Source of the DNA: Hirudinaria manillensis
Taxonomy: Eukaryota > Annelida > Clitellata > Hirudinida > Hirudinidae
Direction of reading: 5' to 3'
Assembly (NCBI GenBank): GCA_034509925.1
Contig: CM067538.1
Span: 5,418,278 to 5,482,277 of the forward strand
Length of the DNA: 64,000 nt
The notes beneath the pieces were generated by a model. It saw only the letters and a program-made list of their open reading frames with translations, did no database searches and was not told the DNA's origin. A program made the translations under genes and the position numbers. Below are positions 1-64,000 of this stretch, piece by piece. Each line of letters begins with the position of its first letter. Position 1 is the first letter of the stretch.

Positions 1-599
1 TTTCCACCTTTTTCCGGACTGTTATTGTTTCGTCCGCTAAATTCAAAAAGAAATTAAAAATATTAAAAAAACGTGGAGGAAGAAAGAAAAATAAAAGAAT
101 TCAAATGTTCTTCACCAGGTGAAAGACTTCTCAATAAAATTCTCCGGATTCTTATCGACGTTTTCTGGAAGTCTCACGCAATTTAATTCACAATCACCTC
201 CATTCTTACAATCCATCTATCTGCACATCAGTCCGTCCATCCAACCTGTTCTGTCTCGATTCTCTCCAACCCTCCTTTCATTCATTCAATCTTTTATTCA
301 TTCACACATCCATCCACCCATCCATCCATTCTTTCGTCTAACAATCCGCCTTGAGAAAATTGTTGACGCTGATAGATTCTGCCATGACAAAACGAAGTTG
401 GTAAACAAAAATATGATCATTTCTTATGGAAAATTAAATTATTTTATTTGACTCTACTTACGAATTCAACAGAACACTATTAAGGTTTTTATTACATTTT
501 GAATAATTAATAATTGCATGAAATAAAAGCTGAAATTCCTAAAAATCATTTTAGTTTTCTTAATAGACAGTTTTCTTTTGTGATATAAATTACTTCAAG
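1..599. other. non-coding left edge
   Basis: I see no supportable gene here. The stretch holds pyrimidine-rich low-complexity sequence, including a run of cat/cca-rich repeats around 220-335, and AT-rich sequence leading into the start of the next gene. An open frame across 119-451 is explained by the biased composition and has no family signal. Confidence 0.5.
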
Positions 600-1214
600 A
601 TGTCTCAGAGCGAAATGCAGCCAATATGCAGTTTGTCATTTTCATGGCAAATTTGGAACAAAATTATGAAAATATACCTTCCTGCGTTCCCATTGTTGCT
701 ATTCTTTTCATGTTTATTTGTCTTAAATCAATCATCTAATGTTTTTTAGTTGTTTTGTTTTCATTGAATTCCACAATTTTCGGTTCAATTACAGATATTA
801 TTTGAAAGCACTGCGGGAAAATTAGATTTTCTTTCTGGTAAGTTAGATATTAATAATGCATTATTCTAGTAATTCCAACTCTCAGTAAACGCTTTTAAAG
901 ACATAAATTGCTTTATTGAACCTCTGGATCGTTCTACGATAGAATTTTATATCTTTAATGAAGATAATCCTTGCAAATTATATATGGATCTTAAGATAAG
1001 ATCTTTAAAATGGTCTTCTGTGCAGAAGAATTCCTTGTTATTGTTGTTCCGTTCTTCCAAAAAATGTAAACAATTCAGGAATAATTGTCAATTATCTCAC
1101 AATTCCGCTATTACGTGTAGATTGGATTCATTATCTTCCTGCACGAAATTAGAACTTAACTTCCTAACAGTTAGCGGCATACATTACTCAGTCACATTCA
1201 CCAGCATTGAATAA
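600..1214 (+). CDS. orphan secreted cysteine-containing protein, three exons
   Basis: Proposed exons are 600-740, 795-837 and 886-1214, which join in phase to 171 codons including the TAA stop. Acceptors are attacag at 794 and ctctcag at 885; the donor after 837 is a good GTAAGT, while the donor after 740 is a weak GTTTTT. The first methionine is at 600 and a second in-frame methionine at 666 is followed at once by a strongly hydrophobic segment (residues about 26-41), typical of a signal peptide or signal anchor, so 666 may be the true start. The mature part is about 120 residues with roughly eight cysteines and alternating hydrophobic residues, suggesting a small beta-rich extracellular domain held by disulfides. 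I do not recognise the family. That the phases close over three exons and the signal peptide sits in the first exon argues that this is a real gene. Confidence 0.55.
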
Positions 1215-1922
1215 GCAACTAATTTAAAGCAAATAGTCGATTTTTCATTTTTTATTTCAAATTAATTGATCTTTAAAGATGAAGTGAACTTCTTCCGTAT
1301 CCGCCTTTAAACCCGAACGACTTTTTAACGGTTTCCTGTGATATCAGTTATGCTCCTCACTGCTTCCGCTATGAATGCGAATCGCAGGTGCTTTGTCGTG
1401 TTTTGCCTGCCAATTTTATCGGCCGTGACACTGGCTAACCAGCCACTCGTAAAAGACGTTATTTCTCTTCTTTTTTATTCGAATTTAACAAAAATGTTTA
1501 AGAGGTTTTAAATCCCTATTAAGTCGAGCAGTTATCTGCTCTAAATTTAAGAAATTTAAGACGCCCCCCCAAGTGGCGGATGTAGGTTACCGCCTTCCTC
1601 CTACCCAGGACTAAATTTTTTAAGCTTAGCATAAGTATTTACACATTTTGTCTGCTCCCTCCAAAGATTTCTTCCTCCTTCAAATTTCGATCTTCGATAA
1701 ATTGTTTCAGATCTTCTACTGGATCCCAGAAGAATGATTTAATTGCAATTTCGTGACCTTTTTCCTTTCGCGTTTCCTAAACGATTTTAAATCAGTATTT
1801 GTAATTAAAATATAAACATTCATTATCACAAACATTTGATATCACAAATATTTATAGTGGCAAATATTTGTTACGATAAATACTTTATATTATTACAAAT
1901 ATTTATCGTTACGAAGTCGCAA
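1215..1922. other. intergenic region
   Basis: AT-rich sequence with a more GC-balanced patch at about 1290-1450. A run of cytosines lies at 1564-1570, and imperfect repeats of the type acaaatattta at about 1830-1905. No coding exon could be supported; it may hold the promoter or a first exon of the following unrecognised gene. Confidence 0.4.
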
Positions 1923-2713
1923 GTCGAGGACGATTGCCAAGGGCCAATAGTGGTCTACATCCGAGATGAGATTCTTCCACAAAGGTCCCCTGTGGCAATT
2001 GGACCGAGGACTGAGGAAAGATTTAAGAAGCAGCTGCTTCATCCAATGGAAAATAAAACCATGACTGGAAAACCATTAACAGGTCGGGCAAACATAGCTG
2101 TTAACTTGATCAATCAGAAACAGCAAATATTCTGAAACCCTCTGATACAAGTTATCAACTGTTATGTTGTAGTAACAAATACTATAAATACTGATGATAT
2201 AATTATAATATTAATGATTAATACATTAAAAATTATTATGCTAGTACATACGTCATGATGTTATGGTTAAAAGTCGTAATCAAGAAAGCATATCTTACGC
2301 ACGACGAAACAAAATCTGAATACCCTGCCCTGAATAACGTTAGTGAGGTAAAAACCATATCAGAAATTCTATTTCCAGTGCCTTGTATTTTTCCAGGACA
2401 GAGAGAAAAGTACACCGACTGGTATGACAACTTGGGCACCTCTCAGGCACGAAGGATTCTCAGCAGCACCACGGTTCCCAGCATAGTTCGATTCGAGCAG
2501 ATCCGAACCCCAAATCTCCGTTCCTTACCTCAGCCCGACTTGATCGACTGCGAAGGAGGCATCCCGGACAAGCAGAGCACCACGATGCCGAGACCGGTCG
2601 GACCCTCCGTGCGGCCGTCGGATGCTCTGACGCAAAGCGTCGAGTTCCACAACTGGCTCAACAGTTCTAACAACAGTGCGAGGTCTCTTATGAAGTTCAA
2701 TGTCATGGCATGA
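1923..2713 (+). CDS. unrecognised protein, two 3' exons
   Basis: Two open stretches join in phase: one ending at 2082 (donor GTCGGG after ACA G) and one beginning at 2397 (acceptor tttttccag) and running to a TGA at 2711-2713. The joined frame reads through ...PLTGQREKYTDWYDNLGTS..., rich in Pro, Arg, Thr and Ser with several short aromatic motifs. Composition is much less AT-biased than the surroundings, which supports coding. The 5' limit is uncertain: an acceptor-like AG lies just before 1924, and no start codon with support was found upstream. The protein has no signal peptide or membrane segment in the part seen. I do not recognise the family. The gene converges on COMMD8, whose stop lies at 2897, leaving under 200 bp between the two 3' ends. 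Confidence 0.4.
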
Positions 2714-2896
2714 TATCAAGATATCGTATTTACACACGCGCGCACGCAACTTGAAGAGGCTTGTAAAAGACAGCTTTTAATATATTTTCAATTATTCTTT
2801 TATTTTATAAAATTCGTCTTCGAAAGTTCCAAATAAACATCTCAGTCTTCGTTGCATCTTGAATGTTCAAATCAGCAAAATCTATTCCTTCAAGCT

Positions 2897-4091
2897 TTAA
2901 GCTTCAGAAGAGCCTGGAAATGACACATGGTTTTTTTTTATCCTATCAGCTACCATTTCACAAAATTTAAATAGAACAAATTTATTAAATATATTATTAA
3001 TTTGAGATACTTTATGGACACTTTCAAGGGAAGTCAGAATTTGGTTCAATTCTGTTTTGTTCAGCTCAAGAGATAGTTTCTTTGTGCCTCCACCAGAATT
3101 TTGAACTTCAAGATCTAAACCCAGCATTGGCTCGTACATGGAAGCCAGTTTATCACTGGCAAGACTTAGCTAGGAAAATTGAATTATTGAACATACAACA
3201 AAATTAATCTAATTTCACATCTAGCAAAATTTAAGCAATTATAATAAAAACAAACTTTGACTTCCCAATCAAAATCTTTCAGGGAAGAGGTGCCAATGTT
3301 GTTTGTATCGTAAAGAAGCTTGCTAAGCAAATCATTTCGTCTGACTTCCAGGGCATCGGTAAATGCGATCTGATGCGATGCAGGAATGTCTTTCAAATTG
3401 GAAACGAGCTGCAAAATATTTCAAAACAATCTTAGATTTAGAGATTATATAAGGAATAACAAAAATTTTGATTAGAAATAAAATTTTGTAATGCCTCAAA
3501 TATAGAAACCTTAATACCACTTTCATACTAGACAGTCTAGGCTTCTTCATAACTAATCACCAAAACTTCAAAAGTAATTATGTGCATTACAAGCAAGCAT
3601 GATGTAGTTTATAACATTTATAAAAACAATGATCATGGCTATATAAAAGCTATATTTTAGGATGTAAAAAATAGTGAGGACTGAAATTAACTTTTGCTTC
3701 AAATTTTTATTCAATTTATGTTAAACTTTTAGCCTGACAACCTCTAGTGCATTCTATTCCAAACACAGAAGCTCCTTTGGACCAATCAATCATGTACACT
3801 GCTTAAACAAATTTCAACTAATCACCTGCTCAGTGGACCAACTGTATTTTAGCGCATCTTTAAAGAAATTTTTCGTTAAACTTTTCACTACGAGCCAATC
3901 TTCCAGTGACCAGTAGTTTGAAAATTTATTATTTTCTGCTTTTAAAACTCCCAATTCTTCATCAATACATGAATGAAGGAACTGTAATCGAAAAGACCTG
4001 ATTTGGTAAACGCCCCTCGTCGGCCGATTAAACGAATGTAAATAATTACCCCGGGTAATCTCTCAAAGGGACATTTTGTTACTAAATCCAT
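2897..4091 (-). CDS. COMMD8: COMM domain protein, COMMD8-like
   Basis: Four exons, read on the minus strand: 4091-4050, 3981-3826, 3408-3256 and 3169-2897, all joining in phase 0, giving 207 residues. The N-terminal half matches the helical HN region of COMMD8, with YWSLEDWLVV followed by LTKNFFKDAL. The C-terminal half is a clear COMM domain: DFDWEVK, then SDKLASM...P-LGLDLEV, then LNKTELNQILTSLESVHKV. Known COMMD proteins form the ten-member Commander ring that works with the CCC and Retriever complexes in endosomal recycling and in NF-kB control. The start at 4091 was chosen because MDLVTKCPFERLPG splices exactly onto the conserved second exon. The tail runs about 30 residues past the usual end of the family, so an additional intron near the 3' end is possible. 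Family assignment is firm; the choice of member 8 rests on the N-terminal half. Confidence 0.82.
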
Positions 4092-4391
4092 AAATTATGT
4101 GAGTCGTCTTTAATCGATTCCAAAATGTGATCTAGAAATTGCGAAACGGCAACCCAAATAACAGGCAAAACAACACCTTTTCTTTTTAAAAGTGAACTTT
4201 CAACGAACTAGATCAAGATTGTAGATAATTCATACGAACATTTCAAAGACGATTCTCTAAAGTCAAAAAATTGTAATTTGTTTTTAAAAAAAAAACACGA
4301 ATACATTCAAGCTTGGGTGACGTCCCATCTTTCGCATCATTTCTCACAATTATCATAGCAACGATGTCAGAAAGTGGGATGCTCAATCAAT

Positions 4392-7300
4392 TCATACGAG
4401 AACTTTATCGGCACCGTTCGCCCTGAAGCATTTTTCTAAAAGTTCCAAAGTAATTTGAAGGCGTTTGTCAAGGACAGAGAACCAGGCCGACTTCAAGACT
4501 GGGGCGAGTGGATCATTGCCAAGGGCCGATCTAAGTAGCCTAGACAACTTTCCATCACGGAGTTTCAACAAGTTATTGTAAGTGGATCGACGCAGCCTGC
4601 CGAAAAAGAATGAAGTGAAGTAAACATTTGTCCACTGAATTGCCAATTTATAAATGAAGCAAAATTTAACTTTACTAACGTGCAACACTGGTTTATCGGA
4701 GCCAGAAAAAGTTCTTCTTCAAAATTGTCGTAGGAACAGAACCTAACATGTTTTAGTATTTCTTAGTTTTTAGTAAAGCTATATTTTCACAAAAAGGTAA
4801 GGAATTACATGACATATATTACACTAATTACAAGTAATTAGTATGGAGTTTCTTTAAAAATTTCTCATCTTTTAAAATTCGCTTAGTTTAGACAACTAAA
4901 ACAATTTAAGTCAGAATTGCTCCATCTTAACTTGTGATAACTTACTTACATATTCAATTAAATAACTGGTTATCATTATAGAACTTCATTTCGAGTAAAA
5001 TTACGATCTAAACTTAAACCATGTTTGCTCTTAATTGAGAAGCAGTAATAAATATATTAATAAATATTAATTACGCTCTTCCATGATCCAGTCTAACTGT
5101 GAGGCCGTGGGCTGAACTGTCATCGTTGATTGTGTAATGTTTGCTGTCGAAGTGGTGCATAAGAGTATCCAGGATGGAAAAATCAAAGAGATCCAGGTAC
5201 ATTTTGTCGTCTGAATACGGATGGAAAGACGAACGTATTTCCGTGCAGTAACTTTTGTCGTTGAATTTCAACTTTTCCCATCTTAATGAAATAATTGAGT
5301 GTCAACGAAATTATTTTAAGAATTCATAAACTATTTCAGAAACTAATAAATATATAAATAATGATGATTTACACATTGTAACTCTACAAGAGGACATGTG
5401 CAAGATTATGTAACAATTTGTGACAGTGCTTTAACGAAATTAAAATTAAGATCAAGCCTACAGAATTTACAAATATTAGATTAATTAATTAATTAATTAA
5501 TAATAGCATGGAAAGTGTGATCCTCACCTTTTATTTTCTACGACTGAGAAGGGCATGAAATTCTCCGGAGAGGTGTGAAGTTTCATTTTCCTGCCGATCC
5601 AATAAACCATGGACGCTTCAACGATGTTGTCTCTTGGACAGATTGTATGTTTATACATACAGTTGTAGCACTTGGCAGACAAGCAGGCTTCACTCCCTAA
5701 TAACAATTTGTCGCAATTCTAGAATTTTCTCAAATTAATTTTTATAGGCTTCGATTGTTTATAATTATAATATATATAATTGTTTATTATTTGAAGTTAG
5801 TTGTTAAACAAATGTTAAACATCGTTTTACGAAATAATTTCATTAAATGATATTATTTAAATAATATAATAATAATAATAATTTGTTCAAGACAAAGCAA
5901 ATTGTTACCACCTGCCTTAGTAGTTTTGACTTGAATTTGTTTGGCAACGGTTTCAGAAGCTACGGGGAGAATGTCTCTGAGTAGGTCAAAGTTTCTGCCC
6001 ACTGCAAACGGAGTGTTGAAGAATCCCAAAATTCTAAGTAGCACAGTTCAGTATTTAGTAAAACCATGGCAGACATGCTGGAAAATTTCCATTGATAGTT
6101 CCATTATTAATAGTACAACTATTTTATACTTTTAAGTCAAGTTGAAAGTCGATGATATATTTTTGGTAATTGTATTGATATACATTATTAATACTTGTGC
6201 AGATGAAAGGCAGCTATTTCAGAAGTGGGCATTTCAAATCCATCGTTGCAAAGAGCGCCTCTCTTCATGTCGCCTTTCCCTTCCCTATTAATAAAAAATT
6301 ATTAATTAGACACGAGTAAATTACCTGAAATATATTTACAATAGATTCATTAACCACCTAAGCAATTAACTTTGAATTTTCAGTCTAAATATATTCGATG
6401 AAAGAAACAAAATCAGATATTTTGGAAAAAATGTATAAAAAATATGTAAAAGGTATGACAGATATAACTATATTACATGTATGTCTAATTTATATTTGCA
6501 TTAAGATGTAAATAACGTTATTATCAACTTCATTTAATTAAAAAAGACATAACAATATGAGATAATTGATGAGTTTATTAACAAAAAATTAAAACAAAAA
6601 AATGAATTCCTTAGGTCTGACCAGACAATCTTTAAGACGACTTTCTGACCCCCTTCCAAGGTTCCAATCCACTTCTCATTCGCTCCATTTTCGTAGTCGT
6701 CTGACTGCAAAACGTCCACTTTGGTCAGACAAGCGACACTCAAAGCATTAAGGATCACCTCGACATTGGAATCATTTGGATTCCAAAGTCCTTTCCTCGT
6801 TATGAGGCGATCTGCTGCTTTCCAGATCCGTGTGAACCTGTGATTAACATTTTTCTCTGTGGAGCCTTATATTGCATATTGTGTCACGTTTTAATGTTAA
6901 TTATTGTTTTTTCTTGAAATTTCAAAAGAACCAATTGTGTGATTCATGAACCCGAACAAATTTATGAATCATACTGAATGTATAGTTTGTTTTGAAAATA
7001 AAATCAATGTATGCCTTACTCGAAATCTTTTACATAATAACAATAACAATTAATAACAAAAATGTTTCCGACATTTAAACTTTTAAACGGATTTATTATT
7101 TTTACTTTTCGGATCTTCCAGAGTTTTTCATGCTTTTATGGCAGTGGTCTCCAGGGACATTGCGGTTCTTCAGAAGGGTTGCCAAATCGTCCTTCTCGGC
7201 AAATGGGTCGTAACTGACACCTGGTGGCCAAGGGATGAAAAGTTTCGGGTTGATTGGGGATTTGTAGGGTACGATTCTCACCGGATTCGTACTTTCGAGT

Positions 7301-8496
7301 TCCTGAAGACACAATTCATCGACGTATTTATGTTTATATTTTGTATTTTTAAATAATATATTTTTATATTTATTTATCACTTCATTCGTACATAGATCCA
7401 TCTATTTATTTCTCTAAAATATATTAATTTTAATCAATACAACGAAGTTTGAGCGGGTTTAAGTCAACTTTAGATACAATCATTTTAGGTCGAAGGTTTA
7501 TTTATTACAAATCAGTTGCTTTGATACATTAAAAGCCTCCTACTGTGCTTGAAGCATTTGAAAGTGAAAAGATTTCTTGAACGAGTCTTGTATGCGATGT
7601 AAAAAAAAACTGCAATGGCATTCTAAGAAAACTACTTTTTTTCATTTTAATTATTCAGATTTAAAGTAAAATACAAATATTAAATTAATTTGTTTTATTT
7701 ATTTTAAAATAAATGAATGAATAATTGTCATATCACTTTTTCCTGTTAATTAGACACTTTCTTATTCGATTTGTCATGCTATTTGAAGTTAAACATTGGC
7801 ACGAACCCTTTAATGACGATAATTAGTCCCTAAAGATTGTAAATGAATTCACTTAAATTTAATTTCAATTCCAAATTTTCATCTTTTTTTTTACAATCCT
7901 CGAAATTTGTTTCAAGTTTGTAAAAAAATGTTTGAATCAAAATGATTTTATTTTGGTCCGTCAATTTAGAACCACTTTTAAGCGCTCCCGGTTAGATTTT
8001 TAAAAGTGTTTCAAATGTTAAATTAATACAACTTAAGATCGCTGTGAACGACAAATCGAAATTGAACAACACTCGATATTTCCCGATGATTTAAAAGTAA
8101 ATATAAATTTAAATATTGTAACAGTTTCTAAGATCAATTACGTAACCAACTATTTGGCTAACAGTAGGTCCCACTTGAGGAAATGAGATACTGAACTTCA
8201 AAGAGATATCAGATTGAAAACATGGCCACAAACATCGTTTATGCAAACTAAGAAATCATGAACAACTCTTATCCGAATGAACTCGACGGGTCATTAAGAA
8301 CAAACGGAATGCATTTGAAGTCTAATAGAATTCTTGAATAATTTTTTTAATTTACCTCTTCAATGGCATCGTAATCGATCAAGTCCTCAACTTGTTCCTC
8401 TTCTGGATGCTCGAAGATTAATGAATACAAAACAATGGAAATCGTGGACACAAGCAGAATCCCCGTCTGGATGTTGGAACGATTCGAAGACAACAT
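4392..8496 (-). CDS. FAM20B: FAM20B-like secretory-pathway kinase (glycosaminoglycan xylosylkinase family)
   Basis: Nine exons on the minus strand: 8496-8356, 7302-7106, 6837-6622, 6284-6195, 6033-5912, 5696-5528, 5281-5075, 4742-4680 and 4596-4392. All phases agree and give 469 residues, against about 410 in vertebrate FAM20B. Exon 1 encodes a short cytoplasmic tail, a hydrophobic signal anchor (about residues 11-29) and an acidic stem, as in type II Golgi enzymes. Family landmarks follow in order: LEGGQKVVLK, the helix motif SEIAAFHLHKILGF, the paired-cysteine region C-x(6)-C-x2-C-x5-C, SYCTE, the catalytic-loop equivalent FDSKHY, the metal-binding LDHGRAF, then APINQCC and LRRSTYNN. Known members phosphorylate xylose in the proteoglycan linker (FAM20B) or secreted proteins (FAM20C). 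The GGQKVV stretch and single short disulfide block favour the B type. The catalytic loop departs from the usual N-x-D-R-H-H-Y, keeping only D, the second H and Y, so activity may be altered. Confidence 0.88.
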
Positions 8497-10857
8497 ATCT
8501 TCACGAGTCAATGAACAGTTTAGAATATTTTCTCAAAATAAAATCCTCAAATGAATTTGTCAAATTGTCTCTTAATTCCAGATTATCATATTTTAGCGAC
8601 AAAATACTTCAGTGATTGTTAGAACCTTCAGGCGCATTAATAAAGTACAAAATATTTCACGTGGACTCAAGTAGTTTCACGATTGTAGCCATAAATACCA
8701 TAACTGACTTTGCATTGTTTCAGGTATGGCCGGCTTATGTATTTTCAATACATGCTGTTAAACACTACTAGGCATGAGTCGTATGAATGGGCTCTTCTCT
8801 ACCAACAGAGGAGGAAATCGTGCTGGTATTTGACAACTTTCTGAAAGTTTTTGTTTAACTTTCACTCGTCTTTGACAGAAACTTTGGTAACAATGTACTG
8901 GATCTGAGAATTTTCTGCAAACTTTGATGGCACGAACTGAGCTTCTGAGTGAGGTCGATGCCTAAGCTATTTCAGGAAAATAGAAAAAAATCGGAAGCTG
9001 CTTAAAACTCTTAAATGTCGAAATTTCTAGCTTTTATTGAATAATGGAAAGCTAAAACAAACTTCTAAAAGAAAGGCTGGAAAGCTATCATTAACCATAA
9101 ACTTTAATCGCAATAAATGTTAGGATAAAAATGAGTTTTGAGAAAACAGTTCACGGTGATTAAGTGCCGATTAACCAATTAACTTAATATCGCCATAAAA
9201 GCACATCGTAAAGAATCTATTTATTCAGGGTTTGGATTCCAATTAGCCGAAAATCACCAGGGACGAACGATGGCACACACAGACCCGACCTGTCTTCCAG
9301 CTTGACTGACGGATGACTCCGTCCCAAGAGACCACCTTAAAGAAGCGTGTCCAGTCATCCATGACGACATGGTTTATTAACTTCCACTTAATGATTGAAT
9401 CTACTTCATTTACTACCTAGATTTTGTAGGTCAATGAGATTTGATTTCTTGATTCAGACCTTGGAGTGGTTTATCTTCACAAAGAAGAATGGCGATTCTA
9501 GCGTTTAAAACAATCGAGGATGTTAGAAACTGTTAGAACTGCGACTTTTTAGCTCTTGCCACAGATTCGTTGACAGGAAATTGTCAGCAAAGCATGACAT
9601 GAAAAGTCAATTAAAACAAGCGTGACTTTTCAGGTTAAATTGAATCTCAAGAGAAACGAATAATTGGTAGAGAAATTTGAGAAAATTTTCGAATAAATTC
9701 AAGTAATAAATAGTAGAAGTTTTAACAACTTCTGAGGACAGACGTTCCTCAAACAAATCTGTATAAATGTTAAAAAAGTGACAGTTATATTGCATGCCTC
9801 CGCTACTAGGCTGAAAATATAAATATGGTTACAACTACAACTTTAATGGATTTATAGAGGATTGCAATAAAGATTTAAACATTTATTTTATATAAAAAAA
9901 CACCAAACATATTATCCTTCTGTTCGCTAAATGAATTCTAGAAATGGATAACGAAAATCTTTATCAAGAGACGGACGGCTTTGAACTTGAGACATTAAAA
10001 TAAGGCAGCGTGACGAAAGGAAAGCGAAACATGAAACCATTCAAGCGTGTCCCCATCACAAACACCTGAGGCCCGCGGGATTCCCTTGGGTACCCTGCCT
10101 CTGAACACTCGGGAGTATTTTGTTGGCAAAGCAGGACTTCATTCATCAATGATCCTAATCTTAGACGGAAATCTCTAATTTTATTTACTTAATTTGTGAG
10201 GGGAACAAGTAATAAGGGATTGGAATAACGATTTACATTTATCAACATTGTGGAGGATCTTTAGTTTTAATAAACTCTCATTTACCTAGTTAATTAAATG
10301 TCGTAATTATTTGCTTGATTACCAAATTTACTGTAAAAACGTTTACGGTGTTCAACCAAATAAAACGTTTTAATAATGCTGACTAAACATCTGGATATTT
10401 TTGAATGATTAAGTGCTAAATGATAAGTAAATTTTGGTATAAAATTCAATTAATAATTTCCGCCGCTGAAGTTAGTAACTTAACCTAACGAAAAATATCT
10501 GACAATTGTTTTGACAAAGTTGTTAAAATCTTGGCTCCAAGTTACAAGTTACTCGTGCGAGTTACAAGTTATTGAGTAACAATCGATTAATTGGCCAATA
10601 ATTAGGTAATCGCTTTCAAAATACCGGCGATAAACTTGTCAATGAGTTCACGGCGCGCGCCAGAGAGCGCTAAATGTCTTCACTCTCATTGGCTGGCCAC
10701 AACCCTGTCACCACCTCCTTAATTGGTCAGTTACTCGGAGAGCGGCAATTTCAAGCCTTCAGCATGCGAATATACATGTACGTTATCCATGCCTTAAAAT
10801 AGGATGCCCTAATTTTTAAGTCTTCCGTCTTTTGTCTTTTTCTTTTTACATGATAAG
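8497..10857. other. intergenic region and presumed promoters of the FAM20B-like and odd-skipped genes
   Basis: About 2.3 kb between two divergently transcribed genes. I found no exon with family support. Two inverted CCAAT boxes (attgg at 10688 and 10722) sit in a GC-richer patch (10640-10760) about 130-170 bp before the odd-skipped start codon and are likely promoter elements of that gene. Patches of balanced composition at 9230-9400 and 9960-10160 stand out from the AT-rich background and could be conserved regulatory DNA, but nothing shows it directly. Confidence 0.4.
10640..10760 (+). promoter_or_regulatory. putative CCAAT promoter of the odd-skipped gene
   Basis: A GC-rich island containing ggcgcgcgcc at about 10650 and two inverted CCAAT boxes (attgg at 10688 and 10722), lying upstream of the ATG at 10858. 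No TATA box is seen in the usual position. The call rests on motif and position only. Confidence 0.4.
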
Positions 10858-13123
10858 ATGGTGCCTATAGCTTGGAGAATGATGAACTTGTTAGATAAAG
10901 GTTTTTTGGTGCGGAGCGCTCCTATCATTGCTCCCTTTCTCGTGCATCCGTTTGGAACTCCAGCTGAAGTTTTAACTACTTTTCCTCTCCTGGTTTCATC
11001 GAATGGTTGCTATCCATCCATTCCCAACTGCATCGAAGCGACTGTAACCAGTGACATAGTCGCACACGAAGTCAAGGAATGTTTCACGTCCAGCAACGAC
11101 AAACTTTGTGACTCCAGTCAAGACGCAGATACAATTACAGAGGACAGAGAAAGTTCAAAGATTTCAAAATTGTCGAGCAGGGCCTCGGCATTTCTTATTG
11201 AAAATCTTTTGAGAGAGAACAGCACGGCCGTGAGAAGCAATAGCAAGTAAGCTTATTTGAATGCCTTATTTGAACTTTTAATATTAATGTCTTTATTGAT
11301 TTCCTTTCAATGGAGGAAATAACTTAAATAAATAAAATAATCAATTGCTTTGGATAATTAAACAATTATTAGTAAATGAGATTACAAGGCTCGGGGCTCT
11401 GCCTTAATAAGTGGTTTATTGTTCGGTTTACGGAAAACTCTCTTCTTTGAAAGCTTCCTTAGAAAGTTCTCTCAGTATTTGTGACAAATTGTTTATTAGG
11501 AACGTAGATACGTTTGCTTAGTTTACGATCTGCCAGATTTTTTTACAGAATTAATATTGAATTTCCAACTTTGCAAACATAAATGGCAATTAATCATAAT
11601 TTTAATAAATAAATAAAAGGTTTGACTTCAACATTGATCACCTAATTTGAGTTGTTTAATTGATTTAATTGTAAAATCGATAAATTCAACCCAATCATCA
11701 CTTACTTTTATTTATTAAGCATAATTATGCAAATTTAATGCACGACAAGACAAGGTAATTTGAGACGCATTTATAACCTTTGAAGGTGTCGTAGGATTAC
11801 GTAATTAACTCATTAACAAACGATTATTCAAAACAACCACATCTTTTATCGGCCGAGACCGATGATTAATAGATTTAAAAATATTTTGGTTATTTAAAAT
11901 TTAAATCTCGATTCTAAGTCATTAATATTATTAAATATTAATTATTATATCACTTAATTTTCATTTTTTTTCAAGGAGCCTCTCCTCAAGTGATTCCCAG
12001 TCCCAAGGAACTCCATCACCTATCAGGTAGACTGACGGCTTTTTTGCATATTTTGGTCATTTTTGCGACTTAATTCCTTCAAATTTATAGTAATTAATTA
12101 ATTAATCCCTGGTTAATTTCAAATTTAATCCACAATCACAGAACTCATAAACTCGCATCAGCTCAGAAAAGTTCAGTGAAGGAATTAACAAAGTAAGAGT
12201 TTTCTACAATTTTCATCCGGTTGTTTTCCAAATTTTTAATTTCATGAGCTGCGAATTAAAAACATTTCATTTATTATCAAACAAATACCAAACAATACAT
12301 CAGCGGTACGAATAAATTATGAATTCATGGAATAATCAGAGATAGTCTTGAAGTCTAATTCAGACAAACGTTAAAAAATTATAACAACAAATGAGCTGAT
12401 GAACTGTCTAGCAAGTTTCCTTGGAAGTAAATTAAAATGGAAATCATGATTAATAATAATAATCATTAGTTAACAATTGATATTAATAATAATCTTAGTT
12501 ATAACTAGCTGCTTCTAATAGATTATTTTAAAATTATAATCTTATTCCAGGCAGTATACGTGCAAGGTATGCAAAATGAAGTTCACAAAGTTCTACAATC
12601 TGAACGTCCACATGAGGAAACACACGAACGAAAGACCCTTCAAGTGCTCCACGTGCGGAAAAGATTTCCGAAGGAAGGATCATTTGAAGGATCACGAGTG
12701 AGTCTTTGTTCGTTACCATGGTGATGGATCCAATAAATAAGAATCATCGTCTATCGAACTATTCAACTAGCAACTATTCAATGACTTCATGTGTTTGTAA
12801 TTGTTAAAAATAAATCTTGTTGTAGATTGTCATAATAAATCATAATTTCATTTCACTTGCAAATATTTATTAATTTTACAATGAGATACAAAACAAAGAT
12901 GAACATAAGTTTTGTTTATCATAAAAATAAACGACCTAAGAAATATATTCCTTGCTCTTCCAGGTTTATACACTCCGATAAGAAACCATTTGAGTGCCAA
13001 GTATGCAATAAGGGATTCTGCCAGTACAGGGCCCACGACAATCACGTCTTGCGACATCATCCCAAGTCGCCAATAGCTGCCAAAATCTTAAGTAAACGAA
13101 ACGGGAACAAATCTTTAATTTAA
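10858..13123 (+). CDS. osr: odd-skipped family C2H2 zinc-finger transcription factor
   Basis: Five exons: 10858-11246, 11976-12026, 12142-12192, 12551-12697 and 12964-13123, giving 265 residues with all phases agreeing. Exons 2 and 3 are both exactly 51 bp. Residues about 1-190 form a Ser/Thr-rich N-terminal half. The C-terminal half holds three tandem C2H2 fingers: CKVCKMKFTKFYNLNVHMRKH, CSTCGKDFRRKDHLKDH..IH and CQVCNKGFCQYRAHDNHVLRH. The linkers TNERPFKC and SDKKPFEC, the F-R-R-x-D-H-L-x-D-H signature of finger 2 and the GFCQ-R motif of finger 3 are hallmarks of the Odd/Bowl/Sob/Osr family, which acts in the nucleus in segmentation, leg-joint, gut and kidney development. An intron cuts finger 2 between its two zinc-binding histidines; the codon formed across it is Glu where family members usually have Arg. 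The start was chosen as the first ATG of the long open exon, downstream of CCAAT boxes. Confidence 0.93.
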
Positions 13124-13791
13124 CTTTGTTCTTATTTTGTTCGAATTAAATTGTAAATAATTGTTTATTATTGAGGCTTCCAGTTAAACATCAATAAACA
13201 GTTTCTTGTTTCATGTCATTTCACACTTAGAAGTATAAATTCATTCAAGGAACTCCGCATCTCTCAATTTTTTTTTTGAGTTTATTGATTAAACCATCGT
13301 ATTTCATTTGGTTAAACAGCACAGTAATGTAAGTCAACATGCATTTCAAATGTAATTCCTCGTAGGACTGTTTCCAAGCGACAGGAATATGCTGCAATCC
13401 ATAACTGACTCTTAAGTGAGCGATGTAAATAAGTCATGTTTTAAATTGACGTAAGGGAAATGTTATTAATGTTTGTCATACTATTCCAGTCATTTATAAT
13501 GCAGAAGAATTATAAGTCTAGAGAGTTTTGTACAAATTTTGAACAAGGCAAATATCTTCAACTGGAAATGATTGAATTAATAATCAAATAAATATAAATC
13601 AAACTTGAAGAGAAAAATATTGAAATAAACGTCGATAAAGCAAACGAATTACTTAGGGTTGCATAAACTAGATAGGAGAATTGGTAAATTAATATATTTA
13701 AATGCAAGGTGAATATCAAGCAGCCGGAGTTTTTGTAAATTGTTGAGACAAGTTAATAAATCCTTATTTTACTGGAAAAATTGCTCCACTT
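13124..13791. other. convergent intergenic spacer
   Basis: Spacer between the 3' ends of the odd-skipped and phenylalanine hydroxylase genes. A candidate polyadenylation signal for the odd-skipped gene (aataaa) is at 13193. I see no exon in it. Confidence 0.5.
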
Positions 13792-18636
<4,845 letters not shown>

Positions 18637-20316
18637 TTAATTTCTTTGATTAATCCCAATATTATTCTTACTTAATTACTTAAATTATTTTGATGGAAAC
18701 AGTTTTAAAATTTTGACGTTTGTTGTTTGTCTGTTGCTCGAAAGTCTCTTTTTGTCAAAAAGCAGGTCTATGAACACCTGAGTCTTTAAATATCAAGGAC
18801 AAAAGGGGTTTCGTCACCTCTATTGTTGTCAGTGTTGGCCCACAAAACAATATCTTCCCTATAACATTCCTTCAAATATTTTAGCTTGTTTCAGTCCATC
18901 TCATTGTTTTGTCTCAATGCAATTGCAACGTCTTGCTATTTCTTTCAATCCATTGTGATTTGTCCGCTGAAGCTTTTATCAGTTCTGATTTCATAAGACT
19001 TTAACTATAGAAATTAATTTATTTCTCAAATTTAATTTAACACGTCTAAACATGTAATTTAAACTTTAATTGAAATCTTAAAGCAAACAGTCTAAAGCAT
19101 TGCTACATGCTAATTGTCCACAAATACCTCGGCTTTGAATCCATTATTTCCATCCATTTCTGGGAACTTCTTTCTGAATTTGAGTAAAGCAGTGTTACCA
19201 ATACTGCAAATTGCCTGAATTCGGTCCTTTTAAAGAAGAAAATCAAGGCGCAATTTCCTCACAAAGATGTTTCTATTAATAAAACCACAAAACATGCTTT
19301 ATGGACCAAAAAACTCAATGATCTCACTTCAGTTTTGCTCAAACATAAATTTTCTTGAGTCTTGGAGGTCCGTTGAAACTTCTTTTGAAGTTTATTAAAG
19401 GCAAATGAAAAACAGATGACAAGAAGAAGACGAAATACGTTTTATACTAAGTTATAAAAAAAAATTTTTTTTTTTTAATTTGTCGAAAATGCATCATGCT
19501 CCAAAGTTCACGATAACGAAACCGGACGACTTTGGACTGCAAAACTGTTGCTCAACAGGCGATCAAAGTTCAACTGAAGTTCCATCAGGAGATGCACTCG
19601 ATATTCCTCTTCATGTGTTATTTTTAAACTCTTAGAACGATCTTGTTAAAATATAATAAACTCATAAAAATATTTTCGGAGAAGTAAATAATTTGCAGCT
19701 CCCTAATAGTAGCTTGGTCATAAAGCTCCGAGTAAATTATAATTAATTACTTTCTTGCTTTTTGAATTAATTTTGCAAAAATTAGCCTTTACTCTTTATA
19801 TCGCATGAGGCCTTTGTAGAGCCAACTTACTGTACAGATGAGGGTGGCTTTGAATAATTAACTATTCAAATTTAATAATTATTCAAATTTAATAATTATT
19901 CAAATTTAATAATTAATTATTCAAATCTAATTCCTGGCTCTTTGGATCATGCATAAGCAACTGATATGACATTGAACAAAACATTGAACACAAAGCAGAA
20001 CAAAAAAAAAATTAAAACTAAAGTAACGAAATCGTTAGAGAAATTAACAGAGAGATGATGAATTATGCAAATGACCCTACCACCATCACGTCCTCTATAT
20101 AATGCATTATATTTATAACACCTGAAAGAGGCCTGTATCACATAAAGTATCCAGCAATGGTCACATCACTGCAGCATTATCAGCCACTACCACATCCTCA
20201 ATGCACGAGGTTCATAGTTAAGAACATCTTGAACAAGATGAGATGCAATACGATCAAGTCAAAACATGTTAGTGATGAGCATGTAATTCTAAATCACAGA
20301 ATTTCTATTTAATCAT
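18637..20316. other. intergenic region with a short tandem repeat
   Basis: Spacer between phenylalanine hydroxylase (5' side) and the 3' end of EXD2. It contains a tandem repeat at 19856-19926 and scattered A/T runs. No exon was supported. The segment 18637-18850 probably contains the hydroxylase promoter, but no TATA box is evident. Confidence 0.45.
19856..19926. repeat. tandem repeat, about 18-bp unit, roughly four copies
   Basis: The unit ttattcaaatttaataa is repeated head to tail with small variations in the last copy. Seen directly in the sequence. Confidence 0.85.
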
Positions 20317-23300
20317 TCACAACTCATCAATGGTTTCAATGTCAAGTCCAGGCATTATTTGATCATGGCCATGATTGACAGACCACTGTAGGGGCATGAA
20401 CTGTGGGTTCATTGAGGTCAAAAAGTGCTGCCTCCAGAGGACCTCGAATTCATCCAGCTTCCCTTCGGCAAGCACGGCATCCATGACCTTCTTTCCGTGC
20501 TCTTCGTAATCCTTGTTCTCCTCTCTCCTGCGAGGATATAATGGTATATATTTTGATATATGCCAGGATATGTATATCTTGATTATCACCACCAACCAAT
20601 GACAATGAAAACAATAACAACAACAACATTGTAAATTAAATGTTTACACTGAATATCCATTACTCCCTTTGAACCGTCAAAGCATTGGCTACAAATTTGG
20701 CCATTTACGAATACCTTAATTGTGCAACATGCAAATTATAATATGCTAATTAGCAATTAATTAGGTGACATAATGATGTGTTTCAACTTTAGAATTGCTT
20801 TTTAAGTTCATTCTCAAAAACATTTGTTATATATTTAGCAATAAATAGCCAACGATTTGAATATCTTTTGACTTAATGCACTGCACTCACTCTTTGGCAA
20901 GGTCAAGGCCTCTCTGGATGATGTCATCGGTTATGGCTTCTACCTTGAAGTGGTCCTTGAGAGTTTGTTCCAACTCTTCGACTCTGGATGTTGGAATTTT
21001 CTTTGACTGTTTGTCCCTTTTTAATGCCCTGAAATCGATTTAAATAGTAACGTATTATATATTAATATTAACAAATATAAAATATTAATCATATTTAAAC
21101 GATTATTTAATATATTTAACTATTAGTCATATTTTGACGAAGCAAAACTGAGTAACAATAGTAGTAATCACACAATAAATTGGAATATCATTATTATTAC
21201 TATTATTTAAATTAATAAATACCATAACAACAATATTGATGATAATAATAATAATAATAATAATAATAAATGGCAAACTTATAATATCCGATGATTATGA
21301 TTTAGACAAGTGTCATAAGAGCAAGGTTTCAAAGTATGACATTAAAGATGTTCATGATTGGATGTTGAGGAATGCCCCAGCCGGTGTCCAAAGAATGCTT
21401 CCGAGGGTTGGCGCCTGCGTTTGCAACTGGAGAGGAGTCATGAGTGCAGAATCATACAGATTCTGGAGAGAGTGCGGCGCTTCGAAGACGAGTTTAATGT
21501 ACGTTGTGCTCTCGGTCCTCAGTCACAGTTACAAAATCTGGAGGGCTCACAGGTGCCCACTTCCGAGGGCAATCGCACTTTCTCGGACTGCGAATTCTCA
21601 ATGACATTGGCAGTTGACGTTACTCGGCGCGTTCGATCGGGATTTCACCTTCTGACCGAATGTCCAGGGTGATCTCGGGCCCTAGTGCGGACACTAAACT
21701 TTGGAGAGGCCGTCGGAATATTGTTGTTTGTGTTTTGGGTGTGAGGCCGAGAAAATAAAAATAAAAAAAATAAATAAAAAAAATAATAATAATAATAATA
21801 AATGGCAAACTTAGCCATAGGACACCTACTGAGCAGCAGACTTGACTTTGGTGACGTCATTGGACTGACTGACGTACCTGTCGCACCTGATCCTCGCCTT
21901 ATACTTGTCAGCAAGCTTGGCCTTGATGGGCAGATCCAATTGGTCGCTGAGCAGGTGGCAGGGCACGCACATCAGCACAACGTCGTGCGACTTGTGTTCT
22001 TTTGAAATTGCTGGGAGATGCCTTGGATAGAAAGGTTGAGGTGGATTATTAAATAAAGGATGAATTATGCATCTTTCATATATTACATATCCAAATACAT
22101 CATCAGTGGTAACAGAATAATAATAATAATAATAATAATAACAATAATAATCAAGCAGGAAGTTCTTTATTACAATGATAATAAATATTAATAATAAATA
22201 TCAATTGGATATTAATATATAGACTTAGGAGTGATTATTCTATAATAAATATAATTACTTTGAAAACTCACCTCTTATACTCATGTGGAATGATGAACTT
22301 CCTCATGTACGAATCCTGCTTTCCACAAACGACGCACAAATTATCCTTTTCCTGGAGGTAATAGTCCTTCTGACTGGCCGGTCTTCCGGTCGGCTCGAAT
22401 AGAAGTCGCACGCATAGCGGATCGTCGCTCATTTTTTCTGGAGAAAGGAAAAAAGGAAATAATAAAGAAAAGATTGTTTCTTATTACTCTGCCTTGGAGC
22501 TCCATCAGGAAGCTTCAGAGGAGTTTCCCTGTCCATTTATTATAAATATTTCATTCAATAAACAAGGTCACAATTATTACAGAAGAATGTATCAATTATA
22601 ACTGCAAGACAATTATAACTATTAGACTACAATACATGTCAAAAGATTTTACAACCGAATTATCCATATGTTATGTTGTGAAAATAAATTTGCAACCTTT
22701 AAATTTAAAAGTTATTTCAAACAAATAACATACCAAGGCCATCTTATTATTCTTGTATTTTAATACTCAGTTAATCAATAAACATCACACCTGTCTTAGA
22801 ATATAATATCGGTTTATTAATAATTAGTTAACCAATAAGCAACAAACCTCCCAAATTTTTGTCAAGGTACCACTGGGCCTTCTTGACATCGCAAGTGCAC
22901 AACAGCTGGCAGTCCATGGAGTAGAGTTTAGAACCGTGGTAGAGGGGAGACTTCCTTACTTCGTAGGCACGACTGGTCTTCAACTCTTTCACCACCTGCT
23001 CCTTCCTGCCCGAAGGTTCTTTGGATTTCTTGATGTTCTGATGATTTCAGTCATAATAATAATAATAATAATAATTTTTTGATTTTGTCCAGGGATTTTA
23101 GTGCAATTGTAATAATAAATGTTTTAATTATAAGCAACAAGAATAGAACAAGAACAGTGGTAATAAGAATTGTTTGAACGCTTAATGGAAATACAATTTA
23201 TTATTGTTGCAATTTTTATTTTTGTTTAAAATAAGTCAGAATTTTTGAAAATTATATCAAATTTATTTATTATAAAAGCAGTGTCTGGATCATGTGGACC

Positions 23301-25187
23301 CAGTCAATAGTTCTAGTATTAAATACAAATACAATTAACACATTTTAACAACTTTAGTCATTTACGAACTTAAAATGACTGACTAATTAGCTATAGCTAA
23401 TCAATTAATCTTTATGCACATCGATTAATATTTCAAAATAACAATTATAATTGCTGTCATTATTAGAAAAATAAATACGTTTTTGATCGGAGTGAACTTC
23501 AGATCAACCATGCCTTGGCAAGTGGCAAACACGGAATGCTTCGTGCTGTTTCCATTTTCTCCACCCGAGTTGATCAAGTGTTGCTCGTTCAGTCCAAAGT
23601 TCTTCTGAAGGAGGCTGAGGAAAATCCTCAGTGAAACAAGACTGTCCAGGGCAGCATACAAAATCTATGAATACAAGTTCCATAGGAGCACTTTAAATAA
23701 TAGAATTAATAATTCGTTGTTTTTATGGTACGAGTTTAGGTTAATTATGTGTTATTACATGCCATATATCAAGTTAAATAACATTATGTAAAGAGAAATG
23801 ATGGTTACAATTTTTGCTTAATGCCTTAACTGGTTTGTATAATTAATTAAATAATTAATAATTTTCATGAATTAATTAAATTACCTGACTGTCATTCAAT
23901 TCCTCTTCCTCCCAGTTACCACACCTGACCCTGTAGTTCTTGTCCAAATCCACGTCAAGGATTTCCTTGGCCATCCTCTTAAGACCTGCTGGTCTGGCAC
24001 AAGTATCACAAGAAAGAAAAATTTACTTGAATTTATTTAAATTAGATTTAATTTAATTTAAAAAAATTATACTTTTAAACATTTTTGAAATTAATTATTT
24101 TAAGTAATGTGTTGCATTACTTTATAAAATGTAAGAGACCCTTTAATGAACATAATAATAATAATAAATTTATTATTATTAATTATTAATTTATTATTAT
24201 TATTAATTATTATTTATTAATTATTACTTATTTATTAATTATTATTTATTAATTAATCTGAGCGCATGAATAATGTTGAATTAATTTGTTAAATTATTGG
24301 TTAGCATTAACCTATGAAAATAAATAAATATCCTATATATATCATTAAATTCAATCTGTCGATTACTTGTAATTGAGCTTCGTGCATCTCAGAACAAAGT
24401 TCCTGAGATCCAAGAATCCAAAGCACTTTGAGTTGAAATCCTTTGCAAGTTTTTCTCCATCTTCAATTGGTGCCACTCCCACTTTTAGGATCCTGTCGGT
24501 GATAAACTGTTCAATAACAGTATATTATAATTATATTATTATAATATTATCTATATATGTATTATCTATATATATATATATATATAATCAAATTTAAATT
24601 ATTATAAAACTCTATTTAAATTATAATAAAACACTATTTCCAATGACTTGACCAATTACCTTTTGTCTGACAGAAGATCTTTAAAGGAGCCTGGAAAAGA
24701 ACCTTCGTTCTTCAAGAGCAACTGGGTTCTCACAAGCACGCAAGTGCACGACAAACTGGACAGTTGCACCATGGAAACAGGATTCCTTGTGTTGCCATTG
24801 GTTACCCACTCGCAATCAAACCCCAAAACCTGTTAAACATGTATACAAATACAAACCTAAACATCTGGTACCTAACCTAATAACAAAAATTTATTTTTGG
24901 TTATACAGATAGATATTGTTTGTTGCACACATACAGAAATGAATATAGATCTACCTATAGGTATAAATATAGAAACAAAGAAAATTAAACTACTAAATAA
25001 AAATGTCCAAGTTAGTAATTATTGCAAAGAACAAATTATCCCACAGGAAATGATTTGAGATCTTGTGAGAGTTTCTCCCAAGCCTTTTCCCATTCTTCTT
25101 TGTTGGTGACCAAAATTATTGATGAAGGTTTCAAAGGACTTTTTAATCTTCTCCTCAGCTTCCTGAGGATGTAAAAGCTGAGTACAC
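20317..25187 (-). CDS. EXD2: EXD2 (3'-5' exonuclease domain-containing protein 2), 5' end unresolved
   Basis: Exons found, minus strand: about 25187 or 25177 to 25045, then 24829-24660, 24492-24367, 23993-23885, 23664-23479, 23037-22848, 22437-22272, 22021-21878, 21028-20891 and 20527-20317. All phases agree. The first seen exon carries a short hydrophobic run followed by basic residues (LRKLRRRL), like the membrane anchor of EXD2; the true first exon with the start codon was not found. The DnaQ-like exonuclease domain begins with VLGFDCEWV (catalytic D-x-E), continues with ILKVGV, and ends with ILYAALDSLVSL, where the conserved Tyr and Asp are kept. The C-terminal half is the family-specific region: LCTCD, QWYLDKN, the CVVCGKQDSYMRK cysteine pair, IPHEYKR, SHDVVLMC-PCH and finally LWRQHFLTSM-P, then QWSVNH. 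Known EXD2 acts at the mitochondrial outer membrane or in DNA end resection. One intron holds a mobile-element fragment on the other strand. Confidence 0.9.
21282..21799 (+). mobile_element. mobile element fragment with target-site duplication, inside an EXD2 intron
   Basis: The segment is bounded by a 14-bp direct repeat, aaatggcaaactta, at 21268-21281 and 21800-21813, each preceded by (AAT)n. The right end carries an A-rich then AAT-rich tail at 21752-21799. A 3' A/AAT tail plus a target-site duplication is the usual signature of a 5'-truncated LINE inserted on the plus strand, opposite to EXD2. The inside is GC-richer than its surroundings and open in two frames (to 21604 and 21672), but I recognise no domain. 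The element ends only about 65 bp from an EXD2 exon boundary. Confidence 0.6.
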
Positions 25188-26524
25188 CTGATGACGATTT
25201 GTTAAGGATTCATTAACAAGAAGCACTGCCTTTGTAAAGTATTATTAAGTTAGTTAAAGAAGTATGCAAAGCCTATACATGGCTACAATGTTTTTTTCTT
25301 TGCATTTGAACCTTATTGTATGAAAAATTTACAAATGTGGTGCATGTTTTAGCAAAACATTCTTCAAGTGGCTGGTTCAAGGGGAGTTACCTTTCCTAAA
25401 GTTTGTTTAAGAATGCCAAACAAGTGCCTTAATTGGTTGCTAAGATTAAGGGCTCATTTTATTTTTCTCATAATCTTCAAAATTAAATATGCTTCAATTG
25501 CGATTTAATGAGATTAACAACTAATTCAAAACCTGGAAAATTTTAAAAGAAGCCATACAAGTTTGGGTTTTAGACAACCTTCAAACCATGAAAGCATAAT
25601 ACAAAATAAAGCCATTAATTCGCTAAATCGCAGGTGTCTTAAACTGACATTATAAATCTGTACGTCCTAAAAGAATATTAAACATTTTCCATGTTTTATT
25701 AAATCTCAAATTAAATTTGACGGTAATCAAAGTAAAATCCAAACTGCTTCAGATTCAGACTACCTCCAATCGCTAATCCAGCAACCGATAAGCATATTTT
25801 TCTAGAAAGAATCATTTCATAAAATAAATTGTATATAACAAAATTTTAAACGTATTTTGCTGCGACTATGCTCGATATATCGCCCCAAATCAAAACATAG
25901 AATCAAATAATTTTAATCGCAAGTTTTAAAATATTTACTCATTCATTGTGGTTTATTAGTAATTTTTTTTATGGAGTGTAACCTTCCTCAAAAGGATATA
26001 GCTATAAAACGAAGCGGAATAAAGGCTCAATTTGGAACCGCTTTTAAACAAAAATTATTCGGATCGACACCATAATCGTGCAATTTACAGCAATTTTTAG
26101 GCTTAAAATATCCGAATGCATTTGTGTAGTTTACGATCTGTTGGTCTTTGAATCTTTTATTAAGCATGGTGGGAATGTTTTAAAAACTGGTAAATGATGC
26201 AGACGTTTTACATGCTTTATGAAGAAGAAAATAAAAATTAATGAATGCTTTGAGTGCCGATTTCTGGCAATTAACTAGCGTTCTACATTTTATAGTGTTG
26301 CCGATAAACTACTATAAACTGAGATTTTTTTCAAAACAATGCATTTATTCAAACAATCAGTTGTTAAGTAAAGCATCTTCAAATATTTACGAAAAATGTA
26401 CCTATTAATAAATTATTAAAGATCGCATTCTTAAGTTAAAAACTTTCACGCTAAAGAGTGTTCATGTTTTAGAAATAAGTAGGAATCAATAACACTCATA
26501 TATGAGCTACACTAAACGGTTCCA
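25188..26524. other. region likely holding the EXD2 first exon and promoter
   Basis: AT-rich sequence upstream of the EXD2 exons. On the minus strand a good donor (GAAAG followed by GTAACT, near 25389) could end an untranslated first exon, but no start codon in the right phase was found. No other gene is seen. Confidence 0.35.
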
Positions 26525-27488
26525 TTATCTTCTTCGGAAGCGTGGAATTTCCTCGTCGAGAACTTGATGCCCCATTTCCACGGTGAGGGCAAGGACACAA
26601 GCTTTCCTTTCCCCCCTACGGTTTTCCCGACAGGCCGCCTCAGAGACATAATTGTTCGAGGCGCAGATACTGCACATCAGTGCTGTCAGATCGTCCGCTT
26701 TGGATTTCACCAAGTTGCCCGAAACCTGACTGCGTCTACAATTGGATTACGGAATTTTATTTTTATTGTTATTTTACCAAAAATATGAAGTTATCGTATG
26801 TTTAATAAACAAATAAGCAAATTAATTGTCTGCCATTTTCTGTATTGCTTCTGGAATAGTGTAAAAAACTTGAAAGCTGCAAGTTTTCAATCCTGATTAA
26901 GCAGGCTAAGAAGTAATAATATCAGCAATATATTATTAAAAAATAGAAAATGCATTTTAAAAATAAAATGGATTTGATATTAGAAATACCGACCAAATAA
27001 ACCAGTGAAAAGTCGAATCATTTTGTGTAAATTTTGTCATCTTTCAAAATATTTTTCGGATAGAAATAAAACAATCTAGTAATCTATTACGTCCTTAATA
27101 ATGTAATTATAATTCTTCCGTATAAATCTGAATATAATTATTAAAAAATGCGATTTGAAAAAGCTCCCAGAAGAATAAAACCTGATAAATGGATAATGTC
27201 AAAATAATTATTAAAGAAATGAAATTTTCGAGGATTTCAACAAGTGGAATTGAGTTGAATTTAGAGCGAAAAGGCTAAAATTAAAAGTGTTATCTAGCAC
27301 CTTGAAGAATGCAGTCTTTATATATATATATATATATATAAATCTTGTAAGTCCAGCGTTTACCTGTCTAACGTAGAAAGAAAATTTTTGGCTCACCCGA
27401 CTCGGAAGAAATCGGGAGGTATGGCCCGAGCAGTGCAACTGAAAGCAACCAAAACCAACAGAAGAACGAGGACACTGTTTGAACTCAT
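26525..27488 (-). CDS. orphan secreted four-cysteine peptide precursor, two exons
   Basis: Exon 1 is 27488-27397 and exon 2 is 26729-26525, joined in phase to 98 residues. The N-terminus is a textbook signal peptide, with a Leu/Val core between residues 6 and 18 and likely cleavage after CTARA at residue 22. The mature part, about 76 residues, has four cysteines spaced C-x2-C-x11-C-x10-C, a basic stretch RENRRGERK between the last two cysteines, and a C-terminus RFRRR. This fits a small disulfide-bonded hormone-like or defence-like peptide that could be trimmed by furin-type enzymes. No glycine amidation site is present. I do not recognise the family; spacing does not match insulin, CHH, trissin or vasopressin folds. 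A TATA box lies upstream at 27747-27754 and a 5'UTR intron is likely, with its acceptor (tttttcag) near 27527. Strong TATA promoters suit tightly controlled tissue-specific genes. Confidence 0.65.
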
Positions 27489-27746
27489 CTCTTTTCGTTC
27501 AAATATTAAACTGCTTTAGTTTCAATTCGCCTGAAAAATACGTTTTAAAACTTAAATTAAATGCTGTTGATTAAGCTATTAAATAAACTATAATAATAAT
27601 ATTAAAATTAGAAATTATAAAATATAAATAATAATAATAAAATCATCGCTTCAACTGAAATAATTATATCATTACTTCTACGCTTTCGGCAGCTAACAGT
27701 ATCAGAAGTCCTTGGACGACGACGGATTATGGGGTGCCTCGCTTCT

Positions 27747-27754
27747 CTTTTATA
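27747..27754 (-). promoter_or_regulatory. TATA box of the four-cysteine peptide gene
   Basis: TATAAAAG on the minus strand, within gtctataaaagag, about 260 bp upstream of the start codon at 27488. Transcription would begin near 27720. The 5'UTR intron proposed for the gene accounts for part of that distance. Confidence 0.6.
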
Positions 27755-28939
27755 GACCGTTGGACTTCTTATCGTCTACTCGTGCAAGTGACGGGCATGA
27801 TTCTGTTTTTCAGAGACACGTACTACGCACTGAGGTCTGTACGTGAAGTACTGAGGTGTATCACACTTTCATTTTGGACAAAGATGAAAGGAATGCTTAC
27901 TTTCGAAGTATCTCGCTTTGTTTTGGACTTTGACATAACGTTATGCTTGGTATGCCAATCTCCATCATAAGTGACAGTTCAGATGAGTGGCAGTGAACGT
28001 CAGCATGAATCGCGCAATTCCCAGAACACAAGAGAGCTTATCACCTGTTTAAATTTCAAATCAAGTCACGTCAATCTCTCATCCGCCGCAAAAGTGCTTT
28101 TCCAAAAGAATTTAAAATGACGACCAGATTGGAATCGGCCGCTCGATGAAAAGCCTCAAAGCGTATTTTTTATTAAAGTGGAGTCCTTTTGAAGATTCTA
28201 TGAATTTTAATGTGGCTTATTAAGGAACTTATACCAGAATTATGAGATTTCAGTCTGGGTATGAATTATAGTAATAGCTAGTTCTTATTATCAGTGCGAT
28301 ATTAGGTACGATAACTTTTTTTTTCATGAGGATATTGATCTCATAGTTCGTTTGAATTGAATCAACAAAATGAGGACCAGCAATCAGATCCACTCGTGAC
28401 TCGATATCGAACTTAAACTCCCCATCGGAATTCATTGATACCGACAAAAGTCTTGAAATTTATTTTTCATAATTTTTATAATTCGACAGTTTTAGTGGCA
28501 TCTGGGAAACACTTTTCCAAATGAAAAGGTCAAATTTCAGCTCGAATATTTTCCTGTAAAAATTGAACGAATGTCTTCGGTCGAAATAAATTACAGAATT
28601 TTATTGGATTTATTTTATGGATTTCTGAGAACGGAAGCGATCGATGATGATTCGGTAAATAACGACATTTTGCAAGACGAGGCGTAATCCAATAACAGGC
28701 GCGTATATTCCAGTACATTATAGCGGGGTATGTTAGGGGAGACAACCTAATGATCAACGGGGGGGTCAAATTTTCACCCTGGCTGAGGGAGGAAGTGAGG
28801 ATCTTTCCATCTGGACACCAATCAAATTCATAAAAATGATCTATTTATTAATATAATCACATTTCATGGTTTCTTCTTGATAAATTCTTAGGGGATTGTT
28901 AATAATACTTATAATCCAGCTTTTCTGATACAATTCCAT
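27755..28939. other. intergenic region left of the segmental duplication
   Basis: No exon with support. Composition is moderately AT-rich, with a run of guanines at 28759-28766. Open stretches on both strands have no family signal. Confidence 0.4.
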
Positions 28940-29335
28940 TCGTAATTAAATGAATTTCAAATCCTCAAAGGACATAATAAGCTTTCTGAAAAATGTTATC
29001 GAGTGAAAAAAAAGGTTCTAATAGTTCTTTTTAAAGTACTTCCAAACTTGGTTCAAACCAAGCTGTGAGATACGAAATTTAGCAAGTCAACAAATTGTTT
29101 TACACGAGCGATTATAGAATTCACGCTTAAATTATATTGTAATTTAATTTTTTTAAGAATATTTTTGGCCATGTTTTGTGGTTCTTCAACAGAACTAGCA
29201 AAAGTATGCGAGGATATCACTCGTGCGTGCACTAATGCTTGTAAATTTCTCTAATGATGGTTGCCACCCATCATTGAAGCCAAATATATTTTTATTTTAT
29301 ATTTTTATTACGAAATTTGTCGAATAATTCGGGTT

Positions 29336-31031
29336 CATTGAGATTTAAAATCTATTATTATATCTTTTTATGAATGATTTTCTTCAACAATTTATAAGGA
29401 TTAAATTCCTTTTTAAATTTTTTCACTCCCCAGTCTGACCTTGAAATCTCTAACATAGGCGAATGATTTGAGATTTTTTAAGTCAACGATTACGTAACGC
29501 ATATATTTCGACTTCAAATTTAAAAAAAAAACACATTAAAAAACATCAATTTTCAAACAAACTTAAAACGATTATATTTAATAAAGTTTGAATATTGCAT
29601 ATTCTCAAATTATTTCCGTTACTATAATATATCAAGTGTCGGAAATGTAAAAAGTTCAGTCCTTATAAAAACTGTAATTACGAGTTATTATAATATTACA
29701 TTATTATGGGTCGCTATAATATTAAATTTACTATTATTAAAGTTATTGAAGTAATGTACAGAAGACAAGACAATGGGGCGTGGTTTGAAATTGCGAACCT
29801 CACGAACGTTTTGGTCAATCGCCAGTCTAAGTTCCAATGTGTTCACCCATTGCTGTAAATTTTTAACAACTCTTCCAAAATGAAAATAAACGAAAAATAA
29901 CCAAACAATTAATATATGTAACTAAAGTCAGTAAATCAATATAATATAATAAACAATTTCCAATCAATGGTTTGAACAATCAAAACGTAATTTCAACAGA
30001 AACAACGAATGTAATTTAATATGTTGTAATATCAGTTAAACACATAACAAAATAATCTCTGAAAGTAGAGAACCGCCTTTAGAAAAGACTAATAGGCCAG
30101 ACTAATAGACTTGAGACCCTCTGACCCTTTCCTGATTTTTTTTCATTTGCATAATTAAGCATCTCTAAAAGTCGAACTCGATGCTGCATAAGATTTCCAT
30201 AACCGAACTCTTAAATCCCTTATTTAAAAATAAAATGCTGCCCCAGATTTTTGCAAATATTTTAGCATAACATCGGCTCTCTTACGACTAAAGGCGACAT
30301 CTTTTTCTCTTTGAACGACCAATGGTGGAGTATTCGATGCTGGAATAATCAGATCTTTTGGAAAGCAGTTCTGGGACAACAAGTTACAAGACTTGCCAAC
30401 TAGGAAAGGAGCTTTGTAGACTTTGGAAATAATGTAACATATGAATATGGGTATTTACTTATGTTTACTTATATTAGAGTTTTATTCAAGCTATTTATAC
30501 ATAGCTATATAAATATATTAGCTATATAACATATTATATAGCTATATAACTATTATACATTACATTTATATATTTGTGTATAGATTTAACATACACAATT
30601 TCTTTTAAATATCAAAGTGCTGGAAATATTTTCCGCAAATCATTGAAAAACTTCTTTTCCTCTTCGTTCTGTTCAAATAAGAAACTATGAAAATTATAGT
30701 CGATTAAAATTATTTCAAATGTTCGAGTTAAATATTATGCAGTATTTATTATAATCTGATCAGAATTGACGAAGTAATTCAAAAATGCTATTCTGAAATC
30801 CCTGTTCTAAATCTTAAAATAACAGTTTCAAAATCAATTTACAACAATCCTGTGCCAGTCATAAATTCAGTCAACACCATCTGATATAACTTGACACCGT
30901 CGTCATCCGTGACATATCACCGGTCAACCATTAAGTCGTATTAACTGAAACTTCATCCTAATGGAGTGGAGTAAATATTGCAAATGCATGATGGGAATTC
31001 GTGACAGAATTCGCGACATGACTGAAAGGTT
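29336..31031. other. non-coding segment present only in duplication unit A
   Basis: AT-rich sequence missing from unit B. It includes imperfect repeats of tagctatat around 30490-30560. No exon seen. Confidence 0.45.
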
Positions 31032-31060
31032 TCATCGTCGTCTGGGTCTCTTCGCGCCTC

Positions 31061-31068
31061 TATAAAAG
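31061..31068 (+). promoter_or_regulatory. TATA box of neuropeptide gene A
   Basis: TATAAAAG in the context cgcctctataaaaggg, followed about 30 bp downstream by GC-rich sequence that is nearly identical in copy B. The first coding exon starts about 720 bp downstream, so a long 5'UTR or a 5'UTR intron is expected. Confidence 0.7.
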
Positions 31069-31786
31069 GGACGCGTTTCCAGCGACTGGACAAGGGGGAA
31101 ATCTTCCGTTACTCTGGCGTTCTTTTCCTGGACGGACGACTCAAAGTCTCAAAGTCTTTACTGAAGTCAGAAGTGCAAAGCATAGGTTGGCTTTAGATTC
31201 TAACTCTTCAACGTTTTGTGTTTAATAATATTTATATTAATAATAATATTTTATTAATAATATAAATAAACTTAAATAGACCTTAGATCCTTCATTTCCC
31301 ACACTTTTGTTTTTTAGTAATATTTTTAATATAAATAGACTTTTTTTAATTTAAAAAGATTCTTAGATCTTAAATCTTAAACAGTTTGTGTGTAATAATA
31401 TTTTTAATAGTATTAATTATAATATAAATAGACTGCAGATTCCTGTATATATGTGTGTGAGTGGTGTCATTTTTAATGTAAATAACATTTGAAAGTATTT
31501 TATACTAAAATAATAATAATAGCGTTATTGTGTCCGACAAGTTATTGAATCCAAGGTTGCTATCATAATTACTAATGTTATTGTTATTTTTTATTTTAAA
31601 ATGTAGAAAATTTATTTACTATTTTCACCTTTTATATAGCATAAAATATTAATATTATTATTTTCACTTTTTATGTATTTACCATTTATTATATAAAATT
31701 ACTATAACTTTTAAAAATGAAAATAATAATAATAATAGCAATAATAATAATAATTCATCGAAGGTGAATTCTGTGGAAGCCAAGAA

Positions 31787-34700
31787 ATGCATTCTATCCT
31801 TCAACTCGTGGTAGTGGCTGTGACTGTCAGCATATTGGCAGAATCCTCTCCAATTTCTTTTGATCCTGCCTTCAGCGACGGTAATAATAATAATACATCC
31901 ATTTTAAAATTATTTTCAAAATTAGTTAGAAAATTAATTAATTAATTTTAATCTTTTTTAATAACGAAATTATAGCCTATATGTTTAAAAGATATATTAT
32001 AATTAAAAATGTTGTTATATGAAAATGGTATTCAGAATTAATCAAAAAGTCCATATTTTCGGGTTAAATGAATTAGAAATGCTCTGGTTTATTACAATAA
32101 TAATTTTCTCGTGCAATAAAATTAACTATTTAACTTAACTATTATAATTGCAATATTTACGTATTGTGTTTGCCTTTAAATTTTAACTTTATAGGATTAT
32201 ATTATTAAACTGATATTACTTTTTCCAATTCATCAGTTTAGTGAGATCGATTAAATATTACTTATAATGATTATTACAATTATTTTGGTATTGCTTATGC
32301 AATTACAGAGCAATTTATTGTCGTATTTACTCAGGTATTAATAAATATTTATTTATATTACTAATTTCTGATATATTAGTATTAGTATTAAAATTCATCA
32401 CACATTTTGTTGACATCTGTTCAGGAAGCAGTCAAATAAATAATATTTTTTAAAATGCAACGGAGATGTAATTATTTATTTATTTATTTATTTAAAACAG
32501 TGATATTTCAAAGTAATTCAGAATTTAATTTTAAATTGAAAACTTGAATTTATTACTCTGTGTTGACTGTAAGACAAACAATGTAAGAGTGTAATTTCCT
32601 GCCGAGCCACGATCCAACCACATTAAATTGTGGTTTTTAACATCTTTTTTTCTTTCTTAATATCCTCACGTGGAGTTTGTCAACTGCTTGAAAAACTCGA
32701 AAATGAAAATAAAAATTAATAATGAAATTCAAATTCAAATTCTCCTAACCACCGTCCAAGTGCTATTGAATTTCAAAGGACGATATGAATATTTCATGTT
32801 GATAATCGCCAATATGGCTTGATTACGCTTAGTAAATTATACACTTAATTATAACTATATATATTATTAAATTATATGAGCGAAAATGCGTTGTATTTAT
32901 TTTGATATATTATATCGTATATTATCATATACATGGATTTAAAATGTCATGCTGGTTTTTTTTATTAAAATGTTTAATAAGATAATGCAATAAATATTGT
33001 TTATTTTTGAACTATTTATGATTTATTCCATCCGGGATTATTATATTCGTTGTTATTTTTAATTATCTGATGTATACATGAAATAAAAATATATACCATA
33101 TTAAGTTCTTTGTTACTAAAATCGTATATGAAATATTATGAATATGTTAAGTGTTGTTGTTGGCGTCGTTGTTGTTGTTGTTGTTGCTTCACTGTTTCAC
33201 TTGTTTTGACCTCTGGTATGTTGTTTATGGATTTTATAGCAGACCGTCTGCTTCAAAATGCTTAAAATTTATTTAAGTCTTTGGGAAGACCGATAGAATC
33301 ATTAGCTAATCAATTGGTGAACAAACAAATATATTAAAAATAAAATTTGTGAAATTACGTAGTAATAAATCTAATAAACAAATAAATAAATAAATAAATC
33401 TGAAAAATAAAATGTTATTGTTCGATTAGTTTCGATGGACCATTTTTAAAGATTTATAAATTTAATTTAATAAAATTATTAATAATAAATCAGTAAATCG
33501 ATTCAATAATATATTGTAATAACCCGGGGTCCTCAAACTAATTATAGAAGGGCAGGTTTATTGAAAGTTGTCAGATGGCTTGGAAGATGCACGATGCTTC
33601 AAAAGTCTAAGTCTTGAAATCTGCTGTTCTCTAATTCTCGCTCTACTTTCCGATACAAATCCATTTGTCGAGGTGCATAACCAAAGAGTCTGAATAGCAA
33701 CAATTAATTAATTCTCAAATTATATTGCCACTAAATTTAATTAATTATTAAATTAATTAATCGGCAATATAATTTTAATTATTATTCAATTTATTGGATC
33801 TAGGGATCCAACAATATAATGACGGACATTGATTGAGCTGCACTCCTCTTAGTGGTCATAATTAAATATTATTAATATATCATATATTAAAATATAAATT
33901 GAAATTGTTTTATGCAATTGATTATTTATTCTTTTTATTCTCGACTTATTATTCATTAAATTTAAATTCATACGCCACTCAGACATCATTCTTAGGATAA
34001 TATTATTATGCAAATTTTATTCCAAAATTATTTTATATTGTATTCATGTATTATAATTATAAATATTTATATATTTAATTAATAATATCATAATAGTTTC
34101 AGAATGCATTTTATTATTATTTAAATAATATAATATGTATGTTATATTGTAATACTATTATTATATATGTGTTATTATTACATTAGCTATCTACAGTCTC
34201 ATATTAACAAATCATAAGCCATTAATTAAGCCAAAATAAAATACGAAATCCGAGCTGACACGATGCTTTGAACGATGAAAGGCCAACAAAGAGTTATATA
34301 AACGTGTTACAATTTCCATGCAAATGAGAAGTGGAAAGGACATGACGTTATTCAACTCGGAATTCCCAGCGCGTCTCCGGGGTTTCAACTCCGGCCGAGA
34401 ACTTAATCCATTTGAGTATAAAGCACGATTAAATGCTCCATCTGATCAAGCTCTGAGAAGGAATTTTTATTTTTCTGAATTCAACAAGTCTTTTCGAAAT
34501 AAGTTGTTTTTCAAACATAATTCATAACGAAGTATAGAAGAAAAAAGACAAAACGATACTTAAATCTTTCGTCTCAAAAATTAAAAAAAAACCGATGATG
34601 AAAAAGATGATCCCCTTCTTGATGGAAAGACCCTGAATTCGTACAAGTTCCAAGGGCCGGTTGATCTCCGACGTTTTTCCATTGATCTCTTCCATTATTG

Positions 34701-37700
34701 GAAACCTGACGAGTGATTCCGTCGACAGCTCTTAATCCCGCGCATTGATCTGACCTTTTATCGGCTTTTATCTCGGCCGAGCAGGGCGCGAAAGGTCCCA
34801 GACAAGTTCATAAAGTCATATTCATTCATTCATTCATTCTTTTATTTTTCAGCTCTGTTCCAGCCATGAAATGATTTCGAAAACGTGCAACAAAATGAAA
34901 ATTCAATGGTCACGTCACGCTTGGGAAAACTTTCTGACATTTCAAATGATGAACAAGCGATTCTTTTATCGTTCCGTTCGCTTGTTATTTTGATTATCTT
35001 CAGTCAAAGTTGTTGTCACCATGACAACATAACAAACGTTTTATTGGGAGCTGCTGAAAGAGCATACTTTTGACTAATGAGTGGCGACACCACAGAAGTT
35101 CAAATGTCCTTTTGCTCCCTTTCAGCAAAACTGTTCTCACTGATGCTGTTGTCACTTCCTGTTCGCATGTTTCTGAATCCAGGAATCAAGGATGAATTCA
35201 ATAGTCTTCAGTCAGTCATTGACCTACCTTGAAGGCTATTCTCGCGACTATCGATTTGTTCATCAACTCTAACCATAAATTCCACACTTAGATTTCAGTT
35301 TTATTTTATCTTTTTCATTATCTCATATAATAAAAGCAAAATGTGTACACGTTTAACCCACACCTTGTAAATTCATCGTCATCAGGATAAATCATCGCTA
35401 TCGTCGTCGTCATCGCTACCACCATGCCATCAATAGCTTTATGGCATTATGTTGATTTCAATCAGAGTCTTGAATCGCTGTAAAAAAAAGTAGCAGACGT
35501 GTAGGTAAATGTTCTCATTGGCGCCAAAAAAAGGTCGTCCAAGCAGAATTTATTGCTCGAGAAACACTACGGACAATGTTTATTGGTTCCGCAACAAGTC
35601 GCAAAACTTGCTTTTAAAGTGGCCAGAGTTCTTTTCCACCTCTCTCTTTCTTTCCTTCTATCTCTCTCTCACCCTTCCTCTTCGTCGTCTTCATCATCTT
35701 CTTTTTCACACGCCTCTTGTCCATGGCTTGTCGTTAGTTTTCATTTGAAATCTAATTTTTTTTTCTTTTAACATTTTTGATTGAAGACTTGTGATTATTC
35801 TTCGGCAGGAGGAAGGATCTAATGAAAAACTATGTTAGTGTTCGACATCAATAGTTTCATTCTTAAATAATTCCCTGTTTTTTATTTATTTCAATTTTTG
35901 TAATATTACCCGCCATTACCGTCTTCATTACTTTGTTATATCTCAAAATATTCAAAAATTCCCAGAAATCAAATGATAGGCACATGCATTTTTTTAACCG
36001 TGCCTCCCTCTCTCGACCAGCTGACAAAATGAAAAAGTAACTTGTGGAGTATATGGAGTGTGGCTTTCATATCCGATGGAAGAAGGAATGGAGTTTCGTT
36101 CATTTCCCACGTCACCTTCGGCGCAATACATCTTATAAAAAAAATAATAATAATAAATAGCAGATTGGGTATTTGTAAAAATAACGCATTGTGAATATCG
36201 CTAAATAATAAATACGTATAGAATTATTACCGAATTTGTATTATTAAATTTACGTAATACATTTTAACGGCTTTTGTAATTTAAAAATTTCCTTAATTTA
36301 TTTATTCGTAACGACAAAACTTTATTAAGCCAAATTTTGCAGCCATTACAAGATTAAAGTTTTAATTCATCCAACCGCGTTGCATATCAACCTTAATATT
36401 TCCAGAGAACTTGAAATTAGCAGAAAAAATAAATAAACATTGACGACACTGTTCATGACACAGTGACATTTGCACGTCGAGCTAGTGACTTGCAGAGCCG
36501 GCTTTGACCGTTGTTGTCGCTGTCATGGCTATGCAACTAACACTCCTTTCCAGGAAGGAAGAAGCTCCGAGAGACGTCCGATGTCGATCAGTTCCGCCGC
36601 ATCCGCCCGTTGTTTTTTTTCCCGATTGTTATTCCGTTTTTCTGTTCTTGTTCTTTTTTCGTCGGTTGTAACTGGAGCGACTCGGAAGAGATGGAGAGGA
36701 AAGAACATCACTTACGATGTTTTACTTACCACGTCCGGTCATGAATAATGAACGAGCTGGCAAAACCGGTGACTCAGAACGCGGCGTTCTTAAAAGATAA
36801 TATAAATTCAAGTTGATCAATTTTTCCCAAAGGCTCCAATAATTATTATTAGTTTTATTATTATTATTACATCACTAAGTATATTAACTTTATATATATT
36901 ATAGTGTATCACTAAGGTACAATTACCTATTGCATTTTATTAAAATCACAGTACTGTATTAAATTGAACATCATTACCATAATGTGGATCTTTGTAACAC
37001 AATCATCCCATCTTAGTTCTTTGCTATCTGGTTTACATGTCTTAATTTTTTTTCCTGGACCGAACCTAATGGATTGAAGTATTTTAGACGTGCATATAAA
37101 TCAGACCAGCACCCTGATGTCTGAAGGAGATGCAGGTAATGCACTCAAGATGGCTCCCATGTCAAAGAGATTTAAGAGACAGCAGAGAGCAGAGACCAGC
37201 TTGCATGAATCTCAATTAGTACAATCATTTACATATCTCCCTTGACATGCCAAAAATTTTGTATTAAACACTCGAGATGGAGAGCTATCCATTTTCAGTT
37301 TGGAAATCAGTTTTATTATTTTGAATTTACAAACATTCAAATTTATTATTATTAAACTTATTATTATGCGACGTAGGCTTTAAAGACAAGATTAAAACCC
37401 TGTCAGAGACCAACAGGAGGTCGGAGACCGGGGTTGATTGTCAATTCCAGGTCTAATTATCGTCACCTTAAGCTGACGAGTCTTGAATTATGTAAAAAAA
37501 AAGAAGCGATTGCTCATTCGATTAGTCCCCGAGCGATGCTTTCCATGAATTTTAGACGCCTTCCCAGCAGGAAAAGTTTGTGACGGACAATAATTTTATA
37601 AATTGCCTGACAGATCGTCCTTGCATTCAGAATTGGTGCCCCTAGGTCCCAATTCAAAATTTCATTAATATTTAGCAGGGCAAATATAAACTCTTTAATT

Positions 37701-38135
37701 TGTTAAATGACGAATTTCCCCCTCCTCCAAAATCTCATGCCATATGATAATTGCTTCTTAAAAAATGATATTGCCTTTTGAATTATTGTAGTTAAATATT
37801 AAATGCATTTAATAATTTATATATTAAATATTGATTTGATAATTTTTAAAGCTTAATTTATAAACTTAATGAGTTTAAAAAAAATGAATCTATAAAACTT
37901 TGAAATGCTTTCAGAAGACATATCCTCTCAAGGCTACCAGAGATCTTACAGGGATGCCTTTGATGTAGTATCAAGATCATTGTATGACGACCAAGAACCG
38001 ATCGACCCCAAGGTGCCAAGCTTCTACAAAAGAAGCAGCGGACTCAAATACATCGGTCTCGGCAAAAGGGCACAGAGCGGACAGAAGAAGAATTCAGGAA
38101 TGAAGTACATAGGCCTGGGAAAGAGGGACTACTAG
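31787..38135 (+). CDS. KYIGL-amide neuropeptide precursor, copy A (two predicted peptides)
   Basis: Exon 1 is 31787-31880 and exon 2 is 37915-38135, joined in phase (G at the end of exon 1, AA at the start of exon 2) to 104 residues. Residues 1-20 are a signal peptide (hydrophobic LQLVVVAVTVSILA, then ESS). An acidic spacer follows. Then come two related units, each closed by glycine and a dibasic site: SSGLKYIGL-GKR preceded by KR, and NSGMKYIGL-GKR preceded by KK. The precursor ends in DY. Standard processing would give SSGLKYIGL-amide and NSGMKYIGL-amide. I do not know this peptide from a named family; the ending Y-I-G-L-amide faintly recalls the allatostatin-A ending Y-x-F-G-L-amide, but the phenylalanine is missing and I make no assignment. 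The 6-kb intron is mostly simple AT-rich DNA. A TATA box lies at 31061. Confidence 0.85.
31881..37914 (+). other. intron of neuropeptide gene A
   Basis: Six kilobases without a supportable exon. It contains AT repeats (33830-34200), a gttgtt repeat (33150-33187), and a GC-balanced part (34280-35260 and 35400-35760) that may hold regulatory DNA. The patch 36476-36625 is shared with the intron of copy B and reads open in one frame, but intronic position and lack of family signal argue against coding. Confidence 0.5.
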
Positions 38136-38422
38136 TTTGGATCGGATGAACTAACGAAAACTCCTCCACAGAGAAACAAGAAAAGAAGAAATTATCAAAT
38201 ACTTTGCCTAACAAAATCATTGAACATTAGTTTCCATAGTTACGACTCAATTGCTCAATGATTATTCGTAATATTTGGTATCATTAAAAAATTAAATGAA
38301 TTGCTATGCGCTTGTCAAGACTAATTTATTTATAACGAGAAAACAATACTTTACTTTTTCTTAACAAAGAGTAATAATAAATATTAGTAACAGCAGTAAC
38401 CATTAAACAGGTCATTTGGGAT

Positions 38423-39583
38423 TCACAACAAAAATTGTTGCCTACTGTCACACATGAGTGACATCAGTTGGAATGAGACCTGGAGTGTAAAGTATAAAAT
38501 ATTGTTGTGAAATGTAAAAGTGACTTTTTGAAAAAGCAAAACTATTTCACTAATGACTTCCGTTTAAAGAACACGTAAATAATTAATTAAAACCAATCTG
38601 CTGTTAAAATAATCATTTTTAACAATAAAACAGAAACAAAAACAAACAAACCTGATGGACTTGGAAAGCACAAACGTGCTTCTTCCACGAACCAAACAAC
38701 GTCAGGGAAGTGTGGAGTTTAATGTAATCTCTGATTAAAAAAAAACCATTGCTGGTTTCATCAGGTAACGAAATAAATTATGAAGAAATAAAATTAATAA
38801 ACTTTAATTTATTATTAATAATAACCATTAAAACATAACTAATATTCGTTAAAGTGAACAAACTTTTTGGGAACTCTGACGATCGCATGGTTACCTTCGG
38901 GCATGAATTTTAAAATGTCAACATTGATAGCCTTCCCAACCTGCAGAGGGCAATAAAATCATTTAAAAAAATAATCACATAAAAAATTAATGCATGAATC
39001 TGGTATGAATGAGTAATGCATATCTAATGAATTATACATTAAGCCTAATAATATAAATATTTCATAATTTAAATCCTAAGCATAAATCAATGCAATGTGT
39101 GGTCATCAGTTATTTTGCCATGACATCGTAATAAGTTACATTGTTTGTTTAGTGCAAGCCAGCAACACCCTTTGGTGTTTATGATAAATATAGCTTCAGA
39201 GGAAATAATTAAATATTTATATTTAAATAATTAATGAAAACAGCATAAAAAGTAAATAATTTCAAAATTAAGTGAAAACAGCATTAAGCCAAAACAACAA
39301 CAATAACAATAAGGAGACAAGCTATCAGAAGCTAAGAGACCTCTCCGAATAATTGTTCCAAGGCATTCAAAATGACAACTTTAAAGAGAACTGCCGTGAG
39401 GTCACTTTCTGCTTCCAAGTCAGTGCATATTCTTTTTGCCTCTAAATCTTCATCCTCGTCATCCTCGCGCCCTCTTTTGTTAGACTTTGAAACTTCTGAT
39501 TCGCTTTCGCCATTCAAGTCAGGGGCTGAAACGGCCTCATTTACGAGAATGTCAAGAATGTCTTGTTCCTGTTCTTCGGCCAT
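38423..39583 (-). CDS. chimeric gene: TAF11 N-terminus fused to Rpp14-type RNase P subunit, duplication unit A
   Basis: Exons on the minus strand: 39583-39341, 38940-38864, 38730-38652 and 38479-38423; phases agree and give 151 residues with no internal stop. Residues 1-60 are identical to the acidic N-terminus of TAF11 found at 58865, ending TDLEAES. Residue 61 onward is the C-terminal two thirds of an Rpp14 homologue: DLTAVLFKVVILNALEQLFGE, then VGKAINVDIL, HAIVRVP, KLHTSLTLFGSW, VCAFQVHQ and VSFQLMSL. The join falls inside one exon, at about 39403. The fusion keeps the TAF11 start codon and 21 bp of sequence upstream of it. The TAF11 part lacks the histone-fold domain, and the Rpp14 part lacks its first beta strand, so function is unknown. 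It may be a transcribed new gene or a pseudogene; the unbroken frame across four exons favours recent origin or use. Confidence 0.75.
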
Positions 39584-39604
39584 TATTTTTTAAGTCCCAA
39601 AACG
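39404..39604 (-). repeat. 201-bp duplicated copy of the TAF11 5' end (breakpoint filler)
   Basis: Matches 58686-58886 with one visible substitution (near 39585 against 58866) over 201 bp. It lies exactly at the seam between duplication units A and B: unit A Rpp14 sequence ends at 39403 and unit B begins at about 39600-39605. Microhomology of one to a few bases at each end. This is the pattern expected for a templated insertion at a replication-based rearrangement. Confidence 0.85.
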
Positions 39605-40014
39605 TAATAAAATGAATTTCAATTCCTCAAAGGACATAATAAGCTTTCTGAAAAATGTTAACGAGTGAAAAAAAACGGTTCTAATAGTTCTTTTTAAAGT
39701 ACTTCTGAACTTGGTTCAAACCAAGCTATGAGATTCGAAATTTAGCAAGTCAACAAATTGTTTCACACACGCGATTATAAAATTCACGCTTATATTATAT
39801 TGTAATTTAATTATTTTTAAAAATATTTTTGGCTATGTTTTGTGGTTCTTCACTAGCAAAAGTATGCGAGGATATCACTCGTGCGTGCACAATTCTTGTA
39901 AATTTCTCTAATGATGGTTGTCACCCATCATTAAAGCCAAATATATTTTTATTTTATAAATTTATTATGAAATTTGTCGAATAATTCATCGTCGTCTGGG
40001 TCTCTTCGCGCCTC

Positions 40015-40021
40015 TATAAAG
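40015..40021 (+). promoter_or_regulatory. TATA box of neuropeptide gene B, one A shorter than in copy A
   Basis: TATAAAG in cgcctctataaaggg; copy A has TATAAAAG at the same place. The flanking GC-rich promoter is otherwise nearly identical between the copies. Confidence 0.65.
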
Positions 40022-40797
40022 GGACGCGTTTCCAGCGACTGGACAAGTGGGAAATCTTCCGTTACTCTGGCGTTCTTTTCCTGGACGGACGACTCAAAGT
40101 CTCAAAGTCTTTACTGAAGTCAGAAGTGCAAAGCATAGGTTGGCTTTAGATTCTAACTCTTCAACGTTTTGTGTTTAATAATATTTATATTAATAATAAT
40201 ATTTTAATAATATTTAATAATAATATTTTAATAATAATATGTTTAATAATGTAAATAAACTTAAATAGACTTTAGATCCTTAATTTCCCACACTTTTGTT
40301 TTTTTAATAATATTAGATATTAGTTTAAATAAACTTTAGATTCTTAGATCTTAAATGTTACACAGTTTGTGTGTAATAAGTGATAATGTAAATAGATTGC
40401 AGATTCATGTATATATACATATCTTTGTATCATTTTTAATATAAATAACATTTAAAAGTATTTTGTACTGAAATAATAATAATAATAATAGCGTTATTGT
40501 GTCTGACAAGTTGTTGAATCCAAGGTTGCTATCATAATTACTGATATTATTGCCATTTTTTATTTTAAATGGGAGAACATTTACTCGTTATTATTAGAAT
40601 ATTTATTTATTAGAAAGTTTATTTATTATTTTCGCCTTTTATACAGCATAAAATATTAATATTATTATTTCCACTTTTTATATATTTACCATTTATTATA
40701 TAAAATTACTATAACTTTTAAAAAATGAAAATAATAATAATAATAATAGCAATAATAATAATAATTCATCGAAGGTGAATTCTGTGGAAGCCAAGAA

Positions 40798-40890
40798 ATG
40801 CATTCTATCCTTCAACTCGTGGTAGTGGCTGTGACTGTCAGCATATTGGCAGAATCCTCTCCAATTTCTGTTGATCCTGCCTTCAGCGAA

Positions 40891-40933
<43 letters not shown>

Positions 40934-43900
40934 GCTTTGTCGCTCAGCCGGATTGTTGCTGTGCTGAGAAAACCGAGTAGTTTTGTGCTTAAAACTCAAT
41001 AAATTTTTTTAAAATTTGTTGTAATAAGCATTATTTGTATATCTGATATCTATTTACTCGGCAAGTTTAATTAAGAATATTGCGAGTTCAATGGCCGAAG
41101 GTATTCGGACTCGAAAGGTCGAAAAGTTTGATGTTGAAATTGCTGCTAAATTGGGACTACACCTGTGTGACAAGTGTGGCAAACAAAATGCTGACTCACT
41201 AAAAAGATTGTACGGTTCAACGAGAGTGGAAGAAAATACAGAGGAGATTTTGAATGGCATAAACGACATTCGTTCAGAAGTTTCAAATAAACTGTTCAGT
41301 TGTTGCAAAATTGAAGAAAGTGTAAATGAACAGACAGTCGAAGTAAAAAAAATCATCAGTGAAAGAAAAGAAAGAGAAAACAAATTAAATGAACAAATGA
41401 CGGAATGGAAGACAAGACTAGAGAATATGAGTTCTGAATTCATCGAACTAATCCAAAAAGTTGACAGTCTTGCTGGCAAAACCTCAGAAAAAGAATCCAA
41501 ATTGATTAATGGATTTGAACTCTTGAACAAAAAAGTTGAGAACTTGAAAATTCCTGCAGTTGAGAAAGAAATAAACAAAAGGTGGTCAGATTTGGTTAAA
41601 GAAAATGCTGAAATAAAAGATGATATGAAAACTGTCAAAAAAAACAGCTAATGATGCAAAACAGTCCTGGGACATCAATTCTGACAGAAGCTCAAGAAAA
41701 CTTAGTTATATACAACTTACCAGAAGATGAAAAAGATGCAAAGAACAAAGACAAAGAAATGTTGAACGAACTGGTAATGGGATTTGGTTTGGATTTTGAT
41801 CTCCAGAGAGATGTGTCCCACGTGGCAAGAATGGGTAGAAAAGGCGATGACGTCAAGAGAAGTCGACCACTGATGGTGAAGTTTTATATTTTCACCGTAA
41901 AAAACATGATATTTGAAAGCTGTTTCAAGATTAAAAGGATGGAGAAGTTCAAATCTCTGATTGTGACCCACGACTTGTCCAGAGAAGACAGGGAACAATG
42001 TCGAATGATGATAAAAAAAGGCCAAACAAGAAAAAGAGAAAACTGGAGAGCTTGAAAAATTCAGTTACAAAGTGAGAGGTGAACCAGGATCCTTCCATGT
42101 TGTAACGGTTTGAAGGAAGAGTTTTTTATAATGAAAGAGTTAAAACATGAAATAAATGATAGGACAAATGAAAGAAAGCCTGAGAAAATGACTCCTGTCC
42201 TCCAAACAATCAATTTTGACAAAAGGACGCCGACAACCGAAAATCCAGAAGACAAAGAGGCAGAGTTTCATGGAAGACAGCCAGACGTACCTAACATGAT
42301 CATCAACAGAGAAGACTCTTCAGCTGCCCCAGGTCAAAACAATCAAAGACACAAATGGACCAAGGAGCAGTACAAAGAAGTTATTTGGGCCTATTACTAT
42401 GCAAAAGCTGCAGGCAGTGAAGGAATAACCGTAAGCATCTACAACGTGTGACGCGACAGAAACCCGGAGATTTTTCCGAGCATGAACCCCAACAATTTAA
42501 GCAATCAACGACGTTATATTATCAAAGAAAGAAAACTCACGGAGCTTGAAATCAAAGAAATTGCAGCAGATGTCGCCTTAAAAACTGAAGAAAGTCAACA
42601 TGATGATAGTGCGGGGGTGCTGATGAAACTGCCGGCAATAGAATAGCGAAGCCTCAAACTTTGGCCTTAGCCCATAAAGGATCAGAAAAGCAAGTTACAG
42701 ATGAAGAAGATATAAAAAACATGGAAAGTAAAATTGCTGCAAAAATGATTGAAATAAAAAAAATATAAGCCCGAGGAAATTAAACAAAGTTAAAATTTTA
42801 AAACTCATGACCAAGGAAATAGAACTGGCAAACAAGGCATTGCATAACATCACTAGTAATACTTGCTTGAATCTAACAGAAATCAATGAATTGATTTATG
42901 CCACTGCAGCTGTGATTGCGGGCGAGAGACCAAAGAACGCAAACGATAAACCACGATTTGAGACGCCGAAATGGAAGTCCAGAATACACAAAGTCATTGA
43001 CAAATGCAGAAAAGATCTAGCCACCATAAAACAATATAAAAAAAGGCAAGACTAGCCAAAAAGTTCAAAGCAAGGTGATAGAATTGTGTGACAAGTCAGC
43101 AATGAGCTTGGAAAAAATCGACGAGCTTGAGAACAACATCAAAATGAAACTGCAAGCCAAGGCACAAAGAGTAAGAAGATATAGTAACCGCAGCGCACAA
43201 TTTCAACAAAATAGACTGTTTTGACTTCCCTAATAGCAGAAAGAATTTATGGACATCTCAAAAACAATAACATCTTTCCAGAAGAACAGAAAGGATGCAT
43301 GAAAAAAAGCAGAGGATGTAAAGACCAATGGTTAATAAGTCAGATGGTGGTACAACATGCAATGAAATTTAAGAAAGATTTGAGTATCACATAGATAGAC
43401 TATAAAAAAGCATTTGACAGCGTTCCACACTCTTTGATCCACCAAATTCTAGAAATTTATAAAGTAAATAACATCAACAGAAATTTTCTTCAACAGGTAA
43501 TGGTTACATGGAAAACTAGCATGAATCTGGGAAGGAAGTTGGGAAGGAAAACATAAAAACTTGAAAAATCTCCATCAAAAGAGGAATATTCCAAGGAGAT
43601 TCACTTTCACCATTATTGTTCTGCACGATTTTGATACCACTGTCGAATTCGCTTAGAAAACAACCTAATCCTTCATACCCTGCTTTATTTACACCATGGA
43701 CCATATTGTTTGCGTTGTCCCTTACAACAGCATGTATTTTGCTCAATCCCCAGTCTCTAGTGATGTTTGTCAAAATATCCGCTATGTTCTTTGAGGCATG
43801 TGAGATTTTGAAAGGAATGCATCTCAACACGACAAACTTTCTATCAAAATCCTCGGTTATCCAATGAGCGGTGAAAGAAGCAAAGGAATGCTAACTAGGG

Positions 43901-45976
43901 GACGTCCAAATATCAGAGGTGATTGCAAACGCCCCATCCTTGTTTTTCAGTATTTTTTGTTTAACAACATATTGTACGTTCCGCGAAAGATCAGGAATTA
44001 ATTTCGTCCTGATAGTCTTTTCGGTAGGAACTTTTAATTTTTTGTTTAAATGATGTACGAAATTTAAAAACTGAGCATTTTCCACTTCAGCATAGGCATT
44101 CATACTGGCACACAACCAATAAGTCAACAATCGTTCTCCCAAAATCTGATCGTCATGAGTTGGATCCCAAGGTTTTGAGATAGACAAGAATTCCTGCAGA
44201 GTAGGTTGTGTAGGAATTTCAGGCCTAACTACGATTGTGTGGCTGCTCCCTGCTTCATGTTCCGCCACCCTCTTCTACTTCTCTTCACATTCTTCGGATT
44301 GCGCCTGTTGTGCCAAAGAATATTCTTCCGGGTGTTTTGCTTTCAAGTGACCCCAGAGTGATTTTGTAGAGTAACTCTTACTAGAAGCACCATCAGCTCC
44401 TCGTATAATTTTAGTCTGGCAAAGGTTGCATTGCGCAATTTCTGGAAGAATCGAACTCACCACGTAGTAATTCCACACTGCTGAAGTACTTTTCTTTGCC
44501 ATCGCATAAAAAACTTAAAAACACTGTCACGTCACTAACTCTAACTCAAACCACCATCATTTCGTCCTTATATAGAAATCCTCACACCATATCCATTCAC
44601 CAATAATCTTTCATGGAACTTTCTGGAAAATCCATCAGTCATCCTAGATATTCAATCTCCTCGTAGCTTTTAATTTAAAAAAAAACATTACTGGGTTCCT
44701 CAACAAGATTCAGGTACCTCCCCTCGAAAGGAGCCTGAGAAAGTTTCCTTAACTCGATGGATTTAAATAAACATCATCGGCTGGAACCTGGAATGATGTC
44801 CTTAAAACTATGAGCTTTAAAAAAATTACCGTTTAACTTTCATCACTATTGCGTTCACAAAACAGTAATCAATTAGTATTCATTAAGATTTGATTTTCAT
44901 GAGATTCCATCAACGAATTAATGTTTTTCTAAGTTTTCGCAACGGAGCGTGGAAGAGTTGTCGTTGTGAAATTTTTTTATTACAGGTTTTACAGAATCTC
45001 TCTGACATAATAAGCATACTTATATATTATTTGACGTTTACATGTTTAGAGAATAAAAGCACCGTTAGTAAACGTTATTATAGATGGCCTCCCCAACCCC
45101 GTCAACCAGTCCCGGCTAAAATTGATGCCCCGGTCGATCACTACGAGCTAGTGACTTGCAGAGCCGGCTTTGACCGTTGTTGTCGTTGTCATGGCTACGC
45201 AACTAACACTCCTTTCCAGGAAGGAAGAAGCTCCGAGAGATGTCCGATGTCGATTAGTTCCGCCGCATCCGCCCGTTGTTTTTTTTTCCGATTGTCAGAG
45301 ACCAACAGGAGGTCGGAGATCGGGGGTTGATTGTCAATTCCAGGTCCAATTATCGTCACCTTAAGCTGATGAGTCTTGAATTATGTAAAAAAAAAAGAAG
45401 CGATTGCTCATTCGATGAGTCCCCGAACGATGCTTTCCATAAATTTTAGACGCCTTCCCAGCAGGAAAAGTTTGACGGACAATAATTTTATAAATTGCCT
45501 GACAGATCGTCCTTGCATTCAGAATTGGTGCCTCCTGGGTCCCAATTCAAAATTTCATTAATATTTAGCAGGGCAAATATAAACTCCCTAAATTGTTAAA
45601 TGACAAATTTCCCCCTCCTCCAAAACCTCAAAAACATGCTGTATGATAATTGCTTTTTAAAAATGACCTTGCCTTTTGAATTATTGTAGTTAAATATTAA
45701 ATGCATTTAATAATTTATATATTAAATATTGATTTGATAATTTTTAAAACTTAATTTATAAACTTAATGAGTTTAAAAAAAATGAATCTATAAAACTTTG
45801 AAATGCTTTCAGAAGACATATCCTCTCAAGGCTACAATGTATTTCTCGGGGATCCTTTTGCTGATGAATCAAAGGCATTTGATGAGGAACCGATTGACCA
45901 CAGGTTACCAAGCTTCAATAAAAGAAGCAGCGGACTCAAATACATCGGTCTCGGCAAAAGGGCAGAGAGCGGATAG
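40798..45976 (+). CDS. KYIGL-amide neuropeptide precursor, copy B (truncated to one peptide)
   Basis: Exon 1 is 40798-40891 and exon 2 is 45813-45976, in phase, giving 85 residues. Signal peptide as in copy A. The spacer differs strongly from copy A, although the flanking introns and 3' region are nearly identical. One peptide unit is intact: KR then SSGLKYIGL-GKR. Four residues later the reading frame meets TAG at 45974-45976, where copy A has CAG. The second unit (NSGMKYIGL-GKR) is still present downstream in the same frame, up to a TAG at 46028, with one extra lysine codon. The product would therefore release SSGLKYIGL-amide only. The 4.9-kb intron begins with a long (AAT)n run and contains a decayed LINE and a hAT fragment, which could affect expression. 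Confidence 0.75.
40892..40934. repeat. (AAT)n microsatellite at the 5' splice site of neuropeptide gene B
   Basis: The intron starts gtaataataat... and the AAT run continues for about 40 bp, far longer than the four units at the same place in copy A (31881-31894). Read through, it encodes poly-Asn and leads to a TAG at 40978, so failure to splice would give a signal peptide with an Asn-rich tail. Confidence 0.8.
41091..43665 (+). mobile_element. decayed non-LTR retrotransposon (LINE) in the intron of neuropeptide gene B
   Basis: Plus-strand remains read in order: a coiled-coil segment (41091-41640) beginning with a C-x2-C pair, a nucleic-acid-binding ORF1-like segment (NLPEDEKD..., VARMGRKGDD, 41651-42055), a KWTKEQYKEVIWAYYYAK segment (42340-42610), a PKWKSRIHKVIDKCRKDL segment (42807-43055) and a reverse transcriptase piece with IDYKKAFDSVPHSLI and GIFQGDSLSPLLFC (43200-43660). 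The frame is broken by a one-base slip in a run of A near 41640, by TGA near 42449 and by TAG near 43393. The element stops before the catalytic F-A-D-D box, at the junction with a hAT fragment. Motif order resembles LINEs with a restriction-like endonuclease, but no endonuclease part is present here. Confidence 0.75.
43666..44502 (-). mobile_element. hAT transposase fragment (BED zinc finger, ZBED-like), decayed
   Basis: Minus-strand reading starts at 44502. It begins with a BED finger (W-N-Y-Y, C-x2-C at CNLC, then H-x4-H at HLKAKH), continues with a linker and the typical hAT segment (KTIRTKLIPDLSRNVQYVV, TSDIWTSPS) and ends with VVRDNANNM..., GLGCF. Two in-frame TAG codons, near 44272 and 43891, interrupt it without any frameshift. 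The reading ends at about 43670, where it abuts the LINE. No terminal inverted repeats were identified. Confidence 0.75.
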
Positions 45977-46317
45977 AAGAAGAAGAATTCAGGAATGAAG
46001 TACATAGGCCTGGGAAAGAGGGACTACTAGTTTGGATCGGATGAACGAACGAAAACTCCTCCACAGAGAAACAAGAAAAGAAGAAATTATCAAATACTTT
46101 GCCTAACAAAATCATTGAACATTAGTTTCCATAGTTACGACTCAATTGCTCAATGATTATTCGTAATATTTGGTATCATTAACAAATTAAATGAATTGCT
46201 ATGCGCTTGTCAAGACTAATTTATTTATAACGAGAAAACAATACTTTACTTTTTCTTAACAAAGAGTAATAATAAATATTAGTAACAGCAGTAACCATTA
46301 AAGAGGTCATTTGGGAT

Positions 46318-47322
46318 TCACAACAAAAATTGTTGCCTACTGTCACACATGAGTGACATCAGTTGGAATGAGACCTGGAGTGTAAAATATAAAATATTGT
46401 TGTGAAATGTAAAAGTGACTTTTTGAAAAAGCAAAACTATTTCACTAACGACTTCCGTTTAAAGAACACGTAAATAATTAATTAAAACCAATCTGCTGTT
46501 AAAATAATAATTTTTAACAATAAAACGGAAACAAAAACAAACCTGATGGACATGGAAAGCACAAACGCGCTTCTTCCACGAACCAAACAACGTCAGAGAA
46601 GTGTGGAGTTTAATGTAATCTCTGATTAAAAAAAAACCATTGCTGGTTTCATCAGGTAACGAAATAAATTATGAAGAAATAAAATTAATAAACTTTAATT
46701 TATTATTAATAATAACCATTAAAACATAACTAATATTCGTTAAAGTGAACAAACTTTTTGGGAACTCTGACGATCGCATGGTTACCTTCGGGCATGAATT
46801 TTAAAATGTCAACATTGATAGCCTTCCCAACCTGCAGAGGGCAATAAAATCATTTAAAAAAATAATCACATAAAAAATTAATGCATGAATCTGGTATGAA
46901 TGAGTAATGCATATCTAATGAATTATACATTAAGCCTAATAATATAAATATTTCATAATTTAAATCCTAAGCAGAAATCAATGCAATGTGTGGTCATCAG
47001 TTATTTTGCCATGACATCGTAATAAGTTACATTGTTTGTTTAGTGCAAGCCAGCAACACCCTTTGGTGTTTATGGTAAATATAGCTTCAGAGAAAATAAT
47101 TAAATATTTATATTTAAATAATTAATGAAAACAGCATAAAAAGTAAATAATTTCAAAATTAAGTGAAAACAACATTAAGCCAAAACAACAACAATAACAA
47201 CAAGGAGACAAGCTATCAGAAGCTAAGAGACCTCTCCAAATAATTGTTCCAAGGCATTCAAAATCACGACTTTAAAGAGAACTGCCGTGAGGTCTTCATT
47301 TCCCGATTCATCTTTGAATGTT
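46318..47322 (-). CDS. RPP14: Rpp14-type ribonuclease P/MRP subunit, 5' exon(s) not found
   Basis: Exons on the minus strand: 47322-47232, 46831-46755, 46621-46543 and 46374-46318, joining in phase and ending in TGA. The reading shows TFKDESGNEDL, then FKVVILNALEQLFGE-VGKAINVDIL, HAIVRVP, DYIKLHTSLTLFGSW, RVCAFHVHQ and VSFQLMSLMCDSRQQFLL. This matches Rpp14 over its whole C-terminal two thirds, including the FGEVG and SLTLFG signatures and the CAF-V-Q-VS end. Rpp14 (Pop5-like fold) is a protein subunit of nuclear RNase P and RNase MRP, which process tRNA and rRNA precursors. The exon at 47322 begins mid-codon, so at least one more exon with the start lies between 47323 and the CNK start at 48192; I could not identify it. 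The gene is head to head with CNK, so the two may share a promoter. Confidence 0.82.
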
Positions 47323-48191
47323 CTGAAGGTTCACAAAACATTTTAATAAAACAACAGTAATATTATCTTAGTGTTAAAATGAAGTTAAAGTAGAATAAAA
47401 TATCCTTCAATAACGAATAAAATGTCAATAACAATGATTCACTTCGTGTTAATGTTTGGAAATGATTGTTTTTGTGTAAATATGCTCTACTTAAGAGGTA
47501 GACTGATGGCACTTCAATGAACGTTAATAGTTAATAAATTAGTGCAATCCCAAAATTAGATTGGTGGAAGTTGATTCACTATTTCAGGTTAAAAGAAATG
47601 AAAAATTGCATTTGGTCGCTTCAATCTTACCAAATACGAAATTAACGAAAGGTGAAGTCAGTTTAATAACCTTGAAATCAAACTAGAATCAAATATTATA
47701 TATTGAATATTAAATAGCCGGTTAATAGTTCTCTATTAACTATCTAGATTTACAGTATGTAGAATGATAAAAGTGAGCAAGCAAATACTATGGCCATCAC
47801 TTAGTAACCACGTTCCTCATATCATAATTCAAGTTATAACTTACAGAGAAATTTTCAAATATGCATATCTGGCTTTGAACACTTCTTTTTGATCGAATGA
47901 CATATTTCACGATTTAATAATAACCGCAACATCGCTCGTAAATAAACAATGATAAATAAACCAATTCATAAAATACGTAAATCTTTTCTTCATAATAAAA
48001 GTGTAAAATAATAAAAATAATCAAATGTAAATTAATAAAAATATAAAATAATTTAAAATTTAAAAATTAAAATCTTGCTATATTTTGACTAAAGGTGTGG
48101 TTTGCTACTGGATTCCACAGGTGCCTAACATAGAATGCGTTCTTAGCCTCATTCCGTAGCTGTCAGCCGTAAACAGTTTTTAATTTTATTT
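47323..48191. other. probable shared upstream region of Rpp14 and CNK
   Basis: Under 0.9 kb between divergent genes. It should hold the missing first exon of Rpp14 and the CNK promoter. A more GC-balanced patch at 48090-48180 is the best candidate for promoter or 5'UTR sequence; no TATA box is seen. Confidence 0.4.
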
Positions 48192-51100
48192 ATGTCATCT
48201 CCAAGTTATTTAAATGCAAAGTTATGGTCCGTCGAAAAAGTCCTTTCATGGATTAAAGGTGCTCTGACAAATAAAAGTTTTAAATTTTGGCCGTAGAACT
48301 TAGTAATTGAATGTTCATATTTCTTCAATTAGGACTTGGAGAAAGTGTATCTCAGTATACTGGATTGTTTGAACAGAATCACATCGATGGATGCAAACTA
48401 TTAATAATGACAAACGGAGATTTGGTGGATCTGGGGATTAATAATTTACACGATCGAGAAAATATTCTTCGTGGAATCGGCTTATTGCAGAGCATGGTTA
48501 GAAAAAGGTTTTAGATTGCACGTAAGAAGTTCTTTGAAAAAAAATACATTTCTCAATAGCTGTTGTTTTAAGACTTACGAAATATCCAGTGAAACACTGA
48601 AAACACATGCATCTAGGGTTGAAGTTGCCTGTAGAAATCTTATAGGCTTGATTAAACTCCACATGTCTCAAAGTCATCAAGGTGCACTGCTTAATTTATT
48701 TTTATTTTCTTGAATTCAACTCACTAAATGTTTTCAAACATGTTTTTAGATTTTGATTTTGACTTGAGGTCAAAGGCAGAGATTTTTGTTATGGTCGAAA
48801 ATTCTTTGAAGTTCACATTTTCAATGTTGTCCTGGATCAATAGGTGAGCGATTTCTTCCTTTGACAATAAAATAGTAACTTCAAAGTACCACATAATTGA
48901 TCATGTTGAATACTTTTTGCTGAATAATTAGGCAACTGTAGTTTTTTAAAAAATTATTTTCAGGTTTCACATTTAAAATAAATTAACGCACAATTCCTCA
49001 TTTACAAAACAGATTAGAATCTGATGAATATCTCAAATGGGAGGATGAAAAGCAATCACTGGTTCTTTGTGCAAGAGTTCTTGGCAATTACACGAGGAAA
49101 AAAACATCAGAAGCAATAATTTTAAGTGCTGTAAGTGCAAAGTGGTTCTTTTACTTCTGTTGTTCTTACTACTACTTATTGCGATTGTAATTAACATAAT
49201 CTATTTAACCTTTTAAGCTAAATTATACAATGTATTTTATGAATTTTACAAAAAATTTTTTATATTTATGCTTATTTTATTTTATAAAAATGTATTGAAT
49301 TCTGATGTTCTAATATTCACTCTAATATTTCACTTTGTGGAATAAATTAATTTGGAAGTTGAATGGATTGATCGATTGATTGATTGATTCCAGTGCGAGC
49401 AACTCGTGGAGATGTGTGCGAAGGTCATCCAAGATTCCACCGATCCTCTGGCATCACAACCCGCTTCTGTTGAGATCATCCAGCTAAATAAGGAAGGAAA
49501 CGAGAAATTGGTGATTAAAAAATAATTACTAACTAATTTGAAAAATTTTAATCGGATGATTCAAATTTAATTTGCATTTGAAAATACATCTCGTGACGAG
49601 GCTGAAAAATAAACGTAATTATTTTATTATTAAATATTTTTGCAAATCTTCCCTGTTTTTCTTGGAATCCTTGAGCTTCTGAAACATTCTGACTTCTGTT
49701 AATTTTATTAATAATTATTATTAATTATTATTATTTATTATTATTATCAATTAACAGCAATTATTATTAATTATTATGGCCTTTCTTTATAAATTGAATA
49801 ACAATAACATTAATAATTAGTTAATGATGATGATTGCTCTAGGTTATTATTTGCAATTTATTTTGCCAAGGACGTCTGCCTTAGAATAATTAAATTATTT
49901 TACAAGTTGACTGAAAAATGGAACATGGTTTAATTACTTTCAGGGACTTGAAATTAGACGTTCTCAGGACGGCATTTCCTACGTCTCATCGATTGAAGCC
50001 AAAGTCGGTTGAAAACGTTTTGTGATTGCGATTGAAATATCTGAATTTATAATCGAATATTTTGGATCCTAAAAACTATTAAAGATATTTTATTTTATTT
50101 TTTTCTTAAATTTAAAATAAAGAATTTATAATCGATTATTTTGGATCCTAAAAACTATTAAAGATATTTTATTATTTATTTTTTTTAAATTTCAAAATTT
50201 CTGATATCATGACCTAAAAACTGATTGTCGCCAGTCGGTAGCTGCCCAGTCAAAGAAATTTGAAGCCAGGGATGAAATCATTCAGATTAACGATCAGACT
50301 GTGGTGAGTTTAACTCCCCCGAGGAGGAGGAATATTTTAGATTTTTGTTGTTGAAGTTTTAGTTTATATTATTGATTATATTATAGTTATATTATATTAT
50401 AGTTTATATTATTTTGATTACTGGGAAATTAATCATATTTTATCAAATGCAAAAGAATGATAACATTGTACATTTTAACACATCTTAATGAGGGATTACT
50501 AATTTGTGTAACATCAGAATGCATAAATTAAATGTTCAAATGAAATATAATAAATGAATAATAATATTACAAAATTCATAATTTGCAATTTATTAATTAT
50601 GATGGTCTTAAATGATTTTGTGATCGCAACAATTTTTACATTATTTTCAATCTATTGAAATGCGGAAAAATATTTGTCATTTTAAAAAAAAATATTTAAA
50701 ATTGATTATGTAAAGATTTTTTAATCTGCATGGAATTGCTTTGATTTTTAATAAGTTAGCAAATGCGATGATGATGATGGATAACTTTAAAAAGTGATTG
50801 AATCACATGAATTAAATGAATTAAATTAAAAATAGTTTATATTGATTCGCTAACAAGATAACTTATTATTAAAAATAACAGCTTGGGTGGAACGTAAAAC
50901 TCCTCAAGCAACACATTGATTCAAGTGAAAACAAAGTCATTTTCACCCTCAAAAAGAGACCCATGCTCTCTTACATGTCACCAAGTCATGGCAACAACAA
51001 GTTTAGGAACAACAACAACAACAACAACAGTAGCAACAACAACAAGAAGCTGAAATTCAAATTGTAAGGTTGACAGTGATGGGTCAAAATGTTTTTATAT

Positions 51101-54100
51101 TTTTTTGGTTTATTGTCATTAATTTGAAAACTCTGCTTATTATTTTGAGCTTATTATCTGGATAAGAATGTTTTTTCATTTTATTTATTTTATTATTTTG
51201 TAATGAATATAATTTTTTTAATACTCTACACAGTTGTAGTTTAGATAATGAACTTTAATTTTGTTTAAAGTTGCTGAATTAAAGATCACCAATTTCTCAT
51301 CCTTGCAGCAAAGCACAATTACAGGATGGCTCCGTTTCTGATGAAGAAATTCTGAGCAAGAACAGCAACAACTACAACAACGACGACGACAACAACAACA
51401 ACAGCGAGTATTTTGTAGTGAGGTCTTGCGACGACCTTCGCACGCCAAACTCCAGAACTTCAAAACTGTTTCGAGCCGAGATCGACAGACGACCTTCTGA
51501 CGGCGGGATTCCGTTTTCTCCCGACGGAAAACTTCTTTTGGACGTCCCACCGTTTCGCTCTCTTCCGGAGGAAGAGCAGACGACAGGCGACGGGTTCTCC
51601 CCCGAGAAAGAGTCCTCGTCTCCCTACTCGTCGCCGTGGTTACCACGGGATCTGCAGAACTCTCCTCCCCTTCCGAGTGACGGACGACGGTCGAATTTCG
51701 ACAGAATTTATTCAAAGAGTCTCTCAAGATTCATTTCTAAGGTGACTTTTTCCAAAGAAAGTTTCAGTTCCTTAACTTAAACTTTTATTAATAATTAATA
51801 ATTAAATAATTATTAAATAAATGTTTTTTGAATGTTTTGTGTTTTTATTATAAACAAATCGTTTGGGAATATGAACAGAATACAAAGAAGCTTTGTTCTT
51901 CATTTGAATCTCTGCTCAGTAACGATAGGTGAGTTGGAAGTTGGTAATTGAAATGATGTTGTTATGTTAAATATTTTTGAAAGTAGTTTGTTACTAATTA
52001 ATTAGGTAATTAGGTGCTCTTTCTTCTCATTTGCAGCACTGCACAAGTGAGATGTTTTCATCAAATATATCTAACAAATAAAAAAAATTATTTTCATTTT
52101 TGAAAAATAATTTGCGGTTTGGTTTAATTAATAGTTATTCATTTTTTTATGAATATGTTAAGTAATTAATTAATTTCATATTCTTCAATTTTGCTTTTTT
52201 AATGAGTTCTTTTTCAGTCTCCAAAAGTTTCAAGGAAGTCAAAGACCAGCAAAGGTGAGCAAAATAAATCAAATAAGTTAATTATTTTTAGTTGAGATAT
52301 TAATTATTATTAAATGAACAAATAACCAACTCATTAATTTGTTTAACAGATAACTTATAATAATAATAATAATTTGTTAAAATAAATCAAATAAATTATA
52401 ATAATAATAATAATTTTTAAAAATAAACAAAGTTACTTATAATAATAATAATAATTCGTAAAAATAAATACAATAACTTATAATAATAATAATTTGATAA
52501 AGTCCCTCACTTTTGCCAAAGTATTTCTATTGCAAAAAGAGTTTTTTTTTGGCCTAGGGTCCAGGAGTGCCTAAGGTGTTTAGACATGTTTGCAGGTTCT
52601 AGGTTGCAATGAATTACAACTACATCATAACTCTCGTTATGGACTTGTTGAATGATTAATTCCTTAGCAGTTTTGCAAATTGACATAATTAAAATGCATG
52701 AGTGTACAAGCTGGCAACAGAATGAGCAATCTGATGCCATGAACACACGAAGCTTGACAATACGGTTCTCGTTTTTAAGCCACCAAACGAATGTCCTGCC
52801 AAGATTTGGGAGGAACCGATTGCCAGGGGTGGCTGTGGATGAAACAGGATGGAAAGGGATCTATGAAACATTCTAATGCTGAAAAATGGGCAGCTTATTG
52901 GGTTACTCTCCAATCCAGGATGATCTCCTTCTTTAGGGATCCAAATGTTAGGGTTGTTTGAATCTGTTGGTCTCAAATTTGTTCTATATGTAACTCAAAT
53001 ATGCCATGTGGTTAACATAATTAATTATGTTACTGCACTTAATTAAATATTAATCAGTTAGTTAAGTGTCGTGATTTATTTAGTTTACTTTTTTGTTATT
53101 GTTTTTGCCAGGAGTTATTACCTCTGAAGACCTTCAATCTAATAAATTGTAAATTTTCACCTCCTATGAGCCAAAATAAATTGTGAGTTTAATCTCTTTT
53201 TTAATTTATATTTTTCCCCTTAGATATTTTTCAAAACTTTGTAAATTTTTGGAATTTTTGTAAATAAAATTTTTATTATTTGAAGAGGATTTTAAGTATA
53301 TATTATTAGAATTTGAGAATTGAAGTGCATTGTACACATTTAACAATTGTCACAATTATTCAAATTTTGCAAATATTTCTGGAGCTCTTTCAAGGTCTGG
53401 AATGATTACGAATCCTTTGGCTTTGCATCTGACAGCAAGGGGGACATGCTCAAGTAAGTTAAATTCTATCAATCCTATCAGTTTTTTTATTTAATTTGTT
53501 GATATTTTGAGTTTTATTTATGATAATGTATCGTATTTTTTATTTCTTACGTCATTGGGCATTCTATAGTGAGCTGGCTAAGTTAAAATTAACATAATTA
53601 ATTTGGGTAATTAAAATTATCTGTCTCTGCTTATTTGTGTCAGCCTATGTGACGAATTTGATATGGTCAAGAGTATGACTGATTTTTTTCATTAAATCTG
53701 ATTTTGTTCACAGACACATGAGTCAAAATGAAATTAAAATTATTACTACTTTAATTATATAATAATAATTATTATTAAAAGCATAATAATTGTCCATTCT
53801 TATGTCATTAAAATATAAAGTCACATTAATGTGCTTCCAAGATGTTTTAATCACAGCAAGCTACTACATTATTTTTCCAACTTTTCAAGAATTTTTATTT
53901 AAAAACAAAACATTTAAAGATGGATGAACAAAATGGCCCTCGCTTCACTGGAAGACTTCCGTGCCGATAACCTGACCTCCGTAAGCGGATTCCAGACTTT
54001 CCATAAAAGTACGCTGTTTTTAGATGGTGGAGAGGCTGCTGATGATTATGATAATGATGCTTGGGATTATGATGATGATGATGATTTTTGTGTTGAAGAG

Positions 54101-56732
54101 GGAATGGTTATATTTCTCTCTAAGTTGTGAGGAACAGCCATATCCTAAAGTACACTTAATCTCACTCCCCTAACTTTTCAACTCGTTCTGATTATTTCAC
54201 AAAAATTATGAGTTTTTTTCTTTTATTCTTTTTTGATCACCAGCAGCTCAAATATTCTTGTTTGGCATCCTTGGGAGGACATTGTTTGGAAATTTAATTT
54301 TTTAAATTTTAGAAAGTGCCTCTGAATCAATTTCTGTCGGCTCAACGAAGCAGCCAGAAGAAGTTGAGAAGTCAGAAATTCAAGAAGCATCAGAAAGTAA
54401 TAGTTTTATATTAAACAATTATTATCTATTATTATGTTTATCTGGTTATTTTTTTGATTTAATTGTTCATCCCCAGCTGACTAAAAGCATATCATTAATT
54501 TAATGTCATAATTGCTCCGGGAATTTCCTCAAATCTGTTAAAGCTGATCAAAGTAATTAGAATCCTGATAACCTGATGAGCGGATTTAACGAGGGTTTTT
54601 TTTACCTGCAAAAATTTTTTAACTCATCATAAACTTTTTATTTTATATTTTTTTAAACTTTTTTAAAAATCGTTTTTAAACTTGTGGCAGGCATGGAAAA
54701 GTGGTACAAAGAGATCAGAAGGGCAGGTGTGAGCATCGACGGAAGGAACGACTTGCAGAGGAGATCAGCCATCCTGACTGCCAGCAAGTCTCTGAAGGGG
54801 TCAAAGAACATGAGTGTACTCAAACTTTTGTCTCTCAACAGGATGCTTGAGGTCAGCATGTTAATTAATTTATCATTAATAATTTATTATAATTTATAAT
54901 TATTTTATTATTAGTAATTAATGAATCATAATGACCTCAAATACACATAACCACATTTCACTGTTTATATCCTGTATAGATTATTATTATACACATTTTT
55001 CCTGCTTCTTCTCGGTCTTACAGCCGGTGATGAATGAATGCTGAGCACTACCAGTGCTCTCAGCGATTCATCCAAGTACTTTCCGAAGAATGTGGGCAGT
55101 GCCCAGTAAGGAGATCTTCTGAATCTCCGAAGTCTTTGGTCATCCTGGTATCAACTCTACATACTTTGTAAAGTCTTTTCTTAGCGTTCCGAGCGCTCCT
55201 ACAATTACCGGAACGACTTTAGACTTCACATTCCACATCCGGTTGATTTCAATCTCCAGGTCCTTGTATTTGCCAATTTTTTCAGCTTCTTTGAGCGTGA
55301 TGTTCTTATCATCCAGTACTGAAACATCGATTAGCATGCAAGACTTGGATCTCCTGTCATGGATGACAACATCAGGTCTGTTGGCCAATATTTTCCTGTC
55401 CATGATAATTGTGTAGTCCCATAAGACTATCTAGACATGGTGCAATCCTTTACATTTGTCACACTTTGGGGTGTGCTCATACCATTTCTTTGGAACATCA
55501 CATCCTAGCTCACGGCATACAACCCAGTGGATGTAACTGGCCACCTTATTATGTCGGTGCAAATATTCAGTTGCTGCTAACACAGTGCAATCTGACGTTA
55601 TGTGGCTTATCGTTTCTTGGGCCTTGCCACAGATCCGGCAATTGCCATCCATCTGCTGCTTCAATATCATTCGTTGATGCGAACATGTATTTAGTGTATG
55701 GTCTTGAGCTGCCATGATCAAACTCTCAGTTTTGCCTTTGAGCCCAGCGCTTCTTAACCAAGCATAGCTTGCTTCTTTGTCCACCCAATTCTTTTCTAAG
55801 TTACAAAAGAATTGTCCATGCCTGGGCTTTTTCCTCAATTCATTTATTCTCTCTTTCTCCATGTTGTCCTTTAACATTTCTTTCACGGATGTTTGACCTG
55901 TGGGCAAAGACAGATATTTATTTTTAATTGTCTTTGCTTCTTTGAGGAGAGAATATTTTGCCTTCCCTGCTTCATGCTATTTGACAAGACTACAGAGCCT
56001 GTCTTTGCCCTGTTCAATATAATCACTCAAGTTAACCATGGAGCAGCTGTACGCAGACATCAGTTGGATAAGTCCCCGGCCTCCATTGCATCTTTTAATG
56101 TAGAGTCGACTAACATCTCCTTTTGGGTGATGAAGTCCATGCATCGTCAGCAACTTTCGAGTCTTGCGATCCATTTTGTCGATTTCAGACTTTCTCCAAT
56201 CAATTATGCCAAAGCTATAGGTGAGCACTGGAATTTCCAAAGCATTAATTGCCGATAACTTGTTCTTGGAATTTAACTCTGATTTGAGAATGAGACGCAC
56301 CCTACGGTAATACTCTCTGGCTATTTTCTCCTTCATTTCAGGATGTTTAATGTTACCATTCTCATCGATTCCAAGATATTTGTACGCCTCCTCTATTATT
56401 ATTATTAAAATATTACTGCACTTAGATCTTGAATTTATGAAGGCAATACTCAAATGAAAATTAGTCTAAATAAAATTAGCTTCCTAATAATTTAGACATT
56501 TAAGATAATTGAGCATGATTATGGTTATGATTTGTTGTCAACAATCAGCCTATAATCAGAGGCGATAGATGAATTGTTTACTTTTGCCGACTTAATTGAT
56601 CAGGACAAAACCCGGAAACTGGAGGCCATCGAGAACTTCCTCGATCGAAGTCCGATCACTTCTGAAGCCTTGAATCAGTTCCAAGTTCAGAATCCTCTAT
56701 GTATCCACAATGTACCTAATGACCTTGAGTAG
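48192..56732 (+). CDS. cnk: CNK, connector enhancer of kinase suppressor of Ras
   Basis: Twenty exons join in phase to 811 residues: 48192-48258, 48333-48507, 48560-48681, 48750-48843, 49013-49130, 49394-49510, 49944-50003, 50235-50303, 50882-51063, 51309-51741, 51879-51928, 52037-52046, 52218-52254, 52804-52946, 53112-53182, 53385-53453, 53920-54126, 54317-54396, 54691-54851 and 56562-56732. Domains in order: SAM (LWSVEKVLSWIKGLGES..., about 11-80), CRIC (about 82-231, with SMLSWIN and STDPLASQPASVE), PDZ (about 232-305, with DEIIQINDQTV, GWNVKLL and VIFTLKKRP), an Asn/Ser/Pro-rich linker with poly-Asn, PH (about 515-617, with GWLWMKQDG, AYWVTL, SFKVWNDYESFGFAS and DMLKWMNKM), an acidic Asp-rich stretch, and a C-terminal helical region ending in NVPNDLE. 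CNK is a membrane-linked scaffold that couples Ras to Raf/KSR and MAPK signalling. Less certain joins: donor after 50003 (GTCGGT), after 52946, and the 54126/54317 pair. Confidence 0.9.
50043..50200. repeat. 79-bp tandem duplication in a CNK intron
   Basis: Two adjacent copies of about 79 bp, each starting gaatttataatcga and containing ttttggatcctaaaaac, with a few differences near their ends. The intron lies between the two first PDZ exons. Confidence 0.85.
52351..52498. repeat. minisatellite-like repeat in a CNK intron
   Basis: Four diverged copies of a 35-50 bp unit built from acttataataataataataat followed by t/g-poor aaaataaa sequence. It is located just before the PH-domain exon. Confidence 0.75.
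54985..56420 (-). mobile_element. LINE 3' half with restriction-like endonuclease, in the last CNK intron
   Basis: Minus strand, reading from about 56400: EEAYKYLGIDENGN, MKEKIAREYYRRVRLILKSEL, LTYSFGIIDWRKSEI, TRKLLTMHGLHHPKGDVSRLYIKR and NGGRGLIQL; then a zinc-knuckle-like CRICGKAQETISHITSDC; then the PD-(D/E)XK type endonuclease region with ILANRPDVVIHD, SCMLIDVSVLDD and KYKDLEIEI, and LLGTAHILRKVLG near the end. This is the C-terminal half of the Pol protein of LINEs of the R2/R4/NeSL-like kind, which use a restriction-like endonuclease. Three in-frame stops (TAG near 55975, TAG near 55431, TGA near 55137) break it, yet no frameshift is needed over 1.3 kb. A short (TAA)n run near 54980 is the probable 3' tail. 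The 5' half, including the reverse transcriptase core, is absent. Confidence 0.82.
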
Positions 56733-57919
56733 ACCCTTCACCAAAGGTTCATGTCACTATAAAAGATCAAAGCTGATTGATTGTTCCTCTCCATTACCCA
56801 ATGCACTGATAACTATTATCATCAAATTAATTAATTAATTAACTTTATTCGTGGAAGTGATTGGTGATGTTTTAATGATTTTAAAACTAATTTTTCTTAC
56901 ATTTCAACCTAAAAATGGCCAATGAGTGTCGGAGATGATGTTAAATTGGTTTAAAGCAAACAATCATCAGATGCTAAAATCGGATCAACACGGAGGGACA
57001 CAAATAATAAAATTATCTTTTTTTTTTATATATATTTGAATATTTTGCCTGCTGCTCTCGGTCTGAACAATGTGCCTTCAACTTTTATCAGATGTTGATG
57101 ATGATTTCATTATTTGTTGGACATTATCACTATATTTGCAGAATCTTTTGGAATGTTTTTACCAGTTTGCCTTAAGAGCCTTATCACTTCTTTTTTTTTT
57201 AATGTTTGAGATTATCATTAAATGCCAAAACATCTGATAATTTCTAATTTTGTTTCTGGATCCTGTTCTGGACACCCACGAACAATCTCAGCAAGGCTGT
57301 TTTCCTCAAATTGACACTTGAAACTTGTGATTCCTGCTCCATTAATTTAATAAAACCTTTTCCACTTTTTGTTAAACTTTTTAATCCTGTGATCAATTTT
57401 ACTGGTTGAACGTTCTTAACAATGTTTGCAACTGATACTTCGTGAGCATGGATAACGAAGCCGTTAGAGTTTGTTTATAAATTTGTATTTAATTTTATAA
57501 TAAAATTCCCAATTCTAAAAGTGTTGACATTTAATTTAACTTGGTGGCAATTTTAATTTGATTAATAATTTTAGATGTTATTTATAATTTGATAAGCCGT
57601 CCGACATGGGATAAGATCAAAATAAAAAATAATCTCGAATTGTTTCTGATTTTTGTTTCCGTAAACAAAGTCAAATCCACAAAAAAAAATGAAATTTAAA
57701 AGCTCCGAACAAAAATTGAAAGTCATCAGTCATCAAAATGTACACGGCTTTCCAAAAAATGCAGAAAACATGAAACGGCAAACTCTCAAAATTCACAATT
57801 CTCGATGTTGTTTGTTGTTATTGTTTAATTATCAAAATTATTCATGAAATAGTAAATTCTCAAAATTATTATTTTCTTTCTTTTTAGTGCAAATGTAATC
57901 TTAGGTTGAAGGAATTTAT
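56733..57919. other. convergent spacer between CNK and TAF11
   Basis: About 1.2 kb between two stop codons. AT-rich, containing T-runs (57018-57027, 57190-57201). Candidate polyadenylation signals exist on both strands. No exon seen. Confidence 0.5.
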
Positions 57920-58865
57920 TCAGGAAAACAATGGGAACTTTTTGACTCTAGAAGAGGGATAGTCCCTCCTGGCTCGAATCTTTCTGTAGGCCTCCCTCAG
58001 GTGTTTTGGTTGGATCGGACCACTTTCATTCCACATCTCCATGACGTCGAGTGCTGGTTTCATTATTTATAAATCGTAATTTGAATATTTGATGTTGCAT
58101 AATTTAACAATTATAATTGATTTTAGAGTTTTGAATGATTGAATGACATCTTTAAAGCACATTATGGGCATATCAGAGATTATGTTATTCATTACATACA
58201 AACCTCCTTCTACAATGTCTCCGACAAGAACCTTAGCAATTCCAGACATTGCAATGACAACGTTTTGTGTAATGGGTGCTGTGGTGACAGTATTCATTAG
58301 CTACAAAAATTAAAACATTATCAACTTAGTGAGTGGAACCAGAAAGATATTGGCATCAATATTATTATCATAAAATTCACTCTTTTTATGGAAGCCTTTG
58401 GGAAAGTAGCTCTTCTGAAAACTTCATATCTGTTCAGCTGCTCTTCTGAGAAGTTTGAGACTAAAACCCTTATAGATAGAAAGATAAATGAATTTAAGCA
58501 AAATTAATGTAAAGGTGCGAATTTAAATTGGTTATGTGGCTTGGAATTCCTGATAACTTTTTGAAATATCTTAAGATTCACAATATTTCTCATTCAAAGC
58601 TTTTAAAGTAGAAAAAAAGTCAATCTTACTGCATTTTGATTCTTTCCTGTTCCTTTGGACTGTATTGTGAGAGGTCAACTTCGGCACTTTCTGCTTCCAA
58701 GTCAGTGCATATTCTTTTTGCCTCTAAATCTTCATCCTCGTCATCCTCGCGCCCTCTTTTGTTAGACTTTGAAACTTCTGATTCGCTTTCGCCATTCAAG
58801 TCAGGGGCTGAAACGGCCTCATTTACGAGAATGTCAAGAATGTCTTGTTCCTGTTCTTCGGCCAT
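57920..58865 (-). CDS. TAF11: TAF11, TFIID subunit 11
   Basis: Four exons on the minus strand, 58865-58630, 58468-58381, 58300-58204 and 58053-57920, giving 184 residues with every phase agreeing. The N-terminal 65 residues are acidic and lysine/arginine dotted, likely disordered. Then come the conserved core motifs [35 protein letters not shown] and the histone-fold core [28 protein letters not shown], followed by [25 protein letters not shown]11 pairs with TAF13 through histone folds inside TFIID and contacts TBP/TFIIA at the promoter. The length is close to that of other invertebrate TAF11 proteins. The first 60 codons and 21 bp upstream of the ATG were copied to 39404-39604, where they head a chimeric gene. 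The gene is convergent with CNK. Confidence 0.95.
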
Positions 58866-60234
58866 TCTTTTTTAAGTCCCAAAACGGCACATAAATCCCA
58901 AAGCTGCGTTATGTTTACATTTGGAGATTTACCAAAGACATGATGTGAACAATATTTCGCGTAAAAATTTATTTGGACCAAAATACAGGTTTATCAAATA
59001 AAATTTGACTAAAATATGAAGTTTTAAAGTTTTTATATTGAGAAACGTGCAAATGATGCTTAACTAATATTGATAAGCCATTCTTTGTCCATAAACGAAT
59101 ATGTGATCGATTTCTTATAAGGAATGACCCTACGCAGAGTACCATAACAGATAAAAGATGCAACTAGCAATTTGTATCGCTTCTAAAACTTTTGATAACT
59201 TTCGTGATATTAGCCGTTGATTACATTTTTCCATGACATGTTTTGATTTCGTGAGTAGAGTAAAAGATCTTTTAAGAAAAGCTGCGAGAGGGAGAGAAAG
59301 AAAGGGAGCTTAACGGATGATGTTTAAGTTTTATTTGAGGAAATAGAGATCAAAATAACAACTGATAAATTTGAGACAAGTTCCTAAATTTCGATTAGGT
59401 TTGGATATAAAAATACTAAACATTTTACTTCTTCAAAATCTGAAATAGTAAATATTATTATTTCTTTTCAATTCTCGTAAAAAACCTTCTACTTAACTGC
59501 GGCAAATTTTAAACTAGAAAGTACTAGATCTAAGGTGGGGGAGACAATTTTTATTCCAGGAGGGAAGATTTAATCATTAAAATTGAATATTTCCATGCAT
59601 TTCCCCGGGTTCTTTCGATAATTCCATTTCCATGGTCCTCCAAAGCGTGCTCTCTCCACGCCAAATTCTGCCCCTCACCGACTCAATGCTCCAGATTCGC
59701 CACTGGTTTTTTATTCGACTTCGAGATATCTTTACATTTTCAACCGACTTCAATCAGAGAGCCTAAATTTTAATAAAATGATCAGACCTTTCTAGCCAAT
59801 CAACCATAGACCATAGAATAATGCAACATTATTCATCAGCGAATTCAGAAATACCGAATTACTAAGCAATCGTCTCTCAGCCCAAAAGTGATGTCTGCTC
59901 TAGCAACGACGACCTGATTCCATAAAACACCAGCGCCGGACCAAAAAAAAATTTCTGGAGCGATGAAATTCTCCATGAGTGTGTTCAGCCAGGGTGGGTC
60001 GGCTTGACGTATTACACTGTCAGATCGGATGGCCCTGTTGCATAAGCAAGGCACTAATGCACTTTCACGCACCTGTCGCTGAAATAATTTGATGTTTTAG
60101 TGACTCCAAAATACCTGTACAGGTCTCTTCCGAAATGGTTCTCTGAATGAAGAGAAAATAAAAGAGAGAAAAAGCGTTGTTGCTCTGTCTTGCTTGAATG
60201 AATTCAAAATGGATGTTGCTGTTTTTATTTTTAT

Positions 60235-60545
60235 TGTTGTTATAGTTATTGTTATTGTTGTTGTTGTTGTTGCTGTTGCTGTCCTTGCTGGAATATTTTC
60301 AATTTAAACAAATTAAAAATTGAAACAAATTTAAAGAATACATAACGGCAACAACAACGACAACAACAACAACTGCTATAAAAATAAAACTTAAAAAATA
60401 AATTCCACTTGGATTTCTTGAAGGAAGAACAGTAGCTAGGAGAGGAGACGTTCAAAAATACGAGACGATGTCATGAAACGATGATAATGATAATGATGAT
60501 GATGGCGGTGATGATGATGATGATGACGACGACGAGGTCGATGAC
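60235..60545. repeat. cluster of trinucleotide repeats
   Basis: (GTT)n at 60235-60280, (CAA)n at 60346-60375 and (GAT/ATG)n at 60480-60545. Open frames across them give poly-Gln and poly-His runs that reflect the repeat, not a gene. Confidence 0.8.
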
Positions 60546-61436
60546 AACGACGGTCATCTGCTAAGGCAGATCTTCCTAGCACGTGGGTCTTGGATTTCCA
60601 CCACTTGGTAATGGATTCCAACATCTTCAAATTCGGACCATACATTCATATTATCAAAATCAACGAAAAATAGGAAACTTTTTGGACATGACAAACAAAA
60701 ACATTTTTAAAAAAAAGTTGTTTTAATAAATCAAGTTTTTGTTGTCCCTAAAATAAGGTTTTAATAAGATTTTATCGATTAATGTTTTTAATAGTTTGTA
60801 TGTAATAAAAGTGTAGAACAATTCTAAAGTAAAGAAATTAATTTCCGATACAAAATTCAAACTTCAACTTAGATGTCTTAAAACAGGAAAAGCAGAAGTA
60901 AATAATTAGATGCCAGGATTCGTGGCCGTTTAAAAATCTATCTTTTTCCAAATAAATTGATGATTAAATGGCTCAGAAATCCTCCATTATCATCAATTAT
61001 CGTCACCTTGCAAGAAATCGAAGATACTGTGTTAAAGTTAGAGTTTTGTTGAGTTTATTTCTTGGAGCTGGAGATAAAGCTGGAGCTGAAGCTGTTTCAG
61101 AAATCCGTGAAACAGTAATAGCACATGCTAATGTGTAAGTGGCCGTCGGATGACCCTTCATTTTGTTTAGAAAAATAAATAAATAAATAAATAATCGTAT
61201 TTTATGTTTTTAATTACGTATATCAGAAATCCATTCTTAAGTCTTCAGGTTTGTTTCAAAACTATTAATGGAAACCTACAATTAAAGAAATTACTAAAAA
61301 ATAACTTCTATGTTCGTGACATTGTTTTGAATTTTCATTTGAATTTATACGTTAATTTGGATTTTAATTAAACGACAATTAGCCTTGAAGTCAATTATTA
61401 ATTTAATTAATTATATTATTTATGTGTATAATTATT

Positions 61437-61503
61437 AATTATGTATATAATTATACATAATTGCAATAATAAATGCATTAATTATGTATATAATTATACA
61501 TAA
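61437..61503. repeat. duplicated near-palindrome
   Basis: The 24-bp near-palindrome aattatgtatataattat, continuing acataa, occurs at 61437-61460 and again at 61480-61503. Each copy can fold into a hairpin. In AT-rich DNA this may be chance amplification of simple sequence. Confidence 0.7.
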
Positions 61504-64000
61504 GCATTTTTGCATCAAGAATTCTCACCGAAAATAAATTTAAGACCAAATAAAATCTTTAAGATTAACAACAGTTTTAAACGTAAAGGAATTGACAAAA
61601 CATTTTCAAGTAATTCAAGCAAATGGACACCTGGAACAAGTTTGCCTTGATAGGGTCCTTAATGGCAGGTGTGTGTAATTCAATGGAAAATTGAGCAAAA
61701 AAAATGGAAGTTCAATGTTCAGCTGTGATCCTGTATGCTTCTTTCGAGGAAAGCAACAGTTGTAAAGGTGTTCTTATCCAATGGAATAATGACATTCTTG
61801 TGGAGTTATAACTTTGTGTCGATGTAGTTTTGAATGAACATTATTGTATTGTCGATCTTGTTATAGTGGTTTGTCGGTATAAGAGGAAATGTCTGCGATT
61901 TGCCCTCGTGATTTAGAGTTCAATATTGGATTGGTTACGGTCGGTTATTAAACATTTTTAGATAAAAATAATAACTGATGAACGTTAAATTATTAACTTT
62001 TAAGGAAGTCATCTTTTATTTTTTTTTTAATTTTGAAATTATTTTTAACAATTCTTTTTGCAACTAAACTGCTTTCATGATTTTAGTGGTAAGCAACAAA
62101 ATAAAACAAGATTTAAATTGCATTATTATTAGATTTTTTTTTATTATCCACGAAGAACCTTGATTGTTCTGTTCGCATGCCTTGCAGATAGCAAAGAGTC
62201 GTCAATGATAAATCATCTTTAATTAATATCTGATTTATTAATTTTTTCCTTTAATGCCTTATACTCAAGATGCCAATTTTGAAGGCATTTTACCTTTCGT
62301 AGGAAACGTAATAACCGAGTACCGAAAATTCGAAAGAAATAAAGGTGCGCCTGGAATTAAATTCAGGTGGAGATGGACGATGGAGAGGATTTCGAGAAAT
62401 AATTCATGAGGGAAACAATAACCGGACTCGTGGCTGAGTAGGACGTGATGCCATCCCCAATCCATCGGTCAACGAACCAATTGTACAGGCCTGCGTCTGC
62501 AATACTTGTTGTACCGCACACGATCTCTGATTCCGCAGAAGCGCCCCTCGCTATTTGGAATTTCAGCCGAGTAAATTTGTAGCCGATCCCGATTTAATAG
62601 TTTAATTACTATTGCTGGAGATAATTACTTTACCTATTCTATAAATTAGATTCTTTACGCTTCGACGATAAACTCGTAATTTTTGAGGTCCTACTCAGGG
62701 CAGAACGAAATATTAATTAATTATTTATTTGACTCTGTGATGTAATGGTCATTTGGATAATCATTGGAAAGGCATTTAAGTGACCCAATTAACCATTAAT
62801 AAACAAAGTTAAGCATCAACGGGCGTCTAACTTCTATCATTCCCATTTCGTTACTTTTTCATAAAAGGACATTGAGGAGATCCAGGACGTGTGGCGTCGT
62901 AAAGTTGGATTCTCTTCCGGACTGGAACGCTAGGTTGTTCCTTCAAATTTATTACTCGGAATTCCTTATAAGAATTCCTTTACTAATTCCCATCGAGAGA
63001 CATTAGCCCGGCTCGATAGCTCGGGTTGGGACAAACAGGGTCGTGTCTAATGCACTTCGACCTTTGAATGTTCACAGGGATGCAGGGATTCGCGAGGAAG
63101 AAAATTTGTAGAGGATGGAAAGGGAAATGACAGATCCAGGAAGGAGAGAGAGAGAAAAAAAGAGATAGATAGGAGAGGGAGAGGGGGAGCATACGCTGTG
63201 AGATTGTACCCCAAGAGTGGATGTTATGTGCACGGGAGTCAAATACAAAAGCAGGGTGCTCCGTGGAACAGGCAGCCTTTTATTTCACTCACCAGTGCTT
63301 TCTCCGACATCCTTGGACATCGTGTGCGTTCCCATGCCAACGTAGACTCCTAGAGGATGTCTGGCAATCGTGGTGTCTCATTATTGTGGCAGCTTGTTGT
63401 TTAACATTATTGGTTTCTGGACAGACTGAAAGGGAGAGTTTAAAAACGTGATTCGAGGTAACTGAATAGATGCTGTCGGGAACGTAATCAGCTGTAGGAA
63501 ATTTTATTTAATTGTGAGAAAATCGTCGCACGAATTGAGTGAAGAAATGGATGCATGTTTGTGTAAAGAGTGAATGTGGAACTGAAGGTGGAGTCCAACG
63601 TTTATTTACCTATTTATTTATCTTTTACATTATTTTTCAACATCCCCACGTAGAATTGAATCATCAGAGATGCGAGACCAGGATGGATGTTTGATCCGAA
63701 CGTCCTGACGAAGCAGATGCAAGGTCATGACTCTCTCGTTCCTTGCGGACGTCACCTCTGCTGGACTTGCGTGTGTCATCAACATCCGACATTGTCGCGC
63801 CGATGCTCAGCATACTTTACGATAAACGCAAAACATAAACAAGAATTTAATGGAATAATGAAATAATAAACGGACAATCAATATATAAACCGATGATTGC
63901 ATTCAATAGTCTGCATAAATGGCGTTATTCGCTCGAAATTCCGACGAAGTTTCAAATTCTTGCGACTCGAAGCAGAATTTCCATGGAAGATTATATGCCG

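Follow-up and report, generated by a model that had tools for sequence, protein, structure and literature searches.

A chimeric TAF11-Rpp14 open reading frame at a tandem-duplication junction in Hirudinaria manillensis: a candidate young gene or an unconstrained by-product

In the Hirudinaria manillensis genome (assembly GCA_034509925.1, contig CM067538.1), a stretch of 64,000 nucleotides, referred to here as the window, contains an open reading frame in which the start of TAF11 is joined to the body of Rpp14. The locus raises the question of whether such a frame represents a newly born gene or the by-product of a DNA accident. The chimeric frame lies on the minus strand, from 39583 to 38423, and in-silico splicing yields four exons coding for 151 amino acids with no premature stops; the introns, of 400, 133 and 172 bp, are bounded by GT...AG. 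TAF11 codons 1-60 are followed in frame by the last 91 codons of Rpp14 (residues 30-120), and parts of two parent genes share one reading frame, as in a chimeric gene arising from duplication. The components are the following:

39584-39604, minus strand: 21 bp from immediately 5′ of the TAF11 ATG, with one mismatch and an in-frame TAA 9 bp before the ATG
39404-39583, minus strand: TAF11 codons 1-60 (acidic tail), with the ATG at 39583; identical to 58686-58865
39341-39403, minus strand: Rpp14 part of chimera exon 1 (whole exon 39583-39341), equivalent to codon 30 onward in genuine exon 2 and continuing the TAF11 reading frame
38864-38940, minus strand: chimera exon 2 (Rpp14), from splicing
38652-38730, minus strand: chimera exon 3 (Rpp14), from splicing
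38423-38479, minus strand: chimera exon 4 (Rpp14), including the stop codon, from splicing

The block 39403-39604 corresponds to 58685-58886, at the TAF11 start, with one mismatch in 202 bp; the 180 coding bp have no differences from the local TAF11, the sole mismatch lying 2 bp 5′ of the ATG. The first-pass annotation of this DNA had described both the copying of 60 TAF11 codons with 21 bp upstream and an in-frame join inside one exon, leading to four open exons and 151 residues, and these descriptions are confirmed. Its further statement, that the splice sites are identical to those of the genuine Rpp14, holds for the GT/AG dinucleotides, which are the same, as are the lengths of the last three exons, but not for the flanks, which differ slightly: the last intron measures 172 bp in the chimera and 168 bp in the genuine gene, with one change upstream of the acceptor. 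Since the near-identical blocks are long, chance similarity is excluded as their source.

The two parent genes are found further along the window:

46318-47903, minus strand: genuine Rpp14, five exons (47903-47845, 47322-47232, 46831-46755, 46621-46543 and 46374-46318), 120 amino acids, from splicing and from profile and genome searches
57923-58865, minus strand: genuine TAF11, four exon matches (58865-58623, 58446-58375, 58303-58163 and 58066-57923), 176 amino acids, from genome search; the coordinates are match ends, not exact splice sites, and the protein was spliced by eye

Both parents look intact. The genuine Rpp14 had previously been taken to start at 47322, but an additional first exon is present at 47903-47845, and the chimera therefore lacks 29 residues (1-29), which presumably contain the first strand of the fold. 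The gene identities assigned from the letters alone were borne out by profile searches: genuine Rpp14 matches PF20976 (3.2e-14), PF01900 (2.2e-8) and human p14 (6ahr chain H, 6.5e-18), while the TAF11 parent matches PF04719 (4.8e-35; TAFII28 region at residues 79-157) and human TAF11. The chimera itself exceeds the curated Pfam cut-offs for PF01900 (30.9 vs 23 bits) and for PF20976, Pop8 (45.9 vs 27.2 bits). Its PF01900 domain is incomplete, the match beginning at profile position 20 of 104, compared with 2 in the genuine protein; similarly, the PF20976 match begins at position 10 of 74, compared with 2 in genuine Rpp14. No PF04719 match, that is, no TAFII28 (histone-fold) region, was found in the chimera up to E 1. 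The TAF11 tail was also considered as a substitute strand, phmmer having aligned chimera residues 51-60 (TAF11) to residues 23-32 of human Rpp14; shuffles gave no convincing support, scoring at least as high as observed in 1701/3000, 550/3000, 2700/3000 and 130/3000 cases (one test of four near 0.04), and the claim was therefore dropped.

Rpp14 is a subunit common to RNase P and MRP (PMC12819141, PMC12390755) and has its place in a Pop5-Rpp14-(Rpp30)2-Rpp40 module (PMC8509007). Deprived of its N-terminal part, the chimera might bind some RNase P/MRP partners or none. As regards the RNA component, the assembly contains four RNase P RNA genes, three of which are 96.6-98.3% alike, two of those lying 1.2 kb apart on contig C6; all four matches carry TATAAAAG shortly 5′ of the start, as read by eye. 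The presence of TATAAAAG before the start sets these genes apart from the insects and crustaceans examined in PMC6797745, in which the RNase P RNA is embedded in introns.

A protein search of the 148-Mb assembly, which scores only its best candidates, listed nine Rpp14 exon matches, all at the genuine locus or in the chimera, and five TAF11 matches, all at the TAF11 locus or in the insert; likewise, the sequence spanning the 39403 join had no second occurrence among the assembly matches listed. On contig C12, a 57-bp match of 84% to an intron within the Rpp14 part was set aside as a probable chance hit.

How the two parts came together is indicated by the surroundings of the chimera. The window was compared with itself, retaining hits longer than 60 bp and above 78% identity, and with the whole assembly (148.4 Mb, 23 contigs). 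Five relevant self-match blocks were obtained: four form an imperfect tandem duplication of one gene region (28941-39403 / 39603-47294), absent from the first-pass annotation, and the fifth is the 202-bp TAF11 insert, located at the junction, where the chimera sits. The left tandem copy ends within an Rpp14 exon, so that 1.3 kb of almost unchanged Rpp14 3′ sequence precedes the TAF11 insert, and all pieces retain their orientation. The elements of the duplication and its joins are:

36478-36629: duplication block equal to 45144-45295, from self-comparison
37401-39403: copy of 45293-47294, comprising the end of the neuropeptide-like gene and Rpp14 exons, from self-comparison
39403: join 1, Rpp14 to TAF11, with 1 bp common to both templates
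39603-39604: join 2, TAF11 upstream DNA to duplicated upstream DNA, with 2 bp (CG) common to both templates
39603-39987: copy of 28941-29330 (20 of 383 positions differ); it opens the second tandem copy and is the nearest candidate promoter DNA for the chimera
39985-40906, plus strand: copy of 31031-31895, in head-to-head orientation to the chimera; contains the TATA-like sequence (40015-40021), leader and signal-like exon (40798-40891) of neuropeptide-like copy 2

Tandem copies, an insert from elsewhere and microhomology at the joins are all present, as in a tandem duplication with a templated insertion. The overlaps of 1 and 2 bp suit either template switching or polymerase-theta joining, and are too short to be significant by themselves. 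The 1.7 kb between the two upstream blocks of copy 1 (29331-31030) are missing from copy 2 and match only themselves in the assembly.

The duplicated region contains two tandem, two-exon neuropeptide-like precursors (31787-31880 with 37915-38135, and 40798-40891 with about 45813-46030), having a signal-like start followed by KR-SSGLKYIGL-GKR and NSGMKYIGL-GKR; a string search of the papers covered gave no match for four peptide strings. In copy 2 the first peptide is followed by an in-frame TAG; between the copies the second exon differs at 30/213 positions and the adjoining intron at 18/512. For the 1000 bp of 37401-38400, in this neuropeptide region, the matches listed across the assembly are the window copies only. 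The copy 2 intron (40925-45143) consists almost entirely of repeats matching many contigs and has no match in copy 1. A 300-bp repeat at about 33505-33820 has at least 39 near-full matches elsewhere, at 94-100% identity and often paired about 1.5-1.9 kb apart, with no second window copy among the matches listed. On the minus strand, at 55431-55976, an ORF with a weak match to a zinc-binding reverse-transcriptase profile (2.3e-4, below the Pfam cut-off) is probably a retroelement remnant.

These features bear on whether the arrangement exists in the animal at all, as the layout might be an assembly or library artefact in which two alleles were set in tandem and joined via a chimeric molecule. 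Microhomology joins arise in amplified libraries too, and nuclear contig C9 has at least 2871 bp in common with the mitochondrial contig C23, at 99.7% identity; this reflects either a recent insertion into the nuclear genome or a fault of assembly, and is reason to check the assembly. (COX1 on C23, a contig of 15,581 bp, is open under the invertebrate code, the sole code tried.) However, assemblers join across long overlaps rather than 1-2 bp; a neuropeptide exon differing at 30/213 positions, with an in-frame stop and a repeat-filled intron in copy 2, would be unusual for alleles, and the flank 29331-31030 matches itself only. An artefact is thus considered very unlikely.

The relative age of the pieces was estimated from their divergence. 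In the inner region (38135-39403), noncoding DNA differs at 12/989 positions (1.2%; introns 9/701, the rest 3/288) and the exons at 6/276, the exons being no less diverged (P 0.25). Just beyond the insert, the outer block (28941-29330 vs 39603-39987) differs at 20/383 (5.2%; Fisher P 6e-5 against inner noncoding DNA); the left neuropeptide intron, with 18/512, is also more diverged (P 0.005 against inner noncoding DNA), and 36478-36629 differs from its copy at 5/152. The TAF11 insert, with 1/202, is comparable to the Rpp14 noncoding DNA (P 0.71) and distinct from the outer block (P 0.002). Because of the contrast between 12/989 inside and 20/383 just beyond the insert, the chimera region looks younger than the tandem duplication, or homogenised. 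The two-age picture is not clean, since the promoter/leader stretch of the outer copy has only 2/195 differences, as close as the inner part, and outer divergence is patchy. A change-point analysis of 37401-39403 placed a step at 38082 (48/673 to the left, 18/1317 to the right), much of which is driven by the fast neuropeptide exon (30/213).

The simplest account of these figures would be an older duplication, followed by a younger patch that introduced the TAF11 start along with the Rpp14 part. A similar pattern could result from gene conversion following one event, or from copies deriving from two different alleles. According to the conversion scenario, the tandem duplication and its templated TAF11 insert would stem from one event, as old as the outer parts; conversion by the genuine gene would later have homogenised the Rpp14 part, and either selection or conversion would have preserved the TAF11 part. 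The layout is indeed that of one tandem duplication with an insert at its junction, and the 100 bp adjoining the join (39304-39403) contain four differences, as though conversion had stopped short of the edge. The TAF11 part, however, is difficult to accommodate: the probability of zero changes in its 180 bp, which is 0.25 for a neutral copy of young age, falls to 0.02 at 3.4% divergence and to 0.0004 at 6.8%, and the outer blocks measured 3.3-5.2%, in or near this range. Since an unselected old TAF11 copy would hardly have stayed unchanged, a second conversion or strong selection would be required, and we regard a single event followed by conversion as improbable.

Selection on the chimera was addressed by comparing its Rpp14 part with the genuine gene, from which it differs by four silent changes and two replacements (R to H and H to Q). 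The dN/dS comparison proposed by the first-pass annotation gave a low ratio, 0.13 (dN 0.0093, dS 0.073), on six differences. Among simulated runs with six differences, at most two replacements occurred with a frequency of 0.03-0.04 when both copies were neutral, 0.12-0.14 when only the chimera was neutral and 0.83-0.90 when both were constrained; two rates were used, the chimera-neutral figure deriving from 331 and 1965 runs and the both-constrained figure from only 12 and 187. A neutral chimera branch is therefore not rejected (P 0.12-0.14). Silent sites are more diverged than noncoding DNA (4/57 vs 12/989, P 0.009), an excess not accounted for by uniform neutral change; of the four silent changes, three are found within 56 bp of the join, and error-prone copying near the join might be their source. 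Unchanged TAF11 codons, together with a body in which four of six changes are silent, would be as expected of a constrained gene; the numbers are too small to decide.

The open frame carries little information. A chimera branch evolving neutrally should have received 0.14 nonsense and 0.17 frameshift hits, the frameshift rate resting on a single 4-bp indel, and about 73% of neutral copies of this age would still be open; for this reason, the open frame is weak evidence of function. What had been announced as a new chimeric gene is chimeric in structure, but the word gene exceeds the evidence, open exons being uninformative at such a rate of neutral survival. Beside a functional gene, the first-pass annotation had named a dominant-negative competitor and a dying by-product, with no preference among the three.

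Transcription would depend on newly acquired DNA. Since only 21 bp of TAF11 upstream DNA were carried along, a promoter, if any, most likely lies in duplicated DNA, between 39604 and the promoter of neuropeptide copy 2 (TATA-like 40015-40021, opposite direction), a stretch that contains four upstream ATGs. In Drosophila yakuba, 24 of 76 chimeras formed by tandem duplication are reported to have raised expression, and the chimeras to occur at lower frequency than whole-gene copies, which was read as mostly harmful effects (Rogers, Shao and Thornton 2017, PMC5460883); by analogy, there is a fair chance that the chimera described here is transcribed and a small chance that it is functional.

A functional young gene would encode a 151-residue nuclear protein that binds some Rpp14 partners (Pop5, Rpp30, Rpp40) and alters or competes with RNase P/MRP. 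Its transcription would start from the upstream DNA common to it and neuropeptide copy 2, and the TAF11 tail would contribute charge and possibly a nuclear signal. The four open exons with intact splice dinucleotides, the unchanged 180 bp of TAF11, the dN/dS of 0.13, the scores above the Rpp14/Pop8 family cut-offs and the raised expression of some D. yakuba chimeras all point in this direction. On the other hand, an equally young neutral copy would usually be open as well, a neutral branch is not rejected by the substitutions, residues 1-29 are gone, just 21 bp of TAF11 upstream DNA are present, and the D. yakuba chimeras are the lower-frequency class, with effects read as mostly harmful; function is accordingly judged unlikely. 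Its more specific form, in which a TAF11-tailed, N-terminally cut Rpp14 is expressed from neuropeptide-shared promoter DNA and modifies, or competes with, RNase P/MRP in a tissue-restricted manner, appears quite unlikely.

The locus is probably best described as a young chimeric open reading frame born at a tandem-duplication junction, most likely an unconstrained by-product that is perhaps transcribed. An older tandem duplication, whose outer parts are now about 3-7% diverged in a patchy manner, would have been followed by a more recent repair or replication accident, in which a DNA end, extended along the 3′ part of the genuine Rpp14, took the TAF11 start, about 11 kb farther along, as its next template before being rejoined to the upstream side of the second copy, with microhomologies of 1 and 2 bp at the joins. 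The product is in frame by luck (one chance in three); it has an ATG and intact splice sites and keeps the 3′ end of Rpp14, with only 21 bp of TAF11 upstream DNA. Any transcript would begin in the DNA common to the head-to-head neuropeptide copy 2 and would encode an acidic tail followed by an Rpp14 without residues 1-29, a protein that would probably fold or assemble poorly.

The locus offers a candidate gene birth at base-pair resolution, with parents, joins and flanks all still in place, and its possible route can be read directly: duplication, template switch, in-frame join and possible promoter capture. If expressed, the chimera would test whether an RNase P/MRP subunit can be tolerated or used when truncated and fitted with the tail of a transcription factor; if not, it would be a good case of an intact open frame being no evidence of a gene.

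Compared with the known families, the chimera shares with Rpp14/Pop8 proteins (PF01900, PF20976; human 6ahr chain H) residues 30-120, which come from three whole exons and part of another among the five, but it lacks residues 1-29 and has the acidic TAF11 tail in their place; its first 60 residues are identical to the local TAF11 (PF04719, a TFIID subunit), whereas the conserved TAFII28 region is absent. Among the papers searched for TAF11, RPP14 and fusion, only an interactome paper was returned, and the TAF11-Rpp14 pair appears new; chimeric genes arising by tandem duplication are a known kind of event, already reported in PMC5460883 and PMC6776367. As regards the junction, PMC8654963 describes tandem duplications in Caenorhabditis elegans helq-1 mutants, with microhomology and, now and then, templated insertions where the copies meet; these were taken there to reflect failed repair intermediates joined by polymerase theta. 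Tandem duplication, minute microhomology and a templated insert recur here; the insert, however, is 202 bp long, comes from about 11 kb beyond the duplicated unit and carries a start codon, and the mechanism is deduced from sequence. As regards the chimera, the 5′ part differs from that of the D. yakuba cases, as presented in PMC5460883, in being a 202-bp insert from outside the duplicated unit, and the case is known from its sequence only; what the two systems have in common is a duplication running across gene boundaries, which attaches the 5′ end of one gene to a 3′ portion of a second and leaves the parents in place.
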